A stretch of DNA of 64,000 bases, taken from NCBI GenBank assembly GCA_015179125.1, contig WHVA01000085.1, positions 225,867-289,866 on the forward strand. The letters run 5' to 3'. The position numbers and the translations under genes were made by a program. The stretch is from Gautieria morchelliformis (Eukaryota; Basidiomycota; Agaricomycetes; Gomphales; Gomphaceae). Shown in pieces: positions 1 through 64,000 of this stretch (position 1 is its first letter; every line of letters starts with the position of its first letter). The notes beneath the pieces were generated by a model that did not search any database, was not told the origin of the DNA, and saw only the letters and a program-made list of their open reading frames with translations.

Positions 1-2420
1 GATTTCGGCGTATCCGCCCTCCTACCAACCACTCAGTCCAAGCGGACCACTTTTGTTGGCACGCCGTATTGGATGGCTCCTGAAGTCATCACATCCGGCT
101 CACTTTACGATGCGAAAGCAGACGTTTGGAGTCTTGGAATCACCCTCTATGAGATGGCAACTGGATCTCCGCCGCACTCTAATCAAGTGGAGATGCGCGT
201 GCTTGCGCTCATTCCCAGCACCAAACCACCCAGGCTGACAGAAACCGAAGGAAGTAAAGACATGCGAGAATTCTTAGCCGCCTGTCTCAAGGAGCTTCCT
301 GGAGAAGTAAGTACTCATCCGTGTATCCTTGCGATGGATCCTTATCCAAGTATCAGCGTGCGACCGCAGAAGAGCTTACCAAGGCCAAGTGGATCAAAAG
401 CGCTACAAAGGCATCCGTTTCTATCCTAAAAGAACTCCTTATTCAATACGATGCCTGGTCGCGCGCTGGTGGCGTCCGCAAGAGCTTATTGGATGACGGC
501 TCTATGGAGGATGACGACAGGTGCGAATGGTTGACTTCCACGTTCAACGCGCCTGACACGTCACGCCTAGCACGCGAACTGGAGTCCGCGAAAGCACCTG
601 GGAGTTCGACACTGTTCGCGCTCGATCATCGTCTTTTGATCTTGCATTACTGGCGTCCGACTCTGACGACCCACGCACGAGTTCCTCACAGGCGCCTGGC
701 CGGGATGATATGTCGCCGCCGCGCGTCCCGCCCCGTTCGTTGCGCATGCTCTTTGAAGATGCCGACAATCCTAATGCTGGCATGGACCTTTTCCGCATTC
801 AACCCCAATCCCGCAACACTACTCCCGCCCCATCTACCTCTCGTCACCAGTCTCCTGTTGATCCACCCCGCGAAGGTGATAAGACTATCAAACGTCAGCC
901 GTCACAGGCTCCATCGACCGAGGTGCCCCAATCCCCTCCCCTCCCCCTCTCATCTCCTCCTTCCCCGTCCCCGTCGCCTTCCCCGTCGCCATCATCCCGC
1001 ATCTCCGAGCCATCCACGGCACGCCAGCCTACCTTCGCTTTTCCTCCCCTCCAATCTCCACCCGCGGCGACTCCCCGTGCTAGGTCGAGACATGGCAAGC
1101 GCACACCTTTGTCTTCGTCTGAGGATGAAGGGTCTGAACAGCATCAACGATCTGTGCGCACCCCGACGTACCGTGAAGTACGGAACAGCCGCGGTTTACC
1201 CGATATCTCCATCCCCCCCTACCCACGTATGAGGCAGCCCACAAGCGAGGCGTCACCACTCCGTTCACCCTCCCCAGCGTTAGCACCTTTTCCGACCGCT
1301 AGCGGTGTCCGGAGCGACTCCATAGCCTCAGGATCATCATCGTCTACTATCCGCCGCATACGTAAAGTAGCAGTAGCATCACCGGTCAACTTCCAGTTCC
1401 CACCAACATCGCGTGTGCGGGGCGGGTCACATTCTGCGACGGCGACGGCACCTTCCTCTTTACAAGTTAGTTCATCTCCCGTGGAAGCTGAATTCGACGA
1501 CGCTCCACCGTCACCGTCACCTTCCTCACCGTCGCATCAAACTACACACTCGCTAGATAACCCGGGTGCTATGCGCCGTGCGCCTTTAGGACTTTCGGCC
1601 TCACCGACGCCTTATCCGCCATTCGCACGTGCACACAGCGCAACACCCGCAAGCGGGCCCTATGTGGGTGGCTCTGGTACAGCACTATCAAGGGGCCCAT
1701 CGCTCAATCGCCAAGGTTCGGTGGCTGTGATGGAGACGGTGCCTGCCCCACCGACTGTTGCACCGTTGAGGCTGGCACCGCGGAGGGACAGGAGTGGCAG
1801 CGCCAGTGCCGGTGCTAGTGGGTATCGGAGCGAGGGAGAGGCGGGGGGGCTGAAGGTGCCGCCTGTCGCACTGAGGGATGTTTTGAAAGTGAGTCCGGTT
1901 TACTTTTGGTTGTTATCTTCCCATGAGTCGATCGTGTTTGTGCGTGTAGATGAGTCCGCTACCGATGGATTTGGGTGGCGGGGGTGGCGACTTGCTTCCT
2001 CCTTCCCCGTCTGTGGTCTCTCCCATCCAGCGACCCTTTGCACATCACCCACACAATACCAGCACGGGCAACTCCAACCCAGTGGAACATACGCATCCAC
2101 ACCAACATTCTAACCCGCACCCAAATGCGCCGCCCATTCCCTCACTCGGCGACACTGCCTCTCACCCGCAGCCGCATGTAGACCCAGCGCTGAAGCCGCC
2201 GGCGATACGCCCGCTGGACTTTATGGCGTTTGTCGCGTCATCTGCGGAGACGCACGTGGAGCTCGCGCGGACTGTGGACGAGCTGTCCCGCTGGTTGGCG
2301 GTGGTCGAGGGCGGGCTGGCGGGTGTGTTAGAGAAGGTAGCTGCGGGCGTGGAGGAGAGGAATGGCATCATTCAGGAAGAGCGGGAGGGGGATGAGCGGG
2401 AGAGGGCGTCGGAAGGGTAG
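1..2420 (+). CDS. GCK-III/Ste20-type Ser/Thr protein kinase, 3' part of gene
   Basis: The gene enters from the left edge, so the N-lobe is missing. Exons 1-306, 357-520, 571-1888 and 1950-2420 join in frame across three GT-AG introns of 50, 50 and 61 bp, giving 752 visible residues and a TAG stop. The visible protein opens at the DFG metal-binding motif (residues 1-3), then the activation segment GTPYWMAPEV (20-29) and the C-lobe. TWEFDTVR (166-173) just after the kinase fold is typical of the Mst3/Nak1/Kic1 branch. The remaining ~580 residues are low-complexity Pro/Ser-rich, as in fungal Nak1/Kic1 tails. Homologues act in the RAM/MOR network controlling polarity and septation; that role here is inferred. 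The subfamily is less certain than the kinase call. Confidence 0.9.
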
Positions 2421-2873
2421 CAGGAATGTAAAGCTTCAACCCCCAATCTGCGCCTATTTCACATAGCACCTGGGGATAGGAAGTAAAATTTGATCAGACC
2501 ATCATCTTCTTTTCAAGCAGTATACCTTACTTCTGCCAGTATATATACAGTATCCAAACCTATCTCAGCGGTCATTGTCAGTACCACAGATGCATTTGGA
2601 TTTAACTAAGCTTGGAGGGTGATTGGACATGTCTCTGGAGCCTGTCACGGTCCAAGGCAGACAATATTATATTCACCTCAAAGAGGGTATACACTGTTTC
2701 ACCATATAACACACCGAGGTGCTGACTTATTCCTTGTTACCCAGTTACTAGGCCATATAAGATTTCGGAAGCGAGTCCCACCAAGCTATTAGTAAGTTTT
2801 CAGCCAGACGGTGTCGGATTTGATTCTGGCTGATTGGTCTGGCAGTTGCACCATCTATAGCTAGGGGTCTCCC
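2421..2873. other. Intergenic region between the kinase and QPRT genes
   Basis: These 453 bp hold the 3' UTR of the kinase gene and the promoter and 5' UTR of the next gene, transcribed the same way. A TA-rich stretch (tatatatacag, about 2539-2550) and pyrimidine tracts are visible. I see no ORF, RNA gene or transposon. Confidence 0.6.
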
Positions 2874-4036
2874 ATGACGGAGTACGCACATCTCCTTCCC
2901 AACAGCTGGAAAAATGCGGTGAATGCGTGGCTGGCTGAGGATGCACCGTCTTTTGATTGGGGAGGATATGTCGTGGGTGAGGCTCCTCGTGAAGCGTTCT
3001 TGCTCGGCAAAGGCAAACAGACAGCCGTGCTTGCCGGTGTGCCTTTCGTTGACGAGATATTCGCACAGCTTGATTGCCAGTGCGTTTCAATTAAGGTCTT
3101 TGTTCACCTGATCACCGAGATGCTTTTATCTTCTGTTATAAAGAGTCGAATGGCACATGAAAGAGGGTGACACTTTCCAGCCCGTCAAGCATGTCGCTAC
3201 TGTCAGGGGCAAGGCTAGACTGCTACTCCTTGGGGAGAGGGTCGCGCTGAACTTGCTGGCGAGGTGTAGTGGAATAGCGACCAGGTCAGTGGAATGGAGA
3301 GTTCCACTGGCACCAGTTCATTGTCCTTTGTCTAGATCGAGGCAGTTCAAGGATGCGGCTCAAGGCTATGGTTTCAAAGGTTTAATTGCGGGAACACGTA
3401 AAACCACCCCAGGTATGTATCTTCACAATTTTGGCCCATCTACAGCTCCATCTGATCTTCACTGTTCTCAAGGATTTCGACTGGTTGAAAAATACGGTAT
3501 GCTTGTAGGAGGGATCGACAGTCACCGCTACGACCTTTCAAGCATGATAATGCTGAAGGATAACCATATTTGGTCCTCGGGTGCGTCTTCTCGGTTGTTT
3601 AGCGGGTTCTGGGCCAATCATTGGCCTCACCCAGGCTCGATAACGACTGCTATCAAGCAAGCGCGTGAAGTGGGTGGTTTCAGCCTGCTCCTTGACGTTG
3701 AAGTCACCTCTGAGGTCGAAGCTGACGAGGCCATCGATGCTGGAGCTGACGTCATTATGCTGGATAATATGGAAGGCGATGTCCTAGTTAGTACGGCAGC
3801 CCGGTTGAAAGAACGTTGGAACGGGAAGCGAAAGTTCCTGATCGAGACCAGTGGGGGAATCGAAGAGAAAAATCTCAAAGACAGAGCTATTAACGGTATG
3901 TTGTTTATGCTCATCGGACATTCCAAGACCCTACATGTATGCAGAGGTCGACATATTAAGCACCAGCGCAGTTCACCAGAGCGTGCAGCATATCGACTTC
4001 AGCCTCAAGGTTCAAATCCCAAAGAAGAACGGGTAA
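2874..4036 (+). CDS. BNA6: Quinolinate phosphoribosyltransferase (nicotinate-nucleotide pyrophosphorylase, carboxylating)
   Basis: It converts quinolinate and PRPP to nicotinate mononucleotide, CO2 and pyrophosphate in de novo NAD synthesis. Six exons (2874-3079, 3144-3284, 3336-3412, 3473-3580, 3635-3895, 3945-4036) join in frame through five GT-AG introns of 49-64 bp to 294 residues, the normal family length. The family landmarks are present: [17 protein letters not shown], the PRPP/substrate segment [29 protein letters not shown] with its conserved His/Arg/Lys, the glycine segment ETSGGI, and the C-terminal strand ending in QIPKKNG. ATG 2874 gives the usual N-terminus (MTEYAHLLP). It converges with the amidohydrolase gene, with 24 bp between the stops. 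Confidence 0.95.
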
Positions 4037-4060
4037 CTGTTTCTACATTTACATTGTGCA

Positions 4061-5445
4061 CTACGTACTCCCAAGTCCCAGTAAAGTTATTGCGTTGTTT
4101 CCACAGACACCATCTTTCTGTGCCTGGTTCCAAGAAGCTATGCTGTCGATTGCATCCAAATTTTCGACAACGCTCATCCATTTATCCGTGCTCGATAGCG
4201 GAGGGAAGAATGGGTGGTCAGTCCCAAACATAATCCTTTCGCTTCCGATTTGTTTTGCTCCCTGGAACCTTTGGGCCCTTTCCACTATTTTGCTCACAAA
4301 TTCGAGTTCTTCTGGCCCGTATGCTACAGCATCATACCATAACTTCCCAAGACTGTCCCAGCAGCCAACTGGATTAGTCTTCTCATAAGGATCAGTTTAA
4401 TTAGCTCACTAATAACGGGCATCGTGTTTGAGCCTGGAGGCGACCACGGGGTCGTGATGTATACATGAGGCCAATCTGGAGGAGAGTTGAGGCAGAGTGG
4501 CGCCAGAATGTGCTATGAGTAGGCGGAGTGACGGATGCCGATCCAACACCCCAGAAAGGATGAGACGCGTAGTAGCCTTGTGGAAAACGATTGATCTCTG
4601 AGAAGAATACCCGACGAAGAAAGACTGACAGTTGTGGTTTCAAATGGGAATCCCAGAGCCAGGGGAAGCACATGGCCATTATCCTTATTTCCCCACGCGG
4701 CGTCAACACCGTAATGCGGGTGGAGAAACACAACCAGTTGCTCTTTAGCCAGGGCCTCCCAGACAGGTTCTAGATCATCGTCATCTAGCCCTTTACCGAT
4801 ACCTTTTGTTCCCATGATCACCCCTCGTAAATGGGGCAATGACGCGACCTGCGAGATTGATTGCAGGATGGAAGAGATAGGAACTGAAGGAACGAGAGGA
4901 AGGACTCCAAACGCGTACAAGCGCCTAATGCTTCCTATAGAAAGCTGTATGGTCGGCGAGCCAGAACAGTATGATTCCAGATCAATGTTCAAAAGTCCAG
5001 CCATTTCAGTGGCCCCCGGGGGATCCAAAAAATCCAGCCATGGGTTGGCAGGGCTGTTGGAAGCACTGCAGATTACTGGAACCATACATCAAAGACACCA
5101 CCGTACCTTACCACAGATATGCCAATGCTGTGCGTATCCATGAACTTGAGCTTCTCGTTTCTATCCCAGTACTATATCGGCATCATACGTAATTATTAGA
5201 GACCGCACCTAGAGAACATCGAAAGTACGTGCTACGCCTGAGTACGTGCTACGCCTGAGTACCTGAGGACCAACGGGCCTACCGCCACTGGGTTCGTCTG
5301 GCAAGATGTGCAACCTGGAATCTTCTTTCTCTGAAGCACCTGTGCGACTAGAGATTCGTGGAACCTGTGTTCTGGACCGGAGGAAGGAAACGTATCTAGG
5401 CAGATACACATGAGTGTGTATGTCGACAAGCAGCCGTGTACTCAT
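4061..5445 (-). CDS. Amidohydrolase of the ACMSD family, isoorotate (uracil-5-carboxylate) decarboxylase-like
   Basis: Five exons read leftwards (5445-5263, 5171-5107, 5065-4630, 4576-4410, 4352-4061) and join in frame to 380 residues with no internal stop. Metal-ligand motifs of the TIM-barrel amidohydrolases are all present: VDIHTH near residue 8, FLHPHYG, IAHSG and [30 protein letters not shown] and [16 protein letters not shown] look more like fungal isoorotate decarboxylases than animal aminocarboxymuconate-semialdehyde decarboxylase, but both belong to this family. The expected reaction is loss of CO2 from 5-carboxyuracil to give uracil. The second intron (5066-5106, 41 bp) is short; I chose it because it restores the conserved NPWLDFL frame. 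Its neighbours, an ALDH and a thymine-hydroxylase-like enzyme, support a pyrimidine role. Confidence 0.85.
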
Positions 5446-5549
5446 GTTCAGCTACGCAGCTGAATACATTAGCCTGAGCTGACGAAGCGATAATCGGTGG
5501 CTTAACATACATGCCTGGATGGAGGACCAGTTCAAGAGTTAAGGTACTG

Positions 5550-8111
5550 ATGGTTCGAAACGTCAACTTGCAACTCCGCCGTGCGCCACTATCACTACTA
5601 GTTGGGGTACGAAAACATGCCACTGAAGAACCCTAGCATGTTGATGAGTAGGGTATAGCAGCTTACAATAACCGTGTTAGGTTTCTCAAAAAATTTTGAC
5701 GTCAAGGTCAACTTGAAGGAGAGATATGGACCTTTCGTATCCGGGAAGTTTATCTTCAACGCCGGCCCTGACGTGCGCATGTAAGATGTCTACAGTCTTC
5801 TCAAAACTATACCCTCGTGACATTGATATATATAAGAATTCCTGTGATTAACCCTGCTAACGGCCAACGGGTGGCTGATGTAACGAGTGCTTCACCTGTT
5901 GAAGTGGAACAAGCGGTTTCCCAAGCACATGAGGTGTTCGAGGAGGGTATATGGTCTAGATCATCGGTGCAGCATAGATCCTCAATACTTTCGAAACTTG
6001 CGAGGTCCCTGGAGTCTCGAGTCGACGAACTAGCTACCCTGGAGTCACTACAGACAGGTTTCCTGGTTTTTATTCTATCAGAGTCATTCTCATGCAATCC
6101 ACAGGGAGAACTATTCGCGAGATGAAGACGCAGCTTGGAAGACTCCCTGAATGGTGGGCATTGTCCCCATACCTGTATGATGTTAAGTCCAGACTAACCT
6201 TATTTTTCATCTAGGCTGTGAGACAGTCTCATATTTCGGTGGCTCGAAGGCATCTTTGACTTCTGATTAGAGACTATTACGGAGCGCTTGTCAGGACTCA
6301 TCAAGCCTTCGTAGCACCTACCCAAGGTCAATTGTTGAACTATGTAACGCGGATACCGCTTGGTCAGTTTTTAGTGCTGTCGGTAATTCCAGCGTGATCC
6401 AAACATTTCCAGGTGTTGTTGCCCAGATCACAGTAAACAGTGATTCCTTATAACGCACGGGGGACTCTGACCAGTTACTGCAGCCGTTCAATCATCCATT
6501 GCTCATTGCCGTCAAAAAGATCGCACCTGCACTAGCTATGGGGAATAGTGTCATCGTCAAGCCATCTGAGGTGACCCAGAGTTATCATTAGACGCCTCAC
6601 ACGCCTCACCTCTTTCGTGCATCATTAGCTGGCCCCGCTCTCCGTTCTCGAATTTGCTGAAATGTCCATGAATTCCGGAGGTATGAAATATCTCCTTGAC
6701 ATCACTAGACAGTTTTAGCCTAGACCTTCGCAGTTCCTTCGCGTGTATTGCAGGTTATTACTGGCACGGGAGCGAGCACGGGCATGCATATAGTTTCTGA
6801 TCCGCGCATCAAGAAGGTAGACATAACAGTAAGTCGTTTCACTGATATATCAGGTGAATGCTTACGGGGACTCAGGCAGGTACCAAGACGGGTCGTAAGA
6901 TTGGAAGTGTTGTCGGTTCCAATTTGGGCTACTATACAGCTGAGCTCGGAGGAAAAGTATAACCTCAAGCCTTTAAGGGACCGGTGACTGATCGTTTCTC
7001 AGGCCCCAATTGTCGTATTCGACGACGCCAACCTTCAAAGTGCAATCAACGGCACGTAGGTATCAACCCACATAAGCTCAGCTCTTTGAATAATCTCGTT
7101 CCCAGTGCATTTGCCGCCTTCGTGGCTTCAGGTCAAACATGCGTTTCAGGAACTCGTTTAATCATCCAAGAAGAAATATATGACGCTTTCATGTCTGGAT
7201 TCTTGAAAAAGGTGCAGGGTATTACGTCAAGAATCGGCAACCGTGTGTTTAACCGCCTCCCGAGTCATCTGTTCACACCCAACGATACACATTCATTTAG
7301 CAATGAACCCGCTCTCAGCGATGGGCAGTGTCATATCTCCTGATGCACTCGCGCGGATATCTTCCGTCGTGTCAAGTCGATCTTCAGGGCACGTGCTGGC
7401 CGGGGGCGAGCCTATGGCGGGACGATCACCATTGGACAACTATGACTTGTCTCAAGGGAATTTCTATCCACCGACTGTGATCGCGGACGTGAGTACTGAA
7501 GGTGATCTTTGGCAAGAAGAAATCTTCGGCCCCGTTGTCGTTGTGAAACGGTTCAAGGTCAGGGATTTGTAAGTGCATTGGGGTTTAACTGCTCATATTC
7601 TAGTATACTTTAGACTGATAAAGAAGGAATATGTCTCGCCAACACGAGCAAGTACGGTAAGAATTAATTGGTATATCTGTGAAAGCCAATTGACTGTCAG
7701 TATTAGCACTAGGGGCAGGTATATGGACAACAGATCTATCCAGGGCACACCGAGTGGCGGCTGCAATCGAAGCCGGTGTAGTCTGGATTAATTGTCACCA
7801 TCGTAATGATCCCAGCTCTCCATGGTATGTATAATGTTATTATTGGTTCACTGCCTTCTGCTGCTTCTAATTTGATGACACAGGGGAGGAATGAAGGAAA
7901 GCGGGATTGGCAGGGAAAATGGGATCGAAGCCCTTGAACATTGTGAGTTCCAGCATCGTCGCTTCTAAAGGATCCTTAGATTATTCCACTGTCTATGACT
8001 TCAGATTCACAGAGCAAGTCAGTAATCGTCAATTGTGCAACTGCGGACGAAATCTGCGAGAAGGAAGATTGGTTTGCCGAAGGATCCCAAGGCAATACCA
8101 GATATGGATAA
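5550..8111 (+). CDS. NAD(P)-dependent aldehyde dehydrogenase, 17-exon gene
   Basis: Exons: 5550-5606, 5659-5780, 5837-6057, 6105-~6153, 6271-6362, 6413-6432, 6484-6570, 6629-6680, 6734-6828, 6876-6956, 7003-7055, 7106-7242, 7301-7557, 7614-7656, 7713-7824, 7884-7942, 8005-8111. Class markers occur in order: [26 protein letters not shown] with VKPSE (cofactor), VVGSNLG and AELGG (general-base Glu), GQTCVSGTR (catalytic Cys), [23 protein letters not shown] and the C-terminal SQSKSVIVN. The start at 5550 gives a basic, acid-free N-terminus and is tentative. The exon 4/5 junction is unresolved: the obvious splice creates TGA where relatives have Trp. The substrate is unknown; context suggests 5-formyluracil or another aldehyde of the same pathway. 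Confidence 0.8.
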
Positions 8112-8161
8112 TGCGAGAATGTTACAACCCATGTAAGACATCAAAATGTGAGAAGTTTGTT

Positions 8162-9865
8162 CTAGGTGTACGTGACAGCAAGTCTTCGTAAAAGTTGCGA
8201 ATTAGTAAGTACCCAAAGCAACAGGAGGCACTCACCGGCCTACAATATACTCCTCAGTAGTAATTGGTGCATACTTGGGGTGATGGGAATTACAGTTAGG
8301 GAGGCAACTGATGCGAGCCCCAGCATTCGGATTGCAAAAGAAAGCGATAGACCTCCGCATAGGTGTAAAATCGTGGTTGGTAGCGGTTTGCGGTGCAACA
8401 ACCCGATGGAGTGTGCTTCGTAGGACATCGTTTGACCAGCGTGCCAGAAGATCACCTACATTCACAACGATGGTGCCTTCCTAAGGGGGAGGAGGGGGGG
8501 GTGGTGGAGGGGGTGAATTGAAGACATCAATAGAGCTTGCGGAAGACCCACGATTGGAGTGGCAGGATGGAAATGCTTCGTATGTGGATTCTGGACTTCC
8601 AGACCTCCCACCTGAGAGATGAGAGAGGTAAGGACGTATTAGCCAAGTCAGATGATATTACACACTGTATCTTGGAAAACAAAAGTTATGGTGCCATAAT
8701 CTAACGATGCGTTTGGTGAGTTTTTTCGGGCTCATTGCTATGCAAACGATTACCGTCACTTGCCCGAATGAGCCCCGGCCCGTGCTTGACCTTCTTGTTT
8801 CAGAACCGAGCTCTTGATTGGGGGATATGATAAAAGCCTGACGGATGGACGAGTCAAGCGTAGTCTAGCATCCCAAGAATGATCGCACTACCTGAGGTTG
8901 TGATACTGTTCATTTATTTGATTCTCAAAGAATCTCTCTCCAATACCTAGACCTAATGCCACCGAACTCATGACCGACGTGTGAAGTTCGTGGCATGTCT
9001 GAGCTGCGATTCAGAAACTGGTTTCCAATAGCCAGGCAATTTCCTACCTGGAATAAAGCTTTCGCTGTGTCCTTGAAACCAGGTGCATCAGATTCCTGAG
9101 GCCACTTATTCTTCCACGTCACGTCCCAATCACGACCAATTTCCATGGATTCCTTGGAGTCCGGAGCTTTCGCCCGCATTGCTGCGATCTCTTCTGCTAG
9201 GCAGGTCAAACGAACGTGCATCTGTTTTAAAATAATATAGATGAATCTGTTTACCATTGATAGATGACTGCGTGACGCGCTCTCGGCCGGTGTGGACGTA
9301 GCCTCGGTTGCTTCGAGGATCTACTTAAGAACGGTTCACCCGAGAAGGTCAGGGAACTCAGCGGACGCCCACCATCCCAAGCCAATTTATTCTGATATGC
9401 GCTGTTAATATGAAACCCGTGGGCCTTATACACATGACCGAACTCACCTTTACATCCAATGGCAATTGGAAGAATTGTGCACTCTATGATCCCAATGAAG
9501 ACATCCCTCCGCTGATATAAATATACGGTGCAATCACCTTCTGAAATGCATCCTTCACGATCGTGGCTGACACGCCATGATTTTTGAGATACACAAATCC
9601 GACCTAGAGACTTCAGTCGCCAGAAATAAGAAGCCAATGATCTGGCAAATGATACCTCTTGAAATGCACCAACAATTTCCTTGGCCGTGCGTTCCTTTTC
9701 AGCAGGGGACTTGCCATGGCGAAAGCTGCCGAAATCGACGATTGGTATGTGGAAAGTGGAATCGCTGCGTACTTGGTCCGCAAGCGTAACGAGGCCACGA
9801 GCCCGGCGGACGGTGGCATGACGGTGTTGACCGTGAACTATACGGGCCATACTGCGACGGAGCAT
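8162..9865 (-). CDS. 2-oxoglutarate/Fe(II) dioxygenase, thymine 7-hydroxylase-like (isopenicillin N synthase superfamily)
   Basis: Twelve exons (9865-9656, 9603-9538, 9483-9448, 9391-9373, 9320-9255, 9196-9048, 8998-8892, 8837-8764, 8700-8666, 8611-8552, 8480-8236, 8183-8162) join in frame to 362 residues. Conserved parts are HIPIVDFGSF (N-terminal DIOX domain), GFVYLKNHGV, SNRGYVHTGRE, APDSKESMEIG, the iron ligands in AHSDYGTITFVFQD (His, Asp) and STLHRVV (second His), and RRSIAFFCNP supplying the Arg that binds 2-oxoglutarate. The pattern matches fungal thymine 7-hydroxylase, which oxidises thymine stepwise to 5-carboxyuracil. The first ~30 residues are Arg/His-rich without acids and could be a mitochondrial presequence or a start drawn too far upstream. 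Intron 8 is GC-AG. It converges with the ALDH gene (50 bp apart). Confidence 0.88.
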
Positions 9866-10496
9866 GTCGAGATAGTTCTCAAAGGAGCCTACAACTAAAT
9901 CCCGTGGCGGCGCGGCGCTAGTGCAGGAGCCACTGGCAGTCCCAATCAGTGTCCAATCTCATTAGGACTGCAAGTTCACCAGCAAGTACTGTGCATTTGT
10001 AATATTTTATCTTGTACAAGGCCTCTCTTTTAACAGTATGGATTTGTTCCGTGTCGCTTTTGCCAACGGTTTTCTGGTAGACTCTCATTTTAAATGATCG
10101 CAACTTCGAACAAAAATAACACAGAGCAGAGGCTTAATTAAATATTGTAAGATTATGATGAGAAAACATGATATTACAAGCAATATTGTACAAGTAGATA
10201 CTAATCACCGCGTTTAGGCCCTTTCTTGCTGCAATTTGGCGAGCTCCGTCAAGCTCCGACTGAAGCACCTCAATCGACCTCGCCGTAAATTTCATTAGGC
10301 TGCTATTAACGGACTGTCCATATATTCACATGTATATCCCTCAACCAACCTCGCCATAATTTTCGGTATGTTGCTAGTAACAGACTGTCCATATATTTAC
10401 ATGTATATCCATCTACCTGCCCTGTCCACATACAGCAAATAGATCCCCCTAATAGATCTCTGAAGAGATACATTCAGGTCTGGCAAAGCACCTTTC
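9866..10496. other. Non-coding region upstream of the dioxygenase gene
   Basis: The left part should hold the promoter of the leftward dioxygenase gene. From about 10130 it becomes AT-rich, with short direct repeats of aatattgta. It ends at the target-site duplication CTTTC (10492-10496) of the old LTR. No coding signal is visible. Confidence 0.5.
10269..10410. repeat. Two tandem copies of a 71 bp unit
   Basis: Two diverged direct copies begin at 10269 and 10340, each opening with ctcaaycracctcgcc and ending with tccatatattyacatgtatatcc. The function is unknown. Confidence 0.75.
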
Positions 10497-11356
10497 TGTC
10501 ATGACACGTTTATTTCTCATACTCAGATGCTCTGTTCTCCCATTTCCCACTCCACCTCCGTGTTCGTTCCGATCGCCATTGCCGTGTTCGGCAACCGATT
10601 CTCGCTGTTCGTGCCAATTATTATAGCCACGCCGTCAACGCACGATCGATGTGTTTGGGCTGACTTGGCAGTCATCGCTGGGCCTATTACCTCCTTTGCT
10701 CAACCCTCTTTCGATGGTGTTCTGATAATCGGATTATCATGACTTGTGTATTTCCTGCACCTTGTTACCCCCATTTCCCCTTTCGCCACTCCTCCTCCGT
10801 GTTTGCTCGGCTTTGCCCTCCACCTCGACCACTCCTCCCCTCCATCATCTCCGTTCGCCCTTCCTCGCATTTTGCCGAACAGCCATTCGCTGCTCGCATC
10901 ATTCGCCAGCAGGCACACCATCAAATCACGATCGACATCCCTACCCGGCATGATGGCTCATCAGTAGCTCCATCAGCTTCTCGATCCAACCCCCTTTTGG
11001 TGTTCATATGAGCAGGGTGCGTTCGCGGGGTGTCCTACCCGTAGGTCATGTGGGATCAACCCAGTAGATGAAGAACCTGTGCAGGGCGGTGTATATGCGG
11101 GCCCCAAGACATGATTTTGTACATAGGTGCCTTCGCCACCTTCACTCTCCGCCGTTTCATGTTCTCCCTCTTCTCTCACTCTATTGTATGTTTACTTCAT
11201 CTATGTTGTATCATGACTGCGCACCCCTATCCAACCCTGACTCGTGACGGCCTCTTTCCTATTCGCTGATACCTTACGAGCATTCGATATAAGTAGTTTG
11301 CATTCGCATGTATATTCCCCAGTTCAATTACCATACGTCATCCATCTTGTGCAAAC
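10497..11356 (+). repeat. Old A-related solo LTR, left part
   Basis: It begins TGTCATGACACG and belongs to the same LTR family as element A. It is interrupted at 11356 by insertion of A and resumes at 28110. The two flanks of the complete old LTR share the 5 bp duplication CTTTC (10492-10496 and 28522-28526), showing a genuine insertion later reduced to one LTR. It is longer than the A LTR, with an apparent internal duplication near 10735 (a second tcatgac plus pyrimidine-rich start). Confidence 0.85.
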
Positions 11357-12389
11357 TGTCATGACCGGTTTATTTCTCCTACCGCGCTACCTCTATGTTC
11401 CCCCTCGTCACTCCCTAGCATCTTCGCCAGAGTTCGCCGCACCTACCGACCACTTCCCCTCTACGCCCACTCTACCCGCTGTTCGCCCCATTCTCCGAAC
11501 CGCTATTTGCTGCTCGCGCATTTCGTCAGCAGGCACGCCATCGAATATGATCGATACCATTCACCTGGAATGATGGTTCATCATTAACCCCATCATCTTC
11601 TTAAATCCAACCCCATTGGGTGTTCATATGGCCAAAGTGTGATCGCAGGACGTCTCTTCCATAGGCCGTGTGGGATCAACCCAGTAAACGAAGAGCCCGT
11701 GCAGGGTAGCATGTATGCGGGTCCCAAGACATAGTTTTGTCCATAAGTGCCTTCGCTCCCTTTATTCTCCGTTGTTTCATGTTCGCATTCTCCCCTCAAT
11801 CTATTGTATGTTTATTCCATCTACCTAGTATCATGACTGCGCACCCCTATCCAACCCTGACTCGTGATGGCCTCTTTCCTATTCGCTGATACCTTACGAG
11901 CATTCGATATAAGTAGTTTACATTCGCATGTATATTCCCCAGTTCAATTATCATACGTCGTTCATCTTGTGCAGCTTTGACCTCGCCGTGGTCATCATCC
12001 TAAGCCTTCTCTTGGAGATTTCTATCTTCGACCAGCAGAGGACTTAGGCATCACTGGTGAGTTCTCATACTTCATCTTTGTTACCTTAGCCGTCGAACCA
12101 TTTTCTGTGCTGTTGGCAAAGGGCTCCGAAGGAGCACCTTTGCCAGCGAAGGGATTGTCGAGACTTAGACAGCCCTTCCGTGAGACCTTGCACGTTACAT
12201 CGTCAAGAGTCACGGGCTATTTCGCCACGACTGTAGATAGGGCGAGCCCCGTTTAGGCAAACCCTCTTACCTTGTGAACATTCATTGGTTCACCTATTCG
12301 CCGAACGGCATACTTATTCACACAAGTTATTCGGGCATTCGCTGTGTTCACTAATACACGATATTAACGCCTGAAAACCAATCTTGACA
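11357..12389 (+). repeat. 5' LTR of element A
   Basis: It runs from TGTCATGACC to CCAATCTTGACA with TG...CA ends and is preceded by TSD CAAAC. It is rich in the pentamer TTCGC: I count ten on this strand against one GCGAA. Confidence 0.93.
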
Positions 12390-12972
12390 GTATAATTGAA
12401 CTAACAAACTACAGTCAAAGCATTCATTTTATCCATCACCTTTTTTTACATGCCACTTCTATTCGCGGGACAGCCTCCCCATTTCAACGGTCGCCTCTCC
12501 CCACACCTAACATTCGCTAGATTCCTGCCCCACTTGTCAGGCCTGCCCTATTCCCCTTCGTGGGACAACGTCTTCTTCATCACCCCTCTCCACAGATTCC
12601 TGCCTCGCCTGGCGGGCCTGAGCCTCGTCTATTCGCGGGATAGCCTTACCCCTTCATGGGTCGCCCTCCCCGTATCAATCCTTTGCACAGCTTTCTGCCC
12701 TACTTGGCGGACCTGGATCATCTCTCCCATTAGACTCTGACCCACTTTCCGCAACTCTTGCCGATGACCATCCTACACCTCCGAATGCCAGCCCTATTGA
12801 CTCTGTACCACCAGCGTGTTTATTCGCCTCTATTAGCTCTCATTCCGATTCGTCCTTCATCATCCATGTACACCTTCCCGGTCTCTCTAACTCAATCCCT
12901 ACTCTCATTGACTCTGGTGCCACTTCCAATTTCATTGATAGCTCCTTTTCCTCTCGCCCTGGTTTCGTATGT
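12390..12972 (+). pseudogene. Leader and start of protease of element A (gag missing)
   Basis: Only ~470 bp of frame-broken, pyrimidine-rich sequence lies between the 5' LTR and the protease, so a normal gag gene is absent. The aspartic-protease active-site motif LIDSGATSNFID is readable at about 12895-12935. It runs on for several residues until the B LTR inserted at 12973. The other half of the protease domain (from RSPIALSLFDG) follows that LTR at about 13678, and again at about 21616. Confidence 0.75.
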
Positions 12973-13665
12973 TGTTACGTATCGAGATTTCCACTAAGTC
13001 GGAACTGGAAAGGACAGCGGCTTCAACTTATAGGTTGCGCCCCCAATGAACTATCGTCCTAGGTATTTCGGAAATGAGCCGGAAGTCGGAAAGTACTGGA
13101 CCAGCTGTTTGGTCGGAACTTGAGTCGGAACTGAGGCGGAAGGCGGAAGACGGAAGGCTGAGAGAGAGACTGAGATCTTGCTAGACTCGCTGTGCTAAGA
13201 ACAGGAGATGGAGCGAAGGAAATCAGGTATCGAAGGTGATTATCTGATTGCAGAATAACAGACATACATGAGGGGTTTTTATACAAAACGCAGAGCAACA
13301 AGTAATGGTGTTGTACTAAGCAAATTCCGGAGGAAGCGGAAGTCGAGTACAATGTGTGGGAACTAACTAATTGGGAACAATGGGACTACAAGGGGGGTTC
13401 AGGGTAAGGTAGAACAATGGCAAAGAACAAGGGGTCGGGAAAAACATATCTGACAACGAACTACAAGGGTGACCGTATATATGGTTTTGATGGATGGCGA
13501 GGTGGGTCCGGTGGGTCCGAGTAATAGAGTCGAAAGAACAAGGGAAATGTACAAGGGGCGGAATGTCGGAAATGTCGGAGGGGCGGAACGTGTGGCGGAA
13601 CTATTGGAGAGGCGGAATGTATGGCGGAACTGAGGGTCGGAAATCGGAAATGAACGGTCGTAACA
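12973..13665 (-). repeat. LTR of element B, left copy, flanked by its own TSD
   Basis: This 693 bp LTR has inverted ends TGTTACG...CGTAACA. It lies between two copies of TATGT (12968-12972 and 13666-13670), the layout of a solo LTR in the A protease gene. The transcription sense is leftward: on the minus strand a TATA box (tttgtataaaa, near 13280) is present. It appears identical to the LTR at 20911-21603. It contains at least 18 CGGAA pentamers on the + strand and one TTCCG. Confidence 0.92.
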
Positions 13666-15113
13666 TATGTACATCACTCCGTTCGCCGATCGCTCTCTCC
13701 CTATTCGACGGAAAGCCAGCCACTGCTGGTTTCATTCACGAATACCTAGATACTAGTCTCACCTTCAGCGACTCCTCTTCGCAGGACGTTTCGCTACTTG
13801 TCACAAAGTTACACCCTTCGGCTGCAATCGTTCTTGGGCTTCCGTGGCTTCGCTCTACGAAACGCACCATCAATTGGGGCTCTCTCTCAATTACCTTTCC
13901 TTCCAGCACCGGTTTCATGCTCCCACGTATGACAGTCGCCATGGCCTGTATGATGATTTCCCCGCTGGCTATCTTCAACAGTATCCCCAAACTCCACACT
14001 GCATCGATGACATCGCCACTGCCAGTTCCTGGTTCACACCCGTCCCCGCCATCCTTGGGTTACATCCTGAACACGGCGATTGGACCACTCTCCTATGTCC
14101 TGGTCCTTTCACCGGACATCACTTCTTCGCCCACTCCGATTCCGAATCTTTCTGGTTACGAACAGACGTTCGACGTGGATGGCGAACCCTTGCTTCTCTC
14201 AACCAAGCCGATCAAGGATCGCTCCTCTGAGTCCTCTATATCACTTCCTAACAATCTCATTCGTCCATTTTCAGTCACGAAAAACCGATTATAGAAACCG
14301 AACCTATCCGACCAAAAACAGAGCCCGTTCCGCGTCATTCTCGTCCCTGTACACCATGTACAGAATTACTGATCGATGACCACCTCCCATTCCATTCTTC
14401 ACCTCCTGATCCACCTCCGACGAGGAGGGTAACGCCACATATAAGCCTAATCAGCGCAGCCGCCTTTGAACTAATCATGAAACTTGGCGAAGAAGAAACC
14501 TTCATGTTAAACATGCACCCTTCCATCCCTGAGCCGAGTTCGCTTTGCGCTGTAGGCAACACACCAGCCCCGACCACACTCCTCCACGAAAACCCTTTAC
14601 CGAAGGACGAGTTGGAAATGTTCAGGGCTGTGGTACCAGAGGAGTACCACGACTTCGTCGATATCTTCTCGCGTGCTAAAGCCAAAGACCTGCCCCCACA
14701 TCGCCCTTATGACCACACCATTGAAATCGAGAATGATGGCACACCACCTCACGGCCCAATATACCCACTCTTGAACAGCGAGTTAGAGGCTCTCCGCGAA
14801 TATCTCGAAGAAATGCTTGGCAAGGGATTTATCCACTCCTCCCAATCACCCGGTGGCGCCCCTGTTGTCTTTGCGAAAAAGAAGGATGGCACACTGCGAA
14901 TGTGTGTGGACTATCAAGGGCTAAATCGTATCACGCGAAAGAACAAGTACCTTATCCCACTGATTCCAAGCCTTATTGACCAACTCAAAAGTGCAAACGT
15001 CTATACCAAATTCGACCTTCGCGCCGGGTCAATAATGTTCGGATCGCCTCTGGCTAAGAGTAGAAGACAGCCTTCCGAACTCAATATGGGTCCTTCGAAT
15101 ATCTCATCATGCT
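13666..15113 (+). pseudogene. Duplicated piece of element A pol (protease to reverse transcriptase start)
   Basis: It encodes the second half of the A protease (AAIVLGLPWL) and the N-terminal reverse transcriptase to TKFDLRAG. It is the same sequence as 21604-23053 apart from two one-base deletions in homopolymers (near 14283 and 15030), and it shares two in-frame stops (TAA and TAG near 15056-15064). It ends abruptly at 15113, where B internal sequence starts. Confidence 0.88.
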
Positions 15114-15620
15114 TTGCGTGTGGATGGGTGTGCCGCTAGGGTGGAGCGGAAACGGCGCAGGGTTGAGACCGAGGGCCTGAAACCCCCAAGTCAAAACCGG
15201 GACCAAGCGGGAAGAAGGCGGAGGGTTTCCGGTGACCGGAACATCGGAGACAGCGGTGCTGAATCGCTTCAGCATGGCATCTCCGTTGTTAGACATCGCG
15301 GAGTCGCTGAGGGGATCCGGAAAACCCAACGCGGATCCGGAAGCTGCTGACGGATATGGCGGTGGTTCAGGAACAGCAGTTGCTGTCGTTCCAGAACCAG
15401 ATGACCGTCATGTCGGCGGTCCTGGAGCAGTTCAAGCGCGAGTACCGGTGGCGGAACGAGATGGTCCGGGAAAGGATGGAACCACGGGTGCAGGAGGAGA
15501 CTGAGGCGGAAACGAGGAACGGTTAGACACGGAGTTGGTGGTCGTTGAGGTAGGAGGGTCGGAAAAGGACCCGAAGCGGAAAGGAGGTCGAGGCGGAGAC
15601 CATGAGGAGGAGTAGGGTGT
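15114..15620 (+). pseudogene. 3' remnant of the antisense Zn2Cys6 accessory gene of element B
   Basis: It matches the end of the copy-3 gene from its last zinc-ligand Cys onward: [19 protein letters not shown], then a shifted frame with remnants of the Gln-rich segment (VVQEQQLLSFQNQMTVM-like, about 15365-15410). Several frameshifts break it. The zinc-cluster half is absent because of the junction at 15113. Confidence 0.75.
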
Positions 15621-15746
15621 CGAGGTGACTTGTAGTATTTTCTTGAAGTGTCGGAAATTAGCATATCGGATAAAATCGGATTTTCTTTTGAATTATGACT
15701 TGAGAAATGTAAGCGAGCCGTGGTGTCGGAATGAGGTCGGAATTGA

Positions 15747-18700
15747 CTAGGGCGCGGAAATGGGGCCAGGCTTGTCAGGATATGACTTGTGGAAGTCAGA
15801 GACGAGGTCAGAGGCGTGGTCAAGTTCCGTGGCGGAAATCCACGAGGTCTCTTCGTCGGTGTTTTCATAGCCTGCCCACTTGACTAGGTACTGGAGTTGG
15901 CAGCGGTATCGTCTGTCGAGCTTGGAGTTGAGAATTTCCGAAATCTCATATTCCGGTTCTCCGTCGATGACGACTGGCGGAGGCGGAGGTTGTTCTCGAT
16001 TCGGAATTGTATTCGGAACTGCTGGCTCAAGCATAGAGACATGGAATACCGGATGTACTGCGCGCATATTGTCAGGAAGTCTGAGGGTGAAAGAACGACT
16101 GCCGGCCTTAGCGATGATCTCGTAAGGACCGAGGTATTTCTCAGAGAGCTTCTTCGAGGGGCGAGTGGTGCGGAAGTTTTCCGCTTTGACAAAGGCTTTG
16201 TCGCCTATCTCGAATGCCGGTTGCGGAAGGCGTTTCCGATCGGCGGAAGTTTGGTATCTCTTCTGGGCAGCGGTAATGTTCTCTCGGAGGTGCTGGTGAA
16301 GGTCGTCAAGTTCCACAACGAAATCTCGGGCTCTTGCAGAGGCGAGGTCGCGTTCAGGGTGGATGGCGAGATTCGGGTGGTAGCCCTTGTTGGCATAAAA
16401 GGGTGAGATTCCGGTGGTAGCGGAAGGCGCGTTGTTGTAGGCAAATTCCGCGAGCGGAAGAAGGTCGGACCAATTGCTATGTTGGTAGTTGCAATAGACG
16501 CGGAGATACTGCTCAAGGGTCTGATTAGTACGTTCCGTTTGTCCGTCTCCTTCGGGGTGATAACCGGAAGTGAAGTGGAGCTTCATGTCGAGAGCCTTGC
16601 CGAGTGTGCGGAAAAAGGAGGACACGAATTCGGATCCACGGTCGGAAGTGACATGGGAAGGGATTCCGTGCTTGGAAAAGACGTGGAGCACAAAGAGCTG
16701 TGCGAGCTGGGCGGAAGTTATGGTGTCGTAGGTCGGAATAAAGATGGACTGCTTTGTGAGGCGGTCAACGATCACTAGAATGGTATCATAGCCAGATGAC
16801 TTAGGAAGTTTCTCAATGAAATCCATGGATATCGAATTCCACGGTTGTTCCGGGATCGGAAGTTGTTCAGGAGGCCGTAGGGTTTGTGACGTTGAGGCTT
16901 GGCTCGCATACAGGTGGTGCATGACTTGCAGTAGTCTTGGACCATCGTGCGGAGGAGAGGCCAAGTATAGGTACGTCGGATTATGTCGAGGGTCTTGTTC
17001 TGGCCTTGGTGTCCTGAGAGCGGATGATCGTGGCTTTGCTGGAGCACGCGAAGTCGTAGATCGTTGGTATCCGGAACGTAAATCCGGGACTTGTACCGGA
17101 GAAATCCGTCGGAATCGAGGGACCATCCAGGACTGGTGGGGTCATCGAGGTGGGCTGCGGAGGTGGGGTCGGAACTGAGTGCGGATCGGATGTCGGAATG
17201 GAGAGACTCGGTGTCCATAATGATTGAGGCGCGGAGTAGCGGAAATTGCAATGCTGTGGCACGCAGGGACGATGCCAGTTGCTCAGTAGAGAATACTGGG
17301 CGGAAATTGTGCGGATTAACGCTGGCATAGTCGCTACTTCCCTCTTTTGGGTAGACGTCCCAACGTCTAGTGAGCGCGTCGGGTTTTGCTCCGAGCTTTC
17401 CGGGGCGGAAACGGATCACCATGTTGAACTGTGAGAGATATTCAGACCAGCGGACTTGACGGCGAGTCAAAATCTTAGTGGTTGCAAAATACTCAAGGTT
17501 CTTATGATCCGTTACAACGTCGATCGGATAAGTTGGACCTTCGAGGTAATGTCTCCAGATTTTGAAGGCTTCGAAAATCGCAAGTAGTTCCTTATCGTGG
17601 ACGTCGTAGTTGAGTTCCGGGGCGGAAAAGGTGCGGGAATGAAAGGCGATCGGATGAATTTCTCCGTCGTCGGGTGAAATGATGGAAAGAATGGCGGCTA
17701 GCGCGTAGTCAGAAGCGTCGGTTTCGAGTACAAGTTGGGCATCAGGAATCCAGAAACCGAGTATGGGAGCCGTGGTGAAGGCCGATTTGAGCGCTTCAAA
17801 TGCGGAACGGCATTCCGGTGTGAAATTCCATGGGGCACCCTTCCTGGTGAGACGCGTGAGCGGAACAGTAATGTCGGAAAAATTATAAATGAAACGCCGG
17901 TAAAAGTTGGCGAAGCCAAGGAAAGACTGCACATCCTTAACACGTCGGGGTTCCGGCCATTCTTGAATTGCCTTGACCTTGTCCTCTGCCATGGTAAGAC
18001 CTGTTGGAGAGAGGATGTAGCCGAGGTATTCGACCGTGTCGCGATGCCATTCGCATTTCTCTGCTTTTGCGTAGAGATGGTGTTTGCGTAGGCGGCGGAG
18101 TACTTCGCGGACATGTTCCCGATGTTTTTCCGGTGTGTCGGAATAGATGAGGATGTCGTCAATGTAGACTAGAACGCATACGTCGAGGAGGTCGGAAAAT
18201 ACGTCGTTCATGAATCGCTGAAAAGCGGCGGGAGCATTGGTTAGACCAAAAGGCATGACAGTCCACTCAAAGGCACCGTAGCGGGTGCGGAAGGTGGTTT
18301 TCCACTCGTCACCTTCCCGGATGCGGACAAGGTGATAAGCGTGCCGGAGGTCAATTTTGGTGTAGATCTTCGCCCTGCGGGGAGTGTCGAGTAAATCGGA
18401 AATGCGCGGAAGCGGATATTTGTCCTTTTTAGTGAGGGCATTGAGTCCGCGGAAATCGACGCAGAGGCGGAGAGATCCATCCTTCTTTTTGACGAAGAGG
18501 ACCGGAGCGCCGTGCGGAGACAGCGAAGGGCGGATAAAGCCCATGTTGAGATGTTCATCGACGAACTCTCGGAGAGTCAGGAGTTCACTTTGCGAAAGGG
18601 AGTAGATCGGTCCAAGGGGCGGAGATGCTCCTTCTTCCAATTCTATCTTCAAGTCGTAAGGTCGATGTTCAGCAGGTTTGTCGGCTTTGGCCTTATTGAA

Positions 18701-19452
18701 CACGTCCGGGAAGTCACGATATTCTTCCGGAACTGAGCTCATGTCGACCGGGGCGGAAGTCGAGGCGGAACGAGCCTTGACTGAAGCCGAATCGGAGAGG
18801 TGAAGCTGGAAAACGGTCGTATCTTCTTGCCGTTGCAATACGCGGAAAGCGGTGGTGGAAACGAGCGCAATTCGAGGAGCTTCGAGGGACGGAGGTGCTA
18901 AAGCGGGACCGGAGTGCGGAACTGAATCCACAAGCGGAGTTGCAGAAGAGGCCTGAGCCATCTTTGCAGAAGACGTCGGAAATGACGGAAGTTGATCCGG
19001 GGTACGGAACTGTATTTGACCCAATGCCCAGTTAATCGACGGATTATATCGGGTGAGCCAATTGTGTCCTAGTACAACGGAACAACTAGCATCTAGCGGA
19101 GTAACGTAAAACGTAACTTCATGGTTGTCCCCAGTAGCGAAACGGATAGACAGATCCACAACTTGGGAAATTCCCGTGTTGGAAGACCCGTCGAAAAGGC
19201 GGAGCGGAATAGTCGGAATGTTGCGGGTCGGAAGTTTATGTTTCAAAACAAAGTCGGAATCGAGGAAACAATGAGTCGAACCGGAGTCGACCAATGCTGT
19301 AAACGGGGGTGCGGAAATTGTGTCGGAAGTGAGCGGAACAGAGAGAGAGTCGGAGGACGAAAGAGCGGATGCGTTGAGTTTAACCTCGTTTGTCGCACGA
19401 ATGGGGTCAACACAGCCCTCAGCTCGTGCGGAGGCCGGAGGACTGCTGACTA
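15747..19452 (-). pseudogene. Pol polyprotein of element B (protease, RT, RNase H, integrase, chromodomain), one frameshift
   Basis: The frame enters from gag by a -1 shift at 19453-19459. Protease has LVDSGSTHCFLDS. RT has [36 protein letters not shown] and the catalytic YIDD. RNase H has LETDASDYALAAILS and YDVHDKELLAI. The integrase zinc-binding region has SGHQGQNKTLDIIRRTY and CTTCMRAK. One frameshift near 16855-16870 separates this from the integrase core (MDFIEKLPKSSGYDTI, VTSDRGSEF, ERTNQTLEQYLR: the D, D, E catalytic residues). A chromodomain ends the protein (YEISEILNSK, YLVKWAGYENTDEETSWI), which in chromoviruses directs insertion to marked chromatin. Apart from the one shift it is intact. 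Confidence 0.9.
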
Positions 19453-19459
19453 TTTTTTT
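19450..19459 (-). promoter_or_regulatory. Candidate -1 ribosomal frameshift site at the gag stop
   Basis: On the coding strand gag ends TCA AAA AAA TAG. The heptamer A AAA AAA (19453-19459) is in the X XXY YYZ register, and pol is open in exactly the -1 frame: it reads ATA GTC AGC onwards without a stop into VDSGST. Homopolymeric A7 also makes a sequencing indel possible, but the gag and pol frames fit the biological explanation without any correction. Confidence 0.7.
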
Positions 19460-20877
19460 GAATCCGCAGCGGGAACCGCTTCGGATTTCTCTTCCGTCTT
19501 TGCTGCGCGGCCCTTGGCCTTAGCAGCGGAGGCGGAAGCGCGAGTGCAGTCGCGAGCGACGTGACCTCCTTTGCCGCAGAAGAGGCAAAGGTTGTTGTCC
19601 ATGCGACGCTGGCGTTCTACAGGGGTTAGTTTTCCGTCTTTCCCAAGTTTGTCGGAAAGATCCGGGGTGCTCTTCCGGGCGTTGGTGTTAGAACCAGAGG
19701 CCTGGTTGTTCCGAGGGGTGTTGTTGTTGTTCCGGTTGCCAGAGTTGGATCCGGAACTGTTGTTGTTGTTGTTTCCGGAGTTGGTGTTTCCGGAATTGGT
19801 CTTCTTCTTGTCTTTATCAGACTTCTTGTCGGAAGACTTGTCGTTCTTGCTCTGGGTGGAAGTTTCGCGAGCGATCTCGGAATGTCTTTCCCAGTAGCGT
19901 GAATCGATGGATTGGGCGAGGTTGCGGAGGTCGGTAAGGGTGGCGGGTTTTCCGACGCGGGCAATTTCATCCTTGATGCGGGATGGCAAGCCCATGTAAA
20001 ACTGGCGTCGGAGTGCGGCTTCTCCCCATTGGACTCGAGGAGCGAGCTGCTGAAACGTGACGATATATTTAGCTATCTTATGAGTGTCTTTCATGCGAAG
20101 CTTATCGAGTTCGTTTTCCGCATCGGCTTCCATATCAAATGGTCCGAAGTTGCTGCGGAGTTCGGAAATGAAATTGGGGTAATCGTCGGCCCAGTTGACG
20201 AGAGCGAACGGATCCATGAGGGCGGGTTCGAAATAGTCGAGCGCCGTGCCTCGGAGATAGGAAAGGGCATAATTGACCTTTCGTTCGTCGTCGGGAAAGG
20301 CGTCGGGACGATCACGGAAATTGAGTTGAAGCTGAACCAGAAATGGCTGGAGCTTCTTGGGGTCGGAACCGTCGAACTGATCTGGTTCGCGGACTTTTGT
20401 CTTGGGGCGTGGTGGTGCTTGGGCCGGGCGCTGGAGTTGTCCGGCTAGCATGGCGATGGCTTGTGCAAGATCCGGAACTGGCGCGGGCGGAACTGGGTTG
20501 GCGGGAATCTGAGGTGGAATTGGAGGTGGAGGACCGCCGGGAGGACCGCCTGGGGGACCGCCGGGTGGGCCGCCATGAGGGCCGCCTGGAGGGCCGCCTG
20601 GAGGTGGTCCTGGTGGAGGTGGTGGTGGTGGAGCTGGGCGTCGGAATGACGCTGCTGTTTGTTCGCCGCTGCTACTCGTCGAATTCCCGTCATAGTCGGG
20701 ATTGTCGTCGGGAACTTCTTCGAAACGTTGCGGAAAAGCATCGGAAAGCTCATCGTTGGCACGAGAGCTGCTGGAGGGTTCCGCGTGCCTTGGTGCTGCG
20801 GATCTAAGACTGCCAAAATAAGAGAGAGCTTCGACAGCTCCTGCTCGAGCTGAAGTAGCTGTGGTACGAGGAGGCAT
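19450..20877 (-). CDS. Gag of element B with CCHC zinc knuckle
   Basis: The 475-residue ORF is intact. The order is: acidic and Ser-rich N-terminus, a Pro/Gly-rich stretch (about 95-130), the retrotransposon gag/capsid domain (VREPDQFDGSDPKKLQPFL through AQSIDSRYWERHSEI, about 160-310), a Lys/Asn/Ser-rich linker, and a single zinc knuckle CLFCGKGGHVARDC (CX2CX4HX4C) near 435-448. The start ATG at 20877 lies 34 bp inside the 5' LTR (20911-21603). The end is a TAG at 19450-19452 directly after a slippery A7 run, so Gag-Pol is probably made by -1 frameshifting. Confidence 0.92.
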   Translation of the reverse strand: MPPRTTATSARAGAVEALSYFGSLRSAAPRHAEPSSSSRANDELSDAFPQRFEEVPDDNPDYDGNSTSSSGEQTAASFRRPAPPPPPPPGPPPGGPPGGPHGGPPGGPPGGPPGGPPPPIPPQIPANPVPPAPVPDLAQAIAMLAGQLQRPAQAPPRPKTKVREPDQFDGSDPKKLQPFLVQLQLNFRDRPDAFPDDERKVNYALSYLRGTALDYFEPALMDPFALVNWADDYPNFISELRSNFGPFDMEADAENELDKLRMKDTHKIAKYIVTFQQLAPRVQWGEAALRRQFYMGLPSRIKDEIARVGKPATLTDLRNLAQSIDSRYWERHSEIARETSTQSKNDKSSDKKSDKDKKKTNSGNTNSGNNNNNSSGSNSGNRNNNNTPRNNQASGSNTNARKSTPDLSDKLGKDGKLTPVERQRRMDNNLCLFCGKGGHVARDCTRASASAAKAKGRAAKTEEKSEAVPAADSKK

Positions 20878-20910
20878 AGTGATAGTTATCGGGTGGGAAT
20901 CAGATAATAC

Positions 20911-21603
20911 TGTTACGTATCGAGATTTCCACTAAGTCGGAACTGGAAAGGACAGCGGCTTCAACTTATAGGTTGCGCCCCCAATGAACTATCGTCCTAG
21001 GTATTTCGGAAATGAGCCGGAAGTCGGAAAGTACTGGACCAGCTGTTTGGTCGGAACTTGAGTCGGAACTGAGGCGGAAGGCGGAAGACGGAAGGCTGAG
21101 AGAGAGACTGAGATCTTGCTAGACTCGCTGTGCTAAGAACAGGAGATGGAGCGAAGGAAATCAGGTATCGAAGGTGATTATCTGATTGCAGAATAACAGA
21201 CATACATGAGGGGTTTTTATACAAAACGCAGAGCAACAAGTAATGGTGTTGTACTAAGCAAATTCCGGAGGAAGCGGAAGTCGAGTACAATGTGTGGGAA
21301 CTAACTAATTGGGAACAATGGGACTACAAGGGGGGTTCAGGGTAAGGTAGAACAATGGCAAAGAACAAGGGGTCGGGAAAAACATATCTGACAACGAACT
21401 ACAAGGGTGACCGTATATATGGTTTTGATGGATGGCGAGGTGGGTCCGGTGGGTCCGAGTAATAGAGTCGAAAGAACAAGGGAAATGTACAAGGGGCGGA
21501 ATGTCGGAAATGTCGGAGGGGCGGAACGTGTGGCGGAACTATTGGAGAGGCGGAATGTATGGCGGAACTGAGGGTCGGAAATCGGAAATGAACGGTCGTA
21601 ACA
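20911..21603 (-). repeat. LTR of element B, right copy (5' LTR of copy 2)
   Basis: This 693 bp LTR has ends TGTTACG...CGTAACA and appears identical to 12973-13665. On its right it is followed by TATGT (21604-21608), the target duplication; on its left by B internal sequence leading to gag. Confidence 0.92.
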
Positions 21604-24600
21604 TATGTACATCACTCCGTTCGCCGATCGCTCTCTCCCTATTCGACGGAAAGCCAGCCACTGCTGGTTTCATTCACGAATACCTAGATACTAGTCTCAC
21701 CTTCAGCGACTCCTCTTCGCAGGACGTTTCGCTACTTGTCACAAAGTTACACCCTTCGGCTGCAATCGTTCTTGGGCTTCCGTGGCTTCGCTCTACGAAA
21801 CGCACCATCAATTGGGGCTCTCTCTCAATTACCTTTCCTTCCAGCACCGGTTTCATGCTCCCACGTATGACAGTCGCCATGGCCTGTATGATGATTTCCC
21901 CGCTGGCTATCTTCAACAGTATCCCCAAACTCCACACTGCATCGATGACATCGCCACTGCCAGTTCCTGGTTCACACCCGTCCCCGCCATCCTTGGGTTA
22001 CATCCTGAACACGGCGATTGGACCACTCTCCTATGTCCTGGTCCTTTCACCGGACATCACTTCTTCGCCCACTCCGATTCCGAATCTTTCTGGTTACGAA
22101 CAGACGTTCGACGTGGATGGCGAACCCTTGCTTCTCTCAACCAAGCCGATCAAGGATCGCTCCTCTGAGTCCTCTATATCACTTCCTAACAATCTCATTC
22201 GTCCATTTTCAGTCACGAAAAAACCGATTATAGAAACCGAACCTATCCGACCAAAAACAGAGCCCGTTCCGCGTCATTCTCGTCCCTGTACACCATGTAC
22301 AGAATTACTGATCGATGACCACCTCCCATTCCATTCTTCACCTCCTGATCCACCTCCGACGAGGAGGGTAACGCCACATATAAGCCTAATCAGCGCAGCC
22401 GCCTTTGAACTAATCATGAAACTTGGCGAAGAAGAAACCTTCATGTTAAACATGCACCCTTCCATCCCTGAGCCGAGTTCGCTTTGCGCTGTAGGCAACA
22501 CACCAGCCCCGACCACACTCCTCCACGAAAACCCTTTACCGAAGGACGAGTTGGAAATGTTCAGGGCTGTGGTACCAGAGGAGTACCACGACTTCGTCGA
22601 TATCTTCTCGCGTGCTAAAGCCAAAGACCTGCCCCCACATCGCCCTTATGACCACACCATTGAAATCGAGAATGATGGCACACCACCTCACGGCCCAATA
22701 TACCCACTCTTGAACAGCGAGTTAGAGGCTCTCCGCGAATATCTCGAAGAAATGCTTGGCAAGGGATTTATCCACTCCTCCCAATCACCCGGTGGCGCCC
22801 CTGTTGTCTTTGCGAAAAAGAAGGATGGCACACTGCGAATGTGTGTGGACTATCAAGGGCTAAATCGTATCACGCGAAAGAACAAGTACCTTATCCCACT
22901 GATTCCAAGCCTTATTGACCAACTCAAAAGTGCAAACGTCTATACCAAATTCGACCTTCGCGCCGGGTTCAATAATGTTCGGATCGCCTCTGGCTAAGAG
23001 TAGAAGACAGCCTTCCGAACTCAATATGGGTCCTTCGAATATCTCATCATGCTGTTTGGATTAATGAATGCTCCGGCGACGTTCCAACACTTCATGAATG
23101 ACATCTTCCAAGACATGGCTGACGTCTTCGTTGTAGTCTACCTTGACGACATCCTCATCTTCTCCAAGAATAGGGAAGACCACTTAGAGCATGTCCGAAT
23201 GGTCCTTGCCCGTCTTCGAAAACACAACCTCTTCATAAAGTCAGAGAAGTGCCTCTTCCATTCGAACTGGGTTGAGTTTCTCGGATTTATCATCTCTCCT
23301 GCTGAGGTCTCTATGGACATCGAAAAGACAGCTGCAATCACAAAGTGGCCTGTGCCGACGAACATTCGCGAAGTCCAATCGTTCCTGGGCTTTGCGAACT
23401 TCTACAGAAGATTCATCATTTCGTTCTCAGACATTGTCCTGCCACTCACTCGCCTGACCAGGAAGGATACTCCATTCGCCTGGGACGCGAAGCAACAGGA
23501 GGCTTTCGAAGCACTCAAGGCTGCGTTCTCACAGGCCCCAGTCCTCATCCACTTCGACCCGAATAACCCGATCGTCATCGAAACGGAAGCCTCCGACTAC
23601 GCCATCGCCGCCATCATCTCTCAGATCACCCCCTCCGATGGTGATATCCACCCGATCGCCTTTTATTCGCGAGGAATGGCACCTGCCGAAATGAACTACG
23701 AGATCTATGACAAGGAGCTGCTCGCCATCTTTTGTGCCTTCAAGCAATGGCAAAACTACCTCGAAGGGGCATCCCACGTCATCCTCGTCCTCTCCGACCA
23801 CAAAAACCTTGAGTACTTCGCAACTACAAAACAGCTGACCCGATGACAGGTCCGTTGGTCCGAACACCTGTCAGGGTTCAACTATATCATTCGCTACCGG
23901 GCTGGGCGACTTGGCACAAAGCCTGATGCATTGACCTGTCGGGGCGACGTGTACCCAAAAGGGGGGGATGGTGCTTACGCATTGGCAAATCCCCATAACT
24001 TCCAGTCGATGTTTAAGACCGGGCAACTCATTCGCGCCATCATCCTTGACTCTGCATCACTGTTAACATCCATCCAACAGGGCCAGTTGACCGATCCCTT
24101 GTCCTCAGCCCAGATTACTCGTCTTCAGTCTCAATCATTGGCAATCACCCCTTCGAATGTGAAGTCAGACCCCTGGTCACTTGGAGAGGATGGCAGAATG
24201 CTGTTATACAAACAGCGAACGTATGTCCCCGATCATAATGATATTCGCTTGGACATCCTTCGCTCGCTGCATGATAATCAGTTAGCAGGCCACCCAGGGA
24301 TCAGCAAAACGATGAAAAACATTCGGAGACAGTATCATTGGCCGAACATGTCCACGTTTGTCACCAACTATATCGGCTCCTGTTCCAAGTGTCGCCACGC
24401 TAAGTCCATTCATCACAAACCCTTCGGTCCACTTCGCTTTCTACCCATCAGCCAATGACCTTGGGATTCAATCTCCACGGACTTCATCGAAGGGCTCCCA
24501 CCATCGGATGGGCACGATATGATCCTTGTCATTGTCGACAGGCTAACGAAGATGGCCCTGTTCATTCCGACATTCTCAGACATCGATTCGGGAGACGTCG

Positions 24601-24642
24601 CCATGTTCTTCCTTCAACACGTATTCGCTAAACACGGTAGCC
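21604..24642 (+). pseudogene. Element A pol, part 1: protease remnant, RT, RNase H, first part of integrase
   Basis: The protease remainder has AIVLGLPWL. RT has [46 protein letters not shown] and catalytic YLDD. RNase H has ETEASDYAIAAIIS and YDKELLAIF. The integrase zinc-binding region has AGHPGISKTMKNIRRQYHWP with CSKCRHAK, and the core begins [16 protein letters not shown]. It is dead: stops TAA and TAG interrupt RT near 22996-23004, a TGA replaces an expected Arg after KQLTR (about 23844), and another TGA falls at PISQ*PWDS (about 24456). A C solo LTR cuts the integrase at 24643. Confidence 0.9.
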
Positions 24643-25118
24643 TGTCAGGGACACCCTGTTTTCCATTTCCAGTTCCGACACCGCACCCATTTCCGACTCC
24701 GGTTCCGGTTCCAATTCCATCTCCGCCTCCGCTTTCGGAAATGATTCCGCTTCTGGGAGAACTTCCACCAGTTCTGTTCGCCCTGCCAGTTCCACTCCAA
24801 TTTCTAACTTCCACTCTCGGAACAGTGTCAGAAATCAAGCGACTCGCGTAATAGATGGCATCAAGGGTCGATCAAGGGTCAGGGTGGTCAAGGAGATGGA
24901 GGGTTGATGGAGGGTGCCAAGTGTTGTCCCTGGCTGCGCAGCGTAGTATAATACGGGCTCGCTGACATTGGGGGTCCTTAGACTTTTCTCTTTGGATTCC
25001 CCTTGTCAGGTGAGAATCCCCTCTCTTGTATACTCTGTTCATTTATACATACTTTGGATTTCCCCTTGTCAGTTGTGTGATAGTGTGATCTCCACAACCA
25101 GCCAGGGTTGCCCTTACA
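24643..25118 (+). repeat. Solo LTR of element C in the A integrase gene
   Basis: It is 476 bp, TGTCAGGGACACC...GGTTGCCCTTACA, flanked by TSD TAGCC (24638-24642 and 25119-25123). It is the reverse-oriented relative of the LTRs at 36488-36944 and 42194-42665. A TATA-like tataatac lies near 24947. Confidence 0.93.
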
Positions 25119-26012
25119 TAGCCCCAGTGACATCATCTCCGATCGAGGGAAGCACTTCACCTCCCGATTCTGGACCTCTCTCTGCGAAATCCTCGGCATC
25201 AAAGGCAACCTTTCTACAGCCTACCACCCCCAAACCGATGGACAAACCGAACGAGTAAACCAAATCCTCGAGCAGTATCTCCGAGTCTATATCAACTACC
25301 AGCAGGACGATTGGGTCAACCTCTTGCCTCTCGCCGAATTCGCTTACAACAACACAGCCCATTCGGCGACTCAGGTCACACCCTTCTTCGCCAACAAAGG
25401 TTTCCATCCCAAGCTCGAAGTATCGCTCACTTCGGTCGCTTCCGAGGACACTTATCGCCAGTCGGCAGACCTCAAGGACCTTCACCAGTATCTTCGAGAT
25501 CAAATCAAGAAATCAATTATCCAGTACACATCAGCCACAACCACTCGCCGCATTCCGATCCCTGAGTTTCAGGTCGGCGACAGAGTATGGCTCGACTTGC
25601 GAAATATTCGCACAAAACGACCTTCGAAGAAACTCGACCACCGAAGACTTGGCCCATATCCTATCACGGCTAAAATATCTTCTCATGCATTTCGCTTAGG
25701 CTTACCACTGGACCTTCGCCAGATCCACCCTGTGTTTCATGTATCCCTTCTCGAACCAGCCACGACATCTACCATCCTAGGTCGATACGCAGAACCCCCA
25801 CCACCTATCGAAATTGACTCTGCGGATGAGTACGAGATCACTAAGATCCTCGACAGTCGCATTCGCCGGAAGTGATTGGAATACCTAGTGGAGTGGAAGG
25901 GATACGAACACACTCCCGACACTACGTCTTGGGAACCCTCTTCGAATGTTACTAATTCTGCTCGCAGACTCGCCAAATTCCATGCGAAGTACCCCCAGAA
26001 ACCCAAGGCTTA
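25119..26012 (+). pseudogene. Element A pol, part 2: integrase C-terminal half and chromodomain
   Basis: The integrase continues with ISDRGKHFTSRFW, TAYHPQTDGQTERVNQILEQYLRVY (Asp and Glu catalytic residues) and the GPY/F region (RRLGPYPITAKIS). The chromodomain reads DEYEITKILDSRIRRK, then a TGA (25873-25875), then LEYLVEWKGYEHTPDTTSWEP. It ends with QKPKA and a TAG at about 26010-26012. The TGA stands where an Arg codon CGA is expected. Confidence 0.88.
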
Positions 26013-26116
26013 GACGTTTACCGAACCCCAAGAAAACGATACTCTGTTCACATTCTACCTATAGATTCAACTCCCTTAATTAATCTCCTCTCAATCCTCA
26101 CCCAACTCCTTTCGAC

Positions 26117-26860
26117 TCATTCTACGCCTGCACCCGACGCCTCTTCGGACGCTCCGAGCTCCCCATCAACCTCTTCGCTCCCCCCTCGATGGCTAGTAGG
26201 GGTACCCGAGGGTTGCGCATCATACTTGGCTATCGTCCTGACCATACCCCTGGCTATCCTTGCCCTCCTACCTTCGCCATCAGGGGCGAAACAGATGCGC
26301 AGTTGCCTCACCCTGATAGGCTCTGCAGATTTCGCCGACCCAGGCATACCCTCGGCCGACTGCGAACCAGAGCAGGGAACTTCGCCGAGTACATCACCAA
26401 GTTAGCATGGATGTCACAAGAATACAGGAGAAAACCGTACCTTCCGGGTCCTCTCTGGTCACCTCCCTTTCTTCACACCCCTTCGACGTCAGCGTAAAGG
26501 TCGGAGCCGGAGTCGAATCAATATCCGCTTCCACGGGTACCGATTCCAATGTCGATACCGAGCTCTCCAACCACACCCTCGTTTTCTGAATCGCCGCCGC
26601 CAGCTCGTCTACTTCGGACGGTCTCTCAAACATGTGGTCGACCACCTCCTCGGCCTCTAGCATTTTCCGAAGCTCCTCCTAGACCTCATCGCTAAGCGAA
26701 CGAAAGCTAAACAAAGAGACAGGCCGGTACTCACCTGGACTCCTGCCGCATCCACCAACCACTGCTCCACATCCCCTCGCGACTCTCCCCGAAGCTCCGG
26801 CCTAACCCTCGACACGTCCTGCGACCGATCGAGGAGAGCTGAGTATCCAGGTGTCGTCAT
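26117..26860 (-). CDS. Antisense accessory gene of element A, unknown 200-residue protein
   Basis: Three exons (26860-26735, 26654-26441, 26379-26117) join in frame through GT-AG introns of 80 and 61 bp, with no stop until TGA/TAG-type termination at 26117. The protein starts MTTPGYSALLDRSQ, has an acidic helical middle (AEEVVDHMFERPSEVDELAAAIQ), then a Ser/Thr-rich part and a basic segment (RVRQLRICFAPDGEGRRARIARGM). I recognise no domain. It lies between the chromodomain and the 3' LTR on the opposite strand to pol, the same position as the Zn2Cys6 gene of element B. A promoter-like module lies just upstream (26919-26957). An in-frame ATG at 26914 exists but is too close to the TATA-like box. 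That the frame stays open while pol is riddled with stops argues for a real gene. Confidence 0.6.
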
Positions 26861-26918
26861 AAGGGCAGTACTCTTGGCTGGGGTGCTTAGTTGGGCCCCA
26901 TAACCCCGTTCCACGCCG

Positions 26919-26957
26919 CGTTTTTAAACAGAAAAAGAAGTTGTGCACGGACCACGC
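26919..26957 (-). promoter_or_regulatory. Promoter-like module of the antisense gene of A
   Basis: Read leftwards it has GCGTGGTCCGTGCACA (26957-26942), then a TATA-like gtttaaaa (about 26927-26920), then the gene ATG 60 bp on. The same GTGGTCCGTGCAC core, followed by TATA, recurs at 43703-43736 and 47775-47811 in the Helitrons. Confidence 0.5.
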
Positions 26958-27057
26958 AGCTACGCAGGGCCCAGGCTTCAGAGATCCCATCGGGGACCCA
27001 TTACGTCTTTAACAGTTCCGCCCCACCATAGCACGCAGTGTCGTTGGACTCCGAAGC

Positions 27058-27071
27058 TAGGAGGGGGGTGC
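27058..27071 (+). other. Polypurine tract of element A
   Basis: The tract aggaggggggtgc lies immediately before the 3' LTR (27072), where plus-strand priming would start. Confidence 0.75.
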
Positions 27072-28104
27072 TGTCACGACCGGTTTATTTCTCCTACCGC
27101 GCTACCTCTATGTTCCCCCTCGTCACTCCCTAGCATCTTCGCCAGAGTTCGCCGCACCTACTGACCACTTCCCCTCTACGCCCACTCTACCCGCTGTTCG
27201 CCCCATTCTCCGAACCGCTATTCGCTGCTCGCGCATTTCGTCAGCAGGCACGCCATCGAATATGATCGATACCATTCACCCGGAATGATGGTTCATCATT
27301 AACCCCATCATCTTCTTAAATCCAACCCCATTGGGTGTTCATATGGCCAAAGTGTGATCGCAGGACGTCTCTTCCATAGGCCGTGCGGGATCAACCCAGT
27401 AAACGAAGAGCCCGTGCAGGGTAGCATGTATGCGGGTCCCAAGACATGGTTTTGTCCATAAGTGCCTTCGCTCCCTTTATTCTCCGTTGTTTCATGTTCG
27501 CATTCTCCCCTCAATCTATTGTATGTTTATTCCATCTACCTAGTATCATGACTGCACACCCCTATCCAACCCTGACTCGTGATGGCCTCTTTCCTATTCG
27601 CTGATACCTTACGAGCATTCGATATAAGTAGTTTACATTCGCATGTATATTCCCCAGTTCAATTATCATACGTCGTTCATCTTGTGCAGCTTTGACCTCG
27701 CCGTGGTCATCATCCTAAGCCTTCTCTTGGAGATTTCTATCTTCGACCAGCAGAGGACTTAGGCATCACTGGTGAGTTCTCATACTTCATCTTTGTTACC
27801 TTAGCCTTCGAACCATTTTCTGTGCTGTTGGCAAAGGGCTCCGAAGGAGCACCTTCGCCAGCGAAGGGATTGTCGAGACTTAGACAGCCCTTCCATGAGA
27901 CCTTGCACGTTACATCGTCAAGAGTCACGGGCTATTTCGCCACGACTGTAGATAGGGCGAGCCCCGTTTAGGCAAACCCTCTTACCTTGTGAACATTCAT
28001 TGGTTCACCTATTCGCCGAACGGCATACTTATTCACACAAGTTATTCAGGCATTCGCTGTGTTCACTAATACACGATATTAACGCCTGAAAACCAATCTT
28101 GACA
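27072..28104 (+). repeat. 3' LTR of element A
   Basis: It has the same length as the 5' LTR (1,033 bp), with about a dozen mostly C/T differences, and is followed by TSD CAAAC (28105-28109). Confidence 0.93.
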
Positions 28105-28109
28105 CAAAC

Positions 28110-28521
28110 TTGACCTTGCTGTGATCATCGTCTTAAGCCTTCTCTTGGAGATTTCTATCTTCGACCAGCAGAGGACTTAGGCATCACTGGTGAGTTCTCA
28201 TACTTCATCTTCGTTACCTTAGCCTTCGAACTATTTTCTGTGCTGTTGGCGAAGGGCTCCGAAGGAGCACCTTCGCCGGCGAAGGGATTGTCGCTACTTA
28301 GACAGCCCTTCCGTGACACCTTGCACGGTACATCGTCAAGTGCCACGGGCCATTTCGCTACGACTGTAGATAGGGCAAGCCCCGTTCGGGCAACCCTCTT
28401 ATCTTGTAAACATTCATTGGTTCAGGTATTCGCTGAACGGCATACTTATTCGCACAAACTATTCGGGCATTCGCTGTGTTCACTAATACATGATATTAAT
28501 GCCTAAAAACCAATCTTGACA
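28110..28521 (+). repeat. Old A-related solo LTR, right part
   Basis: It continues the LTR interrupted at 11356. It is homologous to the last ~410 bp of the A LTR and ends CCAATCTTGACA, followed by TSD CTTTC (28522-28526). Confidence 0.88.
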
Positions 28522-28765
28522 CTTTCCAGATGTGCATGTATATTGAATCATCTCACCCACTGTTTAGGCTCAACCAGGTACTCTCTCAGGAGGTGTGTAT
28601 TGTTACATTTCCCTCAGATCAGACTTCTCAAAAATTTCCTTTGCAAAGGGCGAGGCATTGGCATTTCTATATGTAGCATATCTAATCATGAGTTGCGTCA
28701 CATCGTCGGTCGCTCTTCTTGCCTTTAATTACAACTACCACCACCGTTACCCCACATGCTATACC

Positions 28766-29179
28766 ATGCCTCGCTCTGATCGCCTGCATCTCACCCATTG
28801 TGCCAACCCATACCCGGCCACAAGGCGGAAAAGGTGCATTGTGCCGCATATAACAAGTGTTCGCTGTCTCATGTATCGCTCAGGGAGGATGGTGGACCCT
28901 CAGTTGACAGGTGAGCAATATTATTCCCAGCACTAGTATTACTCACACACTAGTTCTAGATCATCTAATATATCTGCAGTTGAATGTAGTATGCTGTACT
29001 ACGTTTGTTTTTTGACGATTTTCTAATCGTCAGCACAGCGAATTCACGCCACCGAATCAAGCCAGGAATCGAAAATCAAAGCCGAGGAAGAATGCCAAGC
29101 GATCAAGGCACGCAAAGAGATAATGCTTAAGCTGAAGCATGAGATTGAGTTTGAGATTGCAGTGAGGGACTACGCTTGA
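28766..29179 (+). CDS. Possible two-exon small gene or transposon exon, unknown
   Basis: Exons 28766-28910 and 29034-29179 join in frame through a GT-AG intron of 123 bp to 96 residues. The first half has basic and Cys/His residues (HLTHCANPYPATRRKRC); the second is a charged helix (KIKAEEECQAIKARKEIMLKLKHEIEF is its core). I recognise no family. It lies between the old LTR and the transposase gene and may be a leading exon of that transposon or chance. Confidence 0.3.
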
Positions 29180-29647
29180 GATGATCCGGAGGTGCCATGC
29201 GCGAAGGTCAGAGCCATGCTTATTGATCTCATATAGTTTGAAAGAATAGTTACCAGTCCAATACTCTTCATATCATGTTCGAATCCAAACTATTGCACAT
29301 CCAAATTTAAACTCCTACATCACGCACGTTCAGCTCTAGCTTCCTACCACGACTACCTGCACCACCTTGGCACGGTCACACCACATTCTCTACAGGGTCA
29401 CCATAACTCCATTTCATCATGCCAATGTCATCAGAAGCAGCTATACAAGCAGTATGTTGTTGGTTACTCACATATGAGCTGAGGTAACGCTAGATATCTA
29501 GTGTCAATCCAGGATGCACATGGTTGTTTGTGTATGCACGTCATACGTACTTGAAAGGCCTTCAGGATGTTGTATAACTAGGCTAGAACAGCGGAAACAT
29601 GCCCTTGTTGAGGAAGAGCTTCGTTTGAATGAGACCTATCACCAGGG

Positions 29648-31715
29648 ATGGGTGGGCCGACTGGCTGCAAGCTCTCGCAGTCGTGGCACCCCCTCAGGTC
29701 ACCTTTTCCCATACGTGGTAAAGCTGTGTTGAGTGTTTGGAGCACACGTCCAACGATAAATAGCGGCTGCCGCTCTCTGAGTCAACTGCATGATTCCAGC
29801 TCTCAGCATGCGAATGATGTTGATGCCATGGATATAGAGTCCAACATAGAATATGCACCTCCCCTAACGAAACATCAAAGTGGAGAGTTATCTGAGTCAG
29901 AACTACCAGAATTTCAGCCAGGAGCACCGGAGTCTCTGCAAGCAGATGATCTCGATCATGCGAGCAACCCTGAATTACTCAAGGAGATGGGAGTACTCCC
30001 CGATTCAACAAGCTATGAAACGGAATATAAAGCAATCTGCGATCATTACTATGCTTTTTTGTGTGAGACAAGCCCTGTTCCTACTAGGTGGGGTAAGGAC
30101 ACATCTGCTCCTATGGATACAGCGCACAATTTGGACTCTATTGAAGATTCTGTGAGCAATCACTACAACAGCTATTCTACTAGCTCTGTCGACTCTCTGG
30201 CTGCACAGTGGGTATTCAAGATTTCCAAAGGAAATGATCCAGACTCACACCCGTGGACATCCTCCCTGAGTCCCTGCCCATCTTCTGAGGGATCTGATGG
30301 TCAGGACTCTGATGACCCTGAGACTAGTACTACACCGGCCTCCACTCCTGGGCAAATGGATTCAGTGGCATACTGATTTGACTTGCCCGCACCTTGTGCC
30401 CCCGCTGCGACTACGTTTGAGGAATCACACACTCAGCACTGGTGGATTCAACTCACTCTATTGCTGGTGGCATACCTTCACACCAGGCATCACGTTTCAT
30501 TTCGCGCCTGTGCCTTGATACTTTTCACTTTTTGAAGGATATTTGTTGCATTGGGCATGATTGCACAAAACGATGCCATGCCAATCACTTTGAAGACCAC
30601 CCTCAAACATCTGGACCTTGCAGACCGCTTCACGATCTTCGTCGTATGCCCACAGTGCAACTCTCTCCATGATCTGTTGCCTGAGCCTGACAGATCTGCG
30701 GATGCGCTGTGTACTCTATGTGCTTCTGGCCTCTACACTGGATTCCCATCGCTTTTTTCCACAAAAAGCAAACCAAAATTCAAGCCTAAGCTTTCGGCAC
30801 CATCTCATCTGGTTTCCTCCCTCTTGGTCGACTTTCTTGCATGGGCCGGCATTGAAGAAGCCGTCGAACAGTGGCGATACGACCCAAGGCAGGATGGCAT
30901 TTATAAGGACATAATGGATGGTCAAATTTGGAAAAACCTGGAGGGGCCTGACGGCAACACATTTTTTGCACATAATCTTGAATCTGATGAGCTTCGGATT
31001 GGACTCACCCTCAGTCTAGACTGGTGAGTTTCTTCTATTATAATGGCTTTATGTTGGGTCCAGATCTCGTGGCATAGGTTTGGCATCACTAGATCCGATT
31101 CAGGGCCACATCATTCCTCAGGCATTCGCTGTTGCTAACTTACTGGAATTTCTACGATAAGTTCCCAAGAGTTTTCCTTACGTGTGACAGCCAACTCAAT
31201 CCGTGTTTGAAGCTATCATCTGCATAATCTTCTCCTATGTAGCATGACAACTGGCGACAGGGAACCGACCGCTGAAGAGCTGCAACAGCTCCTCATACTC
31301 GTGGTCGATGACCTCCTTCGCCTGTGTTATGATGGCATCAAAATCGTCACTCCCTCACACCCACAGGGTGAGTATCTACATATATACAGCTACTTATGAT
31401 TGACCATGATGCAGGTCGCCTTGTGCGAGTGGCTCTTGTGGCCATGGTGTGTGATCATCCTGTGATGGTCAAGGTCTGTGGATTTGCTGACAAAGCACAC
31501 ATCAATTTGCCATGCACAAGATGCACCATCTCTAAATCTGAATTCTATTCAAGGGAGTCATTCCGCAATTGTAAGAATCTACACAGAGTATACGCCAGTG
31601 TTTTGGAACCCTTCAAGACTTTGGTGTTATTGCTAACACTTCAATCTATCAGAACGTGTCGTTTACAAGGCTCAAAGAATATTAAACAATGCTGCAGCAC
31701 AACTCCGGAAATAAT
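29648..31715 (+). pseudogene. TNP2-like (CACTA/Plavaka-type) DNA transposase, N-terminal part, decayed
   Basis: It opens with a Ser/Glu-rich acidic leader (to a stop at 30376). Then come LLLVAYLHTRHHVSFRACALILF (about 30460-30530, with an in-frame TGA) and FVVCPQCNSLHDLL. KDIMDGQIWKNLEGPDGNTFF and LRIGLTLSLDW follow (about 30900-31023). A garbled segment has FGITRSDSGPHHSSG. After it come GDREPTAEELQQLLILVVDDLLRLCYDGI and RLVRVALVAMVCDHPVMVKVCGFADKAHINLPCTRC (about 31260-31545), the zinc-binding block. These are typical of basidiomycete TNP2-like transposases. Stops and lost splice sites make it non-functional. Confidence 0.8.
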
Positions 31716-33116
31716 TTAATATTTGTACCTTGGTTGCAATCCGCATAAAAACTAGTCTAAGTTAATACGGATGGAAGGCAATACATTTCTTAGCAGCACT
31801 GAACAATAAAATAGAAGACTGTAGGTTCAAGGACACTATCGGGGTCAAAGCGTATTCCAAAATATAAAGGAATGTACTTAGCAGGTGAGTTTATAAATGG
31901 ACTGCCCTGATAATCTACCAGCGCACAGCAATAAAACGAGGGATGAACAAGTTTTTAGAAGTGACTTGTGAAAGTCTCTAATCAGGAAAATCGACTGATC
32001 AGATCGTCTCGAGTATTGGAGTGCGAATGGCAAGACTATCAATTGACAGACTCACTCTGTAGAATTACATCCGGAGGATTAGTCCAAGTGGCTAAGCAGT
32101 AAAGTAACTACTTAACAAGGAATTAGACATTAAAGTAAGTGAATAACCCTAGCTGGGATTAGCAGCTTAGTAAGATGCAAGTCACATGAGGTCACGTGGA
32201 TAGAAGATGTTAGATTGCTGGAATGATTTATTCAAGGAGGTCAGAATGGCCTCCTTTTATATTGTAAAATACACAGGATTATGTAAAATGGGGTTCTTCT
32301 ATCTATTAGGTGAGTGATGTCATATGTAAATATTTGCACTGCTGAAACACACCCTCGTAACTATTGCGGTGTGTTTGTGCAAAGAAATTTGAAATAGATA
32401 GCCAATCACCTTCCCTGGTTTGCACAGCCTTTCACAGCCTTTCACAGCCATACACAGCCTTGCACTGCCCTGCACAGCCCTGCACAGCCGCTATGACATC
32501 AAGGGGCCTATTTGGTGTCATAGCGTTGCGTTTGGAGGATCCATTCATCCAATAGGCTTTGTTAAACCTGCACCCCAGTTTTGGCTTTGTACATCTTTGT
32601 GTGACTTTATACGCAGCCTTGCACAGCCATGGTTGCTATGATGCAAGTCATGTGCCAGCTGGGTTTGAATTGCACAGGCTTGTGTAAGCGGTAAGGACGC
32701 ATTCAGTCTCAGTGGCTGAGTTTGAGTGAGCCAAGGTACCAGAATTGTAGGTGCTTGAGTGCCTGCAACTCCGAGTTCACGGTTCGTGGGAAGCTCCTGT
32801 CGGAGTTTGAAACTGAGCGGCTGTGGCAGAGTTGTGGACGTGCATGGGTTCATAACTCTGCCTGACAGAGTAAGGAGTTTTTGAGCCAGGGAAGCCAAGT
32901 TAAATGGTGAAAAAATAAGAGGAAATTCAAGGAATATTTGAATAGAGTTCTCCCAACAATAGCCACGTATATTAGCTACTATCAGCTGGGAAAACAAGGT
33001 TTTAAAGCGATTTTAATCCTTTTTTCATGAGGCTTTTTGTTAGCAACGGTTCCCACACAGCCAGGCAGCCACACTGACTAATATCACAGAGTTTCCTGAG
33101 TGGAGCCTGAAGAACC
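31716..33116. other. AT-rich spacer inside the transposase, unassigned
   Basis: The transposase frame stops at about 31715 and homology resumes only after 34806. This stretch has no convincing ORF. It contains a run of ttcacagcc/tgcacagcc units (about 32420-32490) and a near-perfect inverted repeat, cgctatgacatca (32490-32502) with tggtgtcatagcg (32513-32525). It is probably another decayed insertion; I could not define its ends. Confidence 0.4.
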
Positions 33117-34801
33117 TGTCAAGATTGGATTTTGGGTGTTAATATTGCATGTTAGTGACCTGGTGAATGCCCGAATAGCGTGTGTGATCTAGCGAATCAC
33201 CCAGCAAATAGTACCAAAGAGGTAAGGGTTAAGAAGTAAGAGGGTTACTCGAAAAGAATTCGCCCTGATCTACAGTCGAAGCGAAATAGCTCATGACACT
33301 TGACGATGTAATCTGCAAGGTGTTACGGAAAGGTTGTTTAAGTAGCAACAATCCTTTCACCGGCGAAGGTGCTCCTTTGGAGCCCTTCGCTGACAGCGCA
33401 GATAATAGTATGAAGACTAAGGTAACGAAGGTGGAGTACGAAGACTCACCAGTGGTGCTAAGTCCTCCTCTGGTTGAAGATAGGAATCTACAGGAGAGGG
33501 CTCAAGACGATGGTCACAGTGAGGTCAAGTTTTGCACAAGATGGATGTATGATAATTAAACTGGGGAATATACATGCAAATGTAGACTACTTATACTGAA
33601 TGCTCATATGGTGCTAGCAAATAGGAAAGAGGCCGTCTTGAGTCAGGGTTGGATAGGGGTGTGCAGTCGGGATACAAATAGATGAAACACATATACAATA
33701 GAATGAAAGAGGAGTGCGAACATGAAACAACGGGGAGGAAAGAGGGCGAAGGTACCAAACACACCTTGAGACCTGCATACATGTTACCCTGCATGGACTC
33801 TTGGTCTGCTGGGTTGATTCCACACGATCTACGGGTAGGACGTCCCACGAATGCATTCCGGCCATAGGAACACCCAAATGGGGTTGAGTCGAGAAGATGA
33901 TGGGACCAGTGATGAACCATCAATCCGGCTAAAGGATGTTGATTGTGTTTGATGGCATACCTACTGGCAAATGATGCGAGTAGTGAATGGTCATTCGGCG
34001 AATGCGGTGAAGAGTGAATGGAGTGAAGCCGAGTGAACATGGAAGAGTGGTGAAAGGGAAAACAGGGATAGCTGGGTACAAGAAATAAATGAGTCATGAC
34101 AGCATGCACCTCCTTGCGATTCACTGGGGTTGGCCAGTCCATGACACCTGCAACCTTGATGGGATCCATCTCCACCTGTGAAGAACAAATGGAGGAGTGA
34201 AGCTGAGCGAACATGGAAGAGTGGTGAAAGGGAAAAAAGGATAGCTGGGTACAAGAAATAAACGAGACATGACAGCCTGCACCTCCTTGCGATTGACTGG
34301 GGTTGGCCAGTCCATGACACCTGCAACCTTGATGGGGTCCATCTCCACCTGCGAAGAGTGGATGGAGCGAAGAGTGAATGGAGTGAAGCCAAGCGAACAT
34401 GGAAGAGTGTGGTGGAAGGGTAGGGATAGCTGGGTACAGGAAATAAATGGGTCATGACAACTGTATAGTGAAACTTCAGTGAAGCTAATTTGTCCTGCCC
34501 TGCAGTGGTACGAGTCCCATTGAGTCCAACCTGCATGGAGGCTGCAACTGACGCTATCCGAATGTGTCCTGAGCATGTGGGTCTGTCATGGAGTGGGAGT
34601 TTAACAGATGATGGGTTCTATGATGGATGATGGCCCCAACACCTGGGGTCCTGACAGGAATGATGCGAATAGTGAATGTGAAAGCAGTATGGCGATGAAT
34701 ATTTTGGCGAGATATTTGCTGGTTCAGGAAGTCGTTCACTTGTTCAGGAGGTCATTCGCTGTGTGTTGAGGGATGATTCGCAGAATAAACGAATCATGAC
34801 A
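33117..34801 (-). repeat. A-type LTR in reverse orientation, enlarged by internal repeats
   Basis: Its + strand ends are TGTCAAGATTGG and AATCATGACA, the reverse of the A LTR. It is flanked by TSD GAACC (33112-33116 and 34802-34806). It is 1,685 bp rather than 1,033: a ~175 bp block (about 34020-34370) is repeated. Each block contains an LTR-start-like tcatgaca and a ~70 bp piece of gypsy pol. Confidence 0.85.
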
Positions 34802-34806
34802 GAACC

Positions 34807-36487
34807 ATATTCATCGTGTGATGGGCTGGAAAAACAAGACAAGTTTAAGGACTGTGAGCAATTTTTCAAGAAAGTAGGTGTGCGTTGGTTTGAGTTAGCA
34901 CGACTGCCCTACTTTGATCCAATTCGGATGACAATAATCAATCCAATGCACAATTTATTACAAGGTGAGTTCAACAATAAATTATCCACCAGTGTATGGT
35001 TTAAACTAAAATATCATTCAGGCGTTGTGAAAAATCAGTGGTATTCAGTGTGGATCAAAGGCAACACATTGCGAAGTGCAACAGATAAAAAATGCTGTGA
35101 ATTGGATCTCATTCACGACTACCTCGGTACTGTAAGTCACAACGCTCATCTTGGCCTACCCAATTTAACCCAGAGTCAGTTCAAATTGCCGTCCTTCATC
35201 GGTAGGCTCATAAGCCAGGTGGGTGAACCGGCAGGTGTCAGCTTAATGGCAGATGCCTACAAGCTTATGGCGACAGTGTACGGACCGATTATAGTGAGTC
35301 CAATCATGTATTTATTAATGCTGTTAAGACTGGTTGACTAATCTTTTACCACCAAACCAGGTGCCCATGGTATGTGTGAAGTATGCTGATGAACAGGTAC
35401 TCGAACATGAACAGGCACTTGTTCGTTGGGAGACGAACGATAAAGCTTGGGAGAAGCAATACGGGGCAAAGTACCACGAGCAAGTCCTCCATGAATCGGC
35501 CACTGGTACCACTGGCCGCCAGAACGTGGAAAAGAGTGCCGATAAGGTGAAGGTTCCAATTCATCCCAAGAAGCCTCAACTGCGCATGCAACCAGGTGAG
35601 GTTGATCTATTCATGCAGCTAGCGGCCGCGATCAAGATTTATACATCATATGAAATCACGACTGAGAATATCAATCGGGCAAGTTTCCTTTATCAGGAGT
35701 ATCTCTTGGGTTTCAAGGAGGTAAGTATATCACAGCATTTAAATAATTACATGTTCACTCCACCACAGATGTATGGCAAGAAGGCTGCGCTCAAGCCTAA
35801 TCATCATTGGGGCGTTCATCTGGGATTGCAAATATGCAACTTCGGACCCATGTATGGGTTTTGGTGCTTCCTAGATGAGAGATTGAATAAGCTCTTGAAA
35901 GGAGTAGAATTGAACAACTGGGGCTGTGGGCAGATTGAGATCTGCATGATGTGAGCATGGGAACAGGATGTGCAGGTTTGAGAATTAGTATGTATTTTTT
36001 CTCTCTCAGTAATACCACCATTTCAATGCTACAAATGCAACACTTGCACAGAATGAACAATTTTCCATGGATCACCTCGAATCTATGATGTGGAATTGTG
36101 CTCCACAACTATATGGTCTGCTAGGGTCGCTGTTGACTTCTGATATTGACCTGGAGAAGCGTAGGGTAGAAATAACACAGCTGCGAAGCAGGCAGCAGAC
36201 ACGAAGCTTGACACATGGTTTGGATGTGTCCCTGTGTGCAAACATGGCACATGGCGCTTACATTTGTCGCCAATCGCCCAGAGGCGTTATGAGCAACTTA
36301 AAGTTTCGGAGTATGAAATACACCCCTTGGATTTAGCCGTGCTACACCCATATGCATACACAGGAGCCATAATGCTGATGGGCGATGGGGTTCATGAACC
36401 CAGGTATGTACAGTTGGTAGTTCATTGGATCCAAATTGTCGATCGGTAGCTGCACGTTTCATCAAAGATGCCTCTGAAACTCGTGGC
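34807..36487 (+). pseudogene. TNP2-like DNA transposase, C-terminal part, decayed
   Basis: Readable blocks: FFKKVGVRWFELARLPYFDPIRMTIINPMHNLLQG (about 34870-34970, the catalytic-core landmark), KLPSFIGRLISQVGEPAGVSLMADAYK, then after an intron ENINRASFLYQEYLLGFKE and LKPNHHWGVHLGLQICNFGPMYGFWCFLDERLNKLLK with NNWGCGQIEICMM (about 35790-35952). Later fragments (YEQLKVSEYEIHPLDLAVLHPYAYTGAIML, about 36290-36385) are in shifted frames. Element C begins at 36488. The gene was already split by the inverted A-type LTR. Confidence 0.82.
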
Positions 36488-36944
36488 TGTAAGGGCAACC
36501 CTGGCTAGTCGTGGAGATCACACTACCACACAACTGACAAGGGGAAATCCAAAGTCTGTATAAATGAACAGAGCATACAAGAGAGGGGATTCTCACCTGA
36601 CAAGGGGAAATCCAAAGAGAAAAGTCTAAGGACCCCCAATGTCAGCGAGCCCGTATTATACTACGCTGCGCAGCCAGGGACAACACTTGGCACCCGCCAT
36701 CAACCCTGCACCTCCCTGACCCTTGATCGACCCTTGATGTCACCTATTATGCGAGTCGCTTGATTTCCGACACTGTTCCGAGGGTGGAACTCGGAAATTG
36801 GAGTGGAACTCGGAAGGTGAACAGAACTGGTAGAAGTTCTCCCAGAAGCGGAATCATTTCCGAGAGCGGAGGCGGAGATGGAATCGGAATCGGAGTCGGA
36901 AATGGAGTCGGAACTGGAAATGGAAAACAGGGTGTCCCCTGACA
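36488..36944 (-). repeat. 3' LTR of element C
   Basis: It is 457 bp. On the minus strand it runs TGTCAGGGGACACC...GGTTGCCCTTACA. The pol ORF continues 245 bp into it. Confidence 0.9.
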
Positions 36945-38616
36945 TCACCCCCTCTCTAGCGTGCTGCGTCCTCGAAGCACGGGACACGAGGGATTGAAAT
37001 GCCAACGAGCGGATCCGGCGAGGGGCACCGGGATGTGTCCTATAGAACTCCCCGAGCTTGTCCGGGGCGGAAACATCTTGCTCCGGGACCCACGAATTCT
37101 CTTCGTACCCATACCCTTCCCACTTCACGAGGAATTGGAGTCGTCCTCGCACAAACCGGCTGTCCAGGATCCGTTCCACCACATAGTGCTCCTCCCCATC
37201 TACAATCTCTGGCAGAGGTGGCGGATGAGCCTTCCGACCTGGAATTGGGTCTTCAAGCATAGGGAGTAACTTCACCACGTTGAAGACGGGGTGGAGGCGG
37301 GACATGGACATCGGAAGTCGCAGGCGGTATGCATTCCGTCCAACCCTCCGCGTCACTGTGAAGGGCCCAAGGTAGCGGTGGGCAAGCTTCTGTGAAGGGC
37401 GTGTGGTGCGGATGTCCCTTGCATCTAGATACACCTTGTCTCCAACTTGGTACTCTGGGGCAGGAACCCGGCGTTGGTTGTAGTACCTCGCCATGTCATC
37501 CTTGGCCTTTGCAAGGGCCGACTTGGCTTCCGAAAGGGTGGAGTCCATGCGGTCTCGGAACTCGTTGACCGTCTCGAGTCGGGACTCAGCCTGGCGTGGT
37601 TCGAAGCCCATCCGCGGGTGTCGTCCGGAGTCGAGCATGAAGGGAGTCTGTTGTGTGGCGGAATGGACATGGTTGTTGTATTGGAATTCCGCCAGCGGAA
37701 GTAATTCATCCCAGTCGTCCTGCCTCTCATTGACAAAGAGGCGGAGATATTGCTCCAACTCCTGATTGACCCGTTCCGTCTGTCCGTCACCCTGCGGATG
37801 GTACGCCGTGGTGGTAGCTAGCTTTATGCCGAGCAGGCGGTAGAGCTCCCGAGTCAGTTCCGCGACAAACTGCGGACCTCGGTCGGAAACAACTTGCTTC
37901 GGGAGCCCATGCAACTTCCAGACATGTGCAAGGAACAGGCGGGCCGCTCCGAGGGCTGTGATCGTCGTGTGCGTCGGAATGAAGTGGGACACCTTGCTTA
38001 CCGAATCAACGACGTTCATGATCGCGTCGTAGCCATGAGACTCTGGGAGTTCAACAATGAAGTCGACGCTGATGGTGTCCCAGCGGGATTCGGGAATCGG
38101 GAGCGGAACAAGTTCTCCGACGGGTGGATGTCGTTGCGCTTTGGTTCGGAGACAAAGATCACATGTCTTCACGTACTGTCCAATGTAGCGGGACATCTGA
38201 GGCCACCAGTAATTCCGAGCCACTAACTCCAGCGTCTTCCACCTGCCAGCATGCCCAGCGACCCGCGTGTCATGGTGCTGGGACACGATGCGGCGGCGGA
38301 GGTCCACCCCATCTGGAACGTAGACCTTGCCTCTGAAGTGGAGCAGCCCATCCCGTTCCGACCATTCCGCTGCCCGTACAGACCGTGAGTGCCCTTTCCG
38401 AAGTTCCTCCACTGCCTTCACCACCGACTCCTCCTTCTCTCCATTCCGGTACTGTCTCCGGATGTCCCGGAGCATTTCCGCTTCCGCTCCAACTGCAGTC
38501 ACTCCTTCTAGGGCGCGGATTGCAAAGAGACTTGGGCGGAGCAGTGTCATATCCGCATTGTCTCCGCTTCCGCTTCCATGATCCGCACGGCGGGATAGGG
38601 CATCGGGCTTGCCCAT
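36700..38616 (-). CDS. Element C pol, C-terminal ORF: RNase H end, integrase, chromodomain, LTR-encoded tail
   Basis: The open frame is 638 residues. It contains MGKPDALSRR (end of RNase H), the integrase zinc-binding region (AGHAGRWKTLELVARNYWWP, CDLCLRTK), the core (SVDFIVELPESHGYDAI, VSDRGPQFVAEL, YHPQGDGQTERVNQELEQYLR), the GPF module (YLGPFTVTRRVGRNAYRLRLP) and the chromodomain (HYVVERILDSRFVRGRLQFLVKWEGYGYEENSWVP). The last ~80 residues (Ser-rich, SISSSDSISDSDSDS) are read from the LTR. This is the best-preserved part of C. Upstream pol lies in other frames. Confidence 0.85.
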   Translation of the reverse strand: MGKPDALSRRADHGSGSGDNADMTLLRPSLFAIRALEGVTAVGAEAEMLRDIRRQYRNGEKEESVVKAVEELRKGHSRSVRAAEWSERDGLLHFRGKVYVPDGVDLRRRIVSQHHDTRVAGHAGRWKTLELVARNYWWPQMSRYIGQYVKTCDLCLRTKAQRHPPVGELVPLPIPESRWDTISVDFIVELPESHGYDAIMNVVDSVSKVSHFIPTHTTITALGAARLFLAHVWKLHGLPKQVVSDRGPQFVAELTRELYRLLGIKLATTTAYHPQGDGQTERVNQELEQYLRLFVNERQDDWDELLPLAEFQYNNHVHSATQQTPFMLDSGRHPRMGFEPRQAESRLETVNEFRDRMDSTLSEAKSALAKAKDDMARYYNQRRVPAPEYQVGDKVYLDARDIRTTRPSQKLAHRYLGPFTVTRRVGRNAYRLRLPMSMSRLHPVFNVVKLLPMLEDPIPGRKAHPPPLPEIVDGEEHYVVERILDSRFVRGRLQFLVKWEGYGYEENSWVPEQDVSAPDKLGEFYRTHPGAPRRIRSLAFQSLVSRASRTQHAREGVMSGDTLFSISSSDSISDSDSDSISASALGNDSASGRTSTSSVHLPSSTPISEFHPRNSVGNQATRIIGDIKGRSRVREVQG

Positions 38617-40626
38617 GGTGCGGCCGGGCGGTGGTGGAGCATGAAGTCAAACCGGGACAGGTGTAGGGACCACCGTGCTTGTCGTCGGTTCAACTTCTTA
38701 GACGTGCGGAAATACTCAAGGTTCTTGTGGTCTGTCCAGATCTCAAATGGGCATAGAGCACCCTCGAGGAAGTGTCGCCACTCCTCCAGCGCTCGGATGA
38801 TTGCCAGCATCTCCTTGTCATGGATCTCGTAGTTCCGCTCGACCGGACTGAGACTCTTAGAGAAGAAGGCAATCGGATGCCACCCCCCACCTTCTTCCGA
38901 TGACTGTTGCGACAAGACCGCTCCGGTAGCTGCGTCGGAAGAATCCGCCTCGACTCGGTAAGGGCGAGAGTCGTCGGGAAAGATCAGGACCGGGGCGGAA
39001 GTGATCAGCTCTTTGAGTTTGTCAAAGGAAGTCTGTTCCGGCTCTCCCCACCGCCATCCAACCTCCTTCTTGGTGAGGTCGAAGAGGGCACGGGCGTGGC
39101 AGGAGAAGTCCTTGACGAACCGCCGGTAGAAATTGACAAACCCAATGAAGGACTGGACTTCCTTCTTGTTCCGCGGCACCGGCCAATCCGACACACCGGA
39201 AACCTTGACGGGGTCCATTTCCACCTTTCCTTCCGACACAATCACCCCAAGATACTCTATCCGCGTCCGCTCAAATTCGCACTTTTCCGGCTTGAGACAC
39301 AGGTTGTACTCCCGGAGTCGTTCCAGCACTCTCCGCACTACTTCCCGATGTTCGGACATTGTTTTTGTGAAGATGAGGATGTCATCGAGGTAGACGCAGA
39401 CAACCCCTTCTGCTATCATGTCACGGAAAATGTCATTCATCATCGTCTGGAACGTGGCAGGACTGTTGGTGAGGCCAAAGAACATGACCTGTGGCTCGAA
39501 GAGTCCTCGGTTGGTGCGGAATGCGGCCTTCCACTCATCTCCCTCCCGGATCCGGACATTATTGAAGCCCCAGCGGACATCCAGCTTAGTGAATACTTCG
39601 CCCCGCGGAGTTGTGTGATCAATTCGGAAATGAGCGGAATGGGGTACCGGTTCTTGATCGTGATCGCATTCAAGGCCCGGTAATCCTGCACAAGTCTGAG
39701 CGAGCCGTCCTTCTTCTTGATGAAGAACACCGGAGATGCCATGGGTGACTTGGAGGGGCGGATCCTCCCTGTATGGAGATTTTCCGCAAGGAATGCATCG
39801 AGCTCTACCTGCTTCTTGGGTGACAGCGGGTAGACCTTGCAGTTGGTGGGCTTTGACCCAGGCTCCAACTCGATGGCATGGTCCCACAGTTTCCGCGGAG
39901 GCAGGGCATCAAACGACTCCTTGGAGAAGACGTCCTCAAACTCCCGCAGGTACTCCGGAATTTCCGCCTCCACTCTATCATACCTCTTAGAGGCTTCAGC
40001 AAGGCGTTGCGAAATATTTCCGGTGGCGCGGATGTGTTCCGCCTCCGGCGGAAGGTTTACGTACAGCAAGCGCTCCCCTTCCATCAGAGTGTCTTCCAGG
40101 CCGAGTCGGATGACGTCGGAATTGGAATTGGAAGGGGGATCCGGTTCAAATTCCGCTTCCGAGTCTCTTCTGCAAGCAGTGGATGGGGGCCGGAACGACA
40201 TGTCTGTATGAGCCGTTCGGTCTTCCGCTGCTCCTGGCGTTCCTTCCGCACTTCCGACCGGCACATGTGACACTTGGCTGGACATCGACTCATCATACCT
40301 TCCAGTCTGCCAATTGATCTCCGGGTTGTGCTCTGAAGCCAGGTGAACCCGAGGATGATGTCTTGCTTCCCCAGGCTGGTGACTGCAAAGGAAGTGCGTT
40401 CCGAGTGCCCATCGTAGCGGAGAATTGTGTCTACTATCTCCGTGATGGACCCTGCCTCATTGGGGCTTCCATCCACATTGAACACCGGGATTGCACGTTG
40501 CAACTTCCGCGTGGTCAGTCGGTTCCGTTCCACATAGTCCCGGTCAATAAACTGACCAGTGGCCCCGCAATTGACAAGGGCGGGTCCGGATTTGACTTCC
40601 GCCGTATCCGTCGTCTGGATCTCCAC
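38547..40626 (-). pseudogene. Element C pol, N-terminal part: protease, RT, RNase H, frameshifted
   Basis: The protease region is LVNCGATGQFIDRDYV (about 40570-40520), where the catalytic Asp of the usual DCGAT/DSGAT is Asn. RT is split over two frames near 39560-39890: [25 protein letters not shown] in one, [24 protein letters not shown] and catalytic YLDD (CVYLDDILIF) in the other. RNase H follows with EADSSDAATGAVLSQ and YEIHDKEMLAIIRALEEWRHFLEG. It is inactive as written. Confidence 0.85.
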
Positions 40627-40999
40627 TTTAATGACTAGTGACTTGGGCCAGGGGTGGCAGCAACAACATAGCGCTTCGGAAGGGTTTCTCCCAAGGGCGG
40701 ATGCGGGATGGACGGGGTGTCGGATTTGGTTTTTGTGTGACTTTATCCGGTGGGTCTGTAGAAGTGAGGGGAGTGGGGCTTTTCATTCTCTACTTCAAGA
40801 CAGGCAAACCGGTTATGTACAGGCAGCAGGGGCACACATCCACCCGCTGCGTGTCACAAAATCCGACGCATCTTCCGCTTCCGGTGGCCATGTTCCACAT
40901 TTTCGGAAACCTTCCGCAGTGGGCACTCCGCTTATGTCTGCAAGTGCAGGAACTCTGGAAGGAGCTCGAGTTTCTCCTCTGTGGTCATAAGCCGGATAT

Positions 41000-42204
41000 C
41001 AAAGGCTTGGGGGCACTTGCGGAGCATAGTGGCCTGGTTGTCGACATCGAAGCAGGTGATAGTTCCGTGGCCTTTTCCGCGCATGCGGTCGACATCCATC
41101 AGGGAGGGCCACTCTTCGAGGGGGAGGCGATGGTTCCTAATAGGAGTAGGCGGAGCAAGCGTCGGAAATATTTTCCGTGTGGGAATGAATGCACTTCAGG
41201 GTTTTGGCACAGGTGGAGTAGGACGAGTGGAACTGGTGTCATGTTCCGGCTCGTCTCCACGAAGGCCTCATTTGCTTCCCTGTTCCGGGACACCCTCTGC
41301 GCAGCTTGGTACCACCCTTCCGGGTCATCAAATCCGGAGCTCCATCCCCAAGCAGCGCGACTTGGTTCTGGAGTGTCGGATCAAGTCCTCGTCAGAATTT
41401 GATGACGATCGTCTTGTCGTCGTCATACTCCGCAAGGTCAATGAGCTCCTGGAAGCGATTGATGTAGTCATCGACCGGATCCTTGGCCTGGTACCAGCTG
41501 GTCCCCTCGAGCTTCATAAGGGCTGTGAGCTGCTCATTTTTTGGGCAGAACTGGTCGGAAAATGTTTTCTCGAAGGCGTCCCAGTCCCGGAAGTAGTTCC
41601 CCTTGCCCTTTGCTTCATGTCGGATCACCTTGTTTGCAAAACGGGCTGCGCGGTCCGACTTGAAAAAGGACAATGCCCAGTGGATCCGAGCCTGGTCATT
41701 CGGAAAGAGGTCTCTGACAATTGCGAAGTAGATGCTGCATGTGTTGAAGAATGCGCGTCCCTTCTCCCGATCTCCATCAAAGTCCGCCGGAGTTGCGGGT
41801 TTGACCTTTGCTAACTTCGCGGAGACCCTCTCTTCCGCTACTTCCGCCTTGCCGAAATCCGGATCATCCAGCATTTCATTTCCACCACTTTGTGGAATAT
41901 CTAACTTAGCCAAAATCGCCTGTAAGGCTGTTTCAATCGCGTCAGTCTTCATCCGGTTCCGCGTCAGTTCCTCCTCCATATTCCGAAGACGATCGTCCGC
42001 ATCCATGTCGGAAGGAGAAATATGGGACGGGATTTCCGGGGTTGGGAGCTCGATGTAAGAAGAGGGGCTGTCGTACGCTGTGTGTGTGGAAGAGGTCGTG
42101 ATCTCCGAGTCGCTGTCTCCGATTCCGAACGCACCTATGGCGAATGCAACGCGCAGCACGACCGCCAGTCCTCTAGGGGAGAGACTTTTCTGCTGTAAGG
42201 GCAA
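41000..42204 (-). pseudogene. Element C gag, degenerate
   Basis: The frame is open from 42204 to 41392: an acidic leader, a coiled segment (DDRLRNMEEELTRNRMK), then the gag capsid region (GRAFFNTCSIYFAIV, WALSFFKSDRAARFANKV, WDAFEKTFSDQFCP, DPVDDYINRFQELIDLAEYDDDKT). It then breaks. Further on (about 41040-41085) CFDVDNQATMLRKC has the CX2CX4HX4C spacing, but the second Cys and the His are replaced, so the zinc knuckle is dead. The first Met lies in the last bases of the LTR; Met at 42006 is an alternative. Confidence 0.75.
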
Positions 42205-42665
42205 CCCTGGCTGGTTGTGGAGATAACACTACCACACAACTGACAAGGGGAAATCCAAAGTATATATAAATGAACAGAGCATACAAGAGAGGGGATTCTC
42301 ACCTGACAAGGGGAAATCCAAAGAGAAAAGTCTAAGGACCCCCAATGTCAGCGAGCCCGTATTATACTACGCTGCGCAGCCAGGGACAACACTTGGCACC
42401 CGCCATCAACCCTGCATCTCCCTGACCACCCTGACCCTTGATCGACCCTTGATGCCACCTATTACGCGAGTTGCTTGATTTCCGACACTGTTCCGAGAGT
42501 GGAAGTCGGAAATTGGAGTGGAACTGGCGAGGCGAACAGAACTGGTGGAAGTTCTCCCAGAAGCGGAATCATTTCCGAAAGCGGAGGCGGAGATGGAATA
42601 GGAACCGGAACCGGAGTCGGAAATGGAGTCGGAACTGGGAATGGAAAACAGGGTGTCCCCTGACA
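42194..42665 (-). repeat. 5' LTR of element C
   Basis: It is 472 bp, TGTAAGGGCAACC...GTCCCCTGACA on the + strand, and related to the solo LTR at 24643-25118. Its final ~190 bp are dense in CGGAA and TTCCG pentamers. Confidence 0.9.
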
Positions 42666-42716
42666 GAAACAATACCAAAATCAGAAATGGGGGAAGACCC
42701 AAAGTGCAGTTGGATA

Positions 42717-42920
42717 GCATGTCCTCACACGTAACGTGTCCTCACAGGTAGCGTGTCCCCACACGTAATGTGTCCTCACAGGTAGCGTGTCCCCAAATGT
42801 AGCATGTCCTCACAGGTAACGTGTCCCCACAGGTAGCGTGTCCTCACAGGTAGTGTGTCCCCAAACGTAGCGTGTCCTCACAGGTAACGTGTCCCCACAG
42901 GTAGCATGTCCTCACACATA
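42717..42920. repeat. Minisatellite, ~18-19 bp unit
   Basis: About ten units alternate around gtgtcctcacaggtagc and gtgtccccacaggtagc. The core tgtcc and the spacing resemble the array at 45.5-46.7 kb. Confidence 0.85.
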
Positions 42921-42974
42921 TCAGGGACATGTATCAGTATCTATTTTGTGACATATATAAAATAGGAAAAGAAA

Positions 42975-43510
42975 CCACATTTAAGCAGCTGTTCTTATTA
43001 ATTTTAGCAAAGTCAGGATAATTTATTGATATCTACCTTTTGAAAAAATGTCAAAAAATGTACAGTACATTTAACCTGAAGCTGGTATTAATTTTAGCAA
43101 AGTCAGGATATTCATTGATATCTATATTTATTTTTCAAAAAAAGATAAAAAAAACACACTACATTAAAACAGAAGTTGTTATCAACTTGAGCAAAGTCAG
43201 TATAAGTTATTGATATCCATTTGCGAAAAAATGTCAAAGAAATTACAGGATAGTTAAGGTGGCTGTTATTGAGGTTAGCAAGTTTGATTTATTGATGTCT
43301 ATTTGCGAAAAAATATCAAAAAATGTACAGGATATGTAAGTTGGCTATTGTTAAGGTTAGCAAGTTAGGTTTATTGATAGCTATTTGCGAAAAAATATCA
43401 AAAAAATGTACAGGAGATTTAAGTTGGCTATTATTAAGGTTAGCAAGTTAGGTGTATTGATAGCAATTTGCGAAAAAATATCAAAAAATATACAGGACAT
43501 TGAAGCAGAA
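42975..43510. repeat. Six tandem copies of an ~85-94 bp AT-rich unit
   Basis: Each unit contains ttgatatctatttgcgaaaa, then atgtcaaaaaatgtacag and a ttaagttggct/gaagctg segment ending near gcaaagtcagga. Starts of ttgata/ttgatg fall near 43025, 43114, 43208, 43292, 43374 and 43458. A diverged version recurs at 46770-47110 in the next Helitron. Confidence 0.8.
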
Positions 43511-43702
43511 GCTGGTGTCAATTCACAGCCAAAGAAGCCCAGAGACACACAGAGACACACAGAAAGACACACAGAGACACACAGAAAGACACACAGAGAC
43601 ACACAGAAAGACACCGAGACCCCAGCCAAAGCAGTAGTAAGCCCACCACAGCCAGAACACAGGAGGACACCAGTGGGGAGTGCGGTTCAGCACCATCGCT
43701 CT

Positions 43703-43769
43703 CTTTATACCAAGCGAAGGGTCGTGCACGGACCACACTCGCGTATGGTCGCGAACCGGTCACGTGACC
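43703..43769 (-). promoter_or_regulatory. Helitron 5'-end promoter-like module
   Basis: Read leftwards: palindrome ggtcacgtgacc (43769-43758), GTGGTCCGTGCACG (43736-43723), then gtataaag (43710-43703). The order and spacing repeat at 47775-47830 and, in part, upstream of the A antisense gene. Confidence 0.5.
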
Positions 43770-43916
43770 TGGAACGCTGCTGCGCAGCGTTTGTAACTCG
43801 TGGCTGCACCGCTCGCCGCTGACCTAAACAGACCGGGGGGCTCGCGGCTGACAAACTAATGACCAAGCATTGGTCAGCAGGCCCACAACCACCCACCCCC
43901 TCGTTTAACTCTTAGA

Positions 43917-44092
43917 CTAGGTGGATACCCGCGCTTCGCGCGGGGGTGCAAGTCAAACGCCTCGGTAAGGTCAAACACATCAGCAAGGTCAAACGCCTTG
44001 GGTAAATCAAACTTGGGATAAGTCAAACACATTCAGATAAGAAAATTTCATTCAGATAAGTAAAACACATCTTATTGATTGAAGGTAGGTAA
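43917..44092 (-). mobile_element. Helitron 3' terminus (first of three)
   Basis: On the minus strand it ends in a hairpin (cccgcgcttcgcgcggg, 43928-43944) followed 7 bp later by terminal CTAG (43920-43917), the CTRR signature of Helitrons. Inside lie short direct repeats of aaggtcaaacgc. The body is cut at 44093 by a B-type LTR. Confidence 0.8.
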
Positions 44093-45030
44093 TGTTATGA
44101 CCATGCTGCTCGACCAACTCTGGTACCCCCATGCCTCCTCTGGCTCTATCCCGCAATGTCCACACTTTGACCTTTTGATCCCCTTGTTCTTTACTATTCA
44201 CATACTTCCCCTTTTGACTCTATTCACCGGCCTTCCCTACTTGACCCTTAGCATAGCAAGTCCAGAGCATCAGGAGATCCATTTGTTCCACTATCAATGT
44301 TACAACTGTTCCGCTCAACCATCTCCGCCATATCCGCATATCCTCCGCACCACCTCTGCACCGCCTCCGCACCACCTCCGACTCTATTCCGCAACATCTG
44401 CACCATCCGCAACCCTCTACCTCGACCCTTGTGATTTCAGTACCCCTGGCCACCTCCAGATACCGACCCCTGTACTCGACCCTGAACACAGCAAGATACC
44501 ATTTCCATAATTCTGTTTCTTCCAATGCCTATTGTACTTACTCGCCTTGTTCTTTGCCATTGTACTTACCCTACCCTGCACCCCCCTTGTCATCCCATTG
44601 TTCCGCATTAGTTACTTGTCCCGTATGTCTCTCCGATTCCCGCACTCTCCGGAATTTGCTTAGTACCATACTATTACCTGTTGCTTCAGCTCTTTGTATA
44701 AAACCCCCTCATGTATGTCTCCATTTCTGCAATCAGATAATTGACTTTGATACGTGATTCCCTTCGCACTGTCTCCTGTTCTTAGCACAGCGAGTTTTGC
44801 TAGTCTTGTCTCCCTCCGCTCTCGATCCCCTGTCCTCTGCCTCTTCCGCCTCCTCCGACCTTTGTTCTCCGACCCTCGAACCTCAGTACTCTGTTCCCGA
44901 CTTCTGCCTTCTCCGATATCTGCAAGTCAATCCCGAAATACTTAGGATGGTAGTTCATCAGGGGCACAACACATAAGTTGAAGCCGTTGTCCTTTCCAGT
45001 TCCAACCTCTGGGAATTCCGATACGTAACA
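44093..45030 (+). repeat. B-related LTR, sense strand +, 938 bp
   Basis: It begins TGTTATGACC and ends GATACGTAACA. The 3' half matches the reverse of the B LTR, including TATA tttgtataaaacccc (about 44694-44708), gcaatcagataattgac and cctgttcttagcacagcgag. The flanking pentamers (GGTAA and ATCAA) do not match, so no TSD is seen. Confidence 0.7.
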
Positions 45031-45391
45031 ATCAATTAGACCCACATTCCCCTTGTTCTTTTGCCTATTGATTGTTCTTAGTTCTAACCGGCACCCCCTT
45101 GTAGTTCCTCTTGTTCCGTATTAGTTACTTACTCCATTTATCCTAGTTACTTTTGCTTGCACTGGAATTGCTTACCTCTACCTTCTGACATGTTGTCTCA
45201 GCTCTTTGTATAAAACCCAGTCATGTGTGCCTCTGTTTTGCAATCAGATAATTGACTTGAATATATGACTCCCTTTGCACTGTTTCCTGTTCTTACCACA
45301 GCAAGTACTTGCAAGGCCTCTGTCTCTCTGACCTCTGCCTTCCACCTCGATTTCTGATATCCAACTTAACTCAATTCTTGAACCCTTACCT
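45031..45391 (+). repeat. Partial second copy of the B-related LTR
   Basis: It is homologous to about 44555-44935, with its own tttgtataaaacccag and cctgttcttaccacagcaag. It lacks both ends and is cut on the right by a Helitron 3' end at 45392. Confidence 0.65.
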
Positions 45392-45539
45392 CTAGGTGGA
45401 TACCCATGCTTCGCATGGGGGTGTAGGTCAAACACCTTGGTAAGGTGAAATGCATCAGCAAGGTCAAATGCATTGGGTAAATCAAACTTGGGATAAGTAA
45501 AACACATCTCATTGCCATTGAAAGTAGCTATAAGTAACA

Positions 45540-46740
45540 CATCACGATAGGTAATGTCTCTACATATGTCTGCATGTGCCCAAGTATAGTGTGCATAGCA
45601 TGTCCTCCATGCACAGTGTGTCCCTCAAATATAGCATGCTTATTGTGTGCCTGGTTTGTAACATGTCCCCAAGTATAGTGTGCATAGCACGTCCTCCATG
45701 CATAGTCTGTCTCCACATGTAGCATGTCCCTGGTTTGTAGCATGTCCCCAAACGTAGCGTGCCCCTAAATTATAGCATGTGTGTCCCCCATGCATAGCAT
45801 GTCCACATGTGTAGCATGTCCACATGTGTAGCATGTCCACATGTGTAGCATGTCCACATGTGTAGCATGTCCACATGTGTAGCATGTCCACATGTGTAGC
45901 ATGTCCACATGTGTAGCATGTCCACATGTGTAGCATGTCCCTACATGTAGTGTGTGTAGCATCTGCCTCAAGTATAGTGTGCAAAGTGTGTCCCCCATGC
46001 ATAACATGTCCCCCAAGGATAGCATGTATAGAATGTCCCTTGTTTTTCCCCATGCATAGTGTGCGTAGTGTGTCTCTTGTTTGTACCGTGTCCCCCAAGC
46101 ATAGTGTTTCCAAGCATAGTATGTCCCCAAGCATAGTATGTCCCCAAGCATAGTATGTCCCAAGCATAGTATGTCCCCAAGCATAGTATGTCCCCAAGCA
46201 TAGTATGTCCCCAAGCATAGTATGTCCCAAGCATAGTATGTCCCCAAGCATAGTATGTCCCCAAGCATAGTATGTCCCCAAGCATAGTATGTCCCCAAGC
46301 ATAGTATGTCCCCAAGCATAGTATGTCCCCAAGCATAGTATGTCCCCAAGCATAGTGTATCCCACCATATAGTGTGCACATCCCCATGCATAGTGTGTGT
46401 GTGCCCATGCATAGCATGCTTGTCCCCATGCATAACAGTGTGTCTCTACGCATAACATGCATGTCCCCAAGCATAGCATGCGTGTCCCCATGCACAACAT
46501 GCGTGTCCCCATGCACAACATGCGTGTCCCCATGCACAACATGCATGTCTCCACGCCTAACATGCATGTCTCCACACCTAACATGCATGTCTCCACGCAT
46601 AACATGCATGTCTTCATGCCTAACATGCATGTCTCCATGCATAACATATGTGTCTCCATGCATAGTGTGCGTGTGCCCATGCATAGTGGGTGTAGCATGT
46701 CCCAATGGCATGTGTAGCATATCCCAAGGGCCTCAAAGTG
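45540..46740. repeat. Compound minisatellite, 17-21 bp units
   Basis: Sub-arrays: atgtgtagcatgtccac, 17 bp (about 45795-45940); catagtatgtccccaag, 17 bp, about sixteen units (46095-46350), some units one base shorter; and catgcatgtctccacgcataa-like, ~21 bp (46440-46650). The shared core is gcatgtcc/tatgtcc. Confidence 0.9.
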
Positions 46741-47774
46741 AAGCAAGCAGAGGCTGTCTTTTCATTAACTTCTAGCAAACTCAGGGACATGTATCAATAT
46801 CTATTTTGTGACATACAGATATAAATAAAATAGTAAAGGAGGCCATATTTAAGCAGCTGCTGTCATTAATTTTAGCAAAGTCAGGATTATCTATTTTTTG
46901 AAAAATGTCAAAACAAATGTCCAGTACATTTAAGCTGAAGTTATTATTAATTTTAGCAGAGTCAAGATTATCTATTTTTCGAAAAATGTCAAAAAAATGC
47001 ACTGTACATTTAAGCTGGAGCTGTTGTCAATTTTCACAAAGTCAGGATAATTTATTGACATCTATTTGTGAAAAAATGCCAAAAAAGTACAGTACATTGA
47101 AGCAGAAGCTGTTATTAATGCCCAGCCAAGCCAGAGAAGCCCAGAGACTGACAGAGAAACCCAGAGGCCAGCCAAAGCCATAGTAAGCCAGCCACCAGTA
47201 TAGCCAGAGAAGGAGTGCCTGACAGCTTTACAGTAAATAAAACAACAAAACAAAACACATTTAAAAGTACAACCTATTGTCATTAATTTTAGAGGAACCT
47301 TATTGATGTCAATTTTCGAAAAAAACCTGAAAAATATATATATATAAATACTTTTTTTCAGCACAGTGTTGGGATTTTATTTAAATCTATTTTTGAAAAA
47401 ATTCACAAAAATATAAAGCACATGTGACAATACAATATGATGAAAAAAAAAATGGAACCAATAAAATTACAAACACAAATACAATACAATACATGGCAAT
47501 GCATTAAAAAAGAGGTATTACCTACCAATAGAAAGCCAGCCAAGCCAATAGATAGCCAACCAACCAAAGCAATAGACTGCCAGCCAACCAAAGCAATAGA
47601 ATGCCAGCCAGCTAAAGGAGGAGACACCAGAGAGCGCGGCAGACAGCAGACAGCGCAGACAGCAGACAAAGCAGAGAGCAGACACAGCAGAGAGCACACA
47701 GCAGACAAAGCAGACAGCAGAGAGAGGAATTGCCGGTCAGGCAGATTCCTGGCGTTCCATCCTACCGAACTGCC

Positions 47775-47830
47775 TTTATATACCGCGCGCGCGTGTCGTG
47801 CACGGACCACGCGCGAACGGGTCACGTGAC
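47775..47830 (-). promoter_or_regulatory. Helitron 5'-end promoter-like module, second copy
   Basis: Read leftwards: gtcacgtgac (47830-47821), GTGGTCCGTGCACG (47811-47798), ggtatataaagg (about 47785-47775). It has the same order as at 43703-43769. Confidence 0.5.
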
Positions 47831-48046
47831 CGCGGACGCAGCAGCGCAGCGTTCATTGCTCGCGGCTGACCTAAAGAGAGCCCTGGAGCCAGCAGACCGG
47901 TGTAAACCGGTGATAGGGCCAGGGGCTCGCGGCTGCGCCGCTCGCGCACTCCGCTGACAAACTAATGACCAAGCATTGGTCAGCATTGGTCAGCGTGCCC
48001 ACAACCTCCCACCGAGCCGCTTTCATATAGTGTAACTAGGTGGGTA

Positions 48047-48063
48047 CCCGCGCTTCGCGCGGG
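48047..48063 (-). other. Helitron 3' terminal hairpin
   Basis: A stem of CCCGCG/CGCGGG around CTTCG lies 11 bp from the start of the CTAG terminus. Equivalent hairpins at 43928-43944 and 45403-45419 have exactly the same distance, and the last carries compensatory pair changes (CCCATG/CATGGG). Confidence 0.85.
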
Positions 48064-48359
48064 GGTGTAGGTCAAGCGCCTCAGTAAGGTCAAATGCATC
48101 AGTAAGTCTAACATATCAGTAAGGTCAAGTACATTGGGGAAAACCAAAGTAATCAATTTGCATCAAGTAAAATGAAGTCAAACACATAAACCATATCAAG
48201 AGAAGTGGATAAAAAAAAATCAAGGAGCTCTAAGTAATACATCTTTATATACTATGTTGGTTGTGTCCAAACCCTCCTCAAGCAAGACCTTCACTCTGTT
48301 CCAATTGGTCCCTCTTGATACACCAACATACAACTGACCATGTCCAAACACTGGATATC

Positions 48360-51300
48360 TCAGGTCCAGCCCAACCGTACCCAAAGACTGTCCTGAGACT
48401 TGTTGATAGTCATTGCAAATGCCAAACGCACTGGAAACTGCCTCCTTTGCAGCACAAATGGCAACTCTCCCTCTGATGGCTTAATGATGATCCTGGGGAT
48501 GAAAGCAATATTTCCTGCACATGGACCTGAAATGATCCTGACCTCCAACACTCTAATGCTTATCCTCACCAACCGCAACCTTGTCCCATTGCATAGTCCT
48601 TGCTTCTGATCCAAATTGCGCAACAGCATCAGAGGCACTCCAGGCTTGACTTCCAAGCGAGCAGGAGGAAGACAGCCCATCTCTATGGAATTCAGATACT
48701 CCACAGGATACCCATCTGCATCGTCGGATTCTTCAATGGAATTTGCACAGTGCAAGACCTGAGCATCACCTGGAAACTCCCTAAACACCATGGAATTGAT
48801 CTCATTGACCTCAGTGTTTCTGGCACAGAGGATGGCCCGCTCCAAAAAGTAATTATCCTGGGCAGGGACTTGATTGCCAATGCCAGGGTATATTTCCTGG
48901 ATCAGATCTTCAATTCCAGGGCCACACACCATGTGAGGAGGCAGTGAGAACGTATGATCTAGTGGGAGATCCTTTCCCTGGCCCACATTCTGCAGCCATT
49001 CTGCAAACCTGGCTCTGTCAGGGTCATTTCTCACCCGCATGTTCTCTGTCAGATGGATGACCTTGATCTTTGGCCACAGATATGACTTCTGAAGGGTAGC
49101 TCCCACAATATCCTCCTTGGAGCCTTTAGGGACAATTGGGAGAGTCTGCTGAAAGTCACCTCCAAAGGCGACTGTGATGCCACCAAAGGGTCTGTCAGGC
49201 TGGTCAAGGAAATCCCTCAGTGTCCTGTCAATGGCCTCTATGGCATGGCGATGCTGCATTGCAGCCTCATCCCAGATGAGAAGACTGGCCTGTCTCAGCA
49301 TGTCAGCCTTGTCAGAGTTCTTTTTGATGGAGGAGAAAGAGCGCTCATGGACAGGAATGGGAATTCCAAGCATGCTATGAGAGGTTGTACCCTTAGTGAG
49401 GATAAGTGCAGCCATTGCAGATGAGGCTACTGCAATCACAATGAGGCTCTCTGCTCTACAGGAGTGGATTAGAGTGTTCCATGTGAATGATTTCCCAGCG
49501 CCACCTGAGCCAGTGACAAAAAACATTTGTCCATCAGGTTTCCCATGAGCATCTCTGGTCAGTGCCGACCGTAATATCTGATCATGCGTGGACCTTTGCC
49601 CCTCATTCAGCCTGGGAACCTCCTCATCAGCTATGTTCCTCTCTTCAACAGGGTCATAGTCCCTCTGCTCAGCTATGAACCTGTTTCCAATGAGGGCCTC
49701 CCACTCGCCTGCCACCCGAGGCATATCATCAAAGCTGCTCAAGGACATTCCACCCTGCTGGAGGATTTTTTCCAAGAGAAAGAGGCCAAAATCATAAACC
49801 TGATCGTCCTGTGGATCCTGCATACCGTGTCTGATTTGGAGCTGATGTCTGAGATCATCACATATGTGCTCCCTGAAGCCATCCCATAGTCTGCCAGGAC
49901 CCGATGGATTGCAATGGCCAAGGATGGTGGCAAAGAGATGTCTGAGCTGAGCACCTGTTTTCATGCCACTGGCTTCCTGGAGACACAACCTCAACTCCTG
50001 ATCATCATCCAGAAGTCCCCTTGCACGACAGGCCTCCTTGTAAGTAGCATATTGTATGCCATCCACCGACCTAAGCTCCTCAAAGGATCTAGCCCCTTGA
50101 CCACTGTGAGGAGAGTGCGCACAAAAAAATCTCTCTCCTGATATAGGGTTTGCAAAGTGAAGGCGACCAATGCTATAACCTCCTTGGCGTGGTGTCCATA
50201 CCTTGTCCTGTGAGTGCCAGGTAAAATGCTCAGGAAACTCCACATAGAGCAGATCACGTGCTTCAGGGTAGATATCATTGGCCTCAAAGTAACCCATGAG
50301 CGGTGTCTTTTTCACCTCAGCCCTTTCCAGGATGTTGTCCACATCCTGGTTGGGATCAAAGATGATTGTGTGGTGGTCCTTTTCATGGACTGGCAGTGCC
50401 ATGACTGCAGGCACCTGGGTGTGGATTTCCCGCTCCAGCAACCTCCAACAGGCCTCATGAGCACTGATATAGCGAGCGTCCAGGTACTGCTTAATTTCAT
50501 CCTGGGTGTGACCAAACTCCATGGTGGTCCAATCATGGCCCTTGTAGAGATACTTGTGGATATACTTGATACACCTCACATTGATGGTGAGTTCAGGGTT
50601 GATGTGACACCAGAATTTGAGCAAGAGCAGAGGAGAGTATGGCACAACCCATCTGTTGTCCAGCATGTCACCTCTGACATTGTGCAGCCTTCCATCATTG
50701 CGACGATGATATTTTGGATATCCATCCTCATTCAGACTGGTTTCCTCACAGAATGGCTTTGGGAAGTTTTTCTTGCACTTGCCATTTTCCATGCAGGGTG
50801 CATTTGGTTTCATTTGTCCACAGGGACCATGTGTCATCAGCTCACAGACCAACCGGTAGAGGACAGGATGAGTCTCTGGATCAGGGAACTCTGCTGAAAT
50901 CATTGAATCCACCTCATGTGGATGTCTGATCTTGGAATCTCTTTCAAACCAGATAAGAATATGCATGTGTGGGAGTCCCCTTTTCTGGAATTCAATGGTG
51001 TGCACGCAAGCGACGGTTTCCCCAAAAATATTTTCCTTGACGATCAAGTCAATGAGGTATTTCTTTTTGAGCTGGAACACCCGCGACACCAGGTCAGGCC
51101 TGTCCTGAGGTGTTTGTCCAGGCAACAATGCATCCAATACCTCCTGCCAGTTGGGATTGGCAGTCATGGTAATGAAGAGCTCGGCCACACCATGCTTCCT
51201 TGAAATGGCCAGAGAGTTCTGCAGGTTTTCCTGCATGTCCCGTGTCCCCCCTGAAATGTGGCAGGCAGAATGGATCTTGTGCCCAAGTTGTTTGGATCTC

Positions 51301-53301
51301 TGTCATTGTCATTGCGATGAAAGGCATCCATCATCTGGTTATACATCTCAGCACGGAGAGTGTGTTGATTTCTCCTGATCCACCACAGCCTGCTTTGCTC
51401 TGCAGTGGCCCAGGAGTCTACAATGTACTGCTGGAATAATTTGCCAGCATGCAGGAGTGTTGTAGGTTCTTCTGTTCTCTGGAAGAGACGATAGGAATGG
51501 AACTGAATTTGGGTGACATGCCCAGGTCGCTCACGCCCGCCTGGTAATTGGCGATAGCGAATACCAGGTTGCCACCCCAACTCTCCCCTGGAAAGAGCAA
51601 GACATAGTGAAGAGAGGCATAGTTTGGATTCATATCGGATACCCTTCGAAAGCGCCCACCTTTGAGCTGGACAATAACATCCCTAGGTTCAGGGTTGATG
51701 CCATCTCCAGGAAGAACCACCGCAATCTCATCTGCAGTAGGGATATTATACCTCCTAGGATCCCTGTGTTCCCTGTACGTGAGCCTAGCCCGGATCTCAC
51801 CATTCTGTCCCTGAGCTCTGAGCCTCTCGGCCGCTTGTCTATATATGGGAACATGAGGATTGCATAGGAGGAGCATTTCCTGCAAGTCTCCCATGATAGT
51901 TGGAGACAGACCTGGGTTACGCGCGTTCCTCTGTGCCAAAGCCAATGCTGGATCATATATGTAAAGTTGGGCATACTGTATCTGCCTCCCAGGGTTAGGG
52001 ATGAGAGAGCCATGAATATGATACAGTTCGCCCTGCAGCTTGAGGACATATGGACCACGACCCTCCCGAAGCAAATTGAGGTCAAAGGAGGCACCCAAGG
52101 AAGTGAATGCAAATGCCGCATTATACTGCCTGATGTTCTGGTGAAACTGTTTGGCCTCAGGGTCCTGGCCCTCTAAGAGCCGTCTCAATGGCTGAGGGAG
52201 CATTGGCAGCTCTGGAAGCTGCACCTTTCCTTCTAAACAGCAATCACCAAATCTGGGCCGCCGATTTGAGGATCTCAGCAGGCGCTCTGCCATCCAGTGT
52301 AATGCTCCACAGTCAGGGCAGGGAATAACCATGGGACCCAGATCATGACGCTGCACATCTGCCTCAATTATTCTAGAGCGACCAAGTGGAATAGGAGGAG
52401 GAGGTCGCTGAGGATGCTGCCGAGGTGCAGGGAGTGGCTGAGGAGGCTGAGGAGGAGCAGGGAGTGGCTGAGGAGGCTGAGGAGGTGCAGGCAGTCGCTG
52501 AAGAGGCCGCAGAAGTGCAGGGAGTAGCCGAGGCATTGGTCTTACTGCATTAGCCTGAGCCCGCAATGCTGTGACCGCTGCAGAACCTACTACAGGAGGT
52601 CTAGGAGCTGGTTGTAAAGGTGCCTGCCTGTGTCTTCCCAAGGGCTGTGCTGGGATAGGCTGTATACCAGCAGCATGAGCATGCAAATCTGCCACCGCTG
52701 TAGAGCCTACTACAGGCTGTCCAATTCCAGCCGCCTGAGCACGCAACTGAGCAATTGCTGCAGAACCTACTACAGGAGCTGGCTGTACAGGGTCTGGCCT
52801 ATTTCTTCTCAGGGGCTGTAATGGTGGGATACCTGCTAACTGTGCACGAAGGGCTGCCACCTGCTCTCCAGGACTGGGATCAGGTGGATATGATGGCCCC
52901 GCAAGCGTAGGAGGGTGCAATGGAGCTGGCTGTACAGGGTCTGGCCTATGTCCTCTCAGGGGCTGCCATGGTGTGATAACTGCTAACTGAGCACGAAGGG
53001 CTGCCACCTGCTCTGTAGGACTGGGATCAGGAGCAAGTGATGGCCCCGCAGGCATTGGTGGACGTGATGGCCCTGCCACAGGTTGTTGAAAAGGATCAGC
53101 TGCACTGCTTCTAGAAGGAGGGTGAGGGATGGCAAAAGGCGGTGGTGGAGGGGGTGGCTGGTTCTGAGCTCCAATATACACTCTCCGACGCGCTCTCCGA
53201 TGACTGGGTGGTGTCATCACCTCCTGCCCCTCCCTCGCACTTTCACGCACCCGCCGACGGTTGCTCTCTGGGGTAGATGGATCCCTGAGAAATGCAGGCA
53301 T
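48360..53301 (-). pseudogene. Helitron Rep-helicase (RepHel), full length but with two one-base frameshifts
   Basis: The N-terminal ORF (53301-~51560) is a Pro/Gln/Ala-rich leader with repeats AALRAQLA, CPDCGALHW...GDCCLEG (zinc-like) and the start of the Helitron-like N domain. This domain continues in another frame (51580-~51245: GHVTQIQFHSYRLF, LFQQYIVDSWATAEQSRLWWIR). The third ORF (51236-48360, 958 residues) has the HUH Rep nuclease with LPHMHILIWF and KYIHKYLYKGHD (Tyr). Then comes a PIF1-type SF1 helicase: GSGGAGKSFTWNT (Walker A), LLIWDEAAM (Walker B), [29 protein letters not shown]. Both shifts are single missing bases in G runs (near 51590 and 51247). If those are sequencing errors the gene is intact. 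Confidence 0.9.
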
Positions 53302-53456
53302 AAGAGTAGAGAGAGGATAAAGATATCAATATCAGACTTACATTGCAAGCAGACTAAGGCAAACTCAGGGAAAACAGGCTGTGCGGATCTCAGATGGATT
53401 GCAAAGCCACTGATCCTAATATAAATACTGCAAATAGCAGATACAGTTACAAAAAC

Positions 53457-54055
53457 GTACCAGAAAGGGGATAATACCCAGGTAGGGTATGCAGTAGTGA
53501 CTGGACAAATGCACTTGAAAAGTGCCTACAAAATGCCAAAAAAGCAAAGTTATAGCAAATAAGAACACAATAAGCATCAGGAAAAGGCAGGTACAATAGC
53601 ATAACACTCACCAGAAACAACCAGGTACTCAGTGCAGCAGTGACAGGACAAATATCACTTGAAAAGTGCCTAAAAAATGCCAAAAAAGCGAAATTATAGC
53701 AAATAAGAACACAATAAGCATCAAGAAAAGGCAGATACAATACCATAACACTCACCAGAAACACCCAGGTACTCAGTGCAGCAGTGACAGGAAGAATGTC
53801 ACTTGAAAAGTGCCTAAAAAATGCCAAAAAAGCGAAATTATAGCAAATAAGAACACAATAAGCATCACGAAATTATAGCAAATAAGGACACAATAAGCAT
53901 CAGGAAAAGGCAGATACAACAGCATAACACTCACCAGAAACACCCAGGTACTCAGTGCAGCAGTGACAGGACAAATATCACTTGAAAAGTGCCTAAAAAA
54001 GGCCAAAAAAGCGAAATTATAAATAACCAACATTTCAGTAGCATCAAACTCACCA
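53457..54055. repeat. Tandem ~145-180 bp repeats upstream of the RepHel gene
   Basis: Four or so copies contain caccagaaac, ccaggtactcagtgcagcagtgacagg, cacttgaaaagtgcctaaaaaatgccaaaaaagcgaa and aagaacacaataagcat. Block ends (actcaccagaaac) fall near 53605, 53749, 53929 and 54047. It lies between the Helitron 5' end and the gene start, so it is probably leader or promoter sequence. Confidence 0.8.
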
Positions 54056-54329
54056 GAAAGAACCTAGATAGGATGTTAATGGAAGGGATGCAGGTGGTGG
54101 GAGGGATGGGATGGGATGGGATGATGGTAGAAGGAGGGCAGAGGGGACCGGCTGCGCAGCGTCTGCCAGGTCACCCAGCGCTGTACCGGCAAGCCCCAGA
54201 GACCGGTTGGTCTGGGCTGGGCCAGGGCCTAGGGCTCGCGGCTGCGCCGCTCGCTCCGCTGACCTAATTTTTACGTAACATTATTAGTCAGCGGCGCCCA
54301 CAACCCACTGCCCCCGTTTCACTCTTAGA

Positions 54330-57300
54330 TATAAAGGCAGACGATCTCAAGTAGATCGTGATATAACAGATCATTATTACTCCTTCGTTCCACAGGTTAT
54401 GGGCCCCGCGCATAACTAAACTACTACAAATCTAACTTACTCCAACTATACTCTATACTCCACCAACTCAATACCGATCAATGATGTCGAGTAGCAATAA
54501 CACGTACAAGATCGATCCCTTGAACGGGGATAATTACGCAGCGTGGCGCCAGCGGCTCGAGTGGATACTTGATGATTTAGATCTGTGGGACGTGGCTATC
54601 GGCAGGGAGACGGAACCAAGACCGGCAGATGCCGACAACGTCACTGCGACCGAGCAGCAGGAAATCGACGATTGGAGAAGGAAGGACAAGAAAGCTAGAA
54701 AAGAGATTTGCCTCAGAGTCGCCGATGAACAACTAGTTTACATCAATCAGATGATGTCTGCATTCGCTGTATGGACTAGTTTACAAGCAATATTCGAGTC
54801 TAAGGGAGCCGTGAGAATTGTAAATCTCCAAAGAGATTTCTTCCGGACGCTTGCCGAGGACGGCGCGAACATGGAGGAGCACGTACACAAGCTCCGCGGC
54901 ATTCAACAGGAACTCAATGCACGAGGACATTACATCAGTGACACCGAGTTCTCGAACACGTTGCTGACGTCATTACCAGATTCTTGGTCGGCGTTTATTA
55001 CGGCAGTAAACGTCAGTGGAGCCAGGACGACAGCTGATATATTAATAGCTCGAGTCCTCGATGAGGATCGAGCACGGAAAGCTGTATCGGCATGGCAGAC
55101 GGCGCTTAAGGCGCAACAACGTCACAGGCCCAGGAAAGATGACTCAGGAGCAACAAAGGGAAAGTGCCGAAATTGCGGCAAGAAGGGTCATTACGTGAAG
55201 GACTGCTGGGCGAAAGGTGGCGGCAAGGAAGGCCAAGCACCAAAGTGGTTCAAATCAGGGAGCAAAGAGACAGTTAAACAAGCAGAAGAAAAGGACTTCG
55301 CATTTGTATCTAAGGAGGTAGCATACAGTGCTATATCTGCATCTGACTGGTTAGCCGATTCAGCGGCAACAACACACATAGCCCGAAGCCGAAATGATTT
55401 CGCTAGCTATGCCGAGGACCCATCAGAGATTGAAGGAATTTCACCTGATGCGGTACTACATACACAAGGCCGAGGCACTATATACATGGAATTCAAGGTC
55501 GGCGCCAAGATGAACATGATCGAACTACATGACGTCAAGCATGCACCAGATGCGCCGAACAACCTTATCAGTGTAGGGCATCTAACTGATAAGGGCAACA
55601 CGGCCACATTTACAGCCACCGGCGTCGAATTCAAAACACGCGCCGGAGTTATTTTTGCACAGGGACAGAAGCACGGGAGGCTATTCTGTATGAAGGCACG
55701 GGTCACTCGATCAGTCGAGGCATGGGACTTTGCTGCAGCGGCAAAGGGACGGTCATGGGACAAATGGCACAGGATACTGGGGCACGTCAACATAAACTCT
55801 ATTAAAATGTTGAAATCTAACGACCTAGTTACTGGACTCGAGATTGACAAGTCAAAGGAGCCGAGTCAGTGCAAAGCTTGCATACAAGGCAAACAGCATG
55901 TGGAGCTGTTCCCCAAAAGAGCCGAGGACACTGTAGAACAGGTCAGTGACCTAACAGTATCTGATGTATGGGGGCCTGCCCAGACCGAGGGACCATCACG
56001 TGAAAAGTACTTCTATTCTTTCACGGACATCAAATCTAGGTACACGGTCATTTATTTTGGGAGCGCCAAAGATGAAGCGCTCAAGCACTTCGAGACGTAC
56101 AAAGCATTCCTCGAGACCCAAACAGGCCAGAAACTGAAGAGGTTTCGCTTGGATAATGGAGGGGAATATGTCAATAAAATTTTCAAGGAATTTTGTGCAA
56201 AATATGGCATTATCATGGAGACCACAGCTCCATACTCCCCAGCCCAGAATGGAATCGCCGAACGACTCAACCGGACCTTACTCGAGCATGCACGGGCAAT
56301 GATATTTGCCAAGAACCTTCCAAAAATATTCTGGCCCGAGGCCATGGCTTACGCGTGTTATATCAAAAATCGATCACCCATGCGAGCGCTTGGAGATGAC
56401 GCAACGCCGTTCCAGGCACTATTCGGCAAGAAGCCGAACATAGCACGTCTAGAAGAATTCGGGACAAATTGCTGGGTTATGGTGCCGGATCAACATCGAG
56501 CTAAACTTGATCCAAAGGCAGAAGAACATATATTCGTCGGAGTAGCAGAACATGCAAAAGCCTGGAGGTATTACAATAAAGCCTCAAAGCACGTTCAAAT
56601 CTCAAGAAATATCACATTCGACGAAAGTGACAATAAACTCTATCCTATCCCGGATAACGACGATGATGACAGTACTACGGCACCGCTCAAGGGGGAGCAC
56701 TCACCGCGCGAGCATGTGCCCGACCCGATCCCATCTACCCCGCAGATGTCATCACCCCAGACGATGCCCGTTCCTGATCCACCTGAACAAGCGCCAGCTC
56801 CACAGATTCGACGGAGCGCGTGTATCACTCAAAGTCCGGATTACTGGAAACTGAATGATTCAGGACGCACCGAGCAGGTTTACATAACGAGAGAAATCGT
56901 CACTGAACCTGAGAATTACAGAGCGGCGGTATCACGTGATGATGCGCCGATCTGGGAGAAAGCGATGGAAATTGAAATGGATCAACATAAGACGCTAAGA
57001 ACATGGGAATTAACAGAACTACCACCTGGATGAATAGCTATCGGTTGCCGATGGGTATACGCCGTCAAAACGCAACCGGATGGACAATTCGATAAAGCTA
57101 AAGCAAGGGTTGTGGCTCAAGGATTCACACAGAGGCCAGGGATGGATTATTATGAGATAACTTCACCTGTGGTCAAGTTCGATTCACTACGTGTTCTATT
57201 AGCCATCGCAAACACACTCAATTGGGAAATCGAAATGATGGATGTCAAAGGCGCCTATCTCAATTCAACCATAGATGAGGAGATCTACATGCATCAGCCC

Positions 57301-58414
57301 GACGGTTTTGATGATGGATCTGGACGTGTTCTAAGAATATACAGAGTGCTCTACGGACTCAAGCAATCGGGACGAGCTTGGCATCAGCGCTTACGCAAAT
57401 TACTACTCGATCTCGGCTTCCACCAAAGCACAGCCGATGAATGCGTCTACATCAGGCCAGATAAGGACTCAATCGAAGTCATATCAGTATACGTGGACGA
57501 CTTCAGACTATTTGCTGATTCCAAAGGAGGGATGATTAAGCTCAAGGGGGAGCTTCATGGAAAATTCCCTTTAACAGATTTAGGAGAAATGAAGAAAATC
57601 TTGGGAATTAGGGTTGAGAGGAATAGGGATGAGGGAACACTGATTATGTCTCAAGGACATTACATCGACATCATACTCGATCGATTCAACATGACTACGG
57701 CACATCCCATATCTACACCTCTGCACAAAATGATCAAACTCACAACACCCATGGACTCAACAGGTCCAACTGCCGAAGTACCCTATGCTAAAGCAATCGG
57801 ATCGCTAATGTATGCAGCACTCAGCACGCGACCTGATTTGGCTTTTACCATACAACATCTGAGCCAATTCACTACTACTTACGGAGCCGAGCACTGGACG
57901 GCGATCAAGCACGCGCTCAGGTACCTCAAGGGGTCACGTGACGACGGCATAACCTTCCAACGAGACACTGGTCTCGACCTCGAAATATTCGTTGACTCAG
58001 ATTATGCTAATAGAAACGACGCACTGTCTATTAGTGGCTATGTAGCTATACTAGGAGGGGGAGCCATTGCATGGAGTTCGAAGAAGCAGCGAATGATCGC
58101 GTTATCTACTACGGAGGCCAAATACATGGCACTTACCGAGGGCGCCAAGCAATTGATCTGGCTGAGGCGCTTCATCGAAGAGCTAGGAATAGATCAAGCC
58201 CAGCCCACGTCACTTCGATCAGACAATCTAGGCGCCATTACACTATCGCATGACGCAATGTATCATGCGCGTACCAAACATATCAATGTCGCATATCACT
58301 TCATCCGTGAGAAAGTGGCCTCTCACGAGGCAACACTTACGTACATACCGACGAAGGAGAACATAGCGGACATATTCACAAAGGGACTGGACTTACACCA
58401 ACATAGGTATTTAT
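54330..58414 (+). mobile_element. Ty1/copia retrotransposon, both ends cut by other elements
   Basis: The remaining end of the 5' LTR is 54330-54394 (tataaaggcag near its start, ending ...ttccaca). It is followed by the putative primer-binding site ggttatgggcccc (54395-54407). The rest of the 5' LTR was separated by the Helitron. The coding region reaches 58414, where the LTR of B copy 3 (TSD candidate TTTAT, 58410-58414) interrupts the last codons of RNase H. Confidence 0.88.
54481..58414 (+). pseudogene. Copia Gag-Pol polyprotein with a single in-frame TGA
   Basis: One long frame has all domains in copia order: gag (NTYKIDPLNGDNYAAWRQRL; zinc knuckle CRNCGKKGHYVKDC, about residues 231-244), protease (DWLADSAATTHIA), integrase (WHRILGHVNINSIKML, CKACIQGKQ, VSDVWGP, RLDNGGEYVN, AQNGIAERLNRTLLEHAR), RT (MDVKGAYLNSTIDEEIYMHQP, LYGLKQSGRAWHQRL, catalytic YVDD) and RNase H (VDSDYANRNDALSISGY, STTEAKYMAL, ARTKHINVAYHFIRE, ADIFTKGLDLHQHRYL). 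The only break is TGA at 57031-57033, where Arg is expected. The 3' end is truncated by the B LTR, so the last ~15 residues are replaced. Confidence 0.93.
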
Positions 58415-59076
58415 TGTTACGTATCGAGATTTCCACTAAGTCGGAACTGGAAAGGACAGCGGCTTCAACTTATAGGTTGCGCCCCCAATGAACTATCGTC
58501 CTAAGTATTTCAGAACTGAGTCGGAAGTCGGAAAGTACTGAACCAAAGGTTGGTCAGAACTTGAGTCGGAACTGAGGTGGAAGGCGGAAGACGGAAGGCG
58601 GAGAGAGACTGAGATCTTGCTAGACTCGCTGTACTAAGAACAGGAGATGGAGCGAAGGAAATCAAGTATCGAAGGCAATTATCTGATTGCAGAATAACAG
58701 ACATACATGACAGGCTTTTATACATAGAGCTGAGACAACAGGTAATGGGGTAGTACTAAGCAAATTCCGGGGGAAGCGGAAGTCGAGTAGACAATGCGTG
58801 GGAACTAACTAATTGGGAACAATGAGACTACAAGGGGGGTTCAGGGTAAGGTAGAACAATGGCAAAGAACAAGGGGTCGGGAAAACATATCTGACAACGA
58901 AACACAAGGAGGGCCGGACGTATGATCTTGATGAACAGTGAGGTGGGTCCGGTGGGTCCGAGTAATAGAGTCGAAAGAACAAGGGAAATGTACAAGGGGC
59001 GGAATGTCAGAATATCGGAGGGGCGGAAGGTGTTGCGGAACTGAGGGTCGGAAGTCGGAAATGAACGGTCGTAACA
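58415..59076 (-). repeat. 3' LTR of element B copy 3
   Basis: It is 662 bp, TGTTACG...CGTAACA, and diverged from the copy-2 LTRs (a few short deletions and substitutions). It keeps the dense CGGAA motif and a leftward TATA (ctatgtataaaagcc on the minus strand, near 58717-58731). Confidence 0.92.
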
Positions 59077-59120
59077 GTATCTCCCTTCTAAGGTCGAGCC
59101 CCGCGAGACCACAAGTCGGA

Positions 59121-59130
59121 TCACGTGACC
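59121..59130. promoter_or_regulatory. E-box-like TCACGTGACC upstream of the Zn2Cys6 gene
   Basis: It lies 67 bp before ATG 59197, between the LTR and the gene. The same TCACGTGAC palindrome occurs in both Helitron promoter-like modules (43758-43769, 47821-47830). In fungi CACGTG is bound by bHLH factors; function here is inferred. Confidence 0.4.
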
Positions 59131-59196
59131 TGTGAACAAACGCGTCAGAGTTCGAAAGATAGGCGGGAAACAAATGCGTCTTCATCTTTGTCCATC

Positions 59197-60411
59197 ATGA
59201 GCTCCCAACCCGACCTTACTAAAATGTCCAGCGCCGAAATGGAGAAATATTTCGATGACCTTCTCGTGCAGAAGAAGCTGGCTGAAAAACAGGTGGCCGA
59301 GGAAGCTGCGCGGAAAGAGAGGGAGCGACTGGAGGAGGAGTGCAAGGAGAAAGAGCGCAGGGAACAGGAGCGGAAGGAACAGGAGCGGAAGGAGAAGGAG
59401 GAGCGTGACCGTAAACGCCGCGAGGAGGAGTCGTGGAAGCGGGATGCGGCCAAAAAAGCTGCGGAAGACAAAGCCGTGGCGGAGAAGGCGGGAAAATCCC
59501 GGGTGAGTCGGAAAGGTTCTGCGCGTAGTCCCGAGACTGACAGAAAAACTTGCCAGAAGGTTGTCGATTCCGAATCCAAACCGGAATTGGAAGACACACC
59601 GGAAAGTACGCCGTCCCCTGAGGGGAAGGGGAAGCACAAGGAAGTAGTTCCTGTGCTGAACCTTGTGGCGGATCGGAAAAGGAGGGCGGACGAATTTCAA
59701 CAGGCCAGGAAGAACAAGATGGCCCGCGTCATCGATCTTCGGGAATTGGGACCGGAGAATCCCGCAACCCGGAAACGGAAGACGAGGGACGGGGAAGAAG
59801 AAAAGGCCCCCTGCGACACATGCAAGGTGAAGGGGCTCGAGTGCATATGGTCAGAAAATCCACAGGAAACCGCCTGCGAACGGTGCCACGACAAGAAGAG
59901 GCAGTGCGTCGTGGATGGATGTTCTGCGAGGGTGGAGCGGAAAAGGCGAAAGGTCGAGACCGAGGGGCCAGAAACCCCTAAGTCAAAACCAGGGCCGAGC
60001 GGGAAGAAGATGGCGGAAGGGGTTCCAGCGATTGGGAAATCGAACACCGTGTCACCTTTGCTTGACATTGCCGGGTCACTGAGGGGTATCCAGAGATCCC
60101 AGCGTGGGATCCGGAACATGCTTGAGGAGATGTCGGCAGTTCAACAGCAACAGCTGTTGTCTTTCCAAAACCAGATGACAGTCATGTTGGCGGTTTTGGA
60201 GCAAATCAAGCAGGAGTTCCAGTGGCGGAACAACGTACTCCGGGACCGAATGGAGTGGCGGATGCAGGAGGAGAATGGGGCGGAAGCGGGTACGAGTCAG
60301 GTGGTGGATACAAGGGTGGGGACCGAGTTGGTCAATGTGGAGATAGGGCATGCGGAAGAGGGTGCAGAAGCAGAGAACGAGGGTGAGGTGGAAACGATGA
60401 GGGAGGAGTGA
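59197..60411 (+). CDS. Antisense accessory gene of element B: Zn2Cys6 (binuclear zinc cluster) protein with coiled coils
   Basis: The ORF is intact at 404 residues, on the strand opposite gag-pol, between pol and the 3' LTR. The start MSSQPDLTKMSSAEM at 59197 is preferred; an in-frame ATG at 59125 exists. The order is: long Glu/Lys/Arg coiled coil (about 20-110), Ser/Pro/Lys-rich linker, zinc cluster at 206-237 with spacing CX2CX6CX10CX2CX6C (CDTCKVKGLEC, CERCHDKKRQC), a basic patch (RVERKRRKVE), then a Gln-rich amphipathic region (about 305-350: VQQQQLLSFQNQMTVMLAVLEQIKQE), a likely dimerising coiled coil, and an acidic tail. This is the layout of fungal Zn2Cys6 DNA-binding proteins, which bind CGG triplets as dimers. 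The surrounding element is saturated with CGGAA. DNA binding is inferred. It differs from its neighbour pol in being unbroken. Confidence 0.8.
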   Translation: MSSQPDLTKMSSAEMEKYFDDLLVQKKLAEKQVAEEAARKERERLEEECKEKERREQERKEQERKEKEERDRKRREEESWKRDAAKKAAEDKAVAEKAGKSRVSRKGSARSPETDRKTCQKVVDSESKPELEDTPESTPSPEGKGKHKEVVPVLNLVADRKRRADEFQQARKNKMARVIDLRELGPENPATRKRKTRDGEEEKAPCDTCKVKGLECIWSENPQETACERCHDKKRQCVVDGCSARVERKRRKVETEGPETPKSKPGPSGKKMAEGVPAIGKSNTVSPLLDIAGSLRGIQRSQRGIRNMLEEMSAVQQQQLLSFQNQMTVMLAVLEQIKQEFQWRNNVLRDRMEWRMQEENGAEAGTSQVVDTRVGTELVNVEIGHAEEGAEAENEGEVETMREE

Positions 60412-60541
60412 GTGTCAAAGTGACTTGTAAAATATTTCTTGAAGTGTCGGAAATTAGCATAGCGGAATATTAATCGGATTTGACCAATGACTTGAGAACT
60501 GTAAGAAAACAATGGGGTATCGGAAATGAGGTCGGAAATGA

Positions 60542-63500
60542 CTAGGGCGCGGAAATGGGGCCAGGCTTATCAGGATATGACTTGTGGAAATCAGAGACGA
60601 GGTCAGAGGCGTGGTCTAGTTCCGTGGCGGAAATCCACGAGGTCTCTTCATCGGTGTTTTCGTAGCCTGCCCACTTGACTAGGTACTGGAGTTGGCAGCG
60701 GTATCGTCTGTGAGCTTGGAGTTGAGAATTTCCAAGATCTCATATTCCGGTTCTCCATCGATGATGATTGGCGGAGGCGGAGGTTGTGCTCGATTCGGAA
60801 TTGTATTGGAACTGCGGGCTCAAGCATGGAGACATGGAATACCAGGTGTACTGCGCGCATATTGTCAGGAAGTCTGAGGGTGAAAGAACGACTGCCGGCC
60901 TTAGCGATGATCTCGTAAGGTCCAAGGTATTTCTCAGAGAGCTTCTTCGAGGGGCGAGTGGTGCGGAAGTTTTCAGCTTTGACAAAGACTTTGTCGCCTA
61001 TCTCGAATGCCGGTTGCGGAAGTGTTTCCGATCGGCGGAAGTCTGGTATCTCTTCTGGGCGGCGGAAATGTTCTCTCGGAGGTGTTGGTGAAGGTCGTCG
61101 AGTTCCACAACGAAATCTCGGGCTCTTGTAGACGCGAGGTCACATTCAGGGTGGATGGTGAGATTCGGGTGGTAGCCTTGTTGGCGTAAAAGGGTGAAAT
61201 TCCGGTGGTAGCGGAAGGCGCATTGTTGTAGGCAAATTCCGCAAGCGGAAGGAGGTCAGACCAATTGCTGTGTTGGTAGTTGCAATAAACACGGAGATAC
61301 TGCTCAAGGGTCTGATTAGTAGTTCCGTCTGTCCGTCTCCTTCGGGGTGATAACCGGAAGTGAAGTGGAGCTTCATGTCGAGAGCCTTGCCAGTGTGCGG
61401 AAAAAGGATGACACGAATTCGGATCCACGGTCGGAAGTGACATGGGAAGGGATTCCGTGCTTGGAAAAGACGTGGAGCACGAAGAGTTGGCGAGTTGGGC
61501 GGAAGTGATGGTGTCATAGGTCGGAATAAAGATGGACTGCTTTGTAAGGCGGTCAACGATCACTAGAATGGTATCATAGCCAGATGACTTAGGAAGTTTC
61601 TCAATGAAATCCATGGATATCGAATTCCAGGGTTGTCCGGGATCGGAAGTTGCTTCAGGAGGCCGTAGGGTTTGTGACGTTGAGGCTTGGCTCGCATACA
61701 GGTGGTGCATGACTTGCAGTAGTCTTGGACCATCGTGCGGAGGAGAGGCCAAGTATAGGTACGTCGGATTATGTCGAGGGTTTTGTTCTGGCCTTGGTGT
61801 CCTGAGAGCGGGTGATCGTGGCTTTGCTGGAGTACGCGAAGTCGTAGATCATTGGTATCCGGAACGTAGATCCGGGACTTGTACCGGAGAAATCGTCGGA
61901 ATCGAGGGACCATCCAGGACTGGTGGGGTCATCGAGGTGGGCTGCGGAGATGGGGTCGGAACGAAGTGCGGAACGATGTCGGAATGGAGAGACTCGGTGT
62001 CCATAATGATTGAGGCGGGAGTAGTGGAAACTGCAATGCTGTGGCACGCAGGGACGATGCCAGTTGCTCAGTGGAGAATACTGGGCGGAAGTTGTGGGAT
62101 TAACGCTGGCATAGTCGCTACTTCCCTCTTTTGGGTAGACGTCCCAACGTCTAGTGAGTGCGTCGGGTTTTGCTCCGAGCTTTCCGGGGCGGAAGCGGAT
62201 CACCATGTTGAACTGTGAGAGATATTCAGACCAGCGGACTTGACGGCGAGTCAAAATCTTAGTAGTCACGAAATACTCAAGGTTCTTATGATCCGTTACA
62301 ACGTCGATCGGATAAGTTGGACCTTCGAGGTAGTGTCTCCAGATTTTGAAGGCTTCGAAAATCGCAAGTAGTTCCTTATCGTGGACATCGTAGTTGAGTT
62401 CCGGGGCGGAAAAGGTGCGGGAATGGAAGGCGATCGGATGAATTTCTCCGTCGTCGGGGGAAATGATGGAAAGAATGGCGGCTAGCGCGTAGTCGGAAGC
62501 ATCGGTTTCGAGTACAAGTTGGGCATCAGGAATCCAGAAACCGAGTATGGGAGCCGTAGTGAAGGCCGATTTGAGGGCTTCAAATGCGGAACGGCATTCC
62601 GGAGTGAAATTCCATGGGGCACCCTTCCTGGTGAGACGCGTGAGTGGAACAGTAATGTCGGAAAAGTTATAAATGAAACGTCGGTAAAAATTGGCGAAGC
62701 CAAGGAAAGACTGCACATCCTTAACACGTCGGGGTTCCGGCCATTCTTGAATTGCCTTGACTTGTCCTCTGCCATGGTAAGACCTGTTGGAGAGAGGATG
62801 TAGCCGAGGTATTCGACCGTGTCGCGATGCCATTCGCATTTCTCTGCTTTTGCGTAGAGATGGTGTTTGCGTAGACGGCGGAGTACTTCGCGGACATGTT
62901 CCCGATGTTTTTCCGGTGTGTCGGAATAGATGAGGATGTCGTCAATGTAGACTAGACGCATACGTCGAGAAGGTCGGAAAATACGTCGTTCATGAATCGC
63001 TGAAAAGCGGCGGGAGCATTGGTTAGACCGAAAGGCATGACAACCCACTCAAAAGCACCGTAGCGGGTGCGGAAAGTGGTTTTCCCACTCGTCACCTTCC
63101 CGGATGCGGACAAGGTGATAAGCGTGCCGGAGGTCATTTTGGTGTAGATCTTCGCCCTGCGGGGAGTGTCGAGTAGATCGGAAATGCGTGGAAGCGGATA
63201 TTTGTCCTTCTTAGTGAGGGCATTGAGTCGCGGAAATCGACGCAGAGCGGAGAGATCCATCCTTCTTCTTGACGAAAAGGACCGGAGCGCCATGCGGAGA
63301 CAGCGAAGGGCGGATAAAGCCCATGTTGAGATGTTCATCGACAACTCTGGAGAGTCTGGAGTTCACTTTGGCAAAGGGAGTAGATCGGTCCAAGGGGCGG
63401 AGATGCTCCTTCTTCCAAATCTATCTTCAGATCGTAAGGTCGATGTTCAGCAGGTTTGTCGGCTTTGGCCTTATTGAACACGTCCGGGAAGTCACGATAT

Positions 63501-64000
63501 TCTTCCGGAACTGAGCTCATGTCGACCGGAGCGGAAGTCGAGGCGGAACGAGCCTTGACTGAAGCCGAGTCGGAAAGGTGAAGCTGGAAAACGGTCGTAT
63601 CTTCTTGCCGTTGCAATACCGGAAAGCGGTGGCGGAAACGAGCGCAATTCGAGGAGCTTCGAGGGCGGAGGTGCTAAAGCGGGACCGGAGTGCGGAACTG
63701 AATCCACAAGCGGAGTTGCAGAAGAGGCCTGAGCCATCTTTGCGGACGACGTCGGAATAGACGGAAGTTGATCCGGGGTACGGAACTGTATTTGACCCAA
63801 TGCCCAGTTAATCGACGGATTATATCGGTGAGCCAATTGTGTCCTAGTACAACGGAACAGCTAGCATCTAGCGGAGTAACGTAAAACGTAACTTCATGGT
63901 TGTCCCCAGTAGCGAAACGGATAGACAGGTCCACGACTTGGAAATTGCCGTGTTGAGACCCGTCGAAAAGGCGGAGCGGAATTGTCGGAATGTTGCGGGG
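60542..64000 (-). pseudogene. Pol of element B copy 3 (protease to chromodomain), multiply frameshifted, 5' end outside window
   Basis: It is co-linear with 15747-19200 of copy 2 and easily recognised: protease FATGDNHEVTFYVTPLDASCSVVLGHNWL (near 63850-63930), RT with [20 protein letters not shown], RNase H LETDASDYALAAILSIISPDD, SGHQGQNKTLDIIRRTY, IEKLPKSSGYDTILVIVD, and the terminal DKPG.. region. At least ten one-base deletions relative to copy 2 break the frame (for example near 61022, 61320, 61392, 62045, 62762, 62955, 63137 and 63229). Confidence 0.9.

Follow-up and report, generated by a model that had tools for sequence, protein, structure and literature searches.

An antisense zinc-cluster gene and dense CGGAA motifs in a gypsy retrotransposon family of Gautieria morchelliformis

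Element-encoded proteins that act on short motifs of their own family have a described example in the VANC/VANDAL system of Arabidopsis, for which binding and demethylation by VANC are reported as proven by experiment (Hosaka 2017, PMC5735166; 2023, PMC10398659). Antisense open reading frames between pol and the 3′ LTR (aORF-3Rs) have been described in maize Grande, rice RIRE2, Silene Retand, and Botrytis Boty brtn; according to that review, these frames have no clear similarity to database proteins, although some products are nuclear-localised and an SMC domain occurs in PvRetro13 (PMC7264820). Fungal transposon-encoded TET/JBP dioxygenases have been proposed as a means of escape from methylation (PMC12730594). 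Judged mainly by titles and the openings of abstracts, the open-licence literature searched describes neither Zn2Cys6 accessory proteins nor saturation with a motif in the LTR elements of fungi.

The locus compared with these systems lies in a 64,000-nt stretch of Gautieria morchelliformis DNA, hereafter the window (assembly GCA_015179125.1, contig WHVA01000085.1, positions 225,867-289,866 of the forward strand).

Element B and its accessory gene

Element B is a Ty3/gypsy chromovirus in which gag, reverse transcriptase (RT), RNase H, integrase, chromodomain, and LTRs are all present. The Pfam domains Retrotrans_gag, RVT_1, RT_RNaseH, Integrase_H2C2, and Chromo exceed their cut-offs, as does rve (34.3 against a cut-off of 32.6). 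Two copies occur in the window, and the accessory gene is whole only in the one at 58415-64000, being incomplete in copy 1. The features of B are as follows.

12973-13665, minus strand: B LTR, apparently solo, within element A, with TATGT at both flanks
15115-20910, minus strand: internal region of B copy 1, with the 3′ end of the accessory gene on the plus strand and pol and gag on the minus strand
15747-19294, minus strand: B pol, comprising protease, RT, RNase H, integrase, and chromodomain
19450-20877, minus strand: B gag, 475 aa
20911-21603, minus strand: B LTR joined to the copy 1 internal region, with the same sites as the solo LTR
58415-59076, minus strand: B LTR adjoining the intact accessory gene, TGTTACG...CGTAACA
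59197-60411, plus strand: accessory gene, 404 aa, intact, antisense to gag-pol, with ATG at 59197 and stop at 60409-60411
59230-59496, plus strand: N-terminal long helix, putative coiled coil, residues 12-100; AF2 pLDDT block means 81-96 (residues 11-90) and 67 (residues 91-100)
59812-59907, plus strand: zinc cluster CDTC-X6-C-X10-CERC-X6-C, residues 206-237, by pattern; AF2 block means only 61-70
60049-60285, plus strand: C-terminal long helix predicted by AF2, putative coiled coil, residues 285-363
60286-60408, plus strand: disordered acidic tail, residues 364-404, from the sequence and pLDDT below 50
60412-60710, strand not assigned: region following the accessory gene, containing 6 CGGAA and 1 TTCCG
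60808-64000, minus strand: part of B pol, cut by the contig end

The TATGT on either side of 12973-13665 suggests that this segment is a solo LTR nested in element A; the LTR attached to B internal sequence is that at 20911-21603.

The initial annotation of this DNA had described the accessory gene as an intact 404-residue frame, antisense to gag-pol, with a CX2CX6CX10CX2CX6C cluster, and this description was confirmed, the cluster lying at residues 206-237. Zn2Cys6 clusters have the spacing CX2CX6CX5-12CX2CX6-8C, within which the accessory protein fits, and the six cysteines are unchanged in all 11 aligned B copies. Pfam Zn_clus (PF00172) scores 16.8 bits on the window protein, under the gathering cut-off of 21, and on that score the protein is not filed as a member of PF00172; one B copy, at C193, clears the cut-off with 21.9 bits when scored with its neighbours in frame. 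Zn_clus alone was listed in a Pfam scan of the window protein up to E 0.1. A single-sequence search returned no protein homologues at E ≤0.001, a profile search gave two matches at E ≤0.01, of which one was convincing, and a sequence search of the PDB gave no match.

The AF2 model has a mean pLDDT of 64, and its zinc-cluster region is too weak for a zinc-site reading. The coiled coils proposed earlier on both sides of the cluster correspond to long helices predicted at residues 12-100 and 285-363, which may be coiled coils, and the acidic tail is a candidate activation region. Many decayed copies of the B-type accessory gene are present in the genome, and 29 of the 102 listed matches have no stop across 410 or more of 428 residues. 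Across copies the protein is under purifying selection, a point on which the original proposal had been made to depend (dN/dS 0.24, from 373 of the 465 pairs formed by 31 copies; the frame is intact in 11 copies).

CGGAA sites in B and motifs of other families

CGGAA and its complement TTCCG occur at 4.6-6.2 times the expected number in all five B sequences. The LTR at 12973-13665, for which at least 18 CGGAA and one TTCCG had been claimed, has exactly 18 and 1, against 1.5 and 0.2 in shuffles, and the LTR beside the intact gene (counted over 58415-59078) has 12 and 1 on the plus strand. The excess does continue through the accessory gene and gag-pol, with 16 CGGAA and 1 TTCCG in the gene and its leader (59079-60411; expected 3.9 and 1.1), 73 and 27 on the plus strand of the copy 1 internal region (expected 11.9 and 8.5), and 48 and 13 on the plus strand at the window end, 60412-64000 (expected 7.0 and 4.5). 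With the two orientations combined and 200 dinucleotide shuffles, copy 1 has 138 sites against 25.2 (z 22) and the window end 91 against 18.0 (z 17). Among 5-mers, CGGAA or its complement ranks first in every one of 30 B-type loci, the best 30 of the 102 listed matches. In the internal regions of B, C, and D, no position flanking the five bases carries more than 0.3 bit.

Synonymous permutation gave 2.8 CGGAA and about 3.4-3.5 TTCCG for the sense strand of B gag, which has 10 and 14; the 914-aa frame of B pol has 34 TTCCG against 11.5 and 8 CGGAA against 3.8, and D pol has 40 CGGAA against 10.8 and 25 TTCCG against 8.0. Coding regions thus exceed the synonymous null in both orientations, 2-4 fold, and because this holds for gag and pol, the CGGAA excess is not accounted for by the encoded protein or its codon usage. 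The accessory gene has 16 CGGAA against 8.5 (p=0.002), and its 31 copies have a mean of 16.9 against 8.9, with p <0.05 in 30 of 31 (0.07 in L021). The same permutation detected no excess of CGGAA or TTCCG in E, an A-relative, F (L044), copia, a helitron, or one host ORF.

The sites are also conserved across B copies above most 5-mers. Retention of CGGAA between gene copies is 0.676, compared with 0.413 over 5-mers as a whole, and places it 16th of 297 (444 of 465 pairs), and in the LTR it is 0.793 vs 0.697 (455 of 528 pairs of 33 LTRs). At unchanged amino acids, retention is above average in codon phases 0 and 1 and worse than average in phase 2 (0.239 vs 0.593, n=134).

Preferred dimer spacing was considered and set aside as weak, with signals restricted to a few loci among 36 tests in all. 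Everted TTCCG-N3-7-CGGAA pairs exceeded phase-keeping jitter in three homologous B copies (11 vs 3.3, 7 vs 1.6, and 6 vs 2.1; p 0.007, 0.003, and 0.02), with no such excess in three C/D sequences, and direct motif pairs exceeded jitter in one G locus (12 vs 4.3, p 0.007).

Host DNA does not share the CGGAA frequency of B: a host stretch of the window and two background stretches have 0.5, 0.6, and 1.3 times the expected number. No excess was found in this sampled host DNA, the helitron, gypsy E, or A-relatives. Of the 41 CGGAA in L041, a copy of E, 17 belong to a B LTR nested at 654-1348, and the tandem repeat of the E LTRs holds most of the rest; E was therefore rejected as a CGGAA family, and its coding sequence has CGGAA and TTCCG at 1 vs 2.6 and 3 vs 3.0. 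Two further gypsy elements of the window carry motifs.

21604-24640, plus strand: gypsy A, with CGGAA at 0.9 times and GCGAA/TTCGC at 4.3 times expectation
36486-42665, minus strand: gypsy C, a member of clade C/D, with 93 CGGAA/TTCCG, 5.4 times expectation

Clade C/D is a gypsy clade separate from B, with CGGAA sites mostly at positions unlike those of B. An RT tree separates the two CGGAA clades by a split with support 0.98; the nearest kin of B are A and the motif-less A-relatives, and that of D is F, a clade saturated with GCGA(A/T/C), or GCGAH. An HMM of the B, G, and H proteins detected no accessory-like gene in the copies of A, C/D, E, and F that were scanned, among them the full-length or nearly full-length L042 (A), L040 and window C (C/D), L041 (E), and L044 (F).

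In the sister families G and H, a divergent zinc-cluster gene lies antisense to pol; a stop interrupts the cluster in both H copies read and in one of the four G copies. Their motif, CCGA/TCGG, is present at 1.8-2.5 times expectation in six of six loci, an approximately 2-fold signal picked post hoc among many k-mers from related loci. In the synonymous test CCGA (92 vs 70.2, p=0.002) and CCGAG (34 vs 18.6) pass; the literal G 5-mer, GCCGA, was not significant (18 vs 15.9) and was dropped. CGGAA itself reaches 1.6-1.8 times expectation in three of the six loci.

The interpretation in the initial annotation is partly supported. Of the conditions that it set for its own refutation, a host frequency equal to that of B and an absence of purifying selection were both checked, and neither was found. 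Sister elements in which both the zinc cluster and the short motif differ lend support to the pairing of gene and motif that it put forward. Its restriction to the element's own family proves too narrow, since C/D is equally saturated with CGGAA and no accessory gene was found there. The expectation that families lacking the gene lack the motif fails in part, for C/D, A, and F, which carry motifs with no gene detected. New here are the divergent G/H zinc cluster with CCGA/TCGG, the GCGAA of A, the GCGA(A/T/C) of F, and the CGGAA saturation of the gene-less C/D.

Possible readers of the motifs

The zinc-cluster protein is probably a self-specific activator or anti-silencer, with sites selected throughout the element and gene-less families exploiting such factors. 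The antisense gene of B would encode a dimerising coiled-coil protein whose target on double-stranded DNA is CGGAA, a CGG triplet with two further bases. As a copy richer in CGGAA would recruit more protein, sites would be selected along the whole element, and may have been gained in LTRs partly by small tandem duplications and in gag, pol, and the accessory gene through synonymous codons. The bound protein would most likely maintain transcribability, as an acidic-tail activator, by countering CpG-methylation silencing, or both. In G and H the zinc cluster would have diverged and the motif with it, and gene-less families may have acquired sites and use the factors in trans, C/D through CGGAA and perhaps copia through GCCGA; A and F would have acquired sites as well, for motifs to which no reader could be matched. 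With motif CpGs left out, CpG o/e is 0.57-0.89 in B, A, C/D, and G/H and 0.44-0.50 in E and A-relatives, a difference spoiled as evidence of anti-silencing by F, which has a motif and 0.38-0.46, and by host DNA (0.54-0.77).

More tentatively, the genome may be split among retrotransposon 'address codes', namely CGGAA, CCGA/TCGG, GCGAA, and GCGAH. Some of these codes would depend on zinc-cluster proteins borne by elements, which both write and read them and shift specificity as they diverge, and other gypsy elements, possibly copia as well, would have been recoded synonymously to live on the anti-silencing protein of another element.

Since C/D has the motif without the gene, a CGGAA-binding protein of the host, either an activator or a chromatin factor, could be the reader; gypsy lineages would have adapted to it, and the accessory gene would do something else. 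The motifs of A and F, without a detected gene, point the same way, yet this alternative is unlikely: differing motifs among families in one nucleus would need several host factors, the motifs of B and G/H differ as their zinc clusters differ, and both contain the CGG that is typical of Zn2Cys6 sites.

A self-specific repressor serving copy-number control, with sites accumulating because repression lowers damage to the host, would draw on the same sequence evidence and would suit the many decayed copies. It is improbable, as selection between copies should remove self-repressing sites, yet they are conserved, and clade C/D, which is separate from B, has its own largely at other positions.

Very improbable, too, is a signal at the RNA level, for packaging, export, or splicing, in place of a DNA site. 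In its favour is the strand skew noted earlier, which in LTRs reaches 18:1 for B and 10:2 for A; against it, coding regions are enriched 2-4 fold in both orientations, and the internal skew relative to gag-pol is opposite in B and D.

That CGGAA is a mutational relic, left where CpGs decay except in a protected context, is highly improbable. The decay of copies is indeed dominated by CpG to TpG/CpA, and all four motifs contain CpG. At the loosest of three thresholds, however, motif CpGs decay like others in the LTR (55 of 394 cells vs 60 of 462) and in pol (117 of 665 vs 272 of 1758), and therefore no local methylation protection is visible there, a point that also weighs on the preferred reading; in the accessory gene their decay is slightly slower (58 of 489 vs 193 of 1210, p 0.03, same threshold). 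The contexts that are kept also vary from family to family within the genome, and the CpG o/e of B, 0.98-1.21, shows no depletion.

Bias in codons, amino-acid composition, or codon pairs of gypsy proteins can practically be dismissed: codon permutation still yields 8.5 of the 16 sites in the accessory gene, but the 2-4 fold excess persists on both strands with protein and codon usage fixed, appears in LTRs too, and is absent from the gypsy genes of E and A-relatives.

Comparison with described systems

Taken together, the B-type and G/H patterns suggest a form of self-recognition by which silencing is either escaped or controlled. If this reading is true, it would be a second origin of density-based self-recognition, in another kingdom and in a retroelement, with protein-binding sites selected within synonymous codons of a mobile element. 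A motif common to gene-less elements would make parasitism between retrotransposons measurable. On the more tentative reading of address codes, the retrotransposons of one nucleus would form a community of hosts and hitch-hikers.

The resemblance to VANC/VANDAL comprises an element-encoded protein, a short motif dense in its own family, the same motif orientation in non-coding arrays, and related proteins with different motifs, here CGGAA in the B type and CCGA/TCGG, about 2-fold, in the G/H type. The unrelated element AT9TSD1 bears the motif of another family, comparable to C/D. VANDAL is a DNA transposon, whereas B is an LTR retrotransposon whose candidate protein has a zinc cluster. The motifs of VANC, 8-9 bp long, lie mainly in non-coding tandem repeats, whereas those described here are 4-5 bp long and spread across coding sequence through synonymous change. 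Binding and demethylation by VANC are experimental findings, and the counterpart functions of the B protein are deduced from sequence.

No function has been assigned to the additional antisense genes known from LTR retrotransposons of plants and fungi. The B gene shares the position and orientation of the aORF-3Rs, antisense between pol and the 3′ LTR, and likewise occurs in many copies (29 of the 102 listed matches being stop-free over nearly the whole length). It differs from the aORF-3Rs in its zinc-cluster motif, a plausible DNA-binding domain, and in a matching site saturation that suggests a function.

With fungal Zn2Cys6 factors (PF00172), many of which also have a middle homology region, the protein has in common the six-cysteine spacing, neighbouring basic residues, a helix by the cluster, and CGG in the putative site; it differs in scoring below the Pfam cut-off and in being borne by a retrotransposon. 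The TET/JBP dioxygenases offer a parallel in the proposed escape of fungal transposons from methylation, but they involve DNA transposons and an enzyme, whereas B is an LTR element with a putative sequence-specific DNA-binding protein.

Element B and its antisense accessory gene

Element B is a Ty3/gypsy chromovirus that, as seen from gag-pol, runs from an LTR through gag, pol with a chromodomain, and an antisense accessory gene to the other LTR. The assembly containing the window comprises 122 Mb in 1113 contigs, and the element is present twice in the window, along with a separate LTR in which CGGAA had initially been counted:

58415-64000: window-end copy of B; LTR and accessory gene complete, copy cut by the contig end
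15115-21603: copy 1 of B; its start falls within the accessory gene
12973-13665: B LTR, with TATGT flanking both sides

The separate LTR looks like a solo LTR within a copy of another gypsy family, A. Positions 12973-15113 and 20911-23053 form a 2.1-kb tandem duplication (99.9%) in which a B LTR and part of gypsy A flank the internal sequence of B. The left LTR has TATGT on both sides; the arrangement may be a duplication of local origin that includes a solo LTR, or else a misassembly.

In the accessory protein, a CX2CX6CX10CX2CX6C cluster sits between two long predicted helices, one of them N-terminal, and an acidic tail predicted to be disordered follows. The cluster scores 16.8 in Pfam, below the cut-off of 21, and the predicted structure model is weak there, so the label "zinc cluster" rests on the cysteine spacing, the invariance of the cysteines in 11 of 11 aligned B accessory copies, and neighbouring basic residues. 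The sole convincing relative among 7995 scored candidates is an annotated 339-aa protein of Gautieria morchelliformis (Gomphales), P0001, whose residues 1-64 are 89% identical to the N-terminus (helix) of one accessory copy, which makes a gomphoid mushroom the probable source of the assembly. In P0001 this helix is followed by a different C-terminal part, an architecture attributable to either an annotation artefact or a gene fusion.

A genome-wide search for the accessory gene scored 98 of 1118 candidates, and 29 of the 102 matches listed have no stop across 410 or more of the 428 residues. The role given to this ORF in the initial annotation presupposed purifying selection, and dN/dS is indeed 0.24 for the gene as a whole, based on 373 of 465 pairs among 31 copies, of which 11 have intact frames. 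Taken in 20-residue segments, the ratio is 0.04 at the first cysteines of the cluster, with dS close to saturation, 0.16-0.18 in the two segments after that, and as high as 0.8 and 1.1 in two segments of the gene. Among the window B copies and three further loci (L031, L033, and L030), dS is 0.25-0.94 for the accessory gene (five pairs) and 0.04-0.16 for gag and pol relative to copy 1. Judged by these divergences, an accessory cassette of old and diverse descent seems to sit on a gag-pol backbone that is young and homogeneous, a combination probably due to recombination.

CGGAA excess and site maintenance

The CGGAA excess initially described throughout B was borne out against 200 dinucleotide shuffles per sequence, with 138 CGGAA plus TTCCG sites versus 25.2 (sd 5.0) expected in copy 1 and the apparent solo LTR, and 91 versus 18.0 in the window-end copy. 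Among 5-mers, CGGAA or its complement ranks first at every one of the 30 B-type loci considered, which are the best-scoring of the 102 matches listed. Site flanks carry at most 0.3 bit per position in the internal regions of B and of C and D, which belong to a separate gypsy clade (C/D), so the motif unit is five bases; flanks of up to 0.8 bit in the B LTR are expected from small tandem duplications.

Synonymous codons were also permuted within each gene, holding protein and codon usage fixed and counting both motifs on the sense strand. CGGAA and TTCCG exceeded expectation in B gag (10 versus 2.8 and 14 versus about 3.5), B pol (8 versus 3.8 and 34 versus 11.5), and D pol (40 versus 10.8 and 25 versus 8.0). 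Accessory genes average 16.9 CGGAA versus 8.9 expected (31 copies), with p<0.05 in every copy except L021 (p 0.07). The excess is absent from copia, a helitron, one host ORF, and genes of gypsy family E and the A-relatives. The helitron-like ORFs (48360-53301) were named by eye, and the region 47500-53400 has a strongly reduced CpG o/e of 0.37 and zero CGGAA/TTCCG. Minisatellite-like arrays of GHTMLGDILCLGTYYAW repeats at 43000-47100 contain long ORFs that are probably due to chance.

Between copies, which form non-independent pairs, CGGAA is retained at 0.676 versus 0.413 for all 5-mers in diverged accessory genes (rank 16 of 297; 444 of 465 pairs) and at 0.793 versus 0.697 in LTRs (455 of 528 pairs of 33 LTRs). 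Where amino acids are unchanged, retention is 0.937 versus 0.740 in codon phase 0, 0.783 versus 0.589 in phase 1, and worse, 0.239 versus 0.593, in phase 2 (n=134). Copy decay is dominated by CpG to TpG/CpA change, and protection of motif CpGs was not seen in the LTR and pol of decayed copies, where they decay at the rate of other CpGs; in the accessory gene they decay slightly slower. The LTR and pol rates rule out an excess composed of slowly mutating CpGs.

Motifs of sister and other families

Searching the genome with PF00172 brought up sister families G and H, with further multicopy zinc-cluster genes, of which six distinct loci were examined (L058 and L056 are one locus). Upstream of the gene lies LTR-like sequence (by eye), and antisense pol lies downstream in all but L056, with 70-84% nucleotide identity to B pol over stretches of 51-851 bases. 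The proteins share the C-terminal helix region and acidic end with those of B, but the cluster is unlike B's (CDACRRRQTRC-X7-CQQCVDRKVRC in G copy L059), and a stop interrupts it in G copy L060 and in the two H copies examined. CGGAA shows little or no enrichment in G/H DNA (0.3-1.8 times expected), and CCGA/TCGG is enriched at all six loci (1.8-2.5 times), for the most part within GCCGA and CCGAG. With codons permuted in eight frames, CGGAA numbers 19 versus 17.6 and CCGA 92 versus 70.2 (p=0.002), an effect weaker than that of CGGAA in B, for a motif picked post hoc in related loci.

A motif matrix of 34 rows is nearly diagonal. CGGAA is enriched 3.1-6.2 times in B (5/5 rows) and C/D (4/4), GCGAA 4.3-4.8 times in A (2/2), and GCGAY 3.6-4.3 times in gypsy family F (5/5), where GCGAA also reaches 1.9-3.5. 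None of the four codes exceeds two-fold in E (4 rows), A-relatives (3), the helitron, or host window DNA, and the highest values among code-less rows belong to A-relatives (1.8 for GCGAA, 1.9 for CCGAG). Background locus L035, with GCCGA and CCGAG at 2.0-2.6 times, may contain a G/H piece. The copia element (54481-58491, named by eye) may share the G/H address, having GCCGA/TCGGC at 3.2 times expected and 14 GCCGA versus 4.5 under synonymous permutation in its first ORF; the second is not significant. In A-relatives L043 and L055, AGCTA/TAGCT lies above synonymous permutation (12 versus 4.1; 11 versus 2.5), a possible non-CpG address. A multicopy 46-aa frame on contigs C1048, C609, C272, C373, and others of genome G000 matches the first part of Zn_clus and could belong to a missing GCGAA or GCGAH reader.

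An HMM of the B, G, and H proteins picked up no such gene among the copies of A, C/D, E, and F that were examined. The expectation that families lacking the gene lack the motif thus fails in part, for C/D (CGGAA), A (GCGAA), and F (GCGAY). In the RT tree, B shares a group of support 1.0 with A and A-relatives; C/D sits with F on the far side of a split whose support is 0.98. Aligned pol contains 35 motif sites in B (copy 1) and 33 in D (L040), of which 4 coincide versus 0.5 by chance, suggesting mostly independent gain, possibly with a few sites shared or constrained.

Proposed self-recognition and known systems

Self-recognition of B by a putative element-borne zinc-cluster DNA-binding protein, as the initial annotation proposed, is the best explanation, since the candidate site is CGG plus two bases in double-stranded DNA, the element carries a zinc-cluster protein, many sites are maintained, and the motif changed where the cluster changed. 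Activation or anti-silencing is preferred over repression, because sites silencing their own copy should be lost. For C/D, which have the motif and no detected gene, either the B protein would be used in trans or a host reader would be involved; use in trans would parallel AT9TSD1 with VANC6 in Arabidopsis, as described in PMC5735166.

Its position places the B accessory gene among the aORF-3R, which occur in plants and in Botrytis Boty and are of unknown function in the published cases covered by PMC7264820. In its behaviour, the B system resembles VANC/VANDAL as portrayed in PMC5735166 and PMC10398659, although VANDAL motifs, unlike those of B, are longer and lie mainly in non-coding tandem repeats.
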